The notes beneath the pieces were generated by a model. That model searched no databases. It saw nothing but the letters and a program-made list of their open reading frames with translations, and was not told the DNA's origin. Both the position numbers and the translations under genes were made by a program. A stretch of 64,000 bases of DNA from Arthrobacter sp. Bi83 (GTDB taxonomy: Bacteria; Actinomycetota; Actinomycetes; Actinomycetales; Micrococcaceae), in the NCBI RefSeq assembly GCF_918698095.1, contig NZ_CAKKLY010000016.1:1-64000 (forward strand), in the 5' to 3' direction. The first letter of the stretch is position 1. Each line of letters starts with the position of its first letter. Shown in pieces: positions 1 through 64,000 of this stretch.

Positions 1-47
1 TCCCAACCCGCTCCCCCATCCTTACCGTCAGGGCTGTCGAGGGATGA
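1..47 (+). CDS. Possible 3' end of an upstream ABC permease (partial)
   Basis: The window opens inside a reading frame that stays open to a TGA at 45-47, overlapping the ATG at 44. Its last residues read AVEG-stop. In the second cassette the permease before the same hydrolase ends AVKG-stop with the same ATGA overlap. This suggests cassette A is also preceded by an importer permease. Only about 15 codons are visible and upstream similarity is weak, so this is inference. Confidence 0.28.
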   Translation, partial: PTRSPILTVRAVEG

Positions 48-859
48 CCGCCGAGAACGCACGGCCCGTTCGCCTCGCGGTCGTCCAACACGTCATGCCG
101 GTCGGCGACCCCGAGCACAATCGCAAGCATCTCGCTGATATCGTCGCTGAGCACGGCAACGCCGACCTCATCGTCTTTCCCGAGATGTTTGTCCCTGGCT
201 ATGACCTGAACGTGGTCACCGCACGCAGCTCCGACCTGGCCGAGCACGCGAGGACCGGGCCGACCGCGAGGCTCGTCAAGGACCTGTCGAAGCGGCACGA
301 TGTGACCATCGTGGTCGGGTTCCTTGAGCGCGCCGAGGACGGCAAGTTGTGCAACTCGCTGCTCATCGCGGCTCCCGGTGGCAACCTTGCGACCTACCGC
401 AAGTCCCACCTGTTCCCCGCCGAGCTACCGGTGTTCGAAGCCGGGCACGAGCTGCCGGTGATCGCGACTCCCGCGGGCATCCTTGGGCCGCAGATCTGCT
501 TCGAGCACGCGTTCCCCGCCATTGCGACGACACAGGCCCTCGGGGGCGCCGAAATCCTCGTAATCCCCTCGGCTGTCGGCGCCGACCACGAGCACCTGAT
601 CGAGGTCCGGACACGGGCCCGGGCCCAGGACAATCAGATCTTCGCGATCGCAGCCAACTCCAACTCCCCGGGTTTCTGCGGGCACTCCTTGGTTGTGGAC
701 CCGCGGGGACGGGTCCTTGCGGCGGCCGGCCTCGAAGACGCCGTCCTCTGCACAACGCTCGATCTTTCGGAAATCCCCGCCGAACGCGGTCGCGAGCCCT
801 CGCTCCGGATGGGACGCCCGAACCTTTATATCCTCGGACACAGGGAGGACCAAGCATGA
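44..859 (+). CDS. Carbon-nitrogen hydrolase (nitrilase superfamily), cassette A
   Basis: A 271-residue cytosolic amidase-type enzyme of the nitrilase superfamily, which cleaves amide, carbamoyl or nitrile C-N bonds. The Glu-Lys-Cys triad is visible: E47 in FPEMF, K120 in YRKSHLF and C152 in QICFEHAFP. The length fits a single CN-hydrolase domain. The ATG at 44 overlaps the stop of a possible upstream permease, and its own TGA overlaps the next ATG at 856, so the genes are translationally coupled. It is a close paralogue of the protein at 26113-26928: nearly every residue around the triad is identical, with differences mostly at the N-terminus. The substrate is unknown; context with a glycosidase and a sugar kinase suggests a nitrogen-bearing sugar derivative. 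Confidence 0.9.
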   Translation: MTAENARPVRLAVVQHVMPVGDPEHNRKHLADIVAEHGNADLIVFPEMFVPGYDLNVVTARSSDLAEHARTGPTARLVKDLSKRHDVTIVVGFLERAEDGKLCNSLLIAAPGGNLATYRKSHLFPAELPVFEAGHELPVIATPAGILGPQICFEHAFPAIATTQALGGAEILVIPSAVGADHEHLIEVRTRARAQDNQIFAIAANSNSPGFCGHSLVVDPRGRVLAAAGLEDAVLCTTLDLSEIPAERGREPSLRMGRPNLYILGHREDQA

Positions 860-2571
860 GCAACCGCAAGCCGCGCGATGCCGGCAACGGCCTGCTCGCC
901 GCGTCATTTACCGAGAACGCTATCCTGGCCGTCACGCGACCCCACCCCCAGGTCGGAATGATCGAAGTGACCGGTGCCCGGGAGTTCTCCGAGGACCATG
1001 ACCGCGGTGTCGAGGCCCAGGTCAGGGCATACCGTGGTCATCTAGCCAGTGATGCCTCGGCCGCACTGCAGCTGTTCTCCGACACGCCCGTCACGCTCGA
1101 GGCAGATGCATATACGGCTGGCGCAGGGCTGGCCTGGACTGCCCGGTCCGCTGGAGTGCTCTCGGTCCGGTTTCGCGGTCGCCTACAACGACCGCCCTAC
1201 GCCGAAATCACCGACATCGAGCCCCCGCAGCCGCTCCCGCAGGACACTGTCTTCGAAATCGACGGCCCCGTGCTGGCTCTGCATTCCGCCGCCCTCAGCG
1301 CGCGTGCGACCATCACGGCCTCTTCACCGGCCGGTTCGGTGGGCTGGGTGGAGGTAGCCGGCGGCTTCGAATGCCAAGCCCCTGGTGGGACCTCCACCGA
1401 GCTGTCACTGAGCCTTGAACTCCAGGTCGACGGGGGCCTTCGGGCACCCAGGGGAGGAACCCACGTAGTGCCCGTCACGACCGGAAATCTCGCTGACAGG
1501 GCCAGCCAGGCGGCGCGCGCCTACGCGCTCGGGTGCTGCGCGCTCGATATTACCGAAGACCAGACCTGCGTCGTCACCGACCACCGCCTCCTGCCGCTCT
1601 CCTGGACGCGCGACGCCTACTTCATCGTCCTGCCCCTTTTGCTCCACGGCAAACCAGGGTCGGTTGAGGAAGACGTCTTGCGGCGCCACTTGAACTGGCT
1701 CTTCGGGCCCGCCCGCTCCGGTGGATCCTGGATGCGCAGCCACTTAACCGGGGGGGAGGTCAAAGACCCTGGACTGCAGGCGGACCAACAGCTGTATCCA
1801 GTCCTCGAGCTCGTCGACTTCCGTCGTCGGTTCGGGCGCTGGCCTTCAACGGACCTCACGCATTGGCAGCGGGGCATCGGGGCTGCCTTCAACGACCTCG
1901 TCATCTCACCCGAAACAGGGCTCCTCGTGAGCCAGGAAACCCCGGCCGACGACCCAGCGGAGTACCCTCATAACTTCTCGACCCAGATCTTGTTCTCCGA
2001 GGTGCTCAGCCGGCTCGGCGAGGTCGCCGACGAATTAGGGCTCGACGGCGCCGACCTCACGCGCAAAGCGGGAGAGGTGCGCGAGCAGAGCAAGGCACTA
2101 TTCCGGGTCGACACCGCCTCCGGTGAGGCGGCATACGCCTACGAAATCGACGGCAACGAAGGCTACCGCCTCTACGCCGATGCCAATGACCTCCCGACTG
2201 CCCTAGCAGCAGCATGGGGCTTCTGCTCGCCGGACGACCCTGCCTGGCGCACCACCATGGAAGCGTCCTTCGACCCCGCAGGGCCATACGCCTTGGCCGG
2301 CTCCTTCGGAGGACTCGGCTCAGTGCACACCGGAGGCGTGTGGGCGCTCGGCCTTGTCCAAGAGCTTATCTTCGCGCGAACCATAGTCGACGACGAACGC
2401 CAGACTCACGTCGCAAACGTTCTCGAGGATTTGCTGTCCGAGGATGGCATGTTGCCCGAAACTGCCGACCCGGAGACGGGAGAATGGCTGTCGCGTCACT
2501 GGTTCGGCTGGCCCGGCGCCGCGCTTGCATGCGTGCTCAGCTCCAACGATCTCCGCCCGCAGCTGCACTGA
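856..2571 (+). CDS. Six-hairpin glycoside hydrolase, GH125-like, cassette A
   Basis: A 571-residue protein starting at the ATG that overlaps the hydrolase stop; a longer frame running back to 349 is an artefact. The N-terminal ~200 residues look like a beta-rich domain. The C-terminal two thirds carry motifs arranged as in GH125 (exo-alpha-1,6-mannosidase, an alpha/alpha-six barrel): WTRDAY near residue 249, ADANDLP near 440, GSVHTGGVW near 490, MLPET with a candidate catalytic Glu at 535, and RHWFGWPGA just after. No signal peptide is seen, so it would act on an imported oligosaccharide. It may instead belong to a related glucoamylase or glucosidase group. It ends ~20 residues earlier than its paralogue at 26925-28703. 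Confidence 0.72.
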   Translation: MSNRKPRDAGNGLLAASFTENAILAVTRPHPQVGMIEVTGAREFSEDHDRGVEAQVRAYRGHLASDASAALQLFSDTPVTLEADAYTAGAGLAWTARSAGVLSVRFRGRLQRPPYAEITDIEPPQPLPQDTVFEIDGPVLALHSAALSARATITASSPAGSVGWVEVAGGFECQAPGGTSTELSLSLELQVDGGLRAPRGGTHVVPVTTGNLADRASQAARAYALGCCALDITEDQTCVVTDHRLLPLSWTRDAYFIVLPLLLHGKPGSVEEDVLRRHLNWLFGPARSGGSWMRSHLTGGEVKDPGLQADQQLYPVLELVDFRRRFGRWPSTDLTHWQRGIGAAFNDLVISPETGLLVSQETPADDPAEYPHNFSTQILFSEVLSRLGEVADELGLDGADLTRKAGEVREQSKALFRVDTASGEAAYAYEIDGNEGYRLYADANDLPTALAAAWGFCSPDDPAWRTTMEASFDPAGPYALAGSFGGLGSVHTGGVWALGLVQELIFARTIVDDERQTHVANVLEDLLSEDGMLPETADPETGEWLSRHWFGWPGAALACVLSSNDLRPQLH

Positions 2572-2837
2572 CAAGTGCACAACGAAGAGGCTCCCTTGAA
2601 CTCGAGACTTACAAACCCGCAGCGGAAAAGCGCCGGCGGGCATTTCCCTCGCGCCGGCCGTGGCCGCGGGACTGCCGTCTGCGGTCAGCCCACACTGGCC
2701 CGCACCCATGGCGCAGCATCGGAATCAGTACGGCCTACCCCCACACTGATATCGAATCCGACATCAACCAATGCACTTCCGACGTGGCAGCCCAGCTGGT
2801 GCAGCGGCAAGACTAATCTCTCAGGATCGGAGCAGCC
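2572..2837. other. 266-bp spacer between glycosidase and kinase, cassette A
   Basis: In cassette B these two genes overlap by 4 bases; here they are 266 bases apart. The edges still resemble the cassette B junction (AACGAAGAG near the left edge, GGAGCAGC just before the kinase ATG). This suggests insertion or decay within an originally contiguous junction. A short GC-rich inverted repeat (GCCGGCG/CGCCGGC) lies near 2629-2655. No gene is recognised in it. Confidence 0.5.
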
Positions 2838-3779
2838 ATGAGGACCTCGTCAACCAGAGCCGGTGTCTGCACCGTGATCGGCCTGGACATCGGCGGATCC
2901 AAGACCCACGGCATTAAGCTGGTGAATGGAGCGGTCGTAGAAGACCGGATCGCTGGGAGCGCGAACACGCAGAACGTCAGCACAGCCACTGCTGCCCAGA
3001 ACCTTGCAAACCTACTCAGGGCCCTCGGAGCGGATGAAGCCGAAGAGGTGTTCATCGGAGCCGGTGGCGTGGACACCGACGATGACAAGGATGCGCTTCA
3101 ACGCCTCATCACCCCCCATGTGCAACGAGCAAGGGTGACCATCGTTCATGACACCCGACTGATCCTTGCGGCCGCGGGCGCCCCCACAGGCATTGCGGTA
3201 ATCGCCGGCACCGGCTCCGCCGTCTGGGGCATCGCGCCCGACGGGGCAGAGGCACGAGCCGGAGGCTGGGGCTATCTCCTCGGCGACGAAGGAAGTGGCT
3301 ACTGGCTGGCCGGTGAATCAGTACGCCACGCTCTCCACCGAGCCAACCTAGGGCTCCGCAGGGACGACCTCACTGCGGCGCTGCTGGACGAATGCGGTCT
3401 CGACTCCCCCGAGGAACTGATCAGACTCTTCCATGGCGAGTCTGACCGGACCTACTGGGCGGATAAGTCACGGCTTGTCTTTGACTGCGCCAGAACGGGC
3501 CACCCTGCCAGCGTTGCCCTCATCCAGCAGGCAGGAAAAAGCCTTGCCGATCAAACGGGCCAAGTCGCCGCACGGCTCAGAATCCCCGGCCCCGTGGTCC
3601 TTGGAGGAGGACTTGGCGTAAATCAAACCGCCCTCCAGGAATCTTTCACCACCCACCTGGCGGCGCGCGGACTTACAGAGGTGCGAGTGCTCACAACCGA
3701 GCCTGTGTTTGGCGTCTCCTTCCTTGCGGAAAGAAACACGGACCAAAGCTCCCTGAGCTGGGCTGAACGAACTGCCTGA
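2838..3779 (+). CDS. BadF/BcrA-type sugar kinase (N-acetylglucosamine kinase-like), cassette A
   Basis: A 313-residue ASKHA-fold ATPase/kinase. The phosphate-1 motif GLDIGGSKTHG puts D17 at the start of the ATP site. VHDTR, then AGTGSAVWG, then GWGYLLGDEGSG follow in the order seen in N-acetylglucosamine kinases of the BadF/BadG/BcrA/BcrD family, with the adenosine motif VVLGGGLG near residue 255. The likely role is ATP-dependent phosphorylation of the sugar released by the neighbouring glycosidase. The ATG has GGAGCAG upstream. The paralogue at 28700-29659 shares the same motifs. An activator ATPase is possible but less likely in this context. Confidence 0.85.
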   Translation: MRTSSTRAGVCTVIGLDIGGSKTHGIKLVNGAVVEDRIAGSANTQNVSTATAAQNLANLLRALGADEAEEVFIGAGGVDTDDDKDALQRLITPHVQRARVTIVHDTRLILAAAGAPTGIAVIAGTGSAVWGIAPDGAEARAGGWGYLLGDEGSGYWLAGESVRHALHRANLGLRRDDLTAALLDECGLDSPEELIRLFHGESDRTYWADKSRLVFDCARTGHPASVALIQQAGKSLADQTGQVAARLRIPGPVVLGGGLGVNQTALQESFTTHLAARGLTEVRVLTTEPVFGVSFLAERNTDQSSLSWAERTA

Positions 3780-3929
3780 ATCAACCTGAACGTCAGCTCG
3801 AAAACACACATGATCGATCATGACGTCACCGAACCCGCTCAAGCCAACTTGACCACAATGGAGGACGTCGCAATCAGCCCCTCATTCGGAAGAATCACAC
3901 CCACCCGACCACTGCACAGGCCGTCGATG

Positions 3930-4211
3930 GATGCTCAGACCGGCACGCCGTACTGGGAACATGCCGGGAACGGAGCCATCCGCCGCGGCGACTGGAAGCT
4001 CGTTCCTACTTTCCCCGTGCCTTGGGAGCCGTATAACCTGGCCAAAGATCCCAAGGAATTAAACGACATGGTCACTGAAAACCGTGATCTCGCGGAATCA
4101 CTGCTCGGGGACTGGTCCCAGTGGGCAGACCGCGTCGGAGTCCTGCCCATTGTGCGGATCATTGAGCTCTATTCGCTCCGGGGCCGCCCGGCCATTGAAG
4201 CGTCCGGGTGA
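3930..4211 (+). pseudogene. C-terminal remnant of a sulfatase (arylsulfatase family)
   Basis: The frame open from 3810 to 4211 encodes, from about 3930, a tail typical of formylglycine-dependent sulfatases: YWEHAGNGAIRRGDWKLV, then WEPYNLAKDPKELNDM and WSQWADRVGVLP. In intact enzymes this lies at the end of a ~500-residue protein. The catalytic half with the Cys-x-Pro-x-Arg formylglycine site is absent, and the residues before 3930 do not look like a sulfatase. It is therefore a truncated relic. Its place just after cassette A suggests a sulfated glycoside was once part of the substrate range. Confidence 0.7.
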
Positions 4212-4215
4212 TGCG

Positions 4216-4488
4216 ATGAAACAGGTTGTTGCGCCCGTGATGGAAAGCCGGACCCGGCAGAGGATTGTGTCGCTCCTGTACTCGGCACCCCAGGGACCCT
4301 CCGAGATCGCAACCGCCCTCGGTCTATCCCAGCCCTACATCTCGAACCATCTGGCGGCCCTGAAAAGCCACCAACTGGTGACCTCGCGGCGCGTGGGGCG
4401 CAAGTCGGTGTATGAACTGGAAGGCACGCCACGGGCGGCGATAATGAATGCCCTTTCAAGCCTTGAACCCGCCCCTGTCCGGCGCTAA
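4216..4488 (+). CDS. ArsR-type winged-helix transcriptional regulator
   Basis: A 90-residue protein that is essentially one helix-turn-helix domain. It has RIVSLLYSAPQGPSEIATALG, a recognition helix with SQPYISNHLAALK near residues 38-50, and a wing VTSRRVGRKSVYEL. The ATG at 4216 lies 5 bases after the sulfatase-remnant stop; the frame extends further upstream, but the homology begins here. No metal-binding Cys cluster is visible, so it is not an obvious metal sensor. It may once have controlled the adjoining sulfatase and glycoside genes. Confidence 0.78.
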   Translation: MKQVVAPVMESRTRQRIVSLLYSAPQGPSEIATALGLSQPYISNHLAALKSHQLVTSRRVGRKSVYELEGTPRAAIMNALSSLEPAPVRR

Positions 4489-4950
4489 GGATAAGCCGTA
4501 CACTGCAGCGGTAAGATCTGGGCCGATGGCTCGCCACGGAAGGCCGGTGCCAAGCCCGTTCCTCCTCCGCCGCGGGGGGATGGTTTGAAAAGTTCTCCAA
4601 CCAGAGCAGAAACTCGGGAGGGCATCACGCGCCCGGTGGACTTCGATCCGCCGGGCCAGCCGTCCTCGACTCCGTCCTCGCGCCTTCGTCAGGTAAAGCA
4701 CACCCCAACCTGGCATAGGGGGCCTTATTGGGCCCCAGAACTAAGGGACTTCAATCCGAGTCCACTGAGAGGCTGGGTTCCGCCCCCGCCCACACCCAGG
4801 GACAATTCTCATGGGTTACCCACCGCTACCGCTGCTCCGGGAGCTAATCCAGGGGCTCCCAAATATCCAGCCGTGGATAACCGGATTTGACCCCAACTGT
4901 GGACGGAACAGAGTCACTCAGCGCAGCTTGTCCGAGCCTTGCCAGGTTGA
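4489..4950. other. Non-coding gap between ArsR gene and IS110 element
   Basis: About 460 bases with several overlapping short frames on both strands, none with family resemblance or a convincing start. It contains a small GC hairpin (GGGGCC/GGCCCC) around 4718-4737 and, at 4699-4712, a copy of a motif (CACACCCCAACCTG) that recurs near 21022 and 31455. Confidence 0.5.
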
Positions 4951-4982
4951 CGGAGTATCCGTTATCGACTCTTCTATGGTTG

Positions 4983-6053
4983 TCAACGTAGCAATGGCTG
5001 GGGACTGTTGGCATTGAGTGTGCGGTAGATCCGTCGGGCGAGGTAGCGCTTCACGCACCGACGAATTTCTTTCTTGGTTCGCCCTTCTGCTTGCCGCTTC
5101 GCTACGTATTTGATGGTCGCTGGATCGAACGCCATCCTCGTAAGAGCAACCATGTGAAGGGCTTTGTTCAGGGTCCTGTCGCCGCCGCGGTTGAGCCTAT
5201 GACGGACGGTATTTCCAGATGAAGCGGGAATGGGGTTGACCCCAGCCAGGGAGGCGAAAGCCGCCTCGGAACGTACCCGGCCCTGATGAGACCAAGCGGT
5301 AAGACAAATAGCTGCCGTGACTGGTCCGAAGCCGGATTCCTGCAGCAGCGGCGCCGCTTCGCTTACGTCAACCAGTTCGGTGATCCGGGAGCCGTTTGTT
5401 TTGATCTCAGCGTCAAGGTCGCCGATGCGCTTGGCCAGTCTGACCGCTTCAGAGCGGGCCACCGATACAGCAAGAGCTTCTTCACGGACCCGCCACCGGG
5501 ACACCTCCAGTATCTGACTTCCGCTCAGCGACTTGCGCGCATCGAAACCCAAATCATTGATCCGGAGCAGCGCGGTCAACGCGTTCACGGTCCTGGTCCG
5601 GTCGGTTGTCATCGAATGACGCGCAGTGATTAAGACCCGCAACGCTGCGCGCACCCCTTCGTTCAACCGTGGCCGGCGCAACTTATCCTCTTCCAAGGAA
5701 AGGACGGCAGAAGCGATCCTGTGCGCGTCCAACGGATCCGACTTACCAACCCCACGACGCGGCAGGGCGTCCATGCGCGTGGCTTCAGCAACCTGGTAGC
5801 CGGCAGCTGCGACAGCACCGGCCAACACGGCACCATAAGAAGCCGCGCCCTCAATCACCCATAGAGTGGCCAGATCGGCCTCGGTGCGACGCGCAACCCA
5901 AGCAATGGCGCGGTTGATCCCCGCGCCCGTAGCTGGGAAATCCCGGTTTCCGATCCGTTCGCCGTTTGCCGCGGCAATGATGGCGAAAACGTGCTTCCGG
6001 GCGTGGGTGTCGACACCCACGACAAACGGGTGGGAATACGCAACGATAGTCAT
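4983..6053 (-). CDS. IS110-family transposase (DEDD recombinase)
   Basis: A 356-residue transposase of about full length for the family. The N-terminal RuvC-like domain shows the DEDD acids: D15 in VGVDTH, E68 in VIEGA, and D106 and D109 in KSDPLDAHR. A coiled middle follows. The C-terminal Transposase_20 domain has FASLAGVNPIPASSGN and HRLNRGGDRTLNKALH, which include the serine region used by this family. IS110 enzymes recombine DNA guided by a structured bridge RNA made from the element's non-coding end. The frame is intact, so the copy may be active. Confidence 0.93.
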   Translation of the reverse strand: MTIVAYSHPFVVGVDTHARKHVFAIIAAANGERIGNRDFPATGAGINRAIAWVARRTEADLATLWVIEGAASYGAVLAGAVAAAGYQVAEATRMDALPRRGVGKSDPLDAHRIASAVLSLEEDKLRRPRLNEGVRAALRVLITARHSMTTDRTRTVNALTALLRINDLGFDARKSLSGSQILEVSRWRVREEALAVSVARSEAVRLAKRIGDLDAEIKTNGSRITELVDVSEAAPLLQESGFGPVTAAICLTAWSHQGRVRSEAAFASLAGVNPIPASSGNTVRHRLNRGGDRTLNKALHMVALTRMAFDPATIKYVAKRQAEGRTKKEIRRCVKRYLARRIYRTLNANSPQPLLR

Positions 6054-6262
6054 AGCGGTTCTGGCACCTTCCTCATTTCGCGGACATGGCCAGGCCCGTT
6101 ACGAGCCGGTACCAGTCCGGGTAGAGGTCACTTCGGAACAGCACTGTGACGAGCCACGCCCCACGCGGGAGCGGACAATCTTCTGATCAAGTCACCGATG
6201 TGGGCCGGGCAGGTGCCGGCCGCCCACCCAACGGACGGACAAGTCGATAACAGGACACCCGG
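6054..6262 (-). ncRNA. Candidate IS110 bridge-RNA region
   Basis: On the transposase strand, about 200 non-coding bases lie between the inverted end and the start codon, the position from which IS110-group bridge RNAs are transcribed. The part nearest the end folds into an imperfect stem-loop (GTGGGC/GCCCAC arms, + strand 6200-6227), as expected for the 5' stem-loop. Further self-complementary stretches follow. I cannot assign the target- and donor-binding loops by eye. Confidence 0.38.
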
Positions 6263-6701
6263 GCACGGGGCCAAGCGTTTAATGAGTCACGACCGAGGGG
6301 TGGAACGGCCTGCACCTACTCTGCCAGCCAATCCCAGACCAGCCACCCCAATCCTCACAGGCGTTTGAAAATAGGCGGGGGAGTTACTTAAGGGCGTTCC
6401 GTGAGCACGGCCATCTAATGAGAGAATCGTGCATCTGATCCGCGGTTCTGCGGCGCCCTTCACCGATGCGGTGGGGATTGGCGCAGTCAATGATGAGGCT
6501 ACGGTGTGAAGTGACGCTCGCCGATTACCCAGTCTTCGAACGATCAGGCGACCCCTGCAGTTTAAACTCCACCGCGGCCACACTGTGATCAAGGGCGCGT
6601 CCCAGATGCCCGGCCTGGCAACGGAAAATCTAGTAGCTACTCCCCCTGCCGCTTGTCGTCTGGTTGGCGAAATCTTTACGGTTTGCTCAACCAGAGCGGC
6701 G
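6263..6701. other. Gap between IS110 element and the ABC operon
   Basis: About 440 bases without a recognisable gene. The short frame on the minus strand (6287-6592) shows no family resemblance and no good start. It is probably decayed sequence beside the IS. Confidence 0.45.
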
Positions 6702-6730
6702 GGCCAGGGAAGGTCTGGCCTTCCCTGGCC
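6702..6730 (-). terminator. Strong hairpin terminator of the ABC importer operon
   Basis: A perfect 12-bp inverted repeat, GGCCAGGGAAGG at 6702-6713 and CCTTCCCTGGCC at 6719-6730, closes a 5-base loop. It lies 69 bases beyond the permease stop. There is no clear T-tract on either side, so it may act bidirectionally or as an mRNA-stabilising end. Confidence 0.7.
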
Positions 6731-6798
6731 GGCTGGCTGACTAATCCTGACCGGAAATGGGTTAGCGGGTCAGTTTCTGAGCTTGAATGCCCTGGTTC

Positions 6799-8055
6799 TT
6801 AGGCCCTGCCGTGGGAGGTCCGGGACCGCCGTGCGACGGAGTCGAGCATGACGGCCAGGAGGAGCACGACGCCGGTGACCATGAAGCGGAAGGAGGAGTC
6901 CAGGTTCAGCAGCGTGAGTCCGCTGGAGATGGACTGGATGACGATGATGCCGAGGATGGCCGCGAACGCGCTTCCGCGTCCTCCGAAGAGGCTTGTTCCG
7001 CCGATGACGGCGGCTGCGATGGCGTTGAGGTTGACGTCGCCGGTTCCGCTTCCCTGGTTGGCTGCTGCGAGGCGGGCGGCTCCGAGGAGTCCGCCTACTG
7101 CTGCCAGGGTGGAGCAGGTGATGAACACGGAGGTGTAGATGGCTTTGACGTTGATGCCGGCGCGGCGGGCCGCTTCGGGGTTCCCGCCGACGGCGTAGAC
7201 GGACCGGCCCCACCGGGTGCGCTTGAGGAGGTAGTTGAGGATGAGCGTCAGGGCGATGAATAGGACGAACATCCAGCCGACGCCGCGGCCCTGGTTGAGG
7301 TACAGGACGGTGACGCCGAGGGCGACCAGCAGGAGGACGGCCCGGAGCGTGATGTTCTGGAGCGACATCGCGGACAGTCCGGCGTTTTTGCGGGCGCGGG
7401 CGTGGACGTAGTCGGTGGCGAACAGGCTGGCGGCTGCGGCTGCCACGAGGAGGTATGACAGCCATGCCGGGACGAAGGCGAGCTGCGCGAAGTAGACCAG
7501 GGGTGAGTCGAAGGGCAGGTTGATGGAGCCTTTGGCGCCCAGGATGTAGAGCTGAAGTCCGAGGAAGCCGAGGAGGGCTGCGAGGGTGATCACGAAGCTG
7601 GGGACGCCGAAGCGGTTGAAGATTTGTCCGTAGATCCATCCGATGGCTGCGCCGAGTCCGATGGTGACCAGGACGACGAGCCAGGCGGGCCAGCCCATGT
7701 TCACGGACGTGACGGCGACGACGGCGGCGGAGAGTCCGCTGACGGAGCCGACGGAGAGGTCGATCTGGGCGACGAGGAGTACGGAGACGATGCCCAGGGC
7801 GATGATGCCGACCGCGGAGCTTTCCATGGCGAGGTTGACCAGGTTGGCGGGGGACAGAAAGATCGGGTTCAGGATCTGCAGGACGGCCCAGATGATGATC
7901 AGACCGCCGATGACGGGCAGGACGCCGAGGTCGCCGGAGCGGGTGCGGTCCAGGAAGGCTTTGTACTGTCCGCGCAGTCCGGTCCGGTCTTGGAGCCGTT
8001 CGTCCTGCAGGTCGAGCGCGAGGGCGCCGGGGGTGGGTTGGGTCTTGGTGTTCAT
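6799..8055 (-). CDS. Sugar ABC transporter permease (RbsC/XylH type)
   Basis: A 418-residue integral membrane protein of the CUT2 sugar importer class with about ten or more hydrophobic segments. The family hallmarks are IDLSVGSVSGLSA near residues 97-109, GVPSFVITLAAL, and the ATPase-contacting loop with YAVGGNPEAARRAGI, then VIGGTSLFGGRGS. The length matches XylH (~390-420) better than RbsC (~320). It starts 4 bases inside the ATPase gene (8052-8055), so the two are coupled. It is the last gene of the minus-strand operon whose binding protein lies at 8964-10040. Confidence 0.92.
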   Translation of the reverse strand: MNTKTQPTPGALALDLQDERLQDRTGLRGQYKAFLDRTRSGDLGVLPVIGGLIIIWAVLQILNPIFLSPANLVNLAMESSAVGIIALGIVSVLLVAQIDLSVGSVSGLSAAVVAVTSVNMGWPAWLVVLVTIGLGAAIGWIYGQIFNRFGVPSFVITLAALLGFLGLQLYILGAKGSINLPFDSPLVYFAQLAFVPAWLSYLLVAAAAASLFATDYVHARARKNAGLSAMSLQNITLRAVLLLVALGVTVLYLNQGRGVGWMFVLFIALTLILNYLLKRTRWGRSVYAVGGNPEAARRAGINVKAIYTSVFITCSTLAAVGGLLGAARLAAANQGSGTGDVNLNAIAAAVIGGTSLFGGRGSAFAAILGIIVIQSISSGLTLLNLDSSFRFMVTGVVLLLAVMLDSVARRSRTSHGRA

Positions 8056-8864
8056 GGTGTCGGGGTCTCCTGGCTGGTGCTGCTGGCGGCGGACCGGCGG
8101 GAGACGACGTTGTCGCTGGCTCCGGTGATCGCTGCGATGATCTCTTCGGTGGAGACCTCCCCTACCCGGAAGTCTCCGTTGTTGCGGCCAAGCCGCAGGA
8201 CGACGATGCGGTCTGCGACGGCCTGGACGTCGGCCATGTTGTGGCTGATCATGATGACGCCGTGGCCGCGTTCGCGCAGCCGTTCGACGAGGTTGAGCAC
8301 TTCGGCGGTCTGCGCTACGCCGAGGGCTGCGGTGGGTTCGTCGAGGATCACGATCTTCGGGTCCCCCAAGAGGGAGCGGGCGATCGCGACGGTCTGGCGC
8401 TGGCCTCCGGAGAGGGAGGCGATCTGGGTGCGGACGGAGGGGATCTTGGCCGAGAGTTGCTTGAGCAGTTCCCAGGAGCGGACCTCCATGTCCACTTCAT
8501 TGAGCCGCAACGGTGAGAGTTCCTGTCCAAGGAACAGGTTGTCCACGACCGTGAGGTTGTCACAGAGCGCGAGATCCTGGAAGACGGTCGCGATTCCGAG
8601 GTGCTGGGCCGCGGCCGGGCTGGGGATGGAGACTTCCTGGCCTTCGAAGGTGATGGTGCCTGAGTCAGCGGAGTGGACTCCGGAGAGCACTTTGACGAGG
8701 GTGGATTTGCCGGCGCCGTTGTCGCCGACGATGGCGACGACTTCCCCTTCGGCGACGTCCAGTTCGATGTCCATGAGTGCGGCGACGGCACCGAAGGACT
8801 TATTGATGCCGCGCAGGCTCAGCAGCTGGGGCGTTCCTGCCGGGGTGGTGGGTTGTGGTGACAT
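8052..8864 (-). CDS. Sugar ABC transporter ATP-binding protein (single domain)
   Basis: A 270-residue ATPase powering the adjacent permease. It has Walker A GDNGAGKST, the Q-loop TVFQDLALC, signature LSGGQRQTV, Walker B IVILDEPTAAL and the switch His in ISHN. CUT2 importers usually have a fused double ATPase of ~500 residues; this is a half-size version like FrcA of fructose/ribose importers, so it should act as a homodimer. It ends with an ATGA-type overlap into the permease and is separated from the binding-protein gene by a hairpin. Confidence 0.92.
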   Translation of the reverse strand: MSPQPTTPAGTPQLLSLRGINKSFGAVAALMDIELDVAEGEVVAIVGDNGAGKSTLVKVLSGVHSADSGTITFEGQEVSIPSPAAAQHLGIATVFQDLALCDNLTVVDNLFLGQELSPLRLNEVDMEVRSWELLKQLSAKIPSVRTQIASLSGGQRQTVAIARSLLGDPKIVILDEPTAALGVAQTAEVLNLVERLRERGHGVIMISHNMADVQAVADRIVVLRLGRNNGDFRVGEVSTEEIIAAITGASDNVVSRRSAASSTSQETPTP

Positions 8865-8905
8865 GTTTTTCCCTGTTGTTCCATGGGGCCTTGATGGGTG
8901 TGGGA

Positions 8906-8946
8906 GCCAGTCCCGGCGTCCTGAGAAAGGGGGCGCCGGGACTGGC
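8906..8946 (-). terminator. Intercistronic hairpin between binding-protein and ATPase genes
   Basis: GCCAGTCCCGGCG at 8906-8918 and CGCCGGGACTGGC at 8934-8946 form a perfect 13-bp stem with a 15-base loop, between the stop of the binding-protein gene and the ATPase start. Such hairpins often protect or terminate most of the transcript, giving an excess of binding protein over membrane components. That role is inferred from position. Confidence 0.6.
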
Positions 8947-8963
8947 CTTTGTGGTGCCGGGGG

Positions 8964-10040
8964 TTACTTGATGCCCGCCTTGGCGCAGGCTGCCGCATAG
9001 GTGGAGGTGCACAGCTCGGAGGCCTTCATGATTCCTGAATCGACCAGCGTCTCCTTGAGGTTCTTCGCCGTGACGACAGTGGGAACGAAGAGCTCGGAGG
9101 GGGTGTTGAACAGGGTGGTTTTGCCTGCCGGCTTCTCACCTTTCGCGAATGAGTAGGCGATCTGTGCCGCGGCTTCGGCGACCGTCTTGATGGGCTTGGA
9201 GATGGTGTTGTACTGGTCCCCGGCGATGATGCGCTGGGCTGCGGCGAGTTCGGCGTCGTTGCCCGTTACTGGCGGCACGGAGCCGCCGGCGGCTTTGAAG
9301 GCGGCGATCGCTCCGCCGGCGGTGCCGTCGTTGGCCGCGACAACGCCTGCGATTTTTCCGGGGAACTGGGTGATCTGTCCGCTGACCCAGTCCTGGGCCT
9401 TCGTGGGTTCCCAGCCGGGGGTGTCGAATTCGGCGAGGAGCTTAAGGCCGCTGGTGTCCACTGCCGAGTGGATGCCCTTCTTGATCAGGCCGGCGGCGGC
9501 GTCTGTCGGGGATCCGTTGACCTGCAGCAGCCCGCCCTGGGCGTTGGTCTCCTTGAGGTGATCCACCAGTGACTGGGCGATCATCGCGCCGATCTTTTCG
9601 TTGTCGAAGGAGACGTAGTGGTCGGCGGGCGCGTCCGGGACGGGCCGGTCGTAGGCGATGATCGGCACGTTCTGGGCCTTGGCTGAGTTGACGATCGTTG
9701 CCGCTGCTGCGGAGTCGACCGGGTCGATGACGATGGCCTTCACGCCCTGGGCCAGTGCGGAGTTCGCCTGCTCCTGCTGCTTTGCTGCACTGGCGGCGGC
9801 GTTGGAGTAGATGACGCTGCAGCCGCCGCACAACTCCTTGATCTTCGCCTCGAACAACGGCTTGTCGAACAGTTCGTAGCGGGTGGAGGCAATGTCGGGC
9901 ATCAAAAACGCGATCTTTGCCGAGGATGCGTCACCGCCGGAGGCCCCGGGCGCGCTGCCCTGGGCGCAGCCGGTCAGGGCGGCGCCCGCAACGGCGGCCG
10001 CAGCAGCGACGGTCAGGATCCGCGTGTAGAAGTTCTTCAT
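8964..10040 (-). CDS. Sugar ABC transporter substrate-binding lipoprotein
   Basis: A 358-residue secreted binding protein. The chosen ATG (10040) begins a typical lipoprotein signal: MKNFYTR, a hydrophobic Ala/Val stretch and lipobox ALTGC, with AGAAAGAGAA upstream as ribosome site. The frame can be extended 32 residues, but that part is not signal-like. The mature region resembles type-I periplasmic sugar-binding proteins: FLMPDIASTRYE, VIDPVDSAAA, PIIAYDRP, VVAANDGTAGGAI and VTGNDAELAA are in the order of the ribose/xylose binders. It captures the sugar for the 6799-8864 transporter. Confidence 0.92.
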   Translation of the reverse strand: MKNFYTRILTVAAAAAVAGAALTGCAQGSAPGASGGDASSAKIAFLMPDIASTRYELFDKPLFEAKIKELCGGCSVIYSNAAASAAKQQEQANSALAQGVKAIVIDPVDSAAAATIVNSAKAQNVPIIAYDRPVPDAPADHYVSFDNEKIGAMIAQSLVDHLKETNAQGGLLQVNGSPTDAAAGLIKKGIHSAVDTSGLKLLAEFDTPGWEPTKAQDWVSGQITQFPGKIAGVVAANDGTAGGAIAAFKAAGGSVPPVTGNDAELAAAQRIIAGDQYNTISKPIKTVAEAAAQIAYSFAKGEKPAGKTTLFNTPSELFVPTVVTAKNLKETLVDSGIMKASELCTSTYAAACAKAGIK

Positions 10041-10242
10041 CGAATTCTCTTTCTGGAGTGGTCCTAGCAGTGCGGCCACCATTCGCCGCAACTTGTGTGA
10101 TGAGAATAACAGGAAAAATGTGAAGTTGAACACCATTAGTGATAAATTGTTACAGAAGTAATGGGAGGCATATCCTAGGCGGAGGCGTGCAGCCGAGATT
10201 CCCGCAGGAGTGGATCAGGGCCCGGAGAGGAAAGCGAGCACC
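10041..10242. promoter_or_regulatory. Divergent control region between ABC operon and deoR gene
   Basis: This AT-rich region separates the minus-strand importer from the plus-strand DeoR gene. Half-sites TAACAG at 10107-10112 and TGTTAC at 10148-10153 are the same words that form the tight inverted repeat at 18677-18693 upstream of the MFS/kinase operon. I infer they are binding sites of the DeoR protein encoded here. Confidence 0.45.
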
Positions 10243-11052
10243 ATGAACGACAGCGCAGGACTGAAGAAACCCCGGGTTAGCAGGCAACGCCGGATCATCG
10301 AGCATGTGGTCGAGGCGGGGTTTTCCAGCGCCGCGGACCTGGCGGCGCTCACCGGGGTGAGCCTGATGACGATCCACCGTGATATCGACGACCTGGCGAC
10401 GCGGGGGATCCTGCGCAAGGTCCATGGCGGGGTCTCGGCGCTGCCCTCGACCGTGTTCGAGGCAAGCTCGGAAATCCGTATGCAGATTCAGCCCCAGGCC
10501 AAGGCGGCGCTGGCACGCAAGGCCCTGGAAATGGTGGAGCCGGGCATGTCGGTGATGCTGGACGATTCCACCACCGTCTTCGCCCTTGCCCGGTTGCTTA
10601 ACGACGTCGGGCCGCTGACGGTCATCACGAATTATCGGCAGGCTATTGAGTTGTTCCGGGAGAACGACGACGTCCGCCTGATCGTGACCGGCGGCCAGTA
10701 CTCCCGCACGCATGACTCGTTTATCGGGCTGCCCAACGACGGCTCGTTCAGCTCGTACGCGGTGGACGTCGTCTTCCAGTCCACCTCGACAATGGGCACG
10801 GAAATGACGTACCACCAGGAGCAGGACGTCGTGCACATGAAGCGTGCGATGCTGAAAGCCGGCACCCGGCGGGTACTCATGATGGACGGAGCCAAAGTGG
10901 GACGGACCTCCCTGCATCACTACGTCCCGGTCAGTGACTTCACGGATCTGATCCTCACCGACGACGTCTCCCAGGAGTTCCGGGATGCCGTATCCGAGCA
11001 CACCCGGCTGCACATCGCACCGCTGCCCAAGGCGCAGAGCCAAACCGGCTAA
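10243..11052 (+). CDS. DeoR-family transcriptional regulator
   Basis: A 269-residue sugar-responsive repressor. An N-terminal DeoR helix-turn-helix (SAADLAALTGVSLMTIHRDIDDLATRGILRKVHGG, given here only as landmark; residues ~25-58) precedes a DeoRC effector domain with VITNYRQAIELF, IVTGGQY and LMMDGAKVG that binds phosphorylated sugars in this family. I chose ATG 10243 because GGAGAGG lies 12 bases upstream; the GTG at 10210 would sit directly against its AGGAG. It lies between the divergent ABC operon and the convergent tal operon and probably controls both. Confidence 0.9.
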   Translation: MNDSAGLKKPRVSRQRRIIEHVVEAGFSSAADLAALTGVSLMTIHRDIDDLATRGILRKVHGGVSALPSTVFEASSEIRMQIQPQAKAALARKALEMVEPGMSVMLDDSTTVFALARLLNDVGPLTVITNYRQAIELFRENDDVRLIVTGGQYSRTHDSFIGLPNDGSFSSYAVDVVFQSTSTMGTEMTYHQEQDVVHMKRAMLKAGTRRVLMMDGAKVGRTSLHHYVPVSDFTDLILTDDVSQEFRDAVSEHTRLHIAPLPKAQSQTG

Positions 11053-11117
11053 CAGCTTCATAACCCTCGGCCCTGAAACTCGTGGGCATCGCCTGCGGCT
11101 TCACGTATGGCTGCTGC

Positions 11118-11146
11118 GCCGGCCTCCCGCCACAGGGAAGGCCGGC
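11118..11146. terminator. Bidirectional terminator between deoR and tal
   Basis: GCCGGCCT at 11118-11125 pairs with AGGCCGGC at 11139-11146, with inner CCC/GGG pairing. It sits between the converging deoR and tal genes and can serve both. Confidence 0.6.
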
Positions 11147-11169
11147 ACTTTCGCGATCCCGACCGTTGC

Positions 11170-12279
11170 TCAGGCTGCCGCGGCGAGGGCGGTTTCGACG
11201 TCGGCCAGCAGTTCCTTCCAGCTGGCAACGAACTTGTCGAGGCCTTCGGATTCCAGCAGGGCGACGACCTCGTTGTAGGAGACGCCGAGGGCCTCCAGCG
11301 CGTTGAGAGTGGCGTTTGCTTCCTCGTACGTGCCGGTCACCGTGTCGCCGGTGACTACGCCGTGGTCAAAGGTGGCGTCCAGGGTTTTCTCCGGCATGGT
11401 GTTCACAACGCCGGGGGCGACGAGCTCGGCGACGTAGAGGGTGTCCGGGTAGGCCGGATCCTTGACACCGGTGGAGGCCCACAGCGGGCGCTGCGGCAGG
11501 GCGCCGGCTTCAGCCAGCACGGCCCAGCGCTCGGTGGAGAACTGCTCCTCGTAGACTTGGTAGGCCAGGCGGGCGTTGGCCACGCCGGCCTTGCCCTTGA
11601 GGGCCTTCGCCTCGTCGGTGCCGATGGCGTTGAGGCGCTTGTCGATTTCGGTGTCCACGCGGGAGACGAAGAACGAGGCGACGGAGTGGATCTTGGAGAG
11701 GTCGTGGCCGTTGTCCTTGGCCTGCTCCAGTCCGGACTGGAAGGCGTTGATGACGGCGCGGTAGCGCTCCAGGGAGAAGATCAGGGTCACGTTGACGCTG
11801 ATGCCCTCGGCCAGGGTTGCCGTGATGGCTTCCAGGCCCTCAAGCGTGGCGGGGATCTTGATGTGGACGTTGTCGCGGTTGACCTTCTTGTAGAGGTGCT
11901 TCGCTTCGGCGATGGTGCCTGCGGTGTTCCAGGCGAGGCGGGGGTCCACCTCGATGGAGACGCGGCCGTCGACGCCGTTGGTGGCGGCGGCGATCGGGGC
12001 GAAGAGGTCGCAGGCGTCGGCGACGTCCGTCGTCGTGATCTCGAAGATCGTCTCTTCGATGGACGCGCCGGCAGCGGCCTGGGCCGCGATGGTGGCGTCG
12101 TAGTCATGGCCGGTGGTGATGGCGGCGTGGAAGATGGACGGGTTCGTGGTGACACCCACAACGTTCTTCTCTTCGATCAGCTTCTGCAGCGTGCCGGTCG
12201 TCAGGCGGCCGCGGGAGAGGTCATCGAGCCAGATGGAAACGCCGGCGTCGGAAAGCTGCTGGGTGGGAGTGCTAGTCAT
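11170..12279 (-). CDS. tal: Transaldolase
   Basis: A 369-residue transaldolase of the longer actinobacterial type. It moves a dihydroxyacetone unit between sedoheptulose-7-phosphate and glyceraldehyde-3-phosphate in the pentose phosphate pathway. Landmarks are [13 protein letters not shown] near residue 42, [13 protein letters not shown], the Schiff-base lysine in HIKIPAT near residue 140, [10 protein letters not shown] and [12 protein letters not shown]. It is the last gene of the minus-strand operon that includes two sugar kinases, so it probably boosts pentose phosphate flux during growth on the operon's substrate. A second housekeeping copy probably exists elsewhere. Confidence 0.95.
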
Positions 12280-12301
12280 TTCGTTCCTCCTGGTGTTTGG
12301 G

Positions 12302-13354
12302 TTAGACCGTTCCTGCGGACATGAGGGCCTCGGGGTTGGCGCAGTGGGCCAGAGGTTCCCCGTTCAGGTAGCGGCGCACATCGCCGGCGACGATTCGTGC
12401 GGCTTTAACCGCTGTTGCCTTGCTGGCGCCGGCCAGGTGGGGTGTCATGACGATGTTCGGGGTGGTCAGGAGCCGTGATGCTGCCGGGATGGGTTCCTGG
12501 GGGAAAACATCGAAGGCGGCGCCGAAGAGGTGGCCGGAGTCGAGCGCGTCGCACAGGGCGTCGTAGTCCAGAAGGGCGCCGCGTGCGCAGTTGACGATGA
12601 TGGAGCCCGGCTGCAGGGCCGCGATCTGTTCGGCTCCGATCATGCCGGTTGTTTCGGGGGTCACGCGGGCGTGGAGGGACAGGACGTTGGAGCGGGCGAG
12701 GAGTTCGTCGAACTCCACCTTCTGTGCCTGGCCGGCCAGTGCTTCGTCGGTGACGTAGGGGTCGTGGACCAGGACAGTTGCGCCGAATCCCTGCACCATC
12801 CGGGCGACGCGGCTGCCGATGGCTCCGTAGCCGACCAGTCCGACGGTGCTGCCTTCCATCTCCGGTCCGACGTTGTCGTACATGTAGTAGTCGCCCCGCC
12901 AGGTGCCGGCGTTCAGATCCGCGTTGGTCTGGGGGATGCGGCGCATTGCCGCGAGCATCATGCCCAGGGTGTGTTCGGCGGTCGCCGCGGCGTTCCGTCC
13001 CGGGGCGGAGGTGACGGCGACGCCGTGCCGGGTTGCTGCTTCAATGTTGGCGTTGACCGGGCCGCCGCGGCTGATGCAGAACAGTTTGAGGTCCGGGCAT
13101 GCCTTCAAGACTTTTTCCGTGAGCGGCGCCATTTGGGTGACGCAGATTTCCACGCCTTGGAGGGCTTCGATGAGTTCGTCTTCGGTGCCTGAGGCCTCAT
13201 CGACTTCCCCGATGCGGCCGAAGGGCACCACCGGCCAGGGCAGGGTCATTTCGGTGAATGACAGGTCGCGGTCGGTGATTTCGGTGGTGACGGCGTCGGT
13301 GAGCAGGCCGTTGAGGACGAAGTGGTCGCCGGCGGCGAGGATGCGGGTAGTCAT
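12302..13354 (-). CDS. D-isomer-specific 2-hydroxyacid dehydrogenase
   Basis: A 350-residue NAD(P)-dependent dehydrogenase of the phosphoglycerate/erythronate dehydrogenase superfamily. The Rossmann motif [13 protein letters not shown] lies near residues 170-182. The catalytic Arg is in NCARGALLD, Glu in FPQEPI and His in TPHLAG. It interconverts a 2-hydroxyacid and a 2-oxoacid, perhaps a sugar-acid phosphate from the polyol pathway. It starts 21 bases after the phosphatase stop and ends 22 bases before tal. The exact substrate is not deducible. Confidence 0.88.
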
Positions 13355-13375
13355 GATGGTGGTCTCCTTGCTGGA

Positions 13376-14014
13376 TCAGTTCTGGGGCCGGCCGGCGGGC
13401 ACGAGGCTGGCGGTAACGGGAGTGTTGAACTCGAGCACGGAGACGTAGTCGTCCTTGAAGCTGAGCTCGGTGAGCGAGCAGTTGCGGATGGCCGGGAACA
13501 CGCGCCGGTATTCGCGTAAGGGGATGCCGATCATCTGGCAGAGGGCGAGCCGGATGGCGGTGGTGTGGGCAACGACCAGGACGCGCCCGTCAGGGTGCTG
13601 CCGGGCAATGTCGTGAAGGCAGGTGACGAAGCGGTCCGCGGCTTTGAAGGGGTCTTCGCCGCCGGGCAGGTGATGGGTCGCCGGGTCTGCGCGGAAGTGC
13701 GTGAGGGCTTTGGGGAACTGCTGTTCCATCTCGGCGGTGGTCAGGCCTTCGCCTTCGCCGAAGTCCAGCTCCCGGAGGCGTTCATCCACCCGGACGCTCA
13801 GTCCGGTGGTGGTGGCGCTGGCGGCGGCTGTGGTCTGCGCGCGGCTGAGCGTGGAGGCATAGATCGCGGAAAGGCCGGCTGTCCGGGCCCAGTCGGCGAG
13901 CTGTGCTGCCTGGTCGTGGCCGCGGTGGGTCAGGTCGATGTCGCTGATACCCGCGTACCGGTTTTCGGCGTGCCAGACCGTTTCGCCGTGGCGGCACAGG
14001 ATGATGTTTGTCAT
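13376..14014 (-). CDS. Histidine phosphatase family protein (phosphoglycerate mutase-like)
   Basis: A 212-residue cytosolic phosphatase or mutase of the branch-1 histidine phosphatase superfamily. The phosphohistidine motif LCRHGET lies at residues 6-12, with an Arg in STLSRAQTTA, ELDFGEGEG, and the second His in VVAHTTAIRLAL near residue 150. Length and motifs suit a broad small-molecule or sugar phosphatase (CobC/GpmB-like). Its ATG overlaps the upstream kinase stop by 4 bases. A phosphatase coupled to two kinases and a dehydrogenase suggests a phosphorylated intermediate that is later dephosphorylated, or detoxification of a dead-end phosphate. Confidence 0.88.
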   Translation of the reverse strand: MTNIILCRHGETVWHAENRYAGISDIDLTHRGHDQAAQLADWARTAGLSAIYASTLSRAQTTAAASATTTGLSVRVDERLRELDFGEGEGLTTAEMEQQFPKALTHFRADPATHHLPGGEDPFKAADRFVTCLHDIARQHPDGRVLVVAHTTAIRLALCQMIGIPLREYRRVFPAIRNCSLTELSFKDDYVSVLEFNTPVTASLVPAGRPQN

Positions 14015-15495
14015 GCGTTTGTCCTTTTGATGGCGTGTTCGGCGGCCGTTGGATCAAGCCAGCCGCGCTGTTCGAGTTCGGTGATGAGCCGGAGGTAGGA
14101 GTCATCAAACTTGCCGGTCGCCTGTGGGCGGGGCTCGATGACCTCGCGGACCTTGACCATTTCTGCTGCGACGTCGGCGGTGTCCCGGTCCGGGGAGGCG
14201 GCGAGTACCGCCATGCCCAGGGCCGGTTCCGCGTTCTGTGGCAGCGTCACGGCGCGCCCCAGGACGTCGGCCCGCAGCTGGTTCCAGTAAGAGCTCTTGG
14301 TGGCACCGCCGGTCAGGACAAGGTTCCCGTCGGTGGGTGCGCCCAGGAGGTCCAGGTAGTCGAAGCAGAGCCGCTCGATGAACGCCACGCCCTGCAGCGC
14401 CGCGGCGTACCTGTCCCCCTCATCCGCTGATGTTCCGAGGGTGAATCCGCGGGCTGCGGGTGCGGCGAACGGAAACCGTTCACCGGAGGAGACCAAGGGA
14501 TAGGTCAGCAGTGGGGAGGGTTCCCGTGTCCTGGCCAGCCCTTCCAGGACGTTCAGGTCCTTGCCGGGGAAGTCCCGGGAAATGACGCCGGCCCCCGTGC
14601 TGGAAGCACCGCCGGGCAACCAGTCGCCGTCCGGGCTCTTGTGTGAGTAGACGACGCCGAGGGGGTCCTGGATGAGGTTCCGGGTGACGCCTTTGAGGAT
14701 CAGGGTTGTCCCCAGGACGGAATTCCAGCTGCCCACGCTCAGCGCTCCGGCGCCCAGCTGTGCCGCGCACCCGTCCGTTGCCCCGGAGATGACCGGTGTG
14801 CCTTCGGGTATACCCGTGACCCGGGCGGCGGCGGCGGAGACAGCTCCGATGCGCGTGCCGGACCGGACGAGGGACGGAAGCATGGCCAGCGGGACGCCCA
14901 GCGATTCGAAGACGTCCTCGGGCCATTGCTCGGTGATCAGGTGGGCGCCTGTTTTCAGGGCACTGCTCAGGTCCGTGGGGACCATGTGACCGGTCAGGCG
15001 TTCATTGATGAAGTCTGACTGGTGCAGCAGCCGGGTTCCGGTGCTGGGCGTGGCCGGATCGTTGAGCAGCCAGAGCAGTTTCGGCAGGGCCCAGGGGGTC
15101 TGCATGCGTTTGTAGCCCAGTTCGTCCCAGACATGGGCGCCGGTGGCGTTGACCCTGTCGGTTTCGGCGCCGGCCCGGCCGTCGTCGTACATCAGACCGG
15201 GTGTGACCGGCGTGCCACGCTGGTCTGCCAGAAGAATCGTGCCGGAGGTCGCGTCGACGGCGACACCCCCGACGTTGCACCGTTCCAGGCCATGGAGTGC
15301 TTCGGAGGCTGCCTCGGACACGGCCGTCCACCACTGTTCCGGGTCCTGTTCGTGCCGGGGACCGTTCCGGTGGCTGGTGAGCTTGCGGGTGCCAGCCCCA
15401 CGTACGTCCCCCGCGGCGTTGACGGCCAGGGCGCGGACGCTTTGCGTTCCGAGGTCCAGTCCGATCCAGAGGGGTTCGTTGATTGGCTGGTTCAT
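14011..15495 (-). CDS. FGGY-family carbohydrate kinase (second of two)
   Basis: A 494-residue sugar kinase. The N-terminal ATP-fold motif GLDLGTQSVRALAV begins at residue 12; GATDGCAAQLGAGAL, LGTTLILKG and LTGGATKSSYW (adenosine motif near residue 415) follow. FGGY kinases phosphorylate ketopentoses, polyols or glycerol. The start is the ATG at 15495, overlapping the stop of the preceding kinase by 4 bases; a longer frame reaching back into that gene is an artefact. It resembles xylulokinase-like members more than glycerol kinase. Confidence 0.9.
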   Translation of the reverse strand: MNQPINEPLWIGLDLGTQSVRALAVNAAGDVRGAGTRKLTSHRNGPRHEQDPEQWWTAVSEAASEALHGLERCNVGGVAVDATSGTILLADQRGTPVTPGLMYDDGRAGAETDRVNATGAHVWDELGYKRMQTPWALPKLLWLLNDPATPSTGTRLLHQSDFINERLTGHMVPTDLSSALKTGAHLITEQWPEDVFESLGVPLAMLPSLVRSGTRIGAVSAAAARVTGIPEGTPVISGATDGCAAQLGAGALSVGSWNSVLGTTLILKGVTRNLIQDPLGVVYSHKSPDGDWLPGGASSTGAGVISRDFPGKDLNVLEGLARTREPSPLLTYPLVSSGERFPFAAPAARGFTLGTSADEGDRYAAALQGVAFIERLCFDYLDLLGAPTDGNLVLTGGATKSSYWNQLRADVLGRAVTLPQNAEPALGMAVLAASPDRDTADVAAEMVKVREVIEPRPQATGKFDDSYLRLITELEQRGWLDPTAAEHAIKRTNA

Positions 15496-17108
15496 GGCGT
15501 GGTTCCTTCCAGCCGGCGGATCTGGCCCGGCGTCGTTCCCGGTGCTGTCAGGTCCGCCGAGCGTTCGGGCACATGCCCGGGGATGATGATGGGCAGCGGG
15601 TTCGTGCCGGCCGTTTCCGGGGTGCGCTGGCGCATGGCGGCAAGCCGCGGCCAGGTTTCGCTCACCGTGGACCGCAGTGCCAAGAAGTCCTCGTACAGTT
15701 CGGCATAGACTCCGGCCCGTCCGGAATCCGGCGTGAACGTGTCCCGAATCCTTACGTACCACGACGAGACGTCCTCGATCCGGGCGGCTCCCCCGGTAGC
15801 GACGAGGCCCACGAGGAAGGCTCCCTTGGCGCCCACTTCCGTGTCGGTCGAGCGCAGCACCGGCACTCCTGTGACGTCGGCGATGAGTTGCAGCCAGATG
15901 GGGTTCGCAGCCCCGCCGCCGCAGACCCGCAGTTCGGTCGGGGTGACGCCCGAGGTGCTCAGGCAGTCCCGGATCACCAGCGTCAGTCCTTCCAGCACGG
16001 CCCGGGCGATATGTTCGCGTCCGTGGTCGAAGGACAGGCCGAGGAAGGCGCCGCGTGCCTGCGCGTCGAGGAACGGGGCCCTCTCCCCTGCCGGAGAGAG
16101 GTACGGGATGAAGGCCAGCCCGTTCGCTCCAGGCTGGGAGGCTTCGGCGAGCTCGGCCAGCTCGGTCGGGTTGCCCAGGTCCAGCAGTTGGCAGGCCCAC
16201 TGGATGACTTCACCGCCGGCCAGCGTGGGGAAAGCGTTGAGGTACTTGCCGGGCAGCCCCAGGGCCACGGTCAGCCCGGCGGATTTGCCTTCAGTGGTCA
16301 CCGTGTCGGCGACGATTTCGGTGCACAGGGTCGTGCCGAGGATGCTGCAGGCCTGGCCGGGGGTGACCGCTCCCACGCCGATGGCGGTGGAGGCGATGTC
16401 GTAGGAAGACATGACAATCGGCAGGCCCGCCGGCAGCCCCATCTCCAGTGCAGCGGCCCGGGTCAGGGCCGCTACCCGCCGGTCATCGCCGCGCAGCTCC
16501 GGCAAGAACGGGCGTGCCCACTCCATGTCGTAGAGCTTCAACAGCTCCGGTGAGTAGCGGCGGGTGCGGATATCCATGAACGGTGCGGCCCCGTCTGATT
16601 CATCGATGGCCAGTTCCCCGGTCATCCGGGCAAAGAGCCAGCCGCCGCAGGTAAGGGACGCGTGAGAGCTGTCAAGCCGTTCCGGGTCGTTGTGCTTCAG
16701 CCAGGTGAGGATGGCGTTGGGCAATCCGGGAAAGATTTGGGACCCGTTGATCTGGAAGGCTTGTTGGAGCACTCCTTGCCGGGACCAGTCCTCGACGATG
16801 GCGGCGGCGCGTCCGTCGTTCCAAAGGATCGCGGGCCCTGTGGGTTCGCCCGACTGGTCCACGAGCCAGCACCCGTCGCCTTGGGCGGTGATGGCGAGGA
16901 AATCGATGTCCGACCTCAGCTGGCGCTGGACGCTGCGGACGCTGAAGACCACGGCATCCCACACGGCGAGCATGTCCTGCTCTGCCCAGCCCGGGTGGGG
17001 GCGGTTGACGGACGTTGCCTGGCGGACGACGACCAGTTCGGTGCCTTCCTCGTCGTATCCGACGGCCTTGATCATTGTGGTGCCGGCATCAACAGCGATG
17101 ACCGCCAT
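15492..17108 (-). CDS. FGGY-family carbohydrate kinase (first of two; erythritol/L-xylulose kinase-like)
   Basis: A 538-residue kinase with IAVDAGTTMIKAV at residue 4, ITAQGDGCWLVD near residue 73, LWNDGRAAAIVEDW near 95, SYDIASTAIGVGAV, LGTTLCTEI and CGGGAANPIW. The QGDG and DGRAA patterns are closer to erythritol kinase (EryA) and L-xylulose kinase (LyxK) than to glycerol or xylulose kinases. The last ~40 residues form a Pro/Thr-rich tail. It lies 127 bases downstream of the MFS gene and is coupled to the next kinase. Polyol or ketose phosphorylation is likely; the precise sugar is not certain. Confidence 0.87.
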   Translation of the reverse strand: MAVIAVDAGTTMIKAVGYDEEGTELVVVRQATSVNRPHPGWAEQDMLAVWDAVVFSVRSVQRQLRSDIDFLAITAQGDGCWLVDQSGEPTGPAILWNDGRAAAIVEDWSRQGVLQQAFQINGSQIFPGLPNAILTWLKHNDPERLDSSHASLTCGGWLFARMTGELAIDESDGAAPFMDIRTRRYSPELLKLYDMEWARPFLPELRGDDRRVAALTRAAALEMGLPAGLPIVMSSYDIASTAIGVGAVTPGQACSILGTTLCTEIVADTVTTEGKSAGLTVALGLPGKYLNAFPTLAGGEVIQWACQLLDLGNPTELAELAEASQPGANGLAFIPYLSPAGERAPFLDAQARGAFLGLSFDHGREHIARAVLEGLTLVIRDCLSTSGVTPTELRVCGGGAANPIWLQLIADVTGVPVLRSTDTEVGAKGAFLVGLVATGGAARIEDVSSWYVRIRDTFTPDSGRAGVYAELYEDFLALRSTVSETWPRLAAMRQRTPETAGTNPLPIIIPGHVPERSADLTAPGTTPGQIRRLEGTTP

Positions 17109-17235
17109 GGCGTGGGCCTTTCTGTTCCTGGTGGCAACCTGTCGGTTGCCTCCGTATCGTGACGTAATGCGGGTACCCGGAGCGAAGCTGCTCCATTGGA
17201 ACGGTTCTGCCTCTCAGGTCAGGTGTAGCTGATGA

Positions 17236-18546
17236 TCAGTAGGTGCTGCCAGCGTCCGCGTGCCGGGGCGCTGCCGAGGGGAGCTTCAGCTGCCAGGTCA
17301 GTACGGCACTGAGCACGTAGAGCCCGGCGAAAATCCACATGACACCACCGACCCCGACGAGGGACAGAAACAGGGTCACGATCAGCGGGCCCAGGAAGAC
17401 GGACATTCCGGCGCCGAAGTTCAGGGCTGACATCGCCGCGCCCTTGTGTTCCGGGGCGAGGGACGGCATCAGCGCGGACAGTGGCACGAAACCGGCCAGG
17501 GTGGCTCCATAGGCGGCACCGACGGCCATGGCAACCAGCAGGTTAGGGCCGGCGGCCAGGGGCACGTAGTAGAAGGCAAGGGTGGTAATGGCGCATCCGA
17601 TACCGCCAAAGATAGCGATCGTGTTTCGCCAGCCGAACTTGTCCCCGACGATCCCAAAGATCAGGTTGAAGAAGATGTTGGTCAGGAACACCACGCTGAG
17701 GATCTGCAGCCACTCACTGAGTTGGAAGCCAATCTCCCGCGTGAAGAAGACCGGGAGGAACACCAGAAAGCCGAATTGGGACGCGGTGTTAATGGCGCGG
17801 ACCGCTGCGCCCATGCCGACCTTCGGGTTGCGCCACAGGATGGTCAGGCTCGACGCCAGCGTCGCAACGGGCTTTTCGCCCTCCGGGGCAAGGCGGGAAA
17901 AGCCGGAGCGTTCCCGAACCGTTGTGAGAACGATAAGACCGCCGAGGATCACCAGGCCCAGGGCCATCCAGAGGGTATTGAAGGCGCCGACCGCAGGGAT
18001 AGTGGCACTTGCCAGCAACGACCCGAGCGTGGGCAGGCCTCCTGTGAAAGCGAACCAGAACCAGCCAACGGCCGAGCCTAGCCGGTTTGACGGGGTGGAC
18101 GCCGCGATCCAGACGAGGAAGCCATAGGCAAAGAGCGGGTAACCCAGACCGCGGAGACCGTAACAGACAAGGAGCAGGGTGTAGTCCATCGAGGGAAGCG
18201 CGACCGAGAGCAGAACAACCTGGAAACTGACCCACAGAACCAGTCCGAGGATCATCACCCTGCGCGGGTCCCAAAGATCCGACAAGGCCCCCGAGGCCCA
18301 CGCGGCCACGCCCGCGGCGACCCCATACAGCGTGAACAAAAGGCCGATCTGGCCCTGGTCCAGGCCCCGGTCCAGCAGGAACGTGGACAAATATCCGGAC
18401 TCGACCCCGTCACCGATCATGAAAACGAGCAACCCGAGAAAGCCCCACCGCAGCGCGTGCGGCATGCCAATACGGTCAGCCCAAGAACGCTTGGACTCTA
18501 GTGCTGTGGTCGAAACTGAAGTTGCGGAAGCGGACGATGCTGCCAT
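17236..18546 (-). CDS. MFS polyol transporter (RbtT/DalT/CsbX-like)
   Basis: A 436-residue protein with about twelve hydrophobic segments. FMIGDGVESGYLSTFLLDRGL near residues 41-61 and YGLRGLGYPLFAYGFLVW near 130 are characteristic of the ribitol/D-arabitol permease group, where they read FMMGDGLEQGWLSPFL and KGLGYPLFAYSF. It is therefore the likely polyol:H+ symporter for the kinases downstream. The N-terminus has a ~20-residue Ser/Thr-rich cytosolic tail. It is the first gene of the operon, with a putative repressor site 130 bases upstream. Confidence 0.87.
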   Translation of the reverse strand: MAASSASATSVSTTALESKRSWADRIGMPHALRWGFLGLLVFMIGDGVESGYLSTFLLDRGLDQGQIGLLFTLYGVAAGVAAWASGALSDLWDPRRVMILGLVLWVSFQVVLLSVALPSMDYTLLLVCYGLRGLGYPLFAYGFLVWIAASTPSNRLGSAVGWFWFAFTGGLPTLGSLLASATIPAVGAFNTLWMALGLVILGGLIVLTTVRERSGFSRLAPEGEKPVATLASSLTILWRNPKVGMGAAVRAINTASQFGFLVFLPVFFTREIGFQLSEWLQILSVVFLTNIFFNLIFGIVGDKFGWRNTIAIFGGIGCAITTLAFYYVPLAAGPNLLVAMAVGAAYGATLAGFVPLSALMPSLAPEHKGAAMSALNFGAGMSVFLGPLIVTLFLSLVGVGGVMWIFAGLYVLSAVLTWQLKLPSAAPRHADAGSTY

Positions 18547-18676
18547 TGCTATCTCCTAGATGGCGCGACACTGAACCGCCACTTTGCGGAAGGCTTCAGA
18601 TGTCTGCGACGAGCGAAAGATTATGTGATCCATATAACGGCATCGACGCTAGTCCTGTCAAGAATTAAGTTATAAA

Positions 18677-18693
18677 TAACAGTTTTTCTGTTA
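18677..18693. promoter_or_regulatory. Inverted repeat upstream of the MFS/kinase operon (putative DeoR operator)
   Basis: TAACAG, five T, CTGTTA form a perfect 6-bp-arm palindrome in an AT-rich stretch upstream of the MFS gene. The same half-site words flank the deoR/ABC divergent promoter. A shared repressor is inferred. Confidence 0.5.
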
Positions 18694-18970
18694 CACCTGA
18701 AGAAATCGATGAAACGATCGTCAGCGCGTTGCCCTCATTCGTTTCCCAGAAAGGGCGGGGCTTCCGGCAAGGTGAGATGACCGAACGGCAGTACGGAGAA
18801 GGCTGAACCGTGGCGCTTACGACGGTCACCTTTCTGTTCGAACACCTCGCGCTCCATCTCGTCGGCTACTTCGCTGGTTCGCGCTGCGCCAGGGGATGGT
18901 TTGAGCATCATCCGCCGCCGGCGGCATCCGACGATGCCCGCCGACTGCACCCGATGCAATTACTTCCAAG
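18694..18970. other. Gap with no confident gene
   Basis: A minus-strand frame (18735-18959) and a plus-strand frame are open here, but neither resembles a family. The stretch adjoins the decayed aldehyde dehydrogenase and may be further relic sequence. Confidence 0.4.
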
Positions 18971-18984
18971 ACGGATGTGCACTG

Positions 18985-19288
18985 GGGTTCAGCAACGGGT
19001 CCGGCGGATGAACGTTCGCAGATTGCGCCTCAGATAGTTGGTGCCCTGAACGACGCCGAGGACTTCCCCCGCCGCCTGGTCGGAGCGATTTCCGAAGTGC
19101 GGCGTTGGTCGCCTCTCGGACGTCGCGCCGCCAGGCGAGCCACACCGACTTCAGGGCGCTCAGAACCTTCCTAGCCCCGGCAGCGAACGCGTTCCGTCGC
19201 GGAGGAAGGCGGCGCGCTGGGCAGCAAGGATGCCGTGGAAGCGCTCCGCGTCTGTGATCCGTGGTGTGGCTTGTACCGTGGGAGCCAT
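18985..19288 (-). pseudogene. N-terminal relic of an aldehyde dehydrogenase (coniferyl-aldehyde type)
   Basis: From ATG 19288 the minus strand reads TDAERFHGILAAQRAAFLRDG, then after a frameshift ALKSVWLAWRRDVREATNA, then in a third frame FGNRSDQAAGEVLGVVQGTN followed by YLRRNLRTFIRR. In order these match the first ~100 residues of coniferyl-aldehyde-type ALDHs (AQRAAF, LKALRR, DFGHRS, then the LRRNL helix). The catalytic Cys and NAD regions are absent. At least two frameshifts and the truncation show a dead gene. It lies beside the SDR/TetR pair, so the original locus was probably an aldehyde or alcohol oxidation unit. Confidence 0.6.
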
Positions 19289-19340
19289 TGTCCGCTCCTA
19301 GCGGATGCGATTGGGGCGCCGGTGAACGCGGGAGGCGTTG

Positions 19341-20138
19341 CTAGACATGCGCGGCCGGACGTGCCATCCGGCCCATGGTGCGCACGACCATCCGGCGCGG
19401 CAGGAACTTGGTAGCTATGGCCAGGGGCCGGCCGTTGGTCACCACCGACGGCGGCGCGGAGCGACGGTCGAGCGTCTCGAGCGCGACCCGCACAACATGT
19501 TGTGGTGTCGCCCTGGTGGTGCCGTAATCGGCGGACTGGCTGCCTGCGGCGTCGAAGAATTCTGTCTGCATTGCACCAGGGCACACGGCGAGCACGCTGA
19601 GTTCGGAGCCGTGCGCCTCCTCCCACAGGGACTCGGTGAAGCTCAGCACGAATGCCTTGGTAGCGCCGTACACACTGAGGTAGGGAGTCGGCTGGAGGCC
19701 GAGAAGGCTCGCGATATTGATGAGCACGCCCTTGCCGGCCTTCAGCGGCTCGAAGTACGCGTGGCTCAGGTCGACGAGGGAACTGACATTCAGGGCGATC
19801 ATGCTCTGGAGACGCTCGGGGTCCTCGGCGTCGAACTCGTCATGGGTGCCGAAGCCGGCATTGTTGACCAGACTCGTCGCCCGGATACCCCGGCCTTCGA
19901 GCTCGGCACGAAGTGTTCGGCCGGCGTCGGGTCGACCGAGATCGCGTGCGATGACGGTCACCTTGACCTGATGAGCGAGGGTGAGTTCCTGGGCAAGCGC
20001 CTCGAGGCGGTCGGCGCGCCGAGCGACGAGGACGAGGTCGGAGCCCCGGCTGGCCAGCTGCCGGGCGAATTCTGCTCCGAGGCCAGAACTTGCTCCAGTG
20101 ACGATGGTGGTCTGGGTTGTGTAGTCGATTCTATTCAT
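19341..20138 (-). CDS. Short-chain dehydrogenase/reductase
   Basis: A 265-residue classical SDR. The NAD(P)-binding TGASSGLG motif lies at about residues 15-22, the NNAG motif near 95, the catalytic Ser in INIAS and Tyr-Lys in YGATKAF near 160-164; CPGAMQTEF follows. The preceding basic ARR after the second strand suggests NADP preference. The chosen ATG 20138 sits directly before the Rossmann fold; a 22-residue upstream extension has no similarity. It is divergent from the TetR gene at 20211, which probably represses it. Confidence 0.9.
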   Translation of the reverse strand: MNRIDYTTQTTIVTGASSGLGAEFARQLASRGSDLVLVARRADRLEALAQELTLAHQVKVTVIARDLGRPDAGRTLRAELEGRGIRATSLVNNAGFGTHDEFDAEDPERLQSMIALNVSSLVDLSHAYFEPLKAGKGVLINIASLLGLQPTPYLSVYGATKAFVLSFTESLWEEAHGSELSVLAVCPGAMQTEFFDAAGSQSADYGTTRATPQHVVRVALETLDRRSAPPSVVTNGRPLAIATKFLPRRMVVRTMGRMARPAAHV

Positions 20139-20179
20139 GGGTACATGATATGCACGCCTGTGCACTCGGTGCAACAAAA

Positions 20180-20200
20180 TACATCGAATGCATTCATGTA
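20180..20200. promoter_or_regulatory. Palindromic operator between SDR and TetR genes
   Basis: A perfect 10-bp palindrome GAATGCATTC (20186-20195) lies inside TACAT/ATGTA outer arms. Another inverted pair TGCAC/GTGCA lies near 20160-20173. The 72-base divergent spacer is the expected site of TetR autoregulation. Confidence 0.55.
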
Positions 20201-20210
20201 CCATAAGTGC

Positions 20211-20801
20211 ATGGTTTCTTCATCTCCTCCCCTTCGGGAGAAGACGCGTGCTGTCGTCCGTTCCCTCATTGCCCAGACCGCTATGGCTGCGTTCGCTGAA
20301 AAGGGGTACGACCAGACCACCGTCGAGGAGGTCGCTGCCGCCGCCGGCGTCTCCAGACGCACGCTGTTCAACTACTTCAAGAGCAAGGAGGACCTGGCGC
20401 TCAGTGGGCTGTCAGAACAGGGCGAGCGGATCGCTGAACGCTTCGCCGCCTCAGCTGCGGACGAGGACATCTGGGAGTCCCTGCGTGCGGCCTTCCACGT
20501 GCTTGAAGAGATCGAGACCACCACAGAACGACGACTAGAGATCGTCACCCTCCTCTTCGGCAGTGAATCGCTGCGCGCCGGGCACGCCGAGAAACAGTCG
20601 CGCTGGCAGGAACTACTCGCACCGCAGATCGAGCAGCGGCTGCCCCTTTCAGAGCACCGATTGCTCGAGGCGCGGGCGATCGCAGCGGCGGCGATCACAT
20701 GCCTGCAAGCTGCCACGGAGGAATGGTCACGCCTGCGCGGGCGGGTCGACCTCTTTGACCTCTACGATGCGGCAGTCCAGGCGGTCCGCCGCGCACACTG
20801 A
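20211..20801 (+). CDS. TetR-family transcriptional regulator
   Basis: A 196-residue repressor. The N-terminal TetR helix-turn-helix includes AFAEKGYDQTTVEEVAAAAG and the recognition segment VSRRTLFNYFKSKEDL (residues ~25-60). The C-terminal helical ligand domain has no recognisable subtype. The ATG at 20211 is chosen because the HTH begins ~15 residues later; a frame open from 19338 is an antisense extension. It is divergently paired with the SDR and probably controls it in response to an aldehyde, ketone or drug-like ligand. Confidence 0.92.
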   Translation: MVSSSPPLREKTRAVVRSLIAQTAMAAFAEKGYDQTTVEEVAAAAGVSRRTLFNYFKSKEDLALSGLSEQGERIAERFAASAADEDIWESLRAAFHVLEEIETTTERRLEIVTLLFGSESLRAGHAEKQSRWQELLAPQIEQRLPLSEHRLLEARAIAAAAITCLQAATEEWSRLRGRVDLFDLYDAAVQAVRRAH

Positions 20802-21353
20802 GTCCCCACCGATCCGCACGCCCAGCCCGCACCAGACCCATTTACTCAACGGATCCCGGCAGTACAGGACCGCCTCTGCAAGTAGGGCTGGGACGGTCGT
20901 GCCCAAGAAGTTCCTGCGAGTGTCCGGCCCGAAATCCGGCTTTGGCGGCACAGCATGATCCCTACACGGCCCCCTGATTTCCGGGAGGGATGCAAAAGGT
21001 AGAGACACCGCCCGATTGAGCTACACCCCAATCTGACGCTGGGTGCGCTGACAAGGGGAACTCGCCTGTCGGTGGGAGCCCGGCGTGGTTCTCAGACAGC
21101 TGCCCAGGCGCAGAGGTGATATCGCGACCTTTTCGTCTGGCGAGTTCCATGCCTCCGTTTCTTGGGTGCTATTTCGATGATTCCAGGGCTTCCGCACCTC
21201 CGTTTCCCGCGCCCCTGACCAGGAGTGAAGCCTGGAATCCAGTCGGGCGAAGTAGTGTTGCCGTATGTCCACTTTGCGGTTTCCGAATGTCTGTGTGCGA
21301 CTCGGCGCACCCGCCGCTTCCCGGTGCGGCAAGTGCAGGGACGCCAGAAGTTG
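20802..21353. other. 550-bp gap upstream of the GntR regulator
   Basis: No convincing gene. It contains the motif TACACCCCAATCTGACG at 21022-21038, found again with one mismatch at 31455-31471. It also holds a bulged inverted repeat, GATTCCAGGGCTTC at 21179-21192 and GAAGCCTGGAATC at 21227-21239, about 115-175 bases before the GntR start. The latter may be an operator or leader structure. Confidence 0.5.
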
Positions 21354-22787
21354 ATGTTGAATCAGCTGGATCCTGCTTCGAGGAGCCCCCTCTATGTGCA
21401 ACTGAAGGATTCCCTCGTCAAGGCCATTCTGGAGGGGCGTTTTGGTACTGACGGTCAGCTCCCTACCGAACACGAACTCTGTGGGCAGCTCGGAATCTCC
21501 CGCAACCCTGTTCACCGTGCAATGGCAGAGTTGTTCGATGAGGGAGTGATCATCCGACAGAGGCGCAAGGGAACCTTCGTTAACCCGGCCTGGATCACGC
21601 GGCAGTTGAGCGACACGCGCGTACGCCTGATCGTCCCGACAGAGGACTGGGCCGGTCTCGTACGAAGCGTCAGCCCGGCGGAGATCATTCTCGATGTGGA
21701 GGTTGTCCCCTTCCCGGACCTGCACCGCTACCTGCTGGCCGCGGTTGCGGGGGGCGACGCGCCTGATCTTGCGGTGCTCGACTCGGTCTGGGTCCCGCAG
21801 TTGGCCGCGGTTGACGCTCTTTGCCCGATCGATGACCTCGACGCGCAGTGGGTGGAGCAGACGTATCGCGCCGATGTGGGCCGTGCCTTTATCGAGGCCA
21901 CGAGCTATCATGGTCGCGTCGTCGCGGTCCAGGCGGAAGTGGATGTTGCAGGTCTCTGGTTTGATCGCGAGAGCGTGGCTCGCGCCGGCTTTGTCCACGC
22001 GCCGACGACAGTGCGCGAGCTTCGGCAAGTCGCCCGGGGATGCCGTGAATTATACGGACGGCCGCCGATCGCGGTGCCCGCAGGACCGGACGCCGCCGAG
22101 ACTGCCACCTATGTTCTGCACGGCTGGCTCAGTGCCCATGGCGCGTCCGTCATAGCTGAGGAGACGGTCGTTCTCGCCGAGCCGGCTGCCATTCGCGCGG
22201 CCCGGGCATTCTCGACGCTTGTCAAAGATGGTCTCGTCGATGAAAGGAGTGCCGGATGGGGCCGGAAGTCCGCCCTGCAGTCACTCGCGTCCGGGTACAG
22301 CCAGATTGCGCTGGGCGGCAGCTATGACCTCGCCGATCTGGCCGCACTGACCGGTCTCTCACCCATCCAGTCCCTGGACCGCTTCGGATTCGCTCCGCTT
22401 CCCGCAGCGCCCGAGCCTGGGGCGAAAGTACTCGCAGGCGGCCTCGCCTACGCCGTGTTCCGCCAATCGCGCCAACCGCATCTGGCGATGCGAATCATCC
22501 GCCGACTGATGGAAGCAACGGTTCAAATGACCGTGGCCGACACCACCGGGCAGCTGCCGTCCCGGGTCAGCGCCGCATCGGTGCTTGCGCGAGGCACGGG
22601 TTTCCTCCACGACGTGGCCCGAGTCCTCCCGGAGGCCACTACCCGACCTGCCATTCCGGAGTATGAGCGGGTAAGTGCCCAGCTCAGGCACCTCCTCGCG
22701 GCCATCGTCTCCGGCGCGTCGATTCCCCGGGAAGTGCGCCTCGCGGCCCAGGGCATCTCTGCGGTCACTGGCCTCCCCCTGGCCTGA
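21354..22787 (+). CDS. GntR-family regulator fused to a solute-binding-protein-like domain
   Basis: A 477-residue protein. Residues ~8-75 are a GntR winged helix: SPLYVQLKDSLVKAILEG, LPTEHELCGQLGISRNPVHRAM, GVIIRQRRKGTFV. The rest (~110-440) is not a usual FadR, HutC or aminotransferase effector domain. It resembles a family-1 extracellular solute-binding protein (PDLAVLDSVWVPQLAAVDALCPIDD, then AVQAEVDVAGLWFDRE), with no signal peptide. It therefore probably senses the imported sugar intracellularly with a binding-protein fold. ATG 21354 is chosen; an upstream in-frame extension lacks similarity. It is followed by the importer and cassette B and presumably regulates them. Confidence 0.85.
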   Translation: MLNQLDPASRSPLYVQLKDSLVKAILEGRFGTDGQLPTEHELCGQLGISRNPVHRAMAELFDEGVIIRQRRKGTFVNPAWITRQLSDTRVRLIVPTEDWAGLVRSVSPAEIILDVEVVPFPDLHRYLLAAVAGGDAPDLAVLDSVWVPQLAAVDALCPIDDLDAQWVEQTYRADVGRAFIEATSYHGRVVAVQAEVDVAGLWFDRESVARAGFVHAPTTVRELRQVARGCRELYGRPPIAVPAGPDAAETATYVLHGWLSAHGASVIAEETVVLAEPAAIRAARAFSTLVKDGLVDERSAGWGRKSALQSLASGYSQIALGGSYDLADLAALTGLSPIQSLDRFGFAPLPAAPEPGAKVLAGGLAYAVFRQSRQPHLAMRIIRRLMEATVQMTVADTTGQLPSRVSAASVLARGTGFLHDVARVLPEATTRPAIPEYERVSAQLRHLLAAIVSGASIPREVRLAAQGISAVTGLPLA

Positions 22788-22849
22788 CCAGGCTTCGCTC
22801 CGTTCCCTTCCGCTGATAACCCTATCGGCCGCTTCAGCATGCCATCACC

Positions 22850-22901
22850 TTGACATCCGTACCCCCACCCCTCACCATTTGTAATGTCGAAGATGACAAA
22901 T
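22850..22901 (+). promoter_or_regulatory. Promoter and operator of the CUT1 importer/cassette B operon
   Basis: TTGACA at 22850-22855 is a perfect -35 word, with CACCAT 17 bases on as a weak -10. Overlapping and downstream is an inverted repeat, ATTTGT at 22877-22882 and ACAAAT at 22896-22901, with partial inner symmetry. It is a candidate site for the upstream GntR protein. Confidence 0.45.
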
Positions 22902-22919
22902 AAATCCTCGGAGGGCTCC

Positions 22920-24224
22920 ATGACCATCACATTTTCGCGAGGCCGCCGCGTAGCGGCTCTCGCAACCGCACTTATCGGCGTAGCGCCGTTGGCCGCTTGC
23001 TCAGGAGGCAATCCAGGCGCCGACGCGTCCGGTAAGCCGAGCGGTGAGATCCGCGTCGTTGCGAACTGGACAGGCGTTGAAGGCCAGGCCTTCCAAGCCG
23101 TGGTCGACGGATTCCAGGCCAAGTACCCGGGCACGAAGGTGAAAGTTGATACTGTTCCCTTCGACCAAACCCAGACGCAGCTTGCACAGCAATTCGCCTC
23201 AGGCAACGCGCCCGACGCTGCCGTAGCACTTCCCAGCACAGTTCGTCAGTTCTCGAAACAGGGTCTGCTGATGAACCTGGACGATGAGTGGAAGTCCTGG
23301 CTTGACCAGGGAGCGTACAACGACTCCCTGAAATCGATCGTAATGGGCTCGGACGCCCACGCCGATGCGGTGTATTTCAAGGGCAACGTGAACGGACTCA
23401 TCTGGTCCACAAAGAAGACCGACACCACCCTCGGGCTGACCAAGGCCCCCGCAACCTGGGACGAGTTCACCGCTGCCCTGGACAAGGCGAACACCTCATC
23501 CAAAGCATTTTCAGTCGGCGCCAAGGATGTCTGGGTGCCTACTCAGTGGGTTGATCCGGTCATGCTTAATGTTGCGGGTGTGGATAAATACCAGCAATTG
23601 CAGCAGGGCAAAATTGGGTGGGATGATCCCAAGATCGTTGAGGCCATGACGGTGCTCACCGGACTCATCGACAAGTATTGGTCCTCAGATGCGCTGGACA
23701 CCGGTTTCAGCAACGAGGTCTGCGGCTGGGTCTCCGGCCAGCACGCCTTCGGCAACAACGGCGCCTTCGTCAACGCCGTCGTTCCGTCCTGCGATAAAAA
23801 CCTCAAGCCCGGAGATGATTACTCCTTCTTCCCGCTGCCTGCGTACAAAGACCAGAAACCTGCCCAGGCAGTCAGCGGCGACCTGTTCATCGGGAGCAAG
23901 CAGACCAAGAACCCGGCTACAACCAAGGCATTCCTGGACTACGTCGGGTCTGTCGACGGCCAGTCGATCTGGGCCAAGAAGGGCGGCTACATTGCCCCGA
24001 ACATGAAGGTCCCGGCGGATGTTTACCCGACCCCCAATGACAAAAAAGCTGCCGCTCTCTGGCCTAAAGACGCCTCCACCCAGGCCGGCTACGACCTCGA
24101 TGACTGGATCGGAGGCGAGATCCAGGTGAAATACCGCCAGGCCCTTGATGACCTGATCCGCACCAAGGACGTCGCATCGTTCACGAAGACGATGACCAGC
24201 GTCGATACCCGCTCGAAGGGCTAA
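22920..24224 (+). CDS. Sugar ABC transporter substrate-binding lipoprotein (CUT1)
   Basis: A 434-residue family-1 extracellular solute-binding protein. From ATG 22920 (GGAGGG just upstream) the N-terminus reads as a lipoprotein signal: basic RGRR, a hydrophobic run and lipobox PLAAC. The mature protein has GEIRVVANWTG, FQAVVDGFQAKYPG, QLAQQFASGNAPDA and GDLFIGSKQTKNP, which follow the order of oligosaccharide binders. It delivers its ligand to the two permeases downstream. An upstream ATG at 22884 would precede the signal unnaturally. No ATPase gene is in the operon, so a shared MsiK-type ATPase elsewhere probably energises it. Confidence 0.92.
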   Translation: MTITFSRGRRVAALATALIGVAPLAACSGGNPGADASGKPSGEIRVVANWTGVEGQAFQAVVDGFQAKYPGTKVKVDTVPFDQTQTQLAQQFASGNAPDAAVALPSTVRQFSKQGLLMNLDDEWKSWLDQGAYNDSLKSIVMGSDAHADAVYFKGNVNGLIWSTKKTDTTLGLTKAPATWDEFTAALDKANTSSKAFSVGAKDVWVPTQWVDPVMLNVAGVDKYQQLQQGKIGWDDPKIVEAMTVLTGLIDKYWSSDALDTGFSNEVCGWVSGQHAFGNNGAFVNAVVPSCDKNLKPGDDYSFFPLPAYKDQKPAQAVSGDLFIGSKQTKNPATTKAFLDYVGSVDGQSIWAKKGGYIAPNMKVPADVYPTPNDKKAAALWPKDASTQAGYDLDDWIGGEIQVKYRQALDDLIRTKDVASFTKTMTSVDTRSKG

Positions 24225-24230
24225 AGAAAC

Positions 24231-25289
24231 ATGATGACGAGCCGCGCCCGAACAGCGCCTCCCACCAACGCCGGGCAGAACACAAGTACGGTCCCCGTCC
24301 CGTCAGGACGCGCCAAGCGACGCGGGCGCGGCTCCGAAACCCGTCTTGCCTACATCTTCCTTGCCCCGCTGCTGGCAATCTTTGCCGGCTTCTATCTCTG
24401 GCCTGCCGTGGCGACGTTCCTTTCGAGCTTCTTCACGTGGGGAATGCTCAACCCCTGGCGGGCGGATCAGCCCGACACTTGGGTCCCTGCCGGAATTGAC
24501 AACTACACCACTACGCTCACGAGTGCGGACTTTTGGAACGCTGCACTCAATTCAGTGGTATGGCTCATCGTTTTTCCGTTCCTGGTCGTGGTCATCTCCC
24601 TCGCGCTCTCCCTGCTTATCTGGGAAGCGAAAAAGGGCACCGGGTTCTTCCGCAGCGCTATCATCTTGCCGATGACGATCTCTCTGGCCGCGGTCGGTGT
24701 CATCTGGGGGTTCATCTACAACCCGGACCCCAACAAGGGGCTGCTCAACGCAGCCTTGAAGCTCATCGGCGTGGGCAATGCCGACCTGAATATCGGTCCG
24801 CTCGAGCTGCACCTTGGCCGCTGGCTGTCCAATCCCGGCGTGCTGCATCTGGGCGGGCTGGACGTCCGGCTCACCAATATCATGATCATCATCCCAGCTG
24901 TGTGGGCTTTCGTCGGCTTCGGCGTCATCACCTTCACAGCCGGCCTCACCTCGGTACCGGCTGAGTTGGTCGAGGCATCGAAGGTGGACGGGGCCTCGCG
25001 GTGGCAGACCATCCGGCACGTAACCCTTCCGAGCCTGCGGCCCTCGATTGTCGTCGTCGTCGTGATCTCGATCATCTTCGCCTTGCGGACCTTCGACATC
25101 GTGTTCGTCACGACCGGCGGCGGCCCCGCTCAAGACACCGAAGTCCTGGGATTGCTGCTGTGGCAACAGGCGTTCCAGTTCCTCGACTCCCCCAAAGCCG
25201 GGCAGGCCGCCGCGATCGCCATCATCATGTCGTTCGTACTTATTGCCGCCGCCATGCCCTTCCTCCGCAAGAACGGAAACCCCTCATGA
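24231..25289 (+). CDS. Sugar ABC transporter permease 1 (MalF/UgpA type)
   Basis: A 352-residue membrane protein with about six transmembrane segments after a ~35-residue basic N-terminal tail. The EAA loop that docks the ATPase is LVEASKVDGASRWQTIRHV near residues 245-263. Between the third and fourth segments is a long periplasmic loop with LHLGRWLSN. It starts 6 bases after the binding-protein gene and overlaps the second permease by 4 bases (ATGA). Confidence 0.92.
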   Translation: MMTSRARTAPPTNAGQNTSTVPVPSGRAKRRGRGSETRLAYIFLAPLLAIFAGFYLWPAVATFLSSFFTWGMLNPWRADQPDTWVPAGIDNYTTTLTSADFWNAALNSVVWLIVFPFLVVVISLALSLLIWEAKKGTGFFRSAIILPMTISLAAVGVIWGFIYNPDPNKGLLNAALKLIGVGNADLNIGPLELHLGRWLSNPGVLHLGGLDVRLTNIMIIIPAVWAFVGFGVITFTAGLTSVPAELVEASKVDGASRWQTIRHVTLPSLRPSIVVVVVISIIFALRTFDIVFVTTGGGPAQDTEVLGLLLWQQAFQFLDSPKAGQAAAIAIIMSFVLIAAAMPFLRKNGNPS

Positions 25290-26116
25290 CGTCCCAGTGG
25301 CGCACGCTTACCCTCTACGCCATTCTTACCGTGGCAAGCATTGTCTGGATTGTTCCCGTTGTTGGTGCTGGTGCCATCGCCGTCCTGCCGCTTGATCAGA
25401 GCACCAAAGGATGGTGGACGGCCGACCCGGCCACGGTGACGTTCGCTAACTTCGGCCGGGTCTGGGACGGTGGCCTCTCCGGCTACGCTGTGAACAGTCT
25501 CATCATCGCCGTGCTGTCCGTGCTCATCACGCTCGCCGTCGGAACGGTCGCCGCGTACGCCTTCGCCCGGATGCGCTTTCGGTTCAAGGGCTTCGTCCAC
25601 GTCATGCTGCTCACGACCATGATCGTGCCCGTCCAGATCATCCTGATCCCGCTCATCCCGTGGTTCCGGACACTGGGCCTTAACAACGGGTCATGGCAGT
25701 ATCTCGGCATCGCCCTGGTCCATACAGCATTCGGCGCGGGATGGTCGATCTTCATGCTGAGCAGCTTCTTCGAAGGTATCCCGAACGAACTTCTTGAGAG
25801 CGCCAAGATCGATGGTGCGGGATCGTTCAAAGCGTTCAGCGCCATCGCCCTTCCGCTCGCCCTCCCGGGCATCGTGTCGTTCGTCATCATCGACTTCGTA
25901 TTCGTATGGAATGACCTGCTTATGGGCCTCACACTGCTTGATGCCGATCACCGTCCGATCACTGTCGGACTGGCGAACCTGAACGCGCCTCAGCTCAACC
26001 AGGACGACCTCATCTCGGCCGGATCCATCCTCGCGATCCTGCCCCCGCTGCTCCTGTTTGCCCTGCTGAACCGTTACTACGTCAAGGGACTTTTCGCCGG
26101 GGCGGTCAAAGGATGA
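25286..26116 (+). CDS. Sugar ABC transporter permease 2 (MalG/UgpE type)
   Basis: A 276-residue membrane protein with six predicted segments. It pairs with permease 1 in a CUT1 importer. The EAA loop is ELLESAKIDGAGSFKAFSAI, and the C-terminal motif RYYVKGLFAGAVKG is typical of MalG partners. The ATG at 25286 overlaps the previous stop, and its own stop overlaps the hydrolase ATG at 26113. Importer and catabolic cassette therefore form one translational chain. Confidence 0.93.
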   Translation: MTSQWRTLTLYAILTVASIVWIVPVVGAGAIAVLPLDQSTKGWWTADPATVTFANFGRVWDGGLSGYAVNSLIIAVLSVLITLAVGTVAAYAFARMRFRFKGFVHVMLLTTMIVPVQIILIPLIPWFRTLGLNNGSWQYLGIALVHTAFGAGWSIFMLSSFFEGIPNELLESAKIDGAGSFKAFSAIALPLALPGIVSFVIIDFVFVWNDLLMGLTLLDADHRPITVGLANLNAPQLNQDDLISAGSILAILPPLLLFALLNRYYVKGLFAGAVKG

Positions 26117-26928
26117 TGACCGAAACGACGCGATGTGTTCGCCTGGCTGTTGTCCAGCACGTTATGCCTGTCGGCGACCCCGAGTACAGCCGCCGGCATC
26201 TCGCCGATGTGGTCAAAGAGCATGGCGACGCCGACCTCATCGTCTTTCCCGAAATGTTCATCCCCGGATACGACCTTGCCGTGGTCACTGCCCGAAGCGC
26301 CGACCTGGCTGAGCATGCCAGGACCGGGCCCACCGCGAGGCTCGTTCGGGACCTGTCGCAACGGCACAATGCGACCATCGTGGTCGGGTTTCTCGAACGC
26401 GCCGAGGACGGCAAGCTGTGCAACTCCTTGCTCATCGCCGCCCCCGACGGGGACCTCGCGACTTACCGTAAGTCCCACCTGTTCCCTGCCGAGCTGCCCG
26501 TATTTGAAGCCGGGCACCAGCTTCCGGTCATTGCAACTCCTGCCGGCGTCCTGGGACCGCAAATCTGCTTCGAGCACGCGTTTCCCGCCATCGCGACCAC
26601 GCAGGCACTCGGGGGCGCCGAAATCCTTGTCATCCCCTCGGCGGTCGGAGCCGACCATGAGCACCTGATCGAGGTACGCACGCGCGCCCGCGCCCAGGAC
26701 AACCAAATCTTCGCGATCGCAGCCAACTCCAACTCGCCGGGCTTCTGCGGACACTCCATGGTCGTCGATCCCCGGGGGCGCGTTCTCGCCGCGGCCGCAC
26801 TCGACGACGTGGTCCTCCGCGCTACCCTCGACCTGTCGGAAATCCCTGCAGAACGGGGCCGTGAACCCTCGCTCTGGATGGGACGCCCGAACCTCTACCT
26901 CTTCGGCCACAGGGAGGACGAAGCATGA
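26113..26928 (+). CDS. Carbon-nitrogen hydrolase (nitrilase superfamily), cassette B
   Basis: A 271-residue paralogue of the protein at 44-859 with the same E47, K120 and C152 triad. Differences concentrate at the first ~40 residues and scattered surface positions. Overlaps of 4 bases with the permease before and the glycosidase after show a tight operon. As here the gene is directly coupled to an importer, its substrate is probably the imported compound or the product of the glycosidase: an amide, carbamoyl or N-acyl group on a sugar. Confidence 0.92.
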   Translation: MMTETTRCVRLAVVQHVMPVGDPEYSRRHLADVVKEHGDADLIVFPEMFIPGYDLAVVTARSADLAEHARTGPTARLVRDLSQRHNATIVVGFLERAEDGKLCNSLLIAAPDGDLATYRKSHLFPAELPVFEAGHQLPVIATPAGVLGPQICFEHAFPAIATTQALGGAEILVIPSAVGADHEHLIEVRTRARAQDNQIFAIAANSNSPGFCGHSMVVDPRGRVLAAAALDDVVLRATLDLSEIPAERGREPSLWMGRPNLYLFGHREDEA

Positions 26929-28703
26929 GCAAACGCAAGCCCCGAGACGTCGGCAACGGCCTGCTCGCCGCCTCGTTCACAGAGACCGCAATCCTTGCTG
27001 TCACCCGACCACACCCACTGCTCGGCATGGTCGAAATGACCGGGGCCCGGGAATTCTCGGAGGACCAGGACCGGGGAGTCGAAGCCCGGGTCCGGGCATA
27101 CCGAGCCCACCTCGCGAGTGACGCCTCGGCTGCACTGCAGCTGCTCTCGAACAATCCCGTTACGCTCGAGGCAGACGTAACCACGCGCGGCTCAGGCCTG
27201 GCCTGGACCACTCGGTCCACCGGACCATTATCCATACGGTTCCGCGGCCGCCTGCAACGCCCACCCTACGCCGAAATCACCGACATCAAACCTCCGCAGC
27301 CGATCCCGCAGGACACTGTCATCGACGTCCACGGGCCTGTGCTGACCCTCCGGTCCGCCGCCCTCACCGCGGGCGCGACCATCACCGCCTCGTCACCAGC
27401 CGGTCAAGTGGGCTGGGTGCAGGTTGGAGGGGACTTCGAATGCCACGCCCCGGGCAGGACCTCCTCCGAGTTGTCATTGACCGTGGACCTCCAGGTCGAC
27501 GGCGGTCTTCGCTTCCCCAGGGGAGGGACGCACGTCGTCGCTGCCACAGTCGGTGATCTTTGTGACCGAGCCATTCACGCTGCACGCGCCTACGCTCTTG
27601 GCTGCTGCGCGCTCGATGTCACCGAAGACCAAACCTGCGTCGTCACGGACCACCGCCTCCTGCCACTGTCCTGGACGCGCGACGCCTACTTCATCGTCCT
27701 GCCTCTCCTGCTCCATGGCGAAACCGGATCGGTTGAGGAAGACGTCGTACGCCGCCACCTGAACTGGCTCTTCGGGCCCGCCCGCTCCGAAGGGCCCTGG
27801 ATGCGCAGCCACCTAACGGGCGGCCAGGTCAAAGACCCGGGGCTCCAGGCGGACCAGCAGCTGTATCCAGTCCTCGAGCTCGTCGACTTCCGGCGACGGT
27901 TCGGGCACTGGCCTTCAACGGACCTTCCCCATTGGCAGCGCGGCATCGAAGCTGCCTTTAGGGATCTCGTCATCTCCCCGGAAACAGACCTGCTCGTCAG
28001 CCAGGAAAACCCAGCCGACGATCCCGCCGAGTACCCGCACAACTTCTCAACCCAGATCCTGTTCTCCGAAGTGCTCAGCCGGCTCGGCCAGGTTGCAGAC
28101 GAACTTGGGCTCGACGGCGCTGAGGTACGTCGAAGAGCCCACAGGGTACGCGAACAGACCAAAGCCCTGTTTCAAGTCGATAGCCCCTCCGGGCGCCCAG
28201 CCTACGCCTACGAGGTGGACGCCAGCGACGGGTACCGCCTGTACGCCGACGCCAATGACCTACCAACTGCCCTCGCGGCAGCGTGGGGTTTCTGCTCGCC
28301 GGAGGACCCGGCGTGGCGCACCACCATGGAAGCGGCCTTCGACAGCGCAGGACCCTATGCCTTGAGGGGTCCGTTCGGTGGACTCGGGTCCGTGCACACA
28401 GAAGGTGTGTGGGGGCTGGGTCTCATCCAGGAGCTCATCTTCGCGCGGGCCGTTGGCGACGATGAACGCCAGGCGCGCGTCCTTGGCACTCTAGAGGAGT
28501 TGATGTCCGAGGAGGGCATGCTGCCCGAAACTGCTGACCCCTTAACGGGCGAGTGGTTGTCCCGGCACTGGTTCGGATGGCCCGGCGCCGCGCTTGCATG
28601 CGTTCTGAGCTCCAACGATCTCCGCCCACAGCCGAACGGACCCAATCACTACGAAGAGATCGTCCCGCCACGGCTAACTCCTCAAGGAAGGAGCAGCGAA
28701 TGA
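26925..28703 (+). CDS. Six-hairpin glycoside hydrolase, GH125-like, cassette B
   Basis: A 592-residue paralogue of 856-2571 with the same domain plan and motifs: WTRDAY, HNFSTQ, ADANDLP, GSVHTEGVW, MLPETAD with the candidate catalytic Glu, and RHWFGWPGA. It has ~20 more C-terminal residues (ending QGRSSE) than the cassette A copy, and its stop overlaps the kinase ATG. No signal peptide is present, so it is intracellular. GH125 enzymes are exo-alpha-1,6-mannosidases; the relation here is from motif order, so the sugar released is uncertain. Confidence 0.75.
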   Translation: MSKRKPRDVGNGLLAASFTETAILAVTRPHPLLGMVEMTGAREFSEDQDRGVEARVRAYRAHLASDASAALQLLSNNPVTLEADVTTRGSGLAWTTRSTGPLSIRFRGRLQRPPYAEITDIKPPQPIPQDTVIDVHGPVLTLRSAALTAGATITASSPAGQVGWVQVGGDFECHAPGRTSSELSLTVDLQVDGGLRFPRGGTHVVAATVGDLCDRAIHAARAYALGCCALDVTEDQTCVVTDHRLLPLSWTRDAYFIVLPLLLHGETGSVEEDVVRRHLNWLFGPARSEGPWMRSHLTGGQVKDPGLQADQQLYPVLELVDFRRRFGHWPSTDLPHWQRGIEAAFRDLVISPETDLLVSQENPADDPAEYPHNFSTQILFSEVLSRLGQVADELGLDGAEVRRRAHRVREQTKALFQVDSPSGRPAYAYEVDASDGYRLYADANDLPTALAAAWGFCSPEDPAWRTTMEAAFDSAGPYALRGPFGGLGSVHTEGVWGLGLIQELIFARAVGDDERQARVLGTLEELMSEEGMLPETADPLTGEWLSRHWFGWPGAALACVLSSNDLRPQPNGPNHYEEIVPPRLTPQGRSSE

Positions 28704-29659
28704 GGGCATCGTCAGCCATGACCGGTGTCCGTACGGTGATCGGTCTGGACATCGGCGGCTCCAAAACCCACGGCATTAAGCTGGTGGATGGGTCGGTCGT
28801 AGAAGACCGGATCGCAGGGAGCGCCAACACTCAGAACGTCAGCACAACCACGGCTTCCCGGAACCTCGCCGGCCTTCTCAAGGCCCTCGGAGCGGATGAA
28901 GCGGACGAGGTGTACGTCGGATCCGGTGGTGTGGACACCGACGCCGACAAGGCGGCACTGCGCAGCCTTATTACCCCCCATATTCCAGGTGTCGCGGTGA
29001 CCATAGTTCATGACACCCGACTGATTCTTGCCGCCGCGGGCGCCCGGACAGGTATCGCCGTCATCGCTGGCACGGGCTCCGCCGTCTGGGGCATCGCCCC
29101 CGACGGTACAGAGGCAAGAGTCGGAGGCTGGGGCTATCTCCTCGGCGACGAAGGAAGTGGCTACTGGCTCGCTCGTGAATCAGTACGCCATGCACTTCAC
29201 CGAGCCAACCTCGGGCTGCCCACCGATGACCTCAGCACGGCGCTGCTGGAAGAGTGCGGTCTCAACTCCCCCGAGGAACTGATCCGGCTCTTCCACGGCG
29301 GCGCCGACCGGACCTACTGGGCAAATAAGTCACGACTTGTTTTCGCCTGCGCCCAAATGGGCCACCCAGAGAGCCTCATCCTCATTCAGCAGGCAGGCAA
29401 AAGCCTCGCCGAGCAGGCGCTCCAAGTCGCCACTCGGCTCGGGATACCCGGTCCCGTGGTCCTTGGAGGAGGTCTCGGCGTCAATCAGGTCGCGCTCCAG
29501 GAATCATTCACCACCCACTTGGCCGCGCACGGACTAACGGAGGTTCACGTTCTCACGACCGAGCCGGTGTTCGGTGTCCCCTTCCTGGCTGGGAAAACAT
29601 CAGCCAGCACTCCTGAAGTGGACTACATGATGATGCCCTCCACTCGAGCCCACCATTAG
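28700..29659 (+). CDS. BadF/BcrA-type sugar kinase (N-acetylglucosamine kinase-like), cassette B
   Basis: A 319-residue paralogue of 2838-3779. GLDIGGSKTHG, VHDTR, AGTGSAVWG, GWGYLLGDEGSG and VVLGGGLG are all retained. The ATG at 28700 overlaps the glycosidase stop by 4 bases. It should phosphorylate the hexose or amino sugar freed by the preceding enzymes, trapping it for glycolysis. A frame extending back to 28553 overlaps the glycosidase and is rejected. Confidence 0.88.
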   Translation: MRASSAMTGVRTVIGLDIGGSKTHGIKLVDGSVVEDRIAGSANTQNVSTTTASRNLAGLLKALGADEADEVYVGSGGVDTDADKAALRSLITPHIPGVAVTIVHDTRLILAAAGARTGIAVIAGTGSAVWGIAPDGTEARVGGWGYLLGDEGSGYWLARESVRHALHRANLGLPTDDLSTALLEECGLNSPEELIRLFHGGADRTYWANKSRLVFACAQMGHPESLILIQQAGKSLAEQALQVATRLGIPGPVVLGGGLGVNQVALQESFTTHLAAHGLTEVHVLTTEPVFGVPFLAGKTSASTPEVDYMMMPSTRAHH

Positions 29660-29678
29660 TACGGAGTACAAGCCCAAA

Positions 29679-29912
29679 ATGAGCGCCACACAGTTCACGG
29701 TGAAAGACAACCCAAGCAAACTTTACTCAACCGAAGAAGTGACGGTCTCCTTTTGCAAGGACCCCAAAGTCGGACGAATTTGGGTCATGTCACGCTCAGA
29801 ATTAGCCGACCTGCAGGCCGCGATTGAAGCGTACCTAGCAACAAAGCGCGGGCGGCACGACGGCAGGCCCGCAAAGGTCCGCCACGCACAAATCAACACG
29901 CGTGGGCGGTGA
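29679..29912 (+). CDS. Small hypothetical protein
   Basis: A 77-residue protein 19 bases after the kinase. The first ~60 residues look like a small alpha/beta unit (EVTVSFCKDP, RIWVMSRSELADLQAAIEAYL) followed by a basic tail rich in Lys and Arg. I do not recognise the family. A poor ribosome site makes expression uncertain. It could be a small regulatory or DNA-binding protein of the operon. Confidence 0.5.
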   Translation: MSATQFTVKDNPSKLYSTEEVTVSFCKDPKVGRIWVMSRSELADLQAAIEAYLATKRGRHDGRPAKVRHAQINTRGR

Positions 29913-29990
29913 GGGTGCGTGCCCCCGGAATCCGTACGGACCGCCCGCTGCGGTTAATAATCGATGTCGGTGACCAATAGAGGTAGGTAT

Positions 29991-30473
29991 ATGAGACGCG
30001 CAAAAATTGTGGCTACGTTCGGCCCGGCAGTTGCCAGCTACGAAAACATCCTCGCGGTGCTGGAGGCCGGCAGTGACGTCGCCCGCATGAACATGAGCCA
30101 CGGCGACTACACCGTGCCCGACGTTGCCGAACCTGACTCGACACTCCAGCACCAACCCGCGCGGGCCATCGCACAGGCAGCCGCCCAAACAGGGCTGACA
30201 GCAGCCGACTTCGATCTGATCGAAATCTATGAAGCCTTCGCCCGTGTCGCACTCGACAGCGCCGCCGCCCCTAACATCCCTGCAGAGAAAATCAACGCCA
30301 ACGGGGGTGCGATCGCTCTCGGACAACCCATCGGCGCGTCCGGAGCCCGCCTGGTCCTGCATACCGGTTTGGAACTGGGCCGCCGCGGGACAGGACGCGG
30401 AGTCGATGCGCTGTGTGGCGGAGGCGGACAAGGCGATGCCATGGTCCTGTACGGACCGGACCAGACCGCATGA
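29991..30473 (+). CDS. Chimeric ORF: pyruvate kinase N-terminus joined to thiolase C-terminus
   Basis: A 160-residue frame with AGGTAGGT upstream. Residues 1-44 ([23 protein letters not shown]) are the start of actinobacterial pyruvate kinase. From about residue 50 ([14 protein letters not shown] onward) it is the C-terminal third of an acetyl-CoA acetyltransferase. The thiolase part has YEAFA where active enzymes have NEAFA, and GQPIGASGA where they have GHPIGASGA, so the catalytic His is lost; the CGGGGQG Cys is kept. It cannot be either enzyme. Its stop overlaps the glycerate kinase ATG, so it may survive as a translational leader. It could equally be a pseudogene fusion. Confidence 0.7.
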
Positions 30474-31432
30474 TTCTCGTTGCGCCCGACAGCTTCAAAG
30501 GCACCTACACTGCAGCCGAAGTCGCAGCCCACATCGCCAACGGGATAAGGTCGGTCGGCGGAACAGCTCTGGAGATGCCCGTCGCCGACGGCGGCGAGGG
30601 GACTTTCGATGTCATCTTCCAAGGACTACAGGCCCAACCCCTCACCGTCAGCACCGTCGGTCCTTGGGGTGACGAAGCTAAAGCGGTCATCGGTCTTACA
30701 CAAAACGGGACAGCCATTGTTGAACTGGCCTCGGCCAGTGGCCTGACCATGCCCACTGAGCAGACACGGGACCCCTTGACCGCCAACACATACGGCACAG
30801 GACTTTTGATCGCTGAAGCAGTCCGGCAGGGAGCCCAAAGGATTCTCGTCGCCGCCGGCGGGTCAGCAACCACAGATGGCGGTGCCGGAGCCATCACCGC
30901 CATCGAAGAGGCCGGCGGACTGCGCGGAGCCCAACTCGTCGTCCTGTCCGACGTCACCACCAAATTCTCCGACGCGGCTCGGGTCTTCGGTCCGCAGAAA
31001 GGAGCCGACCCGGCCACCGTCGACATCCTGACACAGCGACTAGAGCGACTCGCCGAAACCCTTAAACGCGACCCCAGAAAAGTCGACAGGGCCGGGGCGG
31101 CCGGCGGTTTCGCGGGCGGCGTGTGGGCACAGTACGAAGCGTCACTAGTCTCCGGCGCGGACTACATCCTCGACCTACTGCAGGCCGATGCGCACATCGC
31201 CGCCAGTGAAGCAGTCATCGTCGGCGAAGGCCGACTCGACTCCCAAACAGGCCAAGGCAAAATTATTTCCGGGATACTAGCCCGCAGCCGCGGCATACCC
31301 GTCTACGCAGTAGTCGGGTCAACACACGAAGACCTCGGGAGCTACGCCAGCAACTTCGCCGACATCATCACCGCCAGCGACGGACCCGGGATGATTGCCG
31401 CAGGCGCCCACATCGCAGCCAAAAGACGGTAA
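30470..31432 (+). CDS. Glycerate kinase (first copy)
   Basis: A 320-residue kinase of the GlxK/GarK type (glycerate 2-kinase family). It starts at ATG 30470 overlapping the chimera's stop. [16 protein letters not shown] at the N-terminus, [11 protein letters not shown] near residue 42, [14 protein letters not shown] near 130, FGPQKGADP near 185, GAAGGFAGG and [10 protein letters not shown] are family signatures. It makes a phosphoglycerate from glycerate. It is shorter than the 419-residue copy at 57422. Its place in the cassette B operon suggests a glycerate-yielding step in that pathway. Confidence 0.92.
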
Positions 31433-31454
31433 CGCGGCAGGTTTGCGGTTTGGT

Positions 31455-31508
31455 TACACCCCAACCTGACGTCAGGTAAGAGGCCGATGGGCGTCAGCAT
31501 AGGGTGTG
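31455..31508. repeat. Motif TACACCCCAACCTGACG with inverted partner
   Basis: TACACCCCAACCTGACG at 31455-31471 contains half of a perfect 14-bp palindrome, ACCTGACGTCAGGT (31464-31477). An imperfect inverted copy CGTCAGCATAGGGTGTG lies at 31492-31508. The left word recurs at 21022-21038 (16/17) and partly at 4699-4712. It may terminate the glycerate kinase transcript or mark an element end. Confidence 0.5.
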
Positions 31509-31574
31509 ATTCCCCTTTTCCGACACGGCTCAAGAGGCTCTTAGAGCTCAACCTGACAATACTGATCCCCCAGC

Positions 31575-32044
31575 CGTCCCCAAACCTCCGCCACCGGAGC
31601 CGCGAACTGCGCCGCATACAGCGCCGAGTACGCCTCGCCGGCAACCAACAAGGAAGCATGCGTGCTCGTCGCCTCATTTAGGATCAGCACCGATGGCCCG
31701 GCCAGGAACGCGCACGCAATCGTGACCAGCTGCTTCTCGCCGGCGGACACATTGGTGCCCTCGTCCTCGGGCACGGTGTCGTAGCCCTTCGGCAACGAGT
31801 GCACGAACCGCGCGGCCTCCAGAATCTCGGCTTCGGAAGCATCAGGTCGCCCGTACGCGATGTTGTCCCGGATCGATCCGCGAACACCTACGTATCTGCA
31901 GCTCCATGCCCATCCGCGAGCGCAGCTCGCGGATGGGCATGGAGGTGACGTCCCCGCCGTCGAGCATTATCCGGCGCGCATCAATCTCGAAGAACCGCAT
32001 CATCAGGCTCACCAGAGTCGTCTTCCCGATCCCCGTGGGAGCCT
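31575..32044 (-). pseudogene. Truncated 3' copy (copy C) of the ABC exporter gene
   Basis: This minus-strand stretch matches the 3' half of the gene at 35665-37701. It runs from an altered Walker A ([11 protein letters not shown] instead of GPTGAGKTTLV) to the C-terminal PVAEV. Relative to the intact gene it has an internal deletion of ~165 bases and a lost stop codon. One segment has been rewritten into a perfect inverted repeat. No membrane domain or start is present, so it is non-functional. Confidence 0.82.
31902..31944. repeat. Perfect 19-bp inverted repeat inside ABC copy C
   Basis: CTCCATGCCCATCCGCGAG (31902-31920), loop CGCAG, CTCGCGGATGGGCATGGAG (31926-31944). In the intact gene the left arm is nearly the same but the right part reads CTCGTTGCGCGTCATCAGG, so the right arm appears to have been copied from the left. 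Confidence 0.85.
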
Positions 32045-32091
32045 ATTCCACGCGAGCATCTGCTGTGCGCAGGGGCGGTGAGCGAGGTGCT

Positions 32092-32871
32092 CTACAGCGC
32101 CGACCAGCCGCCGTCGGACGCCAGGATGGCGCCGTTGACATTGGTGCCGTCGTCGCTGAGTAGGAAGGTGATGGACGCGGCGAGCTGCGCCGCGGTGGCG
32201 GGCGTGGGGACGGTGGCCTTCATCAGCGGGACGAGGCGTTCGGCCGCGAGCTGAGATCGCCAGTTGGCCACGATGTTGGTGATGGTGGGTCCGGGGGCCA
32301 CGGCGTTGAAGCGCAGGCCCTTCGGCCCGTACATCACGGCCGAGTTCTTGGTCAGGCCGACGACGGCGTGCTTGGACGCGGTGTAGGCGGCGCCGGCGGC
32401 GGAACCGCGCAGGCCTGCCTCGGAGGCGACGTTGACCACGGAGCCGGTGCCGGCGTCGAGCATCATCGGCACCACGGCGCGGGTGAGGCGCATGAGGGCG
32501 GTGACGTTGATCCGGAAGACGCGGTCCCAGAGGTCGTCGTCCACCTCGTGGATGGGGGCGAAGTTGTCCATGATGCCGGCGACGTTCGCCAGCGCATCGA
32601 CCCGTCCGCCGGCGGCAGCGACGACGGCGGCCACGGTCTCCTCGGTGGAGATGTCGCCGGCCACGGGGACCAGGTCCAGTCCGGCGTTCTCGGCTACCAG
32701 GTCATCCAGGCGTTCCTTGCTGATGTCGGCGGCGATGACGCGGCCGCCTTCCTTGGCGACGCGCAGGGCGGTGGCCTGGCCGATGCCGGAGACCGCCCCG
32801 GTGACGATGACGGTCTTGCCGGCGAAGCGGCCGCCGGTGGCAGCTTCCTGCCATGAAGCTTCGTTGCCCAT
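32092..32871 (-). CDS. SDR-family oxidoreductase
   Basis: A 259-residue classical short-chain dehydrogenase. The cofactor motif VTGAVSGIG lies near residue 24, IAADISKE (acidic residue at the end of strand 2, suggesting NAD), NVAGIMD, the catalytic Ser in NVASEAGLRG, Tyr-Lys in YTASKHAVVG and APGPTITNI. ATG 32871 has GGAAGGA 5 bases upstream, whereas the upstream GTG at 32910 lies inside the operator, so the ATG is preferred. It is divergent from the TetR gene and separated by a perfect palindrome. Confidence 0.9.
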   Translation of the reverse strand: MGNEASWQEAATGGRFAGKTVIVTGAVSGIGQATALRVAKEGGRVIAADISKERLDDLVAENAGLDLVPVAGDISTEETVAAVVAAAGGRVDALANVAGIMDNFAPIHEVDDDLWDRVFRINVTALMRLTRAVVPMMLDAGTGSVVNVASEAGLRGSAAGAAYTASKHAVVGLTKNSAVMYGPKGLRFNAVAPGPTITNIVANWRSQLAAERLVPLMKATVPTPATAAQLAASITFLLSDDGTNVNGAILASDGGWSAL

Positions 32872-32909
32872 GATGTCCTTCCAGACGTTGCTGATCGTGG
32901 TGCGGTCCA

Positions 32910-32934
32910 CATTATGACACTCCGTGTCATAATG
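32910..32934. promoter_or_regulatory. Perfect TetR operator between SDR and TetR genes
   Basis: CATTATGACAC, TCC, GTGTCATAATG: 11-bp arms with no mismatch around a 3-base centre, in the middle of the divergent promoter. CATTAT and CATAAT words at the arm ends can also serve as -10 elements, so a bound repressor would block both genes. Confidence 0.8.
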
Positions 32935-32939
32935 TAAGG

Positions 32940-33608
32940 GTGAATACTGGTGGGATGCCTTCGGATGCTTTGAAGACCGCCGTTCCGCGCGCCACCGGGC
33001 GCCCGGTGACGATTGATCCCGACGCCGTGGCCGCCATCGCGCTGCGACTCTTCGCCGAGCGCGGGTACGAGCAGACCTCCGTGGAGGACATCGCGCGCGA
33101 GGCGGGGATCGGGCGCAAGAGCCTGTACCGCTACTTCTCCAGCAAGGCCGAACTCATCTGGGGCGGAATGGACCCGGTGATCGAGGCATCTGGGCGGGTT
33201 TTGGATTCCTTTAGCGTTGCGGGCGCTTCCGACGGCGACATGCTGGTGGGGCTGCGAGATGCGGCTGTCGCTGGAGTTGCTGTTCTCCCTGACCTGGAGG
33301 TCACGCGCGGCCGGCTTCGCCTGATCGCTGAACACCCCGAACTGGCCAGCCGGAGTTACGAGTCGCTGGCGCCGCAGCGGGAGCGGACGCGTGCTTACCT
33401 GTTATCGGCTGGAGTCAGCGAGGATGTTGCTGGGTATCTGTGCGCCGCTTATCTCGGGGCGACGTTCGAGGCCTGGATGCAGTGGGCTGCGGGGTCGGAC
33501 GCGGATCCGGTGCCTTATTTGGTGGCGGCGGTTGGGGTGCTGCGCGTGCCGGGCTCATGGATGCCTCGGCAGTCAATCGACGCAACGGCCTCGACCAAGG
33601 CAAAGTAG
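32940..33608 (+). CDS. TetR-family transcriptional regulator
   Basis: A 222-residue regulator (GTG start; an ATG at 32955 is an alternative). [37 protein letters not shown] is summarised as residues ~25-58, followed by [16 protein letters not shown]. The YFSSK...WG pattern and effector domain resemble the acyl-CoA/mycofactocin-type TetR group (MftR-like), though no mycofactocin genes are near. The GTG lies 6 bases from the operator arm, so a nearly leaderless mRNA is likely. It probably represses itself and the divergent SDR. Confidence 0.88.
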
Positions 33609-33667
33609 GGGAAGCCCATATCCGGTACTACGTAAAGCTGGGATGAGGCGCTGATGAAGGGAACTTT

Positions 33668-34267
33668 GTGAACAAGAATCGGCTGGAGGCATTCAGCGAT
33701 GGCGTACTGGCCATCATCATCACCATCATGGTGCTCGAGCTGCGTGTGCCGCACGAACCGACCTGGCAGGGGTTGGCCGCTGTGCTGCCCACCTTCCTCA
33801 GCTACCTGCTCAGTTTCGTTTACGTGGGCATCTACTGGAACAACCACCACCATATGATCCACTTGGCCGACCGGGTAAACGGCGGGATCCTCTGGGCGAA
33901 CCTGCACCTCTTGTTCTGGCTCTCGCTCTTCCCGTTCAGCACCCGTTGGATGGACGAGTCCGGGTTTTTACAGGTCCCGGTTCTTGTATATGGGATCAAC
34001 CTCCTCTGCGCGGCCATCGCCTACTTCATCCTGCAGCAGACCCTCATCCGCCATCAGGGCAGGGAGGGTGCCCTCGCCCGGGCCGTCGGCAGGGACTGGA
34101 AAGGCAAGGCGTCCCCGCTGATCTATTTGACGGGCCTTGCGCTGAGCGCAGTACAGCCGTTACTGGGAGTTGCGGTCTATACCGTGGTGGCGCTGATCTG
34201 GCTTGTTCCGGATCGTCGGGTTGAGCACTTCGTAGCCCAGGCGCACCAAGACCAACGCCGGCGCTGA
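33668..34267 (+). CDS. TMEM175-family (DUF1211) potassium channel-like membrane protein
   Basis: A 199-residue protein with about six hydrophobic segments. The family hallmark FSDGV lies at residues 9-13 in the first helix, followed by IIITIMVLEL, and HHHMIHLADR precedes the third segment. Bacterial TMEM175 proteins are tetrameric K+ leak channels with the FSDxxx motif lining the pore. The GTG start has AAGGGA upstream. It is cargo between two truncated ABC copies. Confidence 0.88.
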   Translation: MNKNRLEAFSDGVLAIIITIMVLELRVPHEPTWQGLAAVLPTFLSYLLSFVYVGIYWNNHHHMIHLADRVNGGILWANLHLLFWLSLFPFSTRWMDESGFLQVPVLVYGINLLCAAIAYFILQQTLIRHQGREGALARAVGRDWKGKASPLIYLTGLALSAVQPLLGVAVYTVVALIWLVPDRRVEHFVAQAHQDQRRR

Positions 34268-34278
34268 CCCCAGACCCT

Positions 34279-34420
34279 TAAACCTCCGCCACTGGAGCCG
34301 CGAACAGCGCCGAGTACGCCCCGCCGGCCGCCAACAACTCCGCATGCATTCTCCTGCTCCACGATCTGCCCGGCCTCCAGCACCAGGATGAGGTCGGCGT
34401 CGAGGATCGTAGACGGCTGT
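34279..34420 (-). pseudogene. Truncated 3' copy (copy B) of the ABC exporter gene
   Basis: About 140 bases match the last ~45 codons of the gene at 35665-37701, including the stop (TTA on the + strand), the GGAGG just before it and the ILVLEAGQIVEQE region, with a short deletion. It lies directly between the channel gene and the phosphotransferase gene. Nothing upstream of it encodes the rest of an exporter. Confidence 0.8.
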
Positions 34421-34452
34421 CGCTGCGGGTGGAGCCGTCATCTGCCGGGGGC

Positions 34453-35661
34453 TCACTGTCTCAGCTCCCGTGCCGCGCGTTCCGCGAGGACGGCGATGGC
34501 CAGGGAGAAGCGTCCAGGTAACGGAGAAAGTGCCAGACGGAGCCAGATGGCGTCCGAGTACGCATCGAACCGGGCCGGGCTGACGTGCAGTTCCTCGGCG
34601 GCGGCCAGCACCTGCCTGTGAGCCGTCAGATATCTTTCGGGCGTCATGCGGTTATTTCGCAGATGAAGCTCCAGTCGGACGTCCAGGCCGGCCAGATCCC
34701 GGGCGGCCTCGTGTTGGGCCGTACTGTCGAAGTCCAGCAATCCGGGCGGCATTTCGTCGGCAGGAACGATGATTTGCCTGTCGTAAAGGTCTCCGTGGGC
34801 CCATACCAGAGGATCCGGTGTTGTCCGAAGCAGGTTCGTGGCCACTTGCTCTGCAGCGGCACGCAAGGCATCGCGCTGAGACGACAACTCGGGGACGTTT
34901 TCATTGTGCCGCAACCAGTCGTCCACCCGTCGCCACGCCTTCGTGGCTTCCCACTCTGCTGAACGGAGCGGAAGGCTGTAGAGAACGCTCTGTGCCGCGG
35001 GATCATAGGAGCCGTTCAGTTCCGTGACCCAGGCGCGCGACCATTTCTCCCACGCCCTGGCGAACTCTTGATCGCAGACGGCGGCCTCCACCTGGCCCAG
35101 CTCGTTCAGAGTCTGTCCCTCGATGGCGCTGAAAACGATGACGTCCTTCTGGGAACTCTGACGGAGAATTCTGGGTGTTGTGAAGTTGCCGGCGTCCAGC
35201 AGGACGTCCATTTGTGCACAGCGCTCGGCCGGTACGACGGCGCCGCCTGGCTCGAAGATCTTTATGTAGCGGCCCTCCGCCCGGACGACCGCCTGGTGGT
35301 GGGGCCAGTACGAAATCAATTCCCCCCGCTCCGCTTCCCCCCGCAAGGCGGGCAGCCCCGGATCGTCCAACGGGATAAGTTCGAACTGCCCGTGACGCAG
35401 ATGAGCTCCCCTGACGCCGGGCCGTCCCGGAGTCAAAACCTCCAGTACAAATTCTCCTGGTGTCTTGTCCGGCCATGCCCGCTGAATCAGCCAAAATGTA
35501 CCGGTATCGTCGTCGGCAGACGCTGGAACGGGGGAGGGCCAGTCCCTGGAATCAATTCCTTGGACTGGCGGAGGCGCCAGCCAATGGTTTGCGCCATGAA
35601 CTGCGGGCGGCCGAGACTCACCAGCCGCTCTTCCAACCCTCGGCTTTCGAGACGACGCCAA
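34453..35661 (-). CDS. Phosphotransferase (aminoglycoside phosphotransferase fold)
   Basis: A 402-residue kinase-fold protein. The catalytic loop WAHGDLYDRQ (His-Gly-Asp) lies near residue 290 and the metal motif LLDFDS near 310. RYIKIFEPGG near 132 supplies the ATP-binding Lys. It is a paralogue of 50449-51585 (FVLEVLTPGRPGVRGAHLRHG against YVLEIRSPGIPGVRAAHLRHG). The only in-frame start compatible with homology is TTG 35661, supported by GGAGG (35670-35674) eight bases before it inside the end of the ABC gene. It should phosphorylate a sugar or glycoconjugate rather than a drug. Confidence 0.8.
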   Translation of the reverse strand: MASSRKPRVGRAAGESRPPAVHGANHWLAPPPVQGIDSRDWPSPVPASADDDTGTFWLIQRAWPDKTPGEFVLEVLTPGRPGVRGAHLRHGQFELIPLDDPGLPALRGEAERGELISYWPHHQAVVRAEGRYIKIFEPGGAVVPAERCAQMDVLLDAGNFTTPRILRQSSQKDVIVFSAIEGQTLNELGQVEAAVCDQEFARAWEKWSRAWVTELNGSYDPAAQSVLYSLPLRSAEWEATKAWRRVDDWLRHNENVPELSSQRDALRAAAEQVATNLLRTTPDPLVWAHGDLYDRQIIVPADEMPPGLLDFDSTAQHEAARDLAGLDVRLELHLRNNRMTPERYLTAHRQVLAAAEELHVSPARFDAYSDAIWLRLALSPLPGRFSLAIAVLAERAARELRQ

Positions 35662-35664
35662 CCC

Positions 35665-37701
35665 TTAAACCTCCGCCACAGGAGCCGCGAACTGCGCCTC
35701 ATACAGCGCCGAGTACGCCCCGCCGGCCGCCAGCAAGGAAGCATGCGTCCCCTGCTCCACGATCTGCCCGGCCTCCATCACCAGGATGAGGTCGGCGTCG
35801 CGGATCGTGGAGAGGCGGTGGGCGATCACGAAGCTCGTCCGGTCGGACCGCAACGCACTCATCGCCTTCTGCACCAGCACCTCGGTGCGGGTGTCCACCG
35901 AGCTCGTCGCCTCGTCCAAGATCAACACAGAAGGCCGGGCAAGGAACGCGCGCGCAATCGTCAGCAGCTGCTTCTCGCCGGCGGACACATTGGAACCCTC
36001 GTCGTCGAGCACCGTGTCGTAGCCCTCCGGCAGCGAGCGCACGAACCGGTCCACGTACGTCGCCTGCGCGGCCTCCAGAATCTCGGCTTCCGAAGCACCA
36101 GGCCGGCCGTACGCGATGTTGTCCCGGACCGTCCCGCCGAACAGCCACGTGTCCTGCAGCACCATGCCCATCCGCGAGCGCAGCTCGTTGCGCGTCATCA
36201 GGGTGACGTCCACGCCGTCGAGCGTTATCCGCCCCGCATCCAGCTCGTAGAACCGCATCATCAGGTTCACCAGCGTGGTCTTGCCGGCCCCGGTGGGCCC
36301 CACTATCGCCACGGTCTGCCCGGGCTCGGCCACCAGGCTCAGGTCCGAAATCAGCGGCTTGTCAACAGAATAGGAGAAGGACACGTTATCGAACACCAGC
36401 CGGCCCCGCACCGACTCCGGCGCCACGGCAACAGCCGGATCGGGGCTCTGCTCCTCCGTATCCAACAGCTCGAACACCCGTTCCGCCGACGCCACCCCTG
36501 ACTGCAGCAGATTGGCCATCGACCCCAGCTGGGCCAGCGGCTGCGTGAACTGCCGCGAGTACTGGATGAACGCCTGCACGTCGCCCAGCTGCATCGCCCC
36601 GGACGCCACCTGCAGCCCGCCCACCACGGCGATCCCCACGTACACCAGGTTCCCGATGAACGTCAGCGCCGGCATGATCAGGCCGCTGATGAACTGCGCG
36701 CCGAAGCTCGCCTCGAACAGCTCCACATTCTTCTGCCGGAACCGCTCCTCCACCTCCCGCTGCCGGCCGAACACCTTCACCAGCGCGTGCCCCGTGTACG
36801 TCTCCTCGATCTGGCCGTTCAGCTCCCCCGTGTGCTTCCACTGCGCCACGAACAGCTTCTGCGAGCGCTTGGCGATCAGCGCCGTGGTCACCAGCGTCAG
36901 CGGCACCGTCACCAGCGCAATCAACGCCAGCACCGGCGAAAGCAGGAACATCATCACCAGCACGCCCACCACCGTGAGCAGCGACGTCACCGCCTGGGAG
37001 ATCGACTGCTGCAGGCTCTGCGAGATGTTGTCCACGTCGTTCGTCACCCGGCTGAGCAGCTCACCTCGTTGGACTGAATCGAAATACCGCAGCGGCAGCC
37101 TGTTGATCTTCGCCTCGATCCGCTCGCGCAGCCGGTACACCGTCCGCTGCACCACACCGTTGAGCACATACGCCTGGATCCAGCCGAACGCCGACGCCAG
37201 CACATACAGCGCCAGCGCCCACTCCAGCACGCTGGCCAGCGCTGCGAAGTCGATCCCCGTCCCCGGTGTCAGCGTCATCGCGCCGATCATGTCCGCCTGC
37301 GAATTCTGGCCGGCCGCCCGCAGTCGCGCGATCACCTCGTCCTTGCTCACCCCGGCCGGCAGGTTTTTCGACACGACGCCGGCGAAGATCAGGTTGCTGC
37401 CCTCCCCCAGCAGCCGCGGCCCGATCACCGAGAACGCCACACTCGCCACGGCCAGCGCCAGGACCAGCGCCAGCCACAGCCGCTCCGGGCGCAGCGTGCC
37501 CAGCAGCCGCCTGGCCGACGGCCAGAAGTTCATCGCCTTCTCCGCCGGGACATTCATCCCGGCAAAGGGCCCGCCCCTGCCCGGGCCCATCGGCGGCCGG
37601 GGCGGCCCCGCGGGCCTCTCTCCTGTCCCGCCCGCGGGAATACGTCCGACGGCGGGTGCTCCCGTTCCGCTGCCGGTTCCGGTCCGGCTTGAGGTACTCA
37701 T
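35665..37701 (-). CDS. ABC exporter half-transporter, catalytic-Glu subunit
   Basis: A 678-residue fused permease-ATPase with a ~60-residue Gly/Pro-rich N-terminus, six membrane segments (residues ~85-390) and a C-terminal ATPase. Walker A is GPTGAGKTTLV, signature VSAGEKQLL (non-canonical), Walker B SVLILDEATSS with the catalytic Glu, and H-loop IAHRLST. Together with the coupled gene at 37698 it forms a heterodimeric exporter of the BmrC/BmrD or TmrAB kind, probably for drugs or lipids. Two truncated copies of its 3' end occur at 31575 and 34279. Confidence 0.93.
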   Translation of the reverse strand: MSTSSRTGTGSGTGAPAVGRIPAGGTGERPAGPPRPPMGPGRGGPFAGMNVPAEKAMNFWPSARRLLGTLRPERLWLALVLALAVASVAFSVIGPRLLGEGSNLIFAGVVSKNLPAGVSKDEVIARLRAAGQNSQADMIGAMTLTPGTGIDFAALASVLEWALALYVLASAFGWIQAYVLNGVVQRTVYRLRERIEAKINRLPLRYFDSVQRGELLSRVTNDVDNISQSLQQSISQAVTSLLTVVGVLVMMFLLSPVLALIALVTVPLTLVTTALIAKRSQKLFVAQWKHTGELNGQIEETYTGHALVKVFGRQREVEERFRQKNVELFEASFGAQFISGLIMPALTFIGNLVYVGIAVVGGLQVASGAMQLGDVQAFIQYSRQFTQPLAQLGSMANLLQSGVASAERVFELLDTEEQSPDPAVAVAPESVRGRLVFDNVSFSYSVDKPLISDLSLVAEPGQTVAIVGPTGAGKTTLVNLMMRFYELDAGRITLDGVDVTLMTRNELRSRMGMVLQDTWLFGGTVRDNIAYGRPGASEAEILEAAQATYVDRFVRSLPEGYDTVLDDEGSNVSAGEKQLLTIARAFLARPSVLILDEATSSVDTRTEVLVQKAMSALRSDRTSFVIAHRLSTIRDADLILVMEAGQIVEQGTHASLLAAGGAYSALYEAQFAAPVAEV

Positions 37702-39473
37702 GCCGCCTCCTCCGCCGCCAGCTGGGAGGAGACGATCTCCCGGTACGTCTCGGACGTCTCCAGCAGCTCGCCGTGCGTTCCGCGCCCGACGATCCGGCCG
37801 TCGTCGAGCACCAGGATCTGGTCTGCATCCACGATGCTGGACACCCGCTGGGCGATGATCACCAGCGTGGCTCCGGAGGTGTCGTGCTTGAGTGCCTGCC
37901 GCAGGCGGGCGTCCGTCGCGGTGTCCAGCGAGGAGAACGAGTCGTCAAAGATGTACAGCTCGGGCCGCTTCACCAGGGCCCGGGCGATGGCGAGCCGCTG
38001 CCGCTGGCCTCCGGAGACGTTGGTGCCGCCCTGCGAGATGGGCGCATCCAGGCCGCCCTCCATCTCCCGGACGAAACTGTGTGCCTGGGCCGTGGCCAGG
38101 GCGCGCCACAGCTCGTCCTCGGTGGCATCGGGCTTGCCGTAGAGCAGGTTGCTGCGCACGGTGCCGGAGAACAGGTAGGGCCGCTGCGGGACCAGGCCGA
38201 TGTGCCCCCACAGCAGGTCCGGGTGCAGCTCCCGCACGTCCACGCCGCCGAACCGCACCGAACCGGCGGTGGCATCGAAGAGCCGCGGCATCAGGTTCAC
38301 CAGCGTGGTCTTTCCCGACCCGGTGCTGCCGATGATCGCCGTCGTCTGCCCCGAGCGGGCCGTAAAGCCGATCCCGCTGAGGACAGGCTGCTCGGCACCA
38401 GGGTAGGCAAATCCGACGTCGTGCATTTCCAGCTCGCCCCTTCGCGGGCGACGCCGGGCAACGCCGTCTTCACCAAAATCCCGATCGGCGCCAAAACCCA
38501 CGGGGTGCGCCGGCGGGCGCACGCTTGACTCTGTGTTCAGCACCTCCCCGATCCGGTCCGCGGAGACCGCAGCGCGGGGGATCATCACCGCCATGAATGT
38601 GGCCATCATGACGGACATCAGGATCTGCAGCAGATAACTGAGGAAGGCAATCAGGGTGCCCACCTGCATGGACCCGTCCTCAATCCGGAACGAGCCGAAC
38701 CAGATCACGGCCACGCTGGAGACGTTGAGCACCAGCATCACCACCGGGAACGCGAGCGCCATCAGCCGCCCGGCGCGCAGGGCCGTGTCGGTCACGTCCG
38801 CGTTGGCCCGCGCGAACCGGGCGGTCTCGATGTCCTCGCGCACGAACGCCCGCACCACACGGATGCCGGTGAGCTGTTCGCGGAGCACCCGGTTCACGGT
38901 GTCGATCCGGACCTGCATCTTCCGGAACAGCGGCACCATCCGCGTAATGATCAGTCCGACGCCGATCAGCAGTGCCGGGACGCTGACGGCGATCAACCAG
39001 GACAGCTGGGCATCCTGCCGGACGGCCATGATCACACCGCCGATGCTGAGCATTGGTGCCGCGACCATGAGCGTGGCGGACATCAGGACGAGCTGCTGGA
39101 CCTGCTGGACGTCGTTGGTGGAGCGCGTGATGAGGCTCGGGGCACCGAACCGGGTGACCTCCTGCTCGGAGAACTCACCCACCCGGCCGAAGATGGCCCC
39201 GCGCAGGTCACGCCCCAGGCCCATCGCCGCCTTCGCCCCGAAGTACACGGCCGTCACCGCGCACGCGATCTGCAGCAGCGTGATGAACAGCATCAGGCTG
39301 CCCACCCGCAGGATGTAGCCGGTGTCGCCCTTCGCCACACCTTCATCGATGATGTCCGCATTCAGCGTGGGCAGGTACAAGGAAGCGATGGACTGCGCCA
39401 GCTGGAAAACGACGACGGCGATCAGCAGCCGCCGCTGCGGCCGCAGGTACTCAACGAGCAGCTTCCAGAGCAT
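37698..39473 (-). CDS. ABC exporter half-transporter, degenerate subunit
   Basis: A 591-residue fused permease-ATPase with six membrane segments followed by an ATPase domain. Walker A is GSTGSGKTTLV, signature VSGGQRQRL canonical, but Walker B reads YIFDDSFSSLD with Asp in place of the catalytic Glu, and the switch His is Gln (IIAQRVS). This is the non-hydrolysing half of a heterodimeric exporter. About 20 residues around 320-345 form a charged insertion before the ATPase. It overlaps the partner gene by 4 bases. Confidence 0.93.
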   Translation of the reverse strand: MLWKLLVEYLRPQRRLLIAVVVFQLAQSIASLYLPTLNADIIDEGVAKGDTGYILRVGSLMLFITLLQIACAVTAVYFGAKAAMGLGRDLRGAIFGRVGEFSEQEVTRFGAPSLITRSTNDVQQVQQLVLMSATLMVAAPMLSIGGVIMAVRQDAQLSWLIAVSVPALLIGVGLIITRMVPLFRKMQVRIDTVNRVLREQLTGIRVVRAFVREDIETARFARANADVTDTALRAGRLMALAFPVVMLVLNVSSVAVIWFGSFRIEDGSMQVGTLIAFLSYLLQILMSVMMATFMAVMIPRAAVSADRIGEVLNTESSVRPPAHPVGFGADRDFGEDGVARRRPRRGELEMHDVGFAYPGAEQPVLSGIGFTARSGQTTAIIGSTGSGKTTLVNLMPRLFDATAGSVRFGGVDVRELHPDLLWGHIGLVPQRPYLFSGTVRSNLLYGKPDATEDELWRALATAQAHSFVREMEGGLDAPISQGGTNVSGGQRQRLAIARALVKRPELYIFDDSFSSLDTATDARLRQALKHDTSGATLVIIAQRVSSIVDADQILVLDDGRIVGRGTHGELLETSETYREIVSSQLAAEEAA

Positions 39474-39642
39474 CCGGGCTCCACCTCACGCAGGCACATC
39501 ACGCACACTGATTTGGACAGTGTACGTCGCGAGGCTGGGGACGTGTTGGCGCCCTCCTTCCACACTTGACAGGGCCGCGGATTCCGTCACCTGTAGGCTG
39601 TGAAACACCGCCGGACATCCGCGGTACATCGCATGTTGAAGA

Positions 39643-40116
39643 TTGGGGACTTCATTGGGGGAACAGCGTTTGGATTCCGGCGTGCCCGGTGACATACCGG
39701 CAGTCATTAGGTCGTCGGCGGCGTTCTGGCTCGCCAGCGCCGTGGCTGCAGGCTTCCTGCCGGCTGTTTTGGAGGTGGCACGCATCGACTTCGGCCAGTC
39801 CACGCCCGATTGGGCGGTGCCGTACATGGTGGCGTTCGCGGTGCCGCTGACCGCCCTGCAGGTGTGGGCCGCGATCGAGCTGCTGAGGGGCGCGGGCTGG
39901 GCCCGCATCCTCCTGACCGTGGTCGCCGGTCTTTCCGCGCTGGGAGCGCCGCTAGACCTCTCGGGCCTCATCCTGGCCGGGCTGGCCCTGACGCTGGCCG
40001 GTGCCGCGCTGATGTGGACTCCTGCCGCCAACCGGTTTTTCCGGCGGTGCCGGCACGAGTCTCCAGTCCCCGGTCTGGAGCCCGACGCTCCGAGGCGGTC
40101 CGCGGTCGGACCCTGA
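39643..40116 (+). CDS. Small membrane protein of unknown function
   Basis: A protein of up to 157 residues with four hydrophobic stretches (AAFWLASAVAAGFLPAVL, VPYMVAFAVPLTAL, ILLTVVAGLSALGA, LILAGLALTLAGAALMW) and a basic C-terminal tail. The start is uncertain: TTG at 39643 or 39655, or an internal GTG. I do not recognise a family; such four-helix proteins are common beside transport genes in actinobacteria. Confidence 0.6.
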   Translation: MGTSLGEQRLDSGVPGDIPAVIRSSAAFWLASAVAAGFLPAVLEVARIDFGQSTPDWAVPYMVAFAVPLTALQVWAAIELLRGAGWARILLTVVAGLSALGAPLDLSGLILAGLALTLAGAALMWTPAANRFFRRCRHESPVPGLEPDAPRRSAVGP

Positions 40117-40136
40117 CGGGGACGGGGCCGAACGAG

Positions 40137-40161
40137 GACCCGGCCTGAGTGGGACCGGGTC
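40137..40161. terminator. Hairpin between convergent genes
   Basis: GACCCGG at 40137-40143 pairs with CCGGGTC at 40155-40161, between the membrane protein gene and the dehydrogenase gene on the other strand. Confidence 0.45.
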
Positions 40162-40164
40162 GCA

Positions 40165-41085
40165 TCAGCCGCCCAGCACCACGTTGACCGGCGGTTCCCC
40201 GGCCAGCATGAGGTCGATCTGCCGCTGCAGCAGCCGCCCCATCCGCGGGCGCATCGCGGAGCTCGCCCCTCCCACGTGCGGGGTGATGATGACGCCGGGA
40301 GTGCCCCAGAGCGGGTGGTCCCGGGGCAGAGGCTCGGGATCCGTGACGTCTAGGGCGGCACGGATCCGTCCGGACGCCGTGTGGCGGACCAGGGCTTCGG
40401 TGTCCGCCACCGGGCCCCGGGCCACGTTCACCAGCAGCGCGCCGTCGGGCATTGCCGACAGGAAAGCGTCGTCAATGAGGTGCTTGGTGGCGTCGCCGAG
40501 CGGCACCCCCACAATTACAATGTCGTGTTCCGGCAGCAGCGCGGGCAGTTCCGCGATGCCATGGACGACGCCCGTCTCATCCGTCCGCTGCCGGCTGGCC
40601 ACCCTCGTGATGCTCGTTTCAAACGGGATGAGCCGCTGTTCGATCGCCTTGCCCACGCCGCCGTAGCCGACAATGAGGACGCGGCGGTCTGCCAGGCTTG
40701 CGGTGGGCCTGGTGTCCCACTCGCCCTCCTGCTGGTTCCGCATGATGCGCGGGAACTCCCGCTGGCTGGCCAGGACCATGGCCAGGGCCAGTTCCGCGGT
40801 GGACGTTTCGTGCACTCCGGCGGCATTGGCAAAGACCCGTCCGGCCGGAAGCGCCTCCGCCACACCGTCGAACCCGATCGACTGGCTCTGCACCAGCGCC
40901 GTCTCCACGCCGTCTAGATTCCGCAGGACCTGCGGGCCGCCCATGTACGGCGGCACCACGATGTCGATCTGGCGCTGCGGCGGCTCGCCCGCGAAGTCCC
41001 ACTCAAACACCGTGACGGCCGCGTTCGGCGTCAGGTACTCGCGAAGTGCCGCATCCGGCAGGCTCACAGTTATCTTCCGGGTCAT
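40165..41085 (-). CDS. D-isomer-specific 2-hydroxyacid dehydrogenase
   Basis: A 306-residue NAD(P)-dependent dehydrogenase. The Rossmann motif is VGYGGVGKAIE near residues 138-148; the catalytic Arg is in NVARGPVAD, acid in TDPEPLP and His in TPHVGG. It resembles glyoxylate/hydroxypyruvate or phosphoglycerate-type enzymes of the short class. It is not coupled to other genes and is only distantly related to the one at 12302. Confidence 0.9.
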   Translation of the reverse strand: MTRKITVSLPDAALREYLTPNAAVTVFEWDFAGEPPQRQIDIVVPPYMGGPQVLRNLDGVETALVQSQSIGFDGVAEALPAGRVFANAAGVHETSTAELALAMVLASQREFPRIMRNQQEGEWDTRPTASLADRRVLIVGYGGVGKAIEQRLIPFETSITRVASRQRTDETGVVHGIAELPALLPEHDIVIVGVPLGDATKHLIDDAFLSAMPDGALLVNVARGPVADTEALVRHTASGRIRAALDVTDPEPLPRDHPLWGTPGVIITPHVGGASSAMRPRMGRLLQRQIDLMLAGEPPVNVVLGG

Positions 41086-41225
41086 GGGTCTCCAACAGCT
41101 CCGTCGGCTCGGGGCAGGTCGGTCACATGGGAGGGCGGCCTGCCGGGTGTTCTCTGTCGCCAGCCTAACGGAGCGGCCGGAGGCAACAGCTTTGCGGAGC
41201 CCCTGGGCGGGTGTACGTTGGCCGC

Positions 41226-41591
41226 ATGCTGAGCATCGGCTCCATCGTGATCCGCGTTGATGACCTCCCGCGCCAGATGGCCTTCTGGCAGGCAGCCTTG
41301 GGCTACGAACCGCGAAGGGCGGCGGATGAGGATTTTGTGATCCTCCAGCCGCCGGACGGCGTGGGCACGTGCATCTCGCTGGACCGGGTCCCGTCGTCGG
41401 CCCGCATCCCGCCGCGGATCCACCTGGACCTGTACGCCGAGGACCAGGGCGGCGAAGTGCAGCGCCTCCTCGGTCTCGGAGCCACCCGTGTTGAGTGGAG
41501 CAAGCGGCCGGCGGACGCGGACTACGTGATCCTTGCCGATCCGGAAGGCAACCGGTTCTGCGTGGTGGACACCGCGGGCAGCGAGGATTAG
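41226..41591 (+). CDS. VOC-family (glyoxalase-like) protein
   Basis: A 121-residue single vicinal-oxygen-chelate protein: GSIVIRVDDLPRQMAFWQAALGYE at the start (residues 4-27), HLDLYAED in the middle, DPEGNRFCVVDT at the end. VOC proteins of this size form dimers and may be dioxygenases, resistance proteins or isomerases; the group cannot be told. ATG 41226 gives the standard N-terminus; the upstream ATG at 41211 adds five unneeded residues. Confidence 0.85.
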   Translation: MLSIGSIVIRVDDLPRQMAFWQAALGYEPRRAADEDFVILQPPDGVGTCISLDRVPSSARIPPRIHLDLYAEDQGGEVQRLLGLGATRVEWSKRPADADYVILADPEGNRFCVVDTAGSED

Positions 41592-41756
41592 CGGATGCCC
41601 GCCGGCTGCGCGCCGTCGCCTTCCTCTCTTCGCGCGGGGCATAGATGTGATTCGGCTCAAGGTTTAGTCAAGATGTCCTAAATATGCCCTGATAAGCCTC
41701 CACCCGGCTGTACATTGATTCCAAGCTCTCCGTCTTTCCCCCCAGACCGGAGCGCC

Positions 41757-41803
41757 AGGGAGCCTCCGCGCTTGAGTCCACAGGATTCGCGCAGGGGCTC
41801 CCT
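41757..41803. terminator. Stable hairpin upstream of SRPBCC gene
   Basis: AGGGAGCC at 41757-41764 pairs with GGCTCCCT at 41796-41803, with further inner pairing (CC/GG, GCGC/GCGC), giving a ~14-bp stem with bulges and a TTT end. It may end transcription from the VOC side. The rest of the 331-base interval 41592-41922 shows no gene. Confidence 0.42.
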
Positions 41804-41922
41804 TTCACTTACGGCCGGAGGACGGCTCTGGCCAGCTAACGGTTCAGGCCGATATGGTAAGCATGCTGACGAATTGTGTTCTTGTTCGTCGGTGCCTGTT
41901 CAAGTCGACAAAAGGAGACACT

Positions 41923-42837
41923 GTGAGCACGAGGGTTGAAAAACGAATTCTGGTCAATGTGCCGGTCAGCACGGCCTACAACCAGTGGACCCAGTTCGAG
42001 GACTTTCCCCAGTTCATGGGCGGCGTGAAGAGCGTGACCCAGCTGAGTGACGACCGCCTTGAGTGGGTGGCCGAGATCGCCGGCGTCAAGCGGAAATGGG
42101 AAGCGGAAATCCTCGAGCAGATCCCGGACCGCAAGGTCGCCTGGGCCGCCACCGAGGGTGCCACAAACGCCGGATCGGTCGAGTTCGAGGATGTGGGCGG
42201 CGGGCAGACGTCCGTCCGGCTCTTCATTGACTACGAGCCCGAGGGCTTGGTGGAAAAGATCGGTGACAAGCTCAACGTGGTGGATCGCCAGGCCGAGTCC
42301 GATCTCCAGAAGTTCAAGGAGTTCATCGAAGACGAAGGGTATGCCAGCGGCGCCTGGCGGGGTTCCGTCAACGAAGGCGCCTCCGTCGGCACACCCGGCG
42401 TCGAACATGCTGCTATGTCGCGCGGCGACAGCGGCAAGGCCGGAGTATCCGGCAAGCTCGCCGCGGGGGTCGGCGTTGCCGCGGCGGCAGCGGCAGGAGC
42501 CGTCGCAGCCACCCGCAGCAGCGATTCGGACGCCACAGTGCGAGTCCCCGACCACACGGCTACCCCGGCGGTGACGCCGGTGTACACCGAGACAGTAGGC
42601 ACCGCCGGGACGCCTGAAGTGACCGGCACGGCTCCGGTAACCGGTGCGGACAGCTCGGCGCTGGCCGACGAGACGATCGCCCATCCCTTCGACCAGACCA
42701 ACGGCCTCATTGACGACGACGGCGATTCGGACGAAACAGCCGCCAGTGACACCCAGAGCGCTGCGGATCGCGACGAGACCGCTGACCGCGGCCCGGGCAC
42801 CGTCCCGCCCATGGGTGGAAATCTCGGCCAGCATTAG
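41923..42837 (+). CDS. SRPBCC-family (polyketide cyclase/dehydrase-like) protein with long C-terminal tail
   Basis: A 304-residue protein starting at GTG 41923 with AAAGGAG upstream. Residues ~1-145 are a SRPBCC (START-like) domain: VEKRILVNVPVSTAYNQWTQFEDFPQFMGGV (positions ~5-35), WEAEILEQIPDRKVAW, and a helix with ESDLQKFKEFIE. Residues ~150-304 are a low-complexity Ala/Thr/Asp tail with a hydrophobic stretch AAGVGVAAAAAAGAVAA and acidic repeats. Family members bind hydrophobic ligands; the function is unknown. It is followed by a canonical terminator. Confidence 0.88.
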   Translation: MSTRVEKRILVNVPVSTAYNQWTQFEDFPQFMGGVKSVTQLSDDRLEWVAEIAGVKRKWEAEILEQIPDRKVAWAATEGATNAGSVEFEDVGGGQTSVRLFIDYEPEGLVEKIGDKLNVVDRQAESDLQKFKEFIEDEGYASGAWRGSVNEGASVGTPGVEHAAMSRGDSGKAGVSGKLAAGVGVAAAAAAGAVAATRSSDSDATVRVPDHTATPAVTPVYTETVGTAGTPEVTGTAPVTGADSSALADETIAHPFDQTNGLIDDDGDSDETAASDTQSAADRDETADRGPGTVPPMGGNLGQH

Positions 42838-42892
42838 GGGCAGCACGGCCGGCTGAATTCCACAGCCTGTTCCCCAAACGAACGCACTGGAG

Positions 42893-42924
42893 CGACGGCG
42901 GGACCTCCCGCCGTCGTTCTTTTT
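42893..42924 (+). terminator. Rho-independent terminator after the SRPBCC gene
   Basis: CGACGGCGGGA (42893-42903) and TCCCGCCGTCG (42906-42916) form a GC stem followed by TTCTTTTT. It is the clearest intrinsic terminator in the window. Confidence 0.88.
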
Positions 42925-43044
42925 GCTTTCGACGTCAGGTGGCCGAGAAAGAAAAGTTGAACGATAAATTTTTAGGATTGACCTACACGACAAGCGGTGG
43001 CAACGTGGGACACATCTCGCACCCTCCTCTCGTCGGGGGTATTT

Positions 43045-43467
43045 ATGCACACCCTCTTCAGACAGTTGGCGTCCGCCGCGGGCGGACACCAGCGAAAACG
43101 TCTGCAGCCCGCCACGGTGATGGCAGTCCTCGCACTCGTTGTGTTCCTGGGGGCGTCCACTCAGGGCCTGGCCCGAAACTCTGCATTCAATAACCACCAC
43201 GGCGCCGCCACCATCTCGGGACTGGCGCCGAGCCCGGCAGTTCATGGTTACCCGCCGGTCGCGTATTTCTTTGACGCGTCCAGTGAGCCGCTGCAAGCGC
43301 GCAGCACTGACGGCATGCAAGGCGACGACGCCTGGCTGCGGGACTCTGCCCTGCAGATCGCGGCAACTCCCGCTGCCACTGTCATCAGCTGCTCGCCGTC
43401 GCCTTTGCCACAACGGAAAGAGACCCGGCAGGACCGCAGCCGGCCCCCTCCGGAGCTCCACGCCTGA
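43045..43467 (+). CDS. Hypothetical protein with one hydrophobic segment
   Basis: A 140-residue protein from ATG 43045. A basic start (FRQLASAAGGHQRKRLQ) precedes one hydrophobic segment, MAVLALVVFLGASTQGLA (residues ~27-44), that could be a signal anchor. The remainder is Ser/Pro/Ala-rich and probably extracellular and unstructured. No family is recognised. An upstream ATG at 42997 is possible but lacks a better ribosome site. Confidence 0.5.
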   Translation: MHTLFRQLASAAGGHQRKRLQPATVMAVLALVVFLGASTQGLARNSAFNNHHGAATISGLAPSPAVHGYPPVAYFFDASSEPLQARSTDGMQGDDAWLRDSALQIAATPAATVISCSPSPLPQRKETRQDRSRPPPELHA

Positions 43468-43493
43468 CTGGTTGGTTTCCCAAGGGTGCGTCG

Positions 43494-43537
43494 TACTTTC
43501 TTGTGGCTGCTCTGTATTACTTTCTTGGGGCAGCTCT
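43494..43537 (+). repeat. 20-bp direct repeat upstream of the glycan operon
   Basis: TACTTTCTTGTGGCTGCTCT at 43494-43513 and TACTTTCTTGGGGCAGCTCT at 43518-43537 (18/20) are spaced 24 bases apart. They lie ~180 bases before the first gene of the operon, ahead of an AT-rich stretch around 43580-43615 that probably holds the promoter. They could be activator sites. Confidence 0.55.
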
Positions 43538-43713
43538 AACGACGTTGACCGGCAGCCTACGCGGGCATCAGTACATTTAGGGCAAATTATGAGAGTTGTC
43601 TAATAATTTTTATCGCTGGTCGCGCCTTTCTTAAGGGCTGGCTAGACCAAAGTAATCGTCACCGAGAATTCGGTTGGCTGTGGGGGGCGAATTCAGTAGG
43701 CCGTGGGGGCCCA

Positions 43714-44925
43714 TTGAAAAAGTTAAGAGTTGCGCTCTATTCCCATGATTCGCTTGGCTTGGGACACGTCCGCCGCAATCTGGCGCTGGCGCACGCCCTA
43801 AGCAATCAGCTTCCCGGCCTCACCGGCCGGCCAGTAACCGGCGTCCTCATTTCCGGGACGGCCCTTGCACCAGGCTTCCAGGTTCCGGCGGGCTGGGACT
43901 GGGTTATTCTGCCGGGCGTCGAGAAGGGTCCTGACGGCTACCATCCGCGAAACCTGGCGGTCCCCATGCAGGACCTTGTATCCCTGCGGGCCGCCCTGCT
44001 GGAAGCAGTACTGGGAGGTTTCCGCCCCGACCTGATCGTGGTTGACCGCCATCCCACTGGCATTCACCGCGAACTGGAGGCTGCGCTGCGCCGTGCCCGT
44101 GCCCTGACTCCGGCGCAGGTTGTGCTGGGACTTCGCGAGGTGCTGGATTCCCCGGAGACTGCCCTCGCAGAATGGGACAGTGCCGGCGGCGCACAGCTCG
44201 TCAAAGACCTTTTTGACGCAGTCTGGATTTACGGCGACCCCGCAGTCCATGACCCACTTGCCGCCGGCGAGATTCCCGAGTCCCTCCGGAGCATGATCCG
44301 ATACACGGGCTACCTGGCGACCGGCAGGCCGCCCGGATCCGGGAAAATCTGCATGTCTGGCCCCTATTTCCTGACAACGGTCGGAGGCGGTGCCGATGGT
44401 CACGCCTTGGCGAGCATCGCCGCCGCCGCCGCGCTCCCAGCCGGAATCGGACACCTCATCGTTGCGGGTCCGCAGATGCCGGGGCCTGAGCTGGCCGACC
44501 TGCGGCGGCACGCCACGCCCGGCGTCCGGGTGGTCGAAGCCCTGGACGACATGGTCCTGCACATGCGGAATGCTCAGGCGGTTGTTTCCATGGGCGGATA
44601 CAACACGGTGTGCGAGCTCCTGAGCACCAGCGTGCCTGCGCTGATCGTCCCCCGGAACCACTCCCGCTCCGAGCAGCAGATCAGGGCCGCCTCCCTGGCC
44701 CGGGCCGGCTATCTGGACCGCCACGACATGGGCACGCTGACGCCTGCAATCCTGGCGGCCTGGCTGGCACAAAGCCTCGGCACCAAGGTGGACCGGCGGC
44801 TGGCGCACCTCAACGGGCTCGCCCGTGTGCCTCAGCTGGCAGCCGCCCTCCTGCAGCCGGTCCTCCAGCCGGCCGGCTCGCGGGCGGAGACCATCAGGGA
44901 AGGGGCGGCACGTGCTGCAGTCTGA
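43714..44925 (+). CDS. Glycosyltransferase, GT28/MurG-like C-terminal fold
   Basis: A 403-residue GT-B protein (TTG start). The N-terminus RVALYSHDSLGLGHVRRNLALAHAL (residues 4-28) has the GLGH motif of MurG/GT28-type enzymes. The C-terminal half has a nucleotide-sugar pocket with ALDDMVLHMRNAQAVVSMGGYNT and PRNHSRSEQQIRA. It would transfer a sugar from a nucleotide donor. It is the first gene of a seven-gene coupled cluster; its end overlaps the next gene by 14 bases. The acceptor is unknown. Confidence 0.85.
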   Translation: MKKLRVALYSHDSLGLGHVRRNLALAHALSNQLPGLTGRPVTGVLISGTALAPGFQVPAGWDWVILPGVEKGPDGYHPRNLAVPMQDLVSLRAALLEAVLGGFRPDLIVVDRHPTGIHRELEAALRRARALTPAQVVLGLREVLDSPETALAEWDSAGGAQLVKDLFDAVWIYGDPAVHDPLAAGEIPESLRSMIRYTGYLATGRPPGSGKICMSGPYFLTTVGGGADGHALASIAAAAALPAGIGHLIVAGPQMPGPELADLRRHATPGVRVVEALDDMVLHMRNAQAVVSMGGYNTVCELLSTSVPALIVPRNHSRSEQQIRAASLARAGYLDRHDMGTLTPAILAAWLAQSLGTKVDRRLAHLNGLARVPQLAAALLQPVLQPAGSRAETIREGAARAAV

Positions 44926-46132
44926 ACCGGCCATCGCCTACGTGCTGAAAATGTATCCGCGATTCTCCGAGACCTTCATCGTTTCCGAAATCCTCGCCCG
45001 GGAGGCAGCCGGGGACCGGATCGAAATCTTCTCACTTCTCCAGCCCAACGACCCCCGCTTCCATCCCGAGCTTGCCCGGGTCAAGGCTCCGGTCACCTAC
45101 ATTGACCGGCCGCTCAAGGCGTCCGAGCTATGGGAGAACTTCAGGGCCGCGGATACAGCCGGCCTGTCCGCAGCCCTTTCGCGCAACCTGGGCCAACTGA
45201 CCGCGGCCGAATGCACCGAAGCTGCGCAGGCGATCAACCTCGCAACTGCCCTTTCGCAGCGGAACATCAGGCATCTTCACGTCCATTTTGCCAACGCGGC
45301 CACCAGCGTTGCGCGACTCGCCGCGGCCCTCGTCGGTCTTCCGTTCTCGTTCACGGCCCACGCAGTCGACATCTTCCATGAGTCAGTCCAGGCCGACGAA
45401 CTGCGGGTGAAGCTGGAAGAGGCCCATCACGCCGTGACCATCAGCCAGTACAACTTCCGTTACCTCCGCCGCCTGTTTCCCGCTGCCACCTCCCGCCTCC
45501 ATCTGGTGCGCAACGGCCTGGAACTGAATCGTTTCCCCTACCGGGAGCCACGCCCCATCGGTACTACCTTGCGCGTGGCCGCCGTCGGCCGGTTGGTGGA
45601 AAAGAAAGGTTTCCAGCACCTGTTGCCTGCCGCCGCAGAGCTCGTGGGCCAGGGCTTTCACCTCGACGTGCAGATCGCGGGCGCCGGCGAGCTTACCGAG
45701 GAACTGCAGAACACCATTGAACGACTCAGGCTCGGCAACCACGTCAGGCTGATCGGACCGCAGACCCAGGACGAGGTCCTCGAACTGCTTGACTCCTCCG
45801 ACGTTTTCGTGGCCCCGTGCGTCATCGGCGCGGACGGCAACGCCGACGGCATGCCTACTGTCTTGCTGGAGGCGATGGCAACTGGCGTGCCCTGCATCAG
45901 CACCTCGGTCACAGGCATCCCCGAAGCGATCCATGATGGCCAAACCGGGATTCTGGCAATTCCCGGAAGCCCGCACGCCCTGGCCCGGGCAATCCGCCGG
46001 ATCAGCGCGCCCGGAACGGACCGGCTTGCCCTGTCCCGAAACGCCCGCGCCCTGATCGAACAGGATTACGACGTCCGCCGGCAGGTGGAGCTGCTCCGGT
46101 CCCTGGCCCTTTCGGAAAGGAAGGTGGCATGA
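44912..46132 (+). CDS. Glycosyltransferase family 4-like (colanic acid type)
   Basis: A 406-residue GT-B enzyme with GTG start at 44912. The N-terminal domain has YVLKMYPRFSETFIVSEI (residues 9-26) and HLHVHFANAATSVARLAA, typical of WcaL/exopolysaccharide GT4 enzymes. The C-terminal donor site has VGRLVEKKGFQHLL, then GNADGMPTVLLEAMATG with the EX7E motif near residues 315-323. It acts in the cytosol on a lipid- or protein-linked acceptor. The gene overlaps both neighbours. Confidence 0.9.
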   Translation: MLQSEPAIAYVLKMYPRFSETFIVSEILAREAAGDRIEIFSLLQPNDPRFHPELARVKAPVTYIDRPLKASELWENFRAADTAGLSAALSRNLGQLTAAECTEAAQAINLATALSQRNIRHLHVHFANAATSVARLAAALVGLPFSFTAHAVDIFHESVQADELRVKLEEAHHAVTISQYNFRYLRRLFPAATSRLHLVRNGLELNRFPYREPRPIGTTLRVAAVGRLVEKKGFQHLLPAAAELVGQGFHLDVQIAGAGELTEELQNTIERLRLGNHVRLIGPQTQDEVLELLDSSDVFVAPCVIGADGNADGMPTVLLEAMATGVPCISTSVTGIPEAIHDGQTGILAIPGSPHALARAIRRISAPGTDRLALSRNARALIEQDYDVRRQVELLRSLALSERKVA

Positions 46133-47301
46133 TGCACGTGGCCTACCTCTGCGCCGACCGCGGAGTCCCCGTCTTTGGCACCAAAGGCTCCTCCGTTCAC
46201 GTGCAGGAGATCATCAGGGCCTGGCGCAATGCAGGGGACGACGTCACCCTCTACTGCACCCGCCGCGGAGAGGACCGCCCGGCGGACCTTGCCGATCTCG
46301 ACGTCGTCGAAAACCAGCCGCTCCGGGGGCCCGGCATACACCCGGAGCGTGCTCTCCAGGATGCGGCGCTGGATCTCGCAGACACAGTCCTGAGTGACGG
46401 CTGCGACTTGTTCTACGAGAGATACTCGCTGTTCAGCCCGGCCCTGTCCCTTGTTTCCCAGGCCCTTGGCATTCCGGCCGTCCTCGAAGTCAATGCACCC
46501 CTCATTGAAGAGCAGCGGCGGTACCGCCAGCTGCTGGACGCGGAAACGGCCGAAGCAATCCTGCGCCACAATGCGGGTGCGGCGCAGGTGGTTTCCTGCG
46601 TCTCAGAACCTGTGGTCCGCTGGGTCCGCGGCCGGGTGCCCGCGGCGAGGACCGTGCTGGCTCCGAACGGCGTCAACGTTGAACGCATCACTCCCCGGCG
46701 CCCCGGACGGCGGCATTCCGGTCATCTCACCGTGGCCTTCGTGGGGACGCTGAAGCCCTGGCACGGCGTCCCGGACCTGCTCCACGCCGTCGCAATCGCC
46801 AACACCCGCTCCGCCGACCCGGACCGCTGGACCGTGCGGATGATCGGAGACGGGCCGGAGCGGGACAACCTTGAACGCCTTGCAGCCACGCTCGGGGTGG
46901 AGACGGAATTTACCGGGGCAGTTCCCCCGGGGACCGTGCCCCGCCTGCTTCATGAATGCGACGCCGCCATGGCCCCGTACCCTCCCGAGGACGCCGGCCG
47001 GGAAGACTACTTCTCACCGCTGAAGATCTACGAGTACATGGCGGCGGCTATGCCGATCATCGCAACGTCCGTCGGCCAGATCCCGTCCATCCTGGAGCAC
47101 GGCCGCACCGGGTTGCTGGTTCCGGGCGCCGATACCTCCGGGCTCGCCTCCGCGCTGACGCGGCTGGCGGCTGAGCCGGTGCTGCGCGCAAGCCTGGGGC
47201 GCCAGGCCCGGACCGACGCCGAGCGCCGCTTCAGCTGGAACCACGTGCTTTCGACCATCACCGAAGCCTTGACGGCCGAACCAAAGGCGGCATTGCGATG
47301 A
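46129..47301 (+). CDS. Glycosyltransferase family 4
   Basis: A 390-residue GT-B enzyme. The N-terminus has HVAYLCADRGVPVFGTKGSSVHVQEI with the glycine-rich acceptor loop. The C-terminal part has APNGVNVERI, FVGTLKPWHGVPDLLHA, MIGDGPERDNLE and YFSPLKIYEYMAAAMPIIA with the EX7E-type acid. ATG-ATG at the overlap (46129-46132) couples it to the previous gene, and its stop overlaps the ABC start. It would add a further sugar to the same glycan. Confidence 0.9.
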   Translation: MMHVAYLCADRGVPVFGTKGSSVHVQEIIRAWRNAGDDVTLYCTRRGEDRPADLADLDVVENQPLRGPGIHPERALQDAALDLADTVLSDGCDLFYERYSLFSPALSLVSQALGIPAVLEVNAPLIEEQRRYRQLLDAETAEAILRHNAGAAQVVSCVSEPVVRWVRGRVPAARTVLAPNGVNVERITPRRPGRRHSGHLTVAFVGTLKPWHGVPDLLHAVAIANTRSADPDRWTVRMIGDGPERDNLERLAATLGVETEFTGAVPPGTVPRLLHECDAAMAPYPPEDAGREDYFSPLKIYEYMAAAMPIIATSVGQIPSILEHGRTGLLVPGADTSGLASALTRLAAEPVLRASLGRQARTDAERRFSWNHVLSTITEALTAEPKAALR

Positions 47302-49160
47302 GCACAACTGCCCGACATGCGGGCGGCCGCGGGGCGCCGGGCCGCGAGCCCAAGCCGGAGTCCGGACTCCGGCGGACGCTCCGCTGCGTGCGCCCGCATC
47401 TCAAGGGACACCGGCTCCTGATGGCCGGCGGTTTCGTGGCCCTTGCGGCCGATGTCCTCTTCCGGCTGCTGGAGCCCTGGCCCGTAAAACTCGTGGTTGA
47501 CGCCGTGTCGCGGTCACTCGGCGCCACGCTGCGCAAACCCGGACCCTCAATGGACGCAAGCCTGGAAACCCTCCTATTGTGCGGCGGAGCAATTGTGGTC
47601 ATCAGCGTGGTGCGGGCCATCGCCAACTACTGGTCCGCGATCGCCTTCGCCCTGATTGGATCCAGGATCGCTGCCGACCTTCGCGCGCGGACCTTCCGCC
47701 ATGTGCAGAGCCTCTCCATGAGGCACCACACCCGCGCCTCCTCCGGAGACACAGTCCAGCGCCTGGTGGGCGACGTCTCCCGGCTGCAGGAAGTGGCCGT
47801 TACCGCAGGGCTGCCGCTGCTGGGCAACATGGTCACTCTGGTGGCCATGACGGGCATCATGGTGTGGCTTGATCCGCTGCTCGCACTCGTCGTGTTCTTT
47901 GCCGGCGGCGCGTTCGTGCTGCTGTCACACAGAAGTTCGCCATCAATAACGGTGGCCGCCCGCAGGTCCCGCAAAGGTGAGGGCGCCCTGGCAACCACCG
48001 CTGCCCAGACCCTGAATGCCATGCGTGAAGTCCAGGCCTACGGCCTTGAGGACACCATCAGCGACGACTTCCGGTCCAGCAACAAGCAGACCCTGGGAAC
48101 GGGAGTGGTGGCCCTGCGGCTGGCCGCGGCACTTGAACGCCGCACGGACGTACTGATTGGCGTGGCCACGGCGATCGTCCTGGCCGGGGGCGGCATGCGC
48201 GTGCTGGACCACTCGATCACACCAGGAGACCTGGTGGTCTTCCTGACCTATCTGAAGACCGGGATGAAACCCCTCAAGGACCTGGCCAAGCAAACCAGCC
48301 GGATCGCCCGCGCCACGGCGTCTGGGGAACGGGTGGCAGATCTCCTGGAGGCGCAGACCGATCTCCCCGAGGCCGCCGACGCCTGCGTGCTTTCGAGCGC
48401 CCATCCCGACATTGTGTTCGACGACGTGACCGCCGGCCACGGCGAGGGAACCACCGTGCTGCACGGAATAAACCTCAGCGTCCCGGCCGGCGAACACCTG
48501 GCCATCCTCGGCCCCTCCGGCGCCGGCAAATCAACCCTGGCCAGCCTCATCCTGCGAATGATCGACCCAACGTCGGGGGCAGTGCTGGTCGGCGGCAGCG
48601 ACCTCAGGGAGTTGAAGATCGCGTCCGTGCGCTCGCACGTTTCAATCCTGCTCCAGGATTCCGTTCTCTTTGGCACCACGGTCCGGGACAACATCAGGTT
48701 TGGCCGCCTGGATGCCACGGACGAGGAAATCGAGAACGCCGCCGCCCTGGCCCAGGCAGACGCCTTCATCCGTTCCCTGCCTGAGGGCTACGACACCGTC
48801 TTGGGTGAAGCGGCAAAGGATCTCTCGGGAGGCCAGCGCCAACGAATCGCCATCGCCCGGGCCATCCTCCGGCAGGCACCCATTGTGATACTCGACGAAG
48901 CGACTGCAGGCCTGGATCCTGCCTCACGCGAGTCGGTTCTGGAGGCCCTGGCTGCCCTCACCCGGGACCGCACCTCGATTACGATCACCCACGATGAGCA
49001 TTCCGCCCGCTCCTGCGACCGCGTCATCTGGCTCGAGGACGGCCGCATCGTCGAGGAGGGACGGCCGGATGAACTTCTGCAGGATCCGGAGACGCGTTTC
49101 GCACGCTGGATGGGCGATCAGGACCCGGGGCGGCCGCTTGAAAGGCTGGAAGTGCCATGA
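47298..49160 (+). CDS. ABC exporter (permease-ATPase fusion) of the glycan cluster
   Basis: A 620-residue half-transporter. There are about six membrane segments (residues ~35-330), then an ATPase with Walker A GPSGAGKST near residue 410, Q-loop LLQDSVLFG, signature LSGGQRQR, Walker B VILDEATAGLD with catalytic Glu, and switch His in ITHDEHS. It is homodimeric by design as no partner is nearby. Among glycosyltransferases it may flip a lipid-linked sugar or export a glycolipid, in the style of MsbA or PglK. Confidence 0.93.
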   Translation: MSTTARHAGGRGAPGREPKPESGLRRTLRCVRPHLKGHRLLMAGGFVALAADVLFRLLEPWPVKLVVDAVSRSLGATLRKPGPSMDASLETLLLCGGAIVVISVVRAIANYWSAIAFALIGSRIAADLRARTFRHVQSLSMRHHTRASSGDTVQRLVGDVSRLQEVAVTAGLPLLGNMVTLVAMTGIMVWLDPLLALVVFFAGGAFVLLSHRSSPSITVAARRSRKGEGALATTAAQTLNAMREVQAYGLEDTISDDFRSSNKQTLGTGVVALRLAAALERRTDVLIGVATAIVLAGGGMRVLDHSITPGDLVVFLTYLKTGMKPLKDLAKQTSRIARATASGERVADLLEAQTDLPEAADACVLSSAHPDIVFDDVTAGHGEGTTVLHGINLSVPAGEHLAILGPSGAGKSTLASLILRMIDPTSGAVLVGGSDLRELKIASVRSHVSILLQDSVLFGTTVRDNIRFGRLDATDEEIENAAALAQADAFIRSLPEGYDTVLGEAAKDLSGGQRQRIAIARAILRQAPIVILDEATAGLDPASRESVLEALAALTRDRTSITITHDEHSARSCDRVIWLEDGRIVEEGRPDELLQDPETRFARWMGDQDPGRPLERLEVP

Positions 49161-50452
49161 CCGCAGCTGCGTCTGCCCTCCGGGATCCGGACCGGGCCCT
49201 GGCCAGCCGGGACAGTGGCCTGGCAGGTTTGCCCTACCTGCTGGACAACGGCAATCTGTCCGCGCTCCTCGGCGAAACTGTCCGGGTGACGAGGGTCCGC
49301 TACAAACCATGTACTTCCTTGCTGGTTGCTTTCCGCCGGACCCGGAACGGCAGCTTCGATTACGGCTGGGCCCTGACCAAGACCGAGGAGGGAAGCGGTC
49401 AGCTCCTCCATCGCGAACAGGCCTCCAAGTCGCGCGACGGGAACATCAGGGTGCTCCGGCCCGACCCCCGTCAGCCGGGTGCCCTCGTCGCCACCGGCGA
49501 TATAGCCGACGACTGGAAGCTGCGCCGCAACCTTGCCTGGCTCCGCAAGCACGGCGTGGAGCGTCTGGGCGTCGACTGGCTTCCGCCCGACGGCCATCTG
49601 GCCGGTGCGGCCAGCGTGCTGCGCTACAAGCCCGAACGGCGACTCGTACTGATGATCCCGGATCCCGCGGCCCCCGTCGTGATCAAGATAGCGGCCAATG
49701 CGGCCGACGCCGAACGGCAGCTGGATTTTCAGCAGCGCCTCTACGAGCACGGCGTCCCGCTCCTGCCGCAACTCGGTGACCCGGAGTGCGCACGTCACGG
49801 AGTTGGCGCCAGCCCAGTATGGGGCGGAGGTGACCTGGCCGGACTCGACGACGCGCACGCGGCCGGCGGTGCCCATCGCGCCGGGGAGGCTCTCGCCCGG
49901 CTGCACGGCCTGCACGTCCGTCCCGATGCCGCTCCCGGTGACTGGTTTGATGATCTGATCAGACAGTTGGCCGCGACCCGCGCCATGGTGACTGCGCTCG
50001 TCCCCGAACTGGAGGGGCACGCGCGGAAACTGGAGAGCGGCCTACCCGGCCTGCTGGGCCACCGCGAAGAGCGCACCAGCGTCCCCGTCCACGGCGACTT
50101 CTCGGCCGATCAGGTGCTCGTGGGCGGATCGGACGTCCGCATCATCGACTTCGACCGGGCCCACCCTGGCTCCGCCGAAGCCGATCTGGGATCGTTCGCT
50201 GCCGTGGAGGAAGCTACTCTGGCGGCGCCCGGTGCTGCAGCCGCGAGCACCCACGGCGCGGGCGGTGCGAAGACCGCCTGTCTGACCGAAGGCTATGTTC
50301 AAGCAGGCGGACGGTTCCGGCAAAAGGACCTCGATGCCTGGGCCGCCGTCCGGTTGTTCAAAGGCAGCGTGGATCCGTTCCGGGACCGGTCCCCCGAATG
50401 GGCCGCCGACATAGCCTGGCACCTCCGCCGGGCCCTGGAGTTGATCGCATGA
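49157..50452 (+). CDS. Phosphotransferase (APH fold), first of a tandem pair
   Basis: A 431-residue kinase-fold protein. The first ~150 residues hold TRVRYKPCTSLLVAF, an unusual N-lobe; VVIKIAANAADAERQ supplies the Lys. The catalytic loop is PVHGDFSADQ near residue 312 and the metal motif IIDFDRA. Similarity is to maltokinase- or choline-kinase-like enzymes. It overlaps the ABC gene and the next phosphotransferase by 4 bases each, so it most likely phosphorylates a sugar of the exported glycan rather than giving antibiotic resistance. Confidence 0.88.
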   Translation: MTAAASALRDPDRALASRDSGLAGLPYLLDNGNLSALLGETVRVTRVRYKPCTSLLVAFRRTRNGSFDYGWALTKTEEGSGQLLHREQASKSRDGNIRVLRPDPRQPGALVATGDIADDWKLRRNLAWLRKHGVERLGVDWLPPDGHLAGAASVLRYKPERRLVLMIPDPAAPVVIKIAANAADAERQLDFQQRLYEHGVPLLPQLGDPECARHGVGASPVWGGGDLAGLDDAHAAGGAHRAGEALARLHGLHVRPDAAPGDWFDDLIRQLAATRAMVTALVPELEGHARKLESGLPGLLGHREERTSVPVHGDFSADQVLVGGSDVRIIDFDRAHPGSAEADLGSFAAVEEATLAAPGAAAASTHGAGGAKTACLTEGYVQAGGRFRQKDLDAWAAVRLFKGSVDPFRDRSPEWAADIAWHLRRALELIA

Positions 50453-51585
50453 GCTGGCACCCTGCTATACCGTCCCGCGTCACCGATGCCGGGGGCAGGG
50501 ATTGGCTGGTCCGCCGTGCCTGGCCCGGACCCGAAGGCGACGTCTACGTCCTGGAAATCCGGTCCCCTGGGATTCCGGGTGTCCGCGCGGCCCATCTGCG
50601 GCACGGAATCTTTGAGCCGGTACCGGAGAAGGACCCACGGCTTCCCGCGCTCGCAAAGGAGGCCCCCAAGGGAGAAGTCGTGGCCCATCGCGCCCACAAA
50701 CGCGCCGTAGTCCACGCCGGCAGCCGGTACATAAAAGTCTTCCGACCCGGCCCGGCAGAGACGGCAGCCAGGAACCATACCCTGGCCACCGCGCCCCTGA
50801 CCTCAGGCTGCATCACAGCCCCTTTGCTACTGGAGAGCCGGCGCTCGGTGGTCGTCTTCAGCAGTATTCCGGGGCGCTCATATTATGAGCTCGGGCAGGA
50901 CCATGCGACCGTTACGGACGCCTCCTTTGCACGGATGTGGCGCGAATGGTCACTGGCCTGGCTGCAAACAGTTGACGTCGCCAACAGTGCCGATTTCCGC
51001 AGCAGCGTAGCGGGACTGCCACTGCACCCACCCGCGGCCGAAGTGGCCAATCTCCGGCGCTGGATCGATCTCTGGCTCCTGCAAAGCGAAGGCGTCCCGG
51101 AAGCTGCAGCAGCCCGCACCGGCCTCGTTGCACAGGCCGAGAATGCCATCACCGGGCTCATGGCCACGCGCCCCGATCCGTTCCGCTGGGCGCATGGGGA
51201 CCTGCATGACAAGCAACTGCTGGGGCGGGGAGGAAGCGGCACGCCCGGGTTGCTGGACTTTGACGAAGCCTGCCAGGCCGAGCCTGCACTGGACCTCGCC
51301 AATCTCGCCGTGAACCTTGAGCTGCGGTTGTGCCAGAAGCTTCTGACAACGCGGCGCTATGCCATTGCCCACGGCGAGATCATGGCCGTAGCCGAAGAAC
51401 TGCACGTCGCGCCCGAACGGTTCGCCGCGTATTGTGCCTGCGCGCGCCTCCGCATGGCCTGCCTTTACTCCTTCCGCCCACCCTGGGGGGCACGTGCGAC
51501 GCGCTACCTGGTGAAGCCCTTCCCCAGCCCGTCCCCGGATCGCGAACCCGTCCCGGTATTGAGCACAGATTGGAGCCTGACATGA
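50449..51585 (+). CDS. Phosphotransferase (APH fold), second of a tandem pair
   Basis: A 378-residue protein starting at ATG 50449 that overlaps the previous stop. The N-terminal domain (DWLVRRAWPGPEGDVYVLEI, RAAHLRHG) is unlike standard APH. RYIKVFRPG supplies the ATP Lys, WAHGDLHDKQ near residue 245 the catalytic Asp, and LLDFDEA the metal ligand. It is the close paralogue of 34453-35661. The paired, coupled phosphotransferases suggest two successive phosphorylations or two acceptor sugars. The function is inferred from context. Confidence 0.87.
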   Translation: MSWHPAIPSRVTDAGGRDWLVRRAWPGPEGDVYVLEIRSPGIPGVRAAHLRHGIFEPVPEKDPRLPALAKEAPKGEVVAHRAHKRAVVHAGSRYIKVFRPGPAETAARNHTLATAPLTSGCITAPLLLESRRSVVVFSSIPGRSYYELGQDHATVTDASFARMWREWSLAWLQTVDVANSADFRSSVAGLPLHPPAAEVANLRRWIDLWLLQSEGVPEAAAARTGLVAQAENAITGLMATRPDPFRWAHGDLHDKQLLGRGGSGTPGLLDFDEACQAEPALDLANLAVNLELRLCQKLLTTRRYAIAHGEIMAVAEELHVAPERFAAYCACARLRMACLYSFRPPWGARATRYLVKPFPSPSPDREPVPVLSTDWSLT

Positions 51586-53045
51586 GCAGTTCCTCTCGGC
51601 GGGCGCGCGGCGCCGCGGATGTTCCGCCGTCGTCCGGCTTTTCCCTCTCCACCGGCGCCCCGGTGTTTACCAGCCTTTCCCTTACCGTCATCGGGACGGG
51701 ATACCTCGGCGCAACCCACGCCGTGTGCATGGCACTGCTGGGCCACCGCGTGACGGGGATCGACGTCGACGAAGCCAAGGTACGAGCCCTGTCCGAGGGG
51801 CAGCTGCCGTTTTTCGAGCCGGGCCTCAAGAAGCTCCTGCGGAAGATGCTGGAAAGCGGCAGGCTGAGGTTCACCAGCGACTTCTCCGCGGCCAGGGATG
51901 CTGATGTCCATTTCCTGTGCGTCGGCACACCGCAGGAACCCGATTCCCCTGCCGCTGACCTCCGCTATGTGGACGCGGCACTCGAGCGCCTCGCCCCGGA
52001 GCTGGGACGGCATTGCCTCATCGCGGGAAAATCCACCGTTCCGATCGGCACGGCGGAGCGGCTCACGGCCAACATCCAGGCCAGCGCGCCGGCCGGCACG
52101 CTGGCGGAGCTGGCCTGGAACCCGGAATTCCTGCGCGAAGGCCACGCGGTGGAGGACACCCTGCACCCGGACCGGCTGGTCTTCGGAGTGCCCTCCGCAT
52201 GGGCACGGGACCGGCTCGCCGAATGCTATGCCCCGATCATCACCGAGGGCACTCCGGTGGTGATTACAGACCTTGCCACCGCCGAACTGGTCAAGGCGGC
52301 AGCGAACTCCTTCCTTGCCACCAAGATCTCGTACATCAATGCGATGGCGGAAATCTGCGAGGCCACGGGCGCGGACGTCAGTCTCCTGGCGAAGGCGTTG
52401 TCCTACGACAACCGCATCGGCGGCCGCTTCCTCAAGCCGGGCCTGGGGTTCGGCGGGGGCTGCCTGCCGAAGGATATCCGGGCCTTCACGCACCGGGCCA
52501 GGGAACTCGGCGTAGGGCAGGCGGTCGGCTTCCTGCAGGAAGTGGACGCCATCAACCAACGGCGCCGCCAGCGGACCGTGGACCTCATCACCGAAATGGC
52601 GTGCGGCGACCTGGCGGGCGTGCGCGTGACCGTTTTGGGCGCCGCCTTCAAACCCGACTCTGACGATATCCGCGACGCCCCGGCCCTTGACGTTGCCCGC
52701 ATGCTCCACCAGAGCGGCGCCAAGGTCACGGTCTTCGACCCCAAGGCGATGGAGAACGCCCGCCGGAGCTATCCGGACCTCGCTTACGCGAATTCGCTGG
52801 AGGAGGCCGTGACCGGGGCCGAAATCGTGGCAGTCCTGACCGAATGGGACATCTTCCGGCGCGCTGACCCGGCTGCGCTGGGCGAGCTAGTGCAGCTGCG
52901 CAACATCGTTGACGGCCGGCACGCGCTTGACGCCGTGGCATACCGCGCCGCTGGCTGGGACTATCGGGCACTCGGAGCACCCAACAGGCTACCCGCGCCG
53001 GGCCCGGGGTCCACGACGTTCGAAGGGGCGCATCTGCGTGTCTAG
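51582..53045 (+). CDS. ugd: UDP-glucose 6-dehydrogenase
   Basis: A 487-residue member of the UDP-glucose/GDP-mannose dehydrogenase family. A ~35-residue low-complexity N-terminus precedes the Rossmann motif VIGTGYLGATHA (residues ~38-49). FLCVGTPQ, AWNPEFLREG, TELVKAAANSFLATKISYINA in part, the catalytic Cys in GFGGGCLPKD near residue 294, and the C-terminal GAAFKPDSDD follow. It oxidises UDP-glucose to UDP-glucuronate using 2 NAD+. It starts at ATG 51582, overlapping the phosphotransferase stop, and supplies an acidic sugar donor to the glycosyltransferases upstream. A GDP-mannose dehydrogenase is less likely. Confidence 0.92.
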   Translation: MSSSSRRARGAADVPPSSGFSLSTGAPVFTSLSLTVIGTGYLGATHAVCMALLGHRVTGIDVDEAKVRALSEGQLPFFEPGLKKLLRKMLESGRLRFTSDFSAARDADVHFLCVGTPQEPDSPAADLRYVDAALERLAPELGRHCLIAGKSTVPIGTAERLTANIQASAPAGTLAELAWNPEFLREGHAVEDTLHPDRLVFGVPSAWARDRLAECYAPIITEGTPVVITDLATAELVKAAANSFLATKISYINAMAEICEATGADVSLLAKALSYDNRIGGRFLKPGLGFGGGCLPKDIRAFTHRARELGVGQAVGFLQEVDAINQRRRQRTVDLITEMACGDLAGVRVTVLGAAFKPDSDDIRDAPALDVARMLHQSGAKVTVFDPKAMENARRSYPDLAYANSLEEAVTGAEIVAVLTEWDIFRRADPAALGELVQLRNIVDGRHALDAVAYRAAGWDYRALGAPNRLPAPGPGSTTFEGAHLRV

Positions 53046-53086
53046 TACGGTCAAGGTCCCAGCGACTGGACCCGGTGTGCAAACGG

Positions 53087-53132
53087 AACAGCGGCCACCC
53101 AAACGCCTCAATGCGCCTGGGTGGCCGCTGTT
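53087..53132 (+). terminator. Terminator of the glycan operon
   Basis: AACAGCGGCCACCCA (53087-53101) and TGGGTGGCCGCTGTT (53118-53132) form a perfect 15-bp stem with a 16-base loop, 41 bases after the dehydrogenase stop. It may also stop the convergent small gene. Confidence 0.82.
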
Positions 53133-53157
53133 GCCCTGCCTGGATTCACCGGCCCCT

Positions 53158-53364
53158 TCAGAGTGCCGGGTCGGGTGAGCCTGCGATCCTGTTGTGGTTT
53201 TGCATCAGGTGGAGCTGCAGCTTCGCTTCAGCTTCCCGCCGCCGCCGAGCCTGCTCGCGCATCTTCCGCGTCGCCTCGGAGCCTTCGGGATGGAATAGTC
53301 CGGCCGTTCTATTACGGGGAGCGCCACCGCCGGAGGGTGCCGCCGCCATAAGTTCTTCGCTCAT
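53158..53364 (-). CDS. Small charged hypothetical protein
   Basis: A 68-residue frame with a strongly helical basic/acidic C-terminal half (EATRKMREQARRRREAEAKL) and a Gly/Pro-rich start. It lies alone between a terminator and the glyoxylate promoter. No family is recognised; it could be a real small protein or chance. Confidence 0.4.
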   Translation of the reverse strand: MSEELMAAAPSGGGAPRNRTAGLFHPEGSEATRKMREQARRRREAEAKLQLHLMQNHNRIAGSPDPAL

Positions 53365-53580
53365 GCCCGTATCGTCACACGCCCGCGCCCGGCCCGGAAG
53401 AGCCGTGACCGTAGTGTGACCGGATCGGAATCAATAAGGGCCGGCGGCGCTTGGGAAGGCACCCCGGCTCACCGGGGCTCTGCCGTCGGCCCCACAACAA
53501 TTCTAGAAGCGAATCGGCTGTTCAAACAGGGGTTCCGCAGTGCCGTCTCCGGCATCAGCCTGCCGGACGGTCCGCAACGG

Positions 53581-53645
53581 TTGACGCCGGCACCCGCCCC
53601 GTCCTACACTTTTCATACAGCAGAATATAACTTCCACAATACGAA
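53581..53645 (+). promoter_or_regulatory. Promoter and tandem operators of the glyoxylate operon
   Basis: TTGACG (53581-53586), 18 bases, TACACT (53605-53610) form a sigma-70-like promoter. Immediately after, two words of the form TTC-N8-GAA occur at 53612-53625 and 53632-53645, exactly 20 bases apart, so on the same face of the helix. Such sites suit an IclR-type repressor (AllR-like) known to control gcl-hyi-glxR operons; the regulator gene is not in view. Confidence 0.55.
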
Positions 53646-53710
53646 ATAGCCGAGGAAGCCAGCACTGCTCAGCAAAGACGCCACCACCGGACCCGCAAGG
53701 AACAAAGACA

Positions 53711-54511
53711 ATGACGTACACCGTGAACTGCTCCATCCTGCTGACGGAACTGCCGCTCTTGGAGCGCCCCGCCGCGGCGAAGGCTGCCGGCTTCGACGCC
53801 GTCGAATTCTGGTGGCCCTTTGACACCTCTGTCCCCGCCGACGCCCAGGTCACCGAGTTCGAGAACGCCATCAACGACGCCGGCGTGCAGCTCACGGGCC
53901 TGAACTTCAACGCCGGCAACATGCCCGGCGGCGACCGCGGCCTCACCTCCTGGCCAGCACGATCCCGCGAGTTCCAGGACAACATCGACGTTGTAGCCGG
54001 CATCGGCGAGCGCCTCGGCTGCAAGGCCTTCAACGCCCTCTACGGCAACCGCATCGACGGCGAATCGCCCGAAAAGCAGGACGCCATCGGCGCCGAAAAC
54101 CTCGCAACGGCGGCTGCCGGCGTCGCCCGCATCGGCGGCACCGTCCTCCTCGAACCGGTCAGCGGCGCCCCCAAGTACCCGCTCCTCGCCGCCGCAGACG
54201 CCCTTCGGGTGATCAGCCGGGTCCGGGAAGAATCCGGCGCCGAGAACATTAAGCTCCTCGCCGACTTCTACCACCTGGCCGTCAACGGGGACGACGTCGA
54301 CGCCGTCATCGAAAAGCACGCCAAGGACTTCGGCCACATCCAGATCGCCGACAACCCCGGCCGCGGGGCTCCCGGAACCGGGCAGCTCCCCCTCGGCGAA
54401 TGGATCGCCCGCAGCCGCGAACTCGGCTACGAGGGCTACATCGGTCTCGAATATAAGGAACCGGCGGAAACAGCCTTTAGCTGGGCCATCCGCCAGCACG
54501 CTTCCAACTAG
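53711..54511 (+). CDS. hyi: Hydroxypyruvate isomerase
   Basis: A 266-residue TIM-barrel enzyme that interconverts hydroxypyruvate and tartronate semialdehyde. VNCSILLTELPLLERP at the start, FDAVEFWWPF near residue 31, LNFNAGNMPGGDRGL near 65, and metal/acid ligands in LLEPVS, LLADFYHL, GHIQIADNPGRG and GLEYKE match Hyi closely in order and length (E. coli Hyi is 258). AAGGA precedes the ATG. It is the first gene of the glyoxylate operon. Confidence 0.95.
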   Translation: MTYTVNCSILLTELPLLERPAAAKAAGFDAVEFWWPFDTSVPADAQVTEFENAINDAGVQLTGLNFNAGNMPGGDRGLTSWPARSREFQDNIDVVAGIGERLGCKAFNALYGNRIDGESPEKQDAIGAENLATAAAGVARIGGTVLLEPVSGAPKYPLLAAADALRVISRVREESGAENIKLLADFYHLAVNGDDVDAVIEKHAKDFGHIQIADNPGRGAPGTGQLPLGEWIARSRELGYEGYIGLEYKEPAETAFSWAIRQHASN

Positions 54512-54565
54512 GTCCCGACAGGCTCGGCCACCAGAACCACCACAGACTTCAGAAAGAGAACCATC

Positions 54566-55444
54566 ATGAGCAACGTTGCAGTCATCGGACTCGGAATCAT
54601 GGGCCTCCCCATGGCCATCAACCTCGTCAAGGCCGGCCACGCGGTCACCGGTTTCAACCGCAGCCAGGACAAGATCGACAAGCTCGTCTCCGAGGGCGGC
54701 AAGGGTGCCACGAGCATCGCGGACGCCGTCAAGGACGCCGATGTCGTCATCACCATGGTCCCGGACTCCCCCGATGTTGAGGGTGTCGTCAGCGGCAAGG
54801 ACGGCATCTTCGCCAACGCGAAGAAGGGCACCCTGTGGATCGACGCTTCCAGCATCCGCCCGGACGTTGCCAAGCGCCTCTCCGAGGACGCGGTCGCAGC
54901 AGGCATCCGCCCGCTCGACGCCCCGGTCTCCGGCGGCGAGCAGGGTGCCATCGACGCCGCCCTGTCCATCATGGTGGGCGGCGACGCGGCCGACTTCGAC
55001 GCAGCACAGGACGTCCTCAACGCCGTCGGCAAGACCATCGTCCACGTCGGCCCCGCCGGCTCCGGCCAGACCGTCAAGGCAGCCAACCAGCTGATCGTGG
55101 CCGTCAACATCGAAGTCCTCGGCGAGGCCATCGCCTTCCTTGAGGCCTACGGCGTGGACACCGATGCAGCACTCAAGGTCCTTGGCGGCGGTCTGGCCGG
55201 CTCCAAGGTCCTGGACCAGAAGGGCCAGAAGATGCTGGACCGCAACTTCGACCCCGGCTTCCGCCTTGCCCTCCACCACAAGGACCTCGGCATCGTCACC
55301 TCCGCCGCCCGCGAAGCCAACGTCGCCGTTCCCCTTGGCGCCGTCGTCGCACAGCTCGTTGCCGCCACCGTCAACCAGGGCGACGGCGGACTCGATCACT
55401 CAGGCCTCTTCAAGCAGGTCCTGCAGCTCAGCGGCCGGAAGTAA
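54566..55444 (+). CDS. glxR: 2-Hydroxy-3-oxopropionate reductase (tartronate semialdehyde reductase)
   Basis: A 292-residue beta-hydroxyacid dehydrogenase that reduces tartronate semialdehyde to D-glycerate with NAD(P)H. The Rossmann motif is IGLGIMGLPMA (residues 6-16). DAPVSGGEQGA near 117, GSGQTVKAANQLIV with the catalytic Lys near 170, and the C-terminal DLGIVTSAARE are family signatures. It lies between hyi and gcl, the order typical of the pathway. Confidence 0.94.
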   Translation: MSNVAVIGLGIMGLPMAINLVKAGHAVTGFNRSQDKIDKLVSEGGKGATSIADAVKDADVVITMVPDSPDVEGVVSGKDGIFANAKKGTLWIDASSIRPDVAKRLSEDAVAAGIRPLDAPVSGGEQGAIDAALSIMVGGDAADFDAAQDVLNAVGKTIVHVGPAGSGQTVKAANQLIVAVNIEVLGEAIAFLEAYGVDTDAALKVLGGGLAGSKVLDQKGQKMLDRNFDPGFRLALHHKDLGIVTSAAREANVAVPLGAVVAQLVAATVNQGDGGLDHSGLFKQVLQLSGRK

Positions 55445-55595
55445 CCCAGGCCGCCAGTAGGCCAGCCGCCCACAGGGCGGACTTAGCAAGCAAAACCGGG
55501 CAACCGCCGTCGTGCATCAACGACGGCGGCTCCCTAAACACACCCAAAAATTCAGCCCACAGCGGGCAAACCCACAGACTTTCAAGGAGCACACC

Positions 55596-57386
<1,791 letters not shown>

Positions 57387-57421
57387 GCCGCGGCGCTCAA
57401 CACTAAAAGACAGGCACTGCA

Positions 57422-58681
57422 ATGCGCATAGTGATCGCGCCGGACAAGTTCAAGGGCTCGCTCTCCGCCCCGGACGTCGCCCGGCACCTGGAAAGGGGGC
57501 TGCAGGCGGGCTTCCGCATCGCGGGGCAGGGTCCCCTTGAGGTACTCCGGATTCCCGTGGCCGACGGCGGCGAGGGCACCTTGGACGCCGCCGTCGGCTC
57601 CGGCTTCACCCGCCGCAGCGCCGTTGTCAGCGGCCCCACCGGGCAGCCGCTGACTGCCGAGTTTGCGGTCCGCGGACGGGAGGCCGTCATCGAGATGGCC
57701 GCGGCCTCCGGGCTCGCGGTCCTCCCCGATGGCGCTGGAGGAACCGGCGGCAAGGCCAATGGCGCTGGAGGGACCGGCGGCCAGCCGGATTCCGCCAGCG
57801 CCAAGGCCGCCACGAGCCTCGGCACCGGCGAACTCATCCGGTCCGCCCTGGACGCCGGCTGCCGGCAGATCATTTTGGGCGTCGGCGGCAGCGCCAACAC
57901 CGACGGCGGAGCGGGGGTCCTGCAGGGCCTCGGCGCCATACTGTTCGACGCCGACGGCAACGAACTCCCGCTTGGCGGTGCCGCACTGGCGGACCTGGCG
58001 AGCATCGACTTCTCCGGCTTCGACGCACGCCTGGACGAGACCCGTTTCGTCCTGGCCAGCGATGTGGACAACCCCCTGCTGGGTGCGGAAGGTGCCGCTG
58101 CGATCTTCGGACCGCAGAAGGGCGCCACCCCTGCCGATGTGGCAACACTGGACAGCGCCCTGGCCAACTTCGTCCGCGTCCTCGCCCGGGAAATCGGCCC
58201 GCGCGCACTGAAAGCCGCGGACGCGCCGGGGGCCGGAGCGGCCGGCGGCGTTGGCTACGCGGCCATAGCGGCCCTGGCCGCGACGCGCAGGCCGGGCATC
58301 GACGTCGTGCTTGAATTCACTGAACTGGCCGCCCGGTTGGCCGGCGCCGACTTGGTGATCACCGGCGAAGGCAGTCTGGACGAGCAAAGCCTGCTGGGCA
58401 AGACGCCCATGGGCGTGGCCCGCGCCGCCGCTGCCGCCGGCGCGCCGGTGGTCGCCGTCTGCGGCCGCACCACGCTGACCGCAGAACAGCAGCAGGAATC
58501 CGGCTTCCGGCAGGTCTACCCACTGACCGCGCTGGAGGCCAAGGTAGAAATATGTATAGCCCAAGCAGGACCCCTGCTTGAACAATTGGGACAGCGCATC
58601 GGCGCGGAGCTGGCGAACCCGGTCCCCGCCGCCACCGCCACGGCGAACAGCGCCCGCACAAAGGAGCCCCTCAATGTCTGA
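57422..58681 (+). CDS. glxK: Glycerate kinase (second copy, with linker duplication)
   Basis: A 419-residue glycerate 2-kinase family enzyme. [68 protein letters not shown] and [13 protein letters not shown] are in order. It is ~30 residues longer than usual because of a Gly-rich insertion (residues ~102-124) encoded by a near-perfect 30-base tandem repeat of GGCGCTGGAGG(A/G)ACCGGCGGC. It finishes the pathway from glyoxylate to phosphoglycerate. It overlaps allB by 8 bases and differs from the shorter kinase at 30470. Confidence 0.95.
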
Positions 58682-60017
58682 AGAAAGCTTTGACCTCGTC
58701 ATCCGGGGCCAGCGGGTCCTCACCACCGCCGGCATCGCCGCGCGTGAGATGGGCGTGCGGGGCGGCAAGATCGTCGCCCTCGAACCGTTCGGCAACGGCC
58801 TGTCCGGCCGGGAGATCATCGAACTCGCCGACGACGAAACCCTCATTCCCGGCCTCGTGGACACCCACGTCCACGTCAACGAGCCCGGCCGCACCGAATG
58901 GGAGGGCTTCGCGTCCGCCACCCGCGCGGCCGCGGCCGGCGGCGTGACCACCATCATCGACATGCCGCTGAACAGCATCCCGCCCACCACCACGGTGGAG
59001 GGCCTCAAGCTCAAGCGCGAAGTGGCCGAGGACCAGGCGTTTGTCGACGTCGGGTTCTGGGGCGGCGCCGTGCCCGGGAACAAGGCGGACCTGCGCCCGC
59101 TCCATGACGAGGGCGTGTTCGGCTTCAAGTGCTTCCTGCTGCACTCCGGCGTGGACGAGTTCCCGCATCTGGAGGCGGATGAGATGGAGGAGGACATGGC
59201 CGAACTCAAGTCCTTCGATTCGCTCATGATCGTCCATGCCGAAGACTCGCACGCCATTGACCGCGCACCGCATCCGGGCGGCGACCACTACTCCACGTTC
59301 CTGGCGTCCCGCCCCCGCGGTGCCGAGAACAAGGCCATCGCCGAGGTCATCGAGCGGGCCCGCTGGACCGGCGCCCGCGCGCACATCCTGCACCTCTCCT
59401 CCTCGGACGCGCTGCCCATGATCGCAAGCGCAAAGCGCGACGGCATCCACCTCACCGTGGAGACGTGCCCGCACTACCTCACGCTCATGGCCGAGGAGAT
59501 CCCCGACGGCGCCACCGCCTACAAGTGCTGCCCGCCCATCCGCGAAGCCTCCAACCGCGAGCTGCTCTGGAAGGGCCTGCAGGACGGCACCATCGACTGC
59601 ATCGTCTCTGACCACTCGCCTTCGACGCTTGACCTGAAGGACCTGGAAAACGGCGACTTCGCCGTGGCCTGGGGCGGCGTCTCCTCGCTGCAGCTGGGCC
59701 TGTCGCTGATCTGGACCGAGGCGCGGCACCGCGGCATCCCGCTGGAGCAGGTGGTGTCCTGGATGGCCGAAAAGCCGGCAGCCCTGGCGCGGCTGTCCAA
59801 CAAGGGCCAGCTCGCCCTCGGTTACGACGCCGACTTCTCCGTCTTCGCCCCCGACGAGGCGTTCGTGGTGGACGTCTCCAAGCTCAAGCACAAGAACCCC
59901 ATCACCCCGTACGACGGCAAGGCCCTCTCCGGTGTTGTCCGCAAGACGTTCCTGCGCGGCAGCGTGGTGGACGGCCAGACGCCCAGCGGCAAACTGATCC
60001 GCCGCGGCGGCGTCTGA
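58674..60017 (+). CDS. allB: Allantoinase (dihydroorotase-like amidohydrolase)
   Basis: A 447-residue metal-dependent amidohydrolase opening allantoin to allantoate. The HxH metal motif is in [17 protein letters not shown] (residues ~62-78), the carboxylated Lys in [11 protein letters not shown] near 152, then [18 protein letters not shown] and the final Asp in VSDHSPS near residue 315. [13 protein letters not shown] is typical of allantoinase rather than dihydropyrimidinase. It overlaps glxK, linking purine breakdown to glycerate formation. Confidence 0.93.
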
Positions 60018-60028
60018 GGCGTTCCGTC

Positions 60029-60772
60029 ATGGCCGTCCATGCCCATACGCCGCGCGGGAACCCGGCCGGTGGCAGCGTCGGCGGGCGCCCGCACCTCACT
60101 GCCGTCCCGGACCGGAACTCAGGCGCGCCCGGGTTCAAGGCGCGGGGCTTGGCCGTCTGGGTAACCGCCGGGCCCGGGCAGGACATTGATGAGGCTGTTC
60201 TCACCCGCGCCGCCGAGCTGGTGCTCGCGCGTGCCCTGAAGATTGCTCCGGAGGCGGAAGTCCACTGGCCTGCCGCCGGAGCTGCAACGTCCGCCGCCGG
60301 TTCGTTCCCGTCCGGGAAGCCCCCAGGGGAGGGGGCACCCCACGGGACGCCCGACGGCGGCACTCCCGCGCCGTTGTCGTCCTCCCCGGAGGACTCCCCG
60401 CAACTGGACGACGGCGGCGCACCCCACCTCCCGCCGTCGGGCGGCCCCGTCAGCCGGGTCGCCGTGGACCTCGCGAAAGGCGAGGTGCTGCTGGACGGCA
60501 GGCCGGTGCCGCTCACCGGCGTCGAGTTCAAGCTGCTGCGCTACCTCGTGGAAAACTGCTCGCGGGCCATCGGCCGCGAGGAGCTGCGGGTGTTCCTGGA
60601 ATCGTTCGACAGCCCCGGGGCGGCCACCCGCTCCATCGACGTCTACGTGGGCCGGGTGCGGCGCAAACTGCGCGGCGGCCGGCACGCGATCGCCACGGTG
60701 CGGGGCGGCGGCTACCAGTTCATCCCCGGCCCGGGCGCCACCGTCCGCGGCCCGGCGGAATACAGTATCTAG
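60029..60772 (+). CDS. Winged-helix regulator (OmpR/PhoB-type DNA-binding domain, no receiver)
   Basis: A 247-residue protein. The C-terminal ~95 residues are a Trans_reg_C winged helix: DGRPVPLTGVEFKLLRYLVE, SRAIGREELRVFLE, SIDVYVGRVRRKL and IATVRGGGYQFI. The N-terminal part has a short alpha/beta stretch (KARGLAVWVTAGPGQDIDEAVLTRAAEL) and a ~70-residue Gly/Pro/Ser linker, but no phospho-acceptor receiver. It follows allB by 11 bases and may be a ligand- or partner-driven regulator. The effector is unknown. Confidence 0.88.
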   Translation: MAVHAHTPRGNPAGGSVGGRPHLTAVPDRNSGAPGFKARGLAVWVTAGPGQDIDEAVLTRAAELVLARALKIAPEAEVHWPAAGAATSAAGSFPSGKPPGEGAPHGTPDGGTPAPLSSSPEDSPQLDDGGAPHLPPSGGPVSRVAVDLAKGEVLLDGRPVPLTGVEFKLLRYLVENCSRAIGREELRVFLESFDSPGAATRSIDVYVGRVRRKLRGGRHAIATVRGGGYQFIPGPGATVRGPAEYSI

Positions 60773-60846
60773 CTAGGCTGTTATCCAATTCAGCCCTTGA
60801 TTCTTCCACCAGCTTTTGTTTCGCAAGATCCATCCGAAGGAATGCC

Positions 60847-61326
60847 ATGAGCCCCAAACTGACCACCAAGCTCCAGCCCGGAACCCAGGCCCCGGACTTC
60901 ACCCTGCCGGACGCTGAAGGCAAGCAGACCTCGCTGGCCGATTACCGGGGCAAGAACGTCATCGTGTACTTCTACCCCGAGGCGGCCACCCCCGGCTGCA
61001 CCACCGAGGCCTGCGACTTCCGCGACAACCTGGCCACCTTCCAGGGCTCCGGCTACGAGGTCCTGGGCGTCTCCCCCGACGCCCCGGACAAGCTGTCCCA
61101 CTTCACCGGCGACTTCGCCCTGACCTTCCCGCTGCTGGCCGACGAGGACCACTCCGTCGCACTGGCCTACGGCGCCTGGGGCGAGAAGCTCGTGGACGGG
61201 GAGGTCCGCGAGGGCATCGTCCGCTCCACCGTGGTTCTTGATCCCGAGGGCAAGGTGCGCCTCGCCCAGTACCAGGTCAAGGCCCAGGGCCACGTCCAGG
61301 CGCTGAAGGAATCTCTGGGCGTCTAA
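60847..61326 (+). CDS. bcp: Thioredoxin-dependent thiol peroxidase (peroxiredoxin Q)
   Basis: A 159-residue peroxiredoxin of normal length. The peroxidatic Cys is in FYPEAATPGCTTEACDFRD near residue 45, with the resolving Cys five residues on (GCTTEAC). The usual motif is GCTxEA after YFYPKxxTPG; here Glu replaces the Lys. It removes hydroperoxides at the expense of thioredoxin. AAGGA precedes the ATG. It is probably independent of the allantoin operon. Confidence 0.95.
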   Translation: MSPKLTTKLQPGTQAPDFTLPDAEGKQTSLADYRGKNVIVYFYPEAATPGCTTEACDFRDNLATFQGSGYEVLGVSPDAPDKLSHFTGDFALTFPLLADEDHSVALAYGAWGEKLVDGEVREGIVRSTVVLDPEGKVRLAQYQVKAQGHVQALKESLGV

Positions 61327-61512
61327 ACGCTCTCTCACCTCCTGCACGTTCCAGGCCGACGCTCTCTCACCTCCTGCACGTTCCAGGCCGACGCTCTCTC
61401 ACCTCCTGCAACAAAAACCGGAACGCTCTCTCATCTGGTGAGAGAGCGTTCCGGTTTAAGCGACGGGTGGTGACAGAGCGTTCCGGTTTAAGCGACGGGT
61501 GGTGAGAGAGGG
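61327..61512. repeat. 32-nt-period array of an ACGCTCTCTCACC core with inversion
   Basis: The core ACGCTCTCTCACC (or TC) occurs at 61327, 61359, 61391 and 61423, each exactly 32 bases apart. Its inverse GGTGAGAGAGCGT follows at 61437, 61469 (one change) and 61501 (degenerate), also 32 apart. The two left units are identical over 32 bases. At the centre, 61415-61433 and 61439-61457 form a perfect 19-bp stem with a TCTGG loop, which would act as a bidirectional terminator for bcp and the converging deacetylase gene. Confidence 0.88.
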
Positions 61513-61531
61513 CTGCCTGGGCTCAGCCGTG

Positions 61532-62488
61532 TTACGGACCGGCGGTCAGCTCCGGCTGCCTGACCTGCGCCGGGGTGAAGCGGGCGCCGGCGTCGGGAAA
61601 GCCCGGAACCGCAATGCGCGCGTGGCTATGGACTTCAGTCACGGTGTCCCGCGTGTGCTCGGCGATTTTGGCCATGGTGGTGACCCACATCCCGTCCATG
61701 GCTTTGACTCGGTTGATCAGCTGCTCCAAGGCCACCGCCTTTGAGGGCCGGCCGGAGATGAACGGATGGTTCGTCAGCACGAAACAGCTCCCGGCCGCAT
61801 GGTGTGCCTCTGCCTCCAGCGTCCACATTTCGAGGACCTTGGCGGGGCTTTCAATGACTCCGCTGCCGGTCACCCCCGGATAGAAGGCGTACTGCTCCCA
61901 GTCGTCCAGTGCCCAGTCAACAGGTATTTCGACCAGATCCCTGGAGTCGCCGTCGGCGACGCTGAAGCGGTACGGTGCGTCGCCGTCGAGCAGGCTTGAG
62001 TCGTAGAGGAAGCCGCGGTCAGCCAGGAGAGCCGGCGAGTGCCAGTTCAGCTCCCACCAGGGAGCGCGGTAGCCGACCGGCCGCACGCCCGCAACGTTGG
62101 CCAGTGCTTCCAGCCCGCGGTCGATGTACCGCGCCTCGGTGTCGGCGTCGATGCCCTGCATGGGTTCGTGGAGGTAGCCGTGGTGGGCGATCTCATGTCC
62201 TGCATCCGCGATCCGGCGCACCACGTCGGGGTAGCTTTCCGCGGTAAAACCCGGGATGAAGAACGTGGCCTGGATGTCCTGCCGTTCGAGGATCTGCAAC
62301 AGCCTGGGGACCGCAACCTTGGGCCCGTACGACTGGTGCGTCATGAGCGACATCCGGCGCGTGCTGGCGGGGTCATGGGCAATGGTGCACGATTCGGCGT
62401 CGACGTCGAACGTGAACGAGGCGGCTGCCCGGTACCCTTCGGGCCAGGTGATGGGATGGGCGGAGTCTGCGAAGGCAGGGAATTCCAT
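61532..62488 (-). CDS. Polysaccharide deacetylase-family hydrolase (PuuE/allantoinase-like)
   Basis: A 318-residue NodB-fold hydrolase without a signal peptide. FTFDVDAES near residue 25 gives the first Asp, IAHHGYLHEPM near 98 the metal His pair, and GYRAPWWE near 140 the conserved Arg; LTNHPFISGRPSKA closes the barrel. Cytosolic members near purine genes act as metal-independent allantoinases (PuuE) or ureide hydrolases. Neighbours here are an NCS1 permease and, across the repeat array, allB. It shares an operon with the permease (13-base gap). Confidence 0.87.
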   Translation of the reverse strand: MEFPAFADSAHPITWPEGYRAAASFTFDVDAESCTIAHDPASTRRMSLMTHQSYGPKVAVPRLLQILERQDIQATFFIPGFTAESYPDVVRRIADAGHEIAHHGYLHEPMQGIDADTEARYIDRGLEALANVAGVRPVGYRAPWWELNWHSPALLADRGFLYDSSLLDGDAPYRFSVADGDSRDLVEIPVDWALDDWEQYAFYPGVTGSGVIESPAKVLEMWTLEAEAHHAAGSCFVLTNHPFISGRPSKAVALEQLINRVKAMDGMWVTTMAKIAEHTRDTVTEVHSHARIAVPGFPDAGARFTPAQVRQPELTAGP

Positions 62489-62501
62489 GGTCCGTTCCTT
62501 T

Positions 62502-63989
62502 CTAGAGGGCGGCAGTGGTTGTTGACGGGAGGGCTACTGTCTCCTGGACGGCTGCCGGGACCGGCTGCGATCCGGCGTCGGCCAGAAACCTGCGGTGGAC
62601 CCGGGGGCCAAGAACCGCGTAGCACGCGGCGCTGCTGAGGCCACCCGCGAGCCAGGACAGGTCCCAGCCGCCCAAGGCCACGGCGATGGGGCCCTGCATC
62701 ACCGGGATCAGCCCGTACATGAACAGCCAGGTGGCGAAGATGCCAACCAGGAGGGATACAACGCCGGCCCAGTTGATGCCGGGGAGCCGCCTGGTGCCCA
62801 CACTGTCGAACAGCCGTCCGCCGTCGGCTGGCCAGCGCTTCTCGATCCAGAAATAATGCACAAGCATGACGCCGCCCCAGGCAGCCACCCAGGCCACGAG
62901 CCCGATCAGCCATGCATCCAGGACAGAGGCGAAGTCCTCCTGGAAGATGAAGAATACGACGGCGGCCAGCGAGAAGACGCCGACGAACAGGTTCAGCTTG
63001 CGGCGGCTGATGGTGATGTCGAGCGCCTGAGTGGCGACGGAGAAGGTGTAGATGTTCAGGATGTTGGTGGCGATGGGCCCGTGCAGGACCATCAGGAGCA
63101 CCGGGAGCGCCATGACCCCGAAGTTCTGGACTATGAGCTTTCCGGGGTCGATCTCGCCGCTGTTGGTGGCGAGGCTGGCTCCCAGGATTCCGAGCCAGAC
63201 GACGGGGATGAACTGGCCGAGGACCGACGCGAGGTAGACCTTGCGCTTTGGCACTTCGGTGCTGACGAACCGGGAGTAGTCGGCGGCGTACGTGAACCAG
63301 GTGATCCCCCAGCCAATGCCGATCGCCGTCATGACCGCGCTCATCGCGGCGATCCGCTCCGAGCCTTCGAGGATATTGCCGGCCGGTCCTGCGTAGGACC
63401 AGTTGATCTTCATCCCGAACCAGGCGACGGCGGACATCACCGCGAGGATGATGATGGTTGGCGGTACGGTCCATTTTTCAAACGCGGCAATGGCCTTGTA
63501 GCCGAACCAGGCGATGGCCACCTGCGCTGCCATGATGGTGGTGGCGACGCCGATCTTCCATCCGTAGTTGTGGGCTGTCGGGTCGACCCAGCCGAGCGTC
63601 CCGAAGAGCGCCATCACGAGGTCCAGGATGATCCAGGTGTTCACTGCGCACCAGCCGATCACCAGCAGCGCCTGGATGGAGGCGGGCAAGTAGTTTCCGC
63701 GCCGGCCGAACGCCGCGCGGGCCAGCACCATGCCGGTGGCGCCGGTCTTCTGGCCGAGCAGTACAAAGCAACCGAACAGCAGCATTCCGATGAGGTTGCC
63801 CAAGACAAGGACAGTGACGGTGTCGGCAAAGCCGAGCCCGAGGTGGATGCCGAGGGCGCCGAGGACCCAGTTGATGGGTGCCAGGTTGGCGCCGGCCCAG
63901 ATCCAGAACTGTCCGGAGACTTTCCTGGTCCGCTGGGATTCCGGAATGGGCTGGAGCCAGGCTTCGACATCATTGTCGGCTGCCGGCAC
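62502..63989 (-). CDS. NCS1-family nucleobase/allantoin permease (5' end uncertain)
   Basis: A membrane protein of at least 495 residues with twelve predicted segments. Near the start, SGQFWIWAGANLAPINWVLG is the NCS1 signature, followed by GQKTGATGMVLARAAFGRRGNYLPA. It would import a purine-derived base or hydantoin such as allantoin, cytosine or uracil with Na+ or H+. The apparent start is GTG 63989, but the frame stays open to the window edge, so the gene may begin further upstream. It is first in an operon with the deacetylase. Confidence 0.9.
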   Translation of the reverse strand: MPAADNDVEAWLQPIPESQRTRKVSGQFWIWAGANLAPINWVLGALGIHLGLGFADTVTVLVLGNLIGMLLFGCFVLLGQKTGATGMVLARAAFGRRGNYLPASIQALLVIGWCAVNTWIILDLVMALFGTLGWVDPTAHNYGWKIGVATTIMAAQVAIAWFGYKAIAAFEKWTVPPTIIILAVMSAVAWFGMKINWSYAGPAGNILEGSERIAAMSAVMTAIGIGWGITWFTYAADYSRFVSTEVPKRKVYLASVLGQFIPVVWLGILGASLATNSGEIDPGKLIVQNFGVMALPVLLMVLHGPIATNILNIYTFSVATQALDITISRRKLNLFVGVFSLAAVVFFIFQEDFASVLDAWLIGLVAWVAAWGGVMLVHYFWIEKRWPADGGRLFDSVGTRRLPGINWAGVVSLLVGIFATWLFMYGLIPVMQGPIAVALGGWDLSWLAGGLSSAACYAVLGPRVHRRFLADAGSQPVPAAVQETVALPSTTTAAL

Positions 63990-64000
63990 TGGGCCGTCCG

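Follow-up and report, generated by a model that had tools for sequence, protein, structure and literature searches.

A duplicated amidase, hydrolase and kinase gene set predicted to serve uptake and breakdown of a mannosylglycerate-type alpha-hexoside, with a hydrolase from a GH125 sister clade

The last three genes of an importer operon in the window (the whole 64-kb stretch of DNA that was analysed) encode a nitrilase-superfamily amidase (nit), a hydrolase of a clade beside GH125 (GH) and a BadF/NagK-type sugar kinase (kin), and a second set of the same three genes occurs near the start of the window. The set within the operon (copy B) is read as the end of a translationally coupled system for the uptake and degradation of a small mannosylglycerate-type alpha-hexoside, a reading to which a probability of roughly 0.45 is given. 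It is very likely that the operon is catabolic and handles some imported small alpha-hexoside, there is an even chance that the aglycone is of the glycerate type, and a role for the amidase on the amide of such an aglycone is proposed tentatively. The genes concerned are as follows.

44..859, plus strand: copy A nit, nitrilase-superfamily amidase (CN_hydrolase, 162 bits; E47, K120 and C152; 239/271 residues, 88%, identical to copy B)
856..2571, plus strand: copy A GH, GH125-clade hydrolase (PF06824, 68.3 bits; catalytic and −1 subsite motifs all present; 470/571 residues, 82%, identical to copy B)
2838..3779, plus strand: copy A kin, BadF/NagK-type sugar kinase (BcrAD_BadFG, 70 bits; 245/313 residues, 78%, identical to copy B)
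21354..22787, plus strand: probable regulator of the GntR type with an SBP-like sensor domain (GntR and SBP_bac_8/SBP_bac_1 matches; ATG at 21354; upstream of the importer)
22884..24224, plus strand: SBP, solute-binding protein of the importer (SBP_bac_1, 109.5 bits)
24231..25289, plus strand: P1, importer permease (resembles CUT1 permeases; matches the permease next to the GH relative of genome G317 piecewise, at 47–59% identity)
25286..26116, plus strand: P2, importer permease (ATGA overlaps with P1 and nit B)
26113..26928, plus strand: copy B nit, nitrilase-superfamily amidase (CN_hydrolase, 158 bits; E47, K120 and C152)
26925..28703, plus strand: copy B GH, GH125-clade hydrolase (N-terminal domain, residues ~1–205; (alpha/alpha)6 domain, ~210–565; model against GH125 structures, Z = 35.3)
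28700..29659, plus strand: copy B kin, BadF/NagK-type sugar kinase (BcrAD_BadFG, 83 bits; 58–59% identity with its counterpart in the glucosylglycerate operon at locus L072)
30470..31432, plus strand: short-form glycerate kinase, a possible but unproven member of the operon (TIGR00045, 238 bits)

The initial annotation had reported two close copies of the trio about 22 kb apart, and this is borne out by the coordinates (22,333 bases, ~22.3 kb, from the end of copy A to the start of copy B), by the protein identities and by matches to CN_hydrolase, Glyco_hydro_125 and BcrAD_BadFG that exceed the Pfam cut-offs in both copies. At the DNA level the copies are 82–83% identical (over 2529 and 916 bp). 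Computed without the C-terminal ends of GH and kin, which are divergent, the ratio of dN to dS between the copies (Nei-Gojobori) was 0.083 for nit (dS = 0.79), 0.151 for GH (dS = 0.69) and 0.209 for kin (dS = 0.50), indicating that both trios have been under purifying selection and functional over a long time. Whether they arose by duplication or were acquired twice, the copies do not go back to a recent event, and dS values of 0.5–0.8 rule out a recent tandem duplication as their origin; copy A represents an older second set, with selection on it like that on copy B. The final residues of GH A are unlike those of GH B, a difference that falls outside the conserved domain. Overlaps of the ATGA type had been described throughout both trios and were found at three of the four junctions, but GH and kin of copy A are separated by a gap of 266 bp. 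With its first gene beginning at base 44, copy A lies at the contig edge, and the sequence 5' of it is absent there. After P2 itself, the next-best match to it in the assembly is only ~30% identical (29–36% among the best five others), so that the assembly holds no close second copy of the copy B importer for copy A. The sulfatase remnant proposed to follow copy A (positions 3810–4211) gave no significant Pfam match (best E = 0.087). Third-position GC was 0.68–0.82 in the cassette and operon genes compared to 0.83–0.93 in six other genes; foreign base composition as a sign of acquisition was rejected because other genes of the window are equally low (e.g., 0.73–0.81 over 43714–53045). The 64-kb window yielded no tRNA genes.

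Copy B ends an operon with the order SBP-P1-P2-nit-GH-kin, on one strand behind the GntR-type regulator, and four successive ATGA overlaps (P1/P2, P2/nit, nit/GH and GH/kin) run through it, which bears out the earlier view of a catabolic gene set tied to import. Attachment to a complete CUT1 importer had also been claimed; the importer is attached but incomplete, consisting of the SBP and two permeases with no ATPase gene. Actinobacterial importers of the CUT1 sort commonly share one ATPase. The glycerate kinase lies 0.8 kb downstream of kin B with a gene remnant between, and thus is not contiguous with copy B. A promoter scan of 20800–31600, limited to its own promoter type, gave no promoter-like site.

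For both GH copies, GH125 was the sole Pfam family above the cut-off (PF06824; 68.3 bits for GH A and 65.8 bits for GH B, gathering threshold 23.4), with a match in the C-terminal half that covers profile positions 204–407 of 414, and the nearest solved structures are GH125 mannosidases. An alignment of six clade members and nine classical GH125 proteins, in which CpGH125 is not among the rows, has D365/D366, D442-A443-N444, G488-S489, H491, E535, R547, W549-F550 and W552 invariant and W250, R252 and D253 nearly so (the frameshifted G317 sequence is truncated in that part). In the account of CpGH125 given in PMC9883506, Arg64 and Asp65 hold O3 and O4, Asp220 and Glu393 act as acid and base, and Asn302 contacts the mannose O2, as Arg567 does for glucose in a GH15 glucodextranase. 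When motifs are matched across the aligned GH125 sequences, the counterparts of Arg64/Asp65, Asp220, Asn302 and Glu393 are R252/D253, D365, N444 and E535, all of them present in GH A and GH B. The GH125 kinship suggested earlier therefore stands on the HMM matches in both copies and the intact catalytic acids.

The clade is nonetheless separate from the classical family. While the (alpha/alpha)6 fold, acid and base, −1 subsite residues and above-cut-off Pfam match are held in common with the GH125 exo-alpha-1,6-mannosidases (CpGH125 and SpGH125), GH is only 21–23% identical over the whole length to the nine classical members aligned, has other gene neighbours and carries an extra N-terminal domain of ~205 residues. 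In a 16-row tree, rooted at the midpoint only, the six clade rows stand apart from ten classical GH125 rows (support, 100/100), so GH does not group with the single-domain proteins. An AlphaFold model of GH B built on 13 rows, which superseded a first one (6 rows; mean pLDDT, 54), had a mean pLDDT of 63.0, with the barrel mostly at 70–95 and dips to 44–63 at residues 241–250 and 281–310; it superposed on the GH125 structure 3qt9 with Z = 35.3 (rmsd, 3.1; 358 residues aligned) compared to Z = 30.5 for the next family. Judged from sequence and model, the fold and chemistry of GH are GH125-like, within a separate branch that has the extra domain. That N-terminal domain was poorly predicted in both models; residues of the GH B model from 1 on overlap GH15 glucoamylase structures, which is a hint only. 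Neither GH copy matches PF22422 or NF047898, the models of the GH63-like mannosylglycerate/glucosylglycerate hydrolases, and a search of the window's own genome with NF047898 found nothing.

The neighbourhoods of the GH relatives point to the predicted substrate type. In a Chloroflexota genome (locus L001) the order is regulator-SBP-P1-P2-ATPase-GH, with the GH starting 4 bases past the end of the ATPase gene; an importer of the same subfamily is divergent from the GH at L024 (genome G013), and the ATPase gene of an L001-type importer adjoins the GH at L004 (genome G205). These importers resemble that of L072, a locus in a Micrococcaceae genome (G602) of the window's own genus, where SBP, P1, P2 and ATPase genes are followed by a glucosylglycerate hydrolase (NF047898, 675.7 bits; cut-off, 550), a glycerate kinase, a kinase and a ROK regulator. 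Among the genes present and compared, identity to the L072 importer was 39–54% overall (SBP, 39–44%; P1, 47–49%; P2, 54%, L001 only; ATPase, 50–54%), compared to 22.5–30.5% in a control of L072 P1 against the permeases from 12 importer loci in the window's genome, the copy B operon included.

To check this importer subfamily independently, plasmids were searched with the L001 SBP, which matched 93 records at E = 1e-40, 71 of them from Rhizobium. Thirteen of the 93 loci were opened, twelve from the SBP lists (ten genera, with three Rhizobium records) and one (L103) from a hydrolase search; ten were independent of the hydrolase search, L101 and L106 being on both lists. In all 13, SBP-P1-P2-ATPase was followed by a mannosylglycerate-hydrolase-type (GH63-like) enzyme. 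All five of the plasmid hydrolases scanned match PF22422 (365–391 bits) and are below the glucosylglycerate cut-off (348–403 compared to 550), and both of those compared with structures were closest to Thermus 2z07/4wva (E = 1.8e-142 and 1.2e-121), with weaker matches to the mycobacterial enzyme (E = 2.1e-77 and 8.4e-68); in the structure listing, 4wva and 4wvb carry the name mannosylglycerate hydrolase (GH63) and the mycobacterial protein that of glucosylglycerate hydrolase. The mycobacterial enzyme is described as cleaving both glucosylglycerate and mannosylglycerate (PMC6608630), so the L001-type importer may carry either solute. In two of the 13 loci, those of Loktanella and Paracoccus, genes for a D-lyxose/D-mannose isomerase and a glycerate kinase are present as well. 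A fourteenth locus, from Nocardia (L104) and reached through the hydrolase alone, had no match to the L001-type importer. The consistent pairing suggests that the GH125-clade gene of L001 fills the slot of the mannosylglycerate hydrolase, and by analogy we infer that it does the same job from a different family.

Compared to mannosylglycerate hydrolase operons (Thermus MgH, 4wva; PF22422), the importer subfamily is thus shared by L001, L024 and L004, the gene slot by L001, and the reaction is predicted to be the same, whereas the window has another hydrolase family, another importer subfamily and, in addition, a nitrilase and a kinase. The window's SBP gave no BLAST match to the SBPs of L001, L024 and L072 (E = 1e-4), and sequence comparison places its importer in another subfamily than that of L001, L024, L004 and L072. 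It resembles only the decayed G317 locus, and that in part (P1 as listed above; P2, 41% over 104 residues), where a clade GH also adjoins the window-like importer; a separate glucosylglycerate-hydrolase-like gene of that genome scores 352 bits, below the cut-off. The L072 operon and the copy B region, from the same genus, have in common an importer, a hydrolase, a glycerate kinase and related sugar kinases, but L072 has a GH63-like hydrolase, an importer ATPase and no nitrilase. That the window's importer is of another subfamily might fit the transport of a neutral amide rather than an anion, though this does not count as evidence. From these neighbourhoods, GH is predicted to work like a mannosylglycerate/glucosylglycerate hydrolase though it is no member of that family, and its probable substrate is a glycerate-type solute with an alpha-linked hexose, likely mannose; for the GH125 sister clade this would mean a role on mannosylglycerate-type solutes, joined in the window to that of an amidase.

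Both kinases exceed the PF01869 (BadF/BcrAD) gathering threshold (70 bits for kin A and 83 bits for kin B; threshold, 31.5), and their best solved matches are the hexokinase 2e2n and the MurNAc/GlcNAc kinase 8zo3, with which they share family and ATPase motifs, but at 65–68 bits they do not reach the NagK equivalog cut-off (NF046058; 370). Relatives occur in 201 of 290 family genomes, the window's own included. Among 29 kin B relatives with flanks, 22 adjoin one unrelated housekeeping gene, presumably nitronate-monooxygenase-like, and one is in a glucosylglycerate operon (L072); kin B is scarcely closer to the L072 kinase than to the housekeeping one (57%). An amino-sugar substrate, suggested by the NagK-like kinase, is less likely and was set aside as the leading idea on account of these scores, of the wide distribution of kin in the family and of its usual housekeeping neighbour.

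An alternative is that GH acts as an exo-alpha-mannosidase on short manno-oligosaccharides or on N-glycan or mannoprotein fragments, as classical GH125 does, with kin for mannose or an amino sugar. The GH125 fold, the mannose-recognising residues and the NagK/BadF group of kin agree with this, but the separate clade and extra domain do not, the nitrilase would have no evident role, and the two classical GH125 genes inspected have GH38 or GH92 enzymes as neighbours while three clade members adjoin mannosylglycerate-type importers. Overall, this is unlikely.

Members of the nitrilase superfamily act on amides, carbamoyl groups and nitriles. Both nit copies have the CN_hydrolase domain (158–162 bits) and E47, K120 and C152, which we take to be the Glu-Lys-Cys catalytic residues of the superfamily. 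The fold family and these residues are shared with Nit2/omega-amidase-like and archaeal nitrilases (2w1v and 3ivz), but nit reaches the cut-off of none of the NCBIfam models listed for it, and falls far short of those of the equivalogs. Mannosylglyceramide, the neutral counterpart of mannosylglycerate, is recorded as a solute of Rhodothermus marinus (PMC1224877), which makes an amidase ahead of a mannosylglycerate-type hydrolase chemically sensible, and the initial proposal of an amide-bearing glycoside is reasonable on the domain match and catalytic residues. The solute could instead be another amide-, carbamate- or nitrile-bearing alpha-hexoside (e.g., carbamoylated mannose) from which nit removes the group before GH and kin process the sugar; the low NCBIfam scores and the breadth of the superfamily leave the choice of substrate wide, and the window's importer is unlike the mannosylglycerate type, but no neighbourhood supports such a compound and the GH relatives point to glycerate-type solutes, so that this is improbable. 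Still less probable is an operon for a mannosyl- or glucosylglycerate-type solute in which nit is merely co-regulated and scavenges nitrogen from an unrelated amide. The GH relatives at L001, L024 and L004, which have no neighbouring nitrilase, speak for it, but nit of copy B sits between permease and GH with ATGA overlaps on both sides, and also precedes GH in copy A despite the long divergence of the copies.

Under the mannosylglycerate-type reading, the CUT1 importer, whose genes are in place, would take up the putative solute. The amidase may act first, as on mannosylglyceramide, and would strip a primary amide, most plausibly from alpha-mannosylglyceramide or a similar neutral amide, to give the acid and ammonia. 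GH, presumably an inverting enzyme in which D365 serves as acid and E535 as base, would then cut the alpha-mannosyl bond to release mannose and glycerate; here the fold and residues come from alignment and model, and the aglycone from the neighbourhoods. The released hexose would be phosphorylated by kin, and glycerate would enter metabolism through one of the window's two glycerate kinases. Several points argue against the proposal: the window's importer is of another subfamily, the trio was found in no other genome searched, most kin relatives are housekeeping, the glycerate kinase stands apart from copy B, the N-terminal domain of GH is poorly modelled, two GH relatives are frameshifted or fragmentary (G317 and G028), and G317 has its separate glucosylglycerate-hydrolase-like gene. 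That this is the first catabolic pathway for alpha-mannosylglyceramide or another hexosylglyceramide, with a dedicated amidase followed by a GH125-clade mannosylglycerate hydrolase that evolved separately from the GH63 type, is rather unlikely, if conceivable.

If the mannosylglycerate-type reading is right, mannosylglycerate is hydrolysed by a further enzyme family unrelated to the known one, the range of GH125 extends past alpha-mannan and N-glycan work, and the operon helps explain how bacteria recycle solutes built up by others in response to heat, salt or drought. An amidase that goes with it would offer a first way into the study of mannosylglyceramide turnover, and the cassette is small and directly assayable. 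In the literature searched, nothing was found that links GH125 with mannosylglycerate or that names 'glucosylglycerate hydrolase' together with 'glycerate kinase', no title described a cassette of the nit-GH-kin kind, and none of the papers there that contain the word mannosylglyceramide has a title on its breakdown.

The GH clade is sparsely distributed. Among 295 family genomes, a close match was found in the window's own genome only, with 13 others at 27–32% identity (all seven of those aligned were classical GH125); among 394 class genomes, only the own genome matched (E = 1e-30). A scan of a collection of genome contigs, which detects close relatives only, gave one locus. Five others matched among 396 phylum genomes: G013, G205, G317 (frameshifted), G028 (fragments, with no profile match at 1e-30) and G390, the last discarded because its match, within an ORF taken to encode a lipoate enzyme, was judged fortuitous. 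Within classes, GH was found in one of the three genomes of the class of G013 and in two of the 66 of the class shared by G205 and G317. For nit, only the own genome matched among 245 genomes (E = 1e-40), and two others matched among 227 phylum genomes (E = 1e-35; 37–40% identity), with no GH or kin of the trio kind in their 14-kb surroundings. Beside the GH relatives, several of them on short contigs, no nit or kin of the copy A/B kind was found, though a more distant nit would be missed. The complete trio was in no other genome among those searched (several relatives being on short contigs), so its expected recurrence was not seen, but the pairing of GH with a CUT1 importer does recur and the catalytic acids are kept in both copies here. 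Plasmids gave no nit or GH match of at least 60%; a homologue of the glycerate kinase, of like length and 58% identical, is on an Arthrobacter plasmid.

Features of the window around the importer operon and the two nitrilase, GH125-clade hydrolase and BadF-type kinase sets include the following:

4983-6053 (-), transposase of the IS110 family, located downstream of copy A
21354-22787 (+), regulator that joins a GntR DNA-binding domain to a CUT1-type solute-binding domain (domain matches)
29964-30473 (+), chimeric remnant ORF with pyruvate kinase and thiolase matches
31582-32039 and 34266-34410, stretches 81-93% identical to 35654-36297 (window self-comparison)
57422-58681 (+), second glycerate kinase of the window
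61327-61510, short repeats (43-67 bp), some direct and some inverted (window self-comparison)

In sequence comparison, the regulator showed weak similarity to the solute-binding protein of the adjoining gene (27-28% over ~110 residues). The second glycerate kinase lies inside what we take, from gene names based on sequence reading, to be a glyoxylate/allantoin cluster (53711-60772, +), and was 49% identical to the glycerate kinase of a Micrococcaceae glucosylglycerate operon (L072). Among plasmid loci with mannosylglycerate-type operons (L103, L108 and L109; n = 3), the operon goes on to include a gene for a D-lyxose/D-mannose isomerase, annotated as "ATP synthase chain" at one locus, which would provide a mannose route without an initial kinase step; L103 and L109 also possess a MOFRL-type glycerate kinase gene.

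For the remnant ORF downstream of copy B, the pyruvate kinase match was confined to the first ~50 residues, with the remainder matching a thiolase C-terminal domain. Region 35654-36297 is part of an ABC-exporter-like gene region, of which 31582-32039 and 34266-34410 look like the pieces of a disrupted second copy; the 2 kb between them carry SDR-like and TetR-like genes (all gene names from sequence reading). Outside the window, locus L025, in a genome with a relative of the GH125-clade hydrolase (G317), is decayed or poorly assembled, with frameshifts in the GH125-clade gene and in the adjoining window-type permeases alike.
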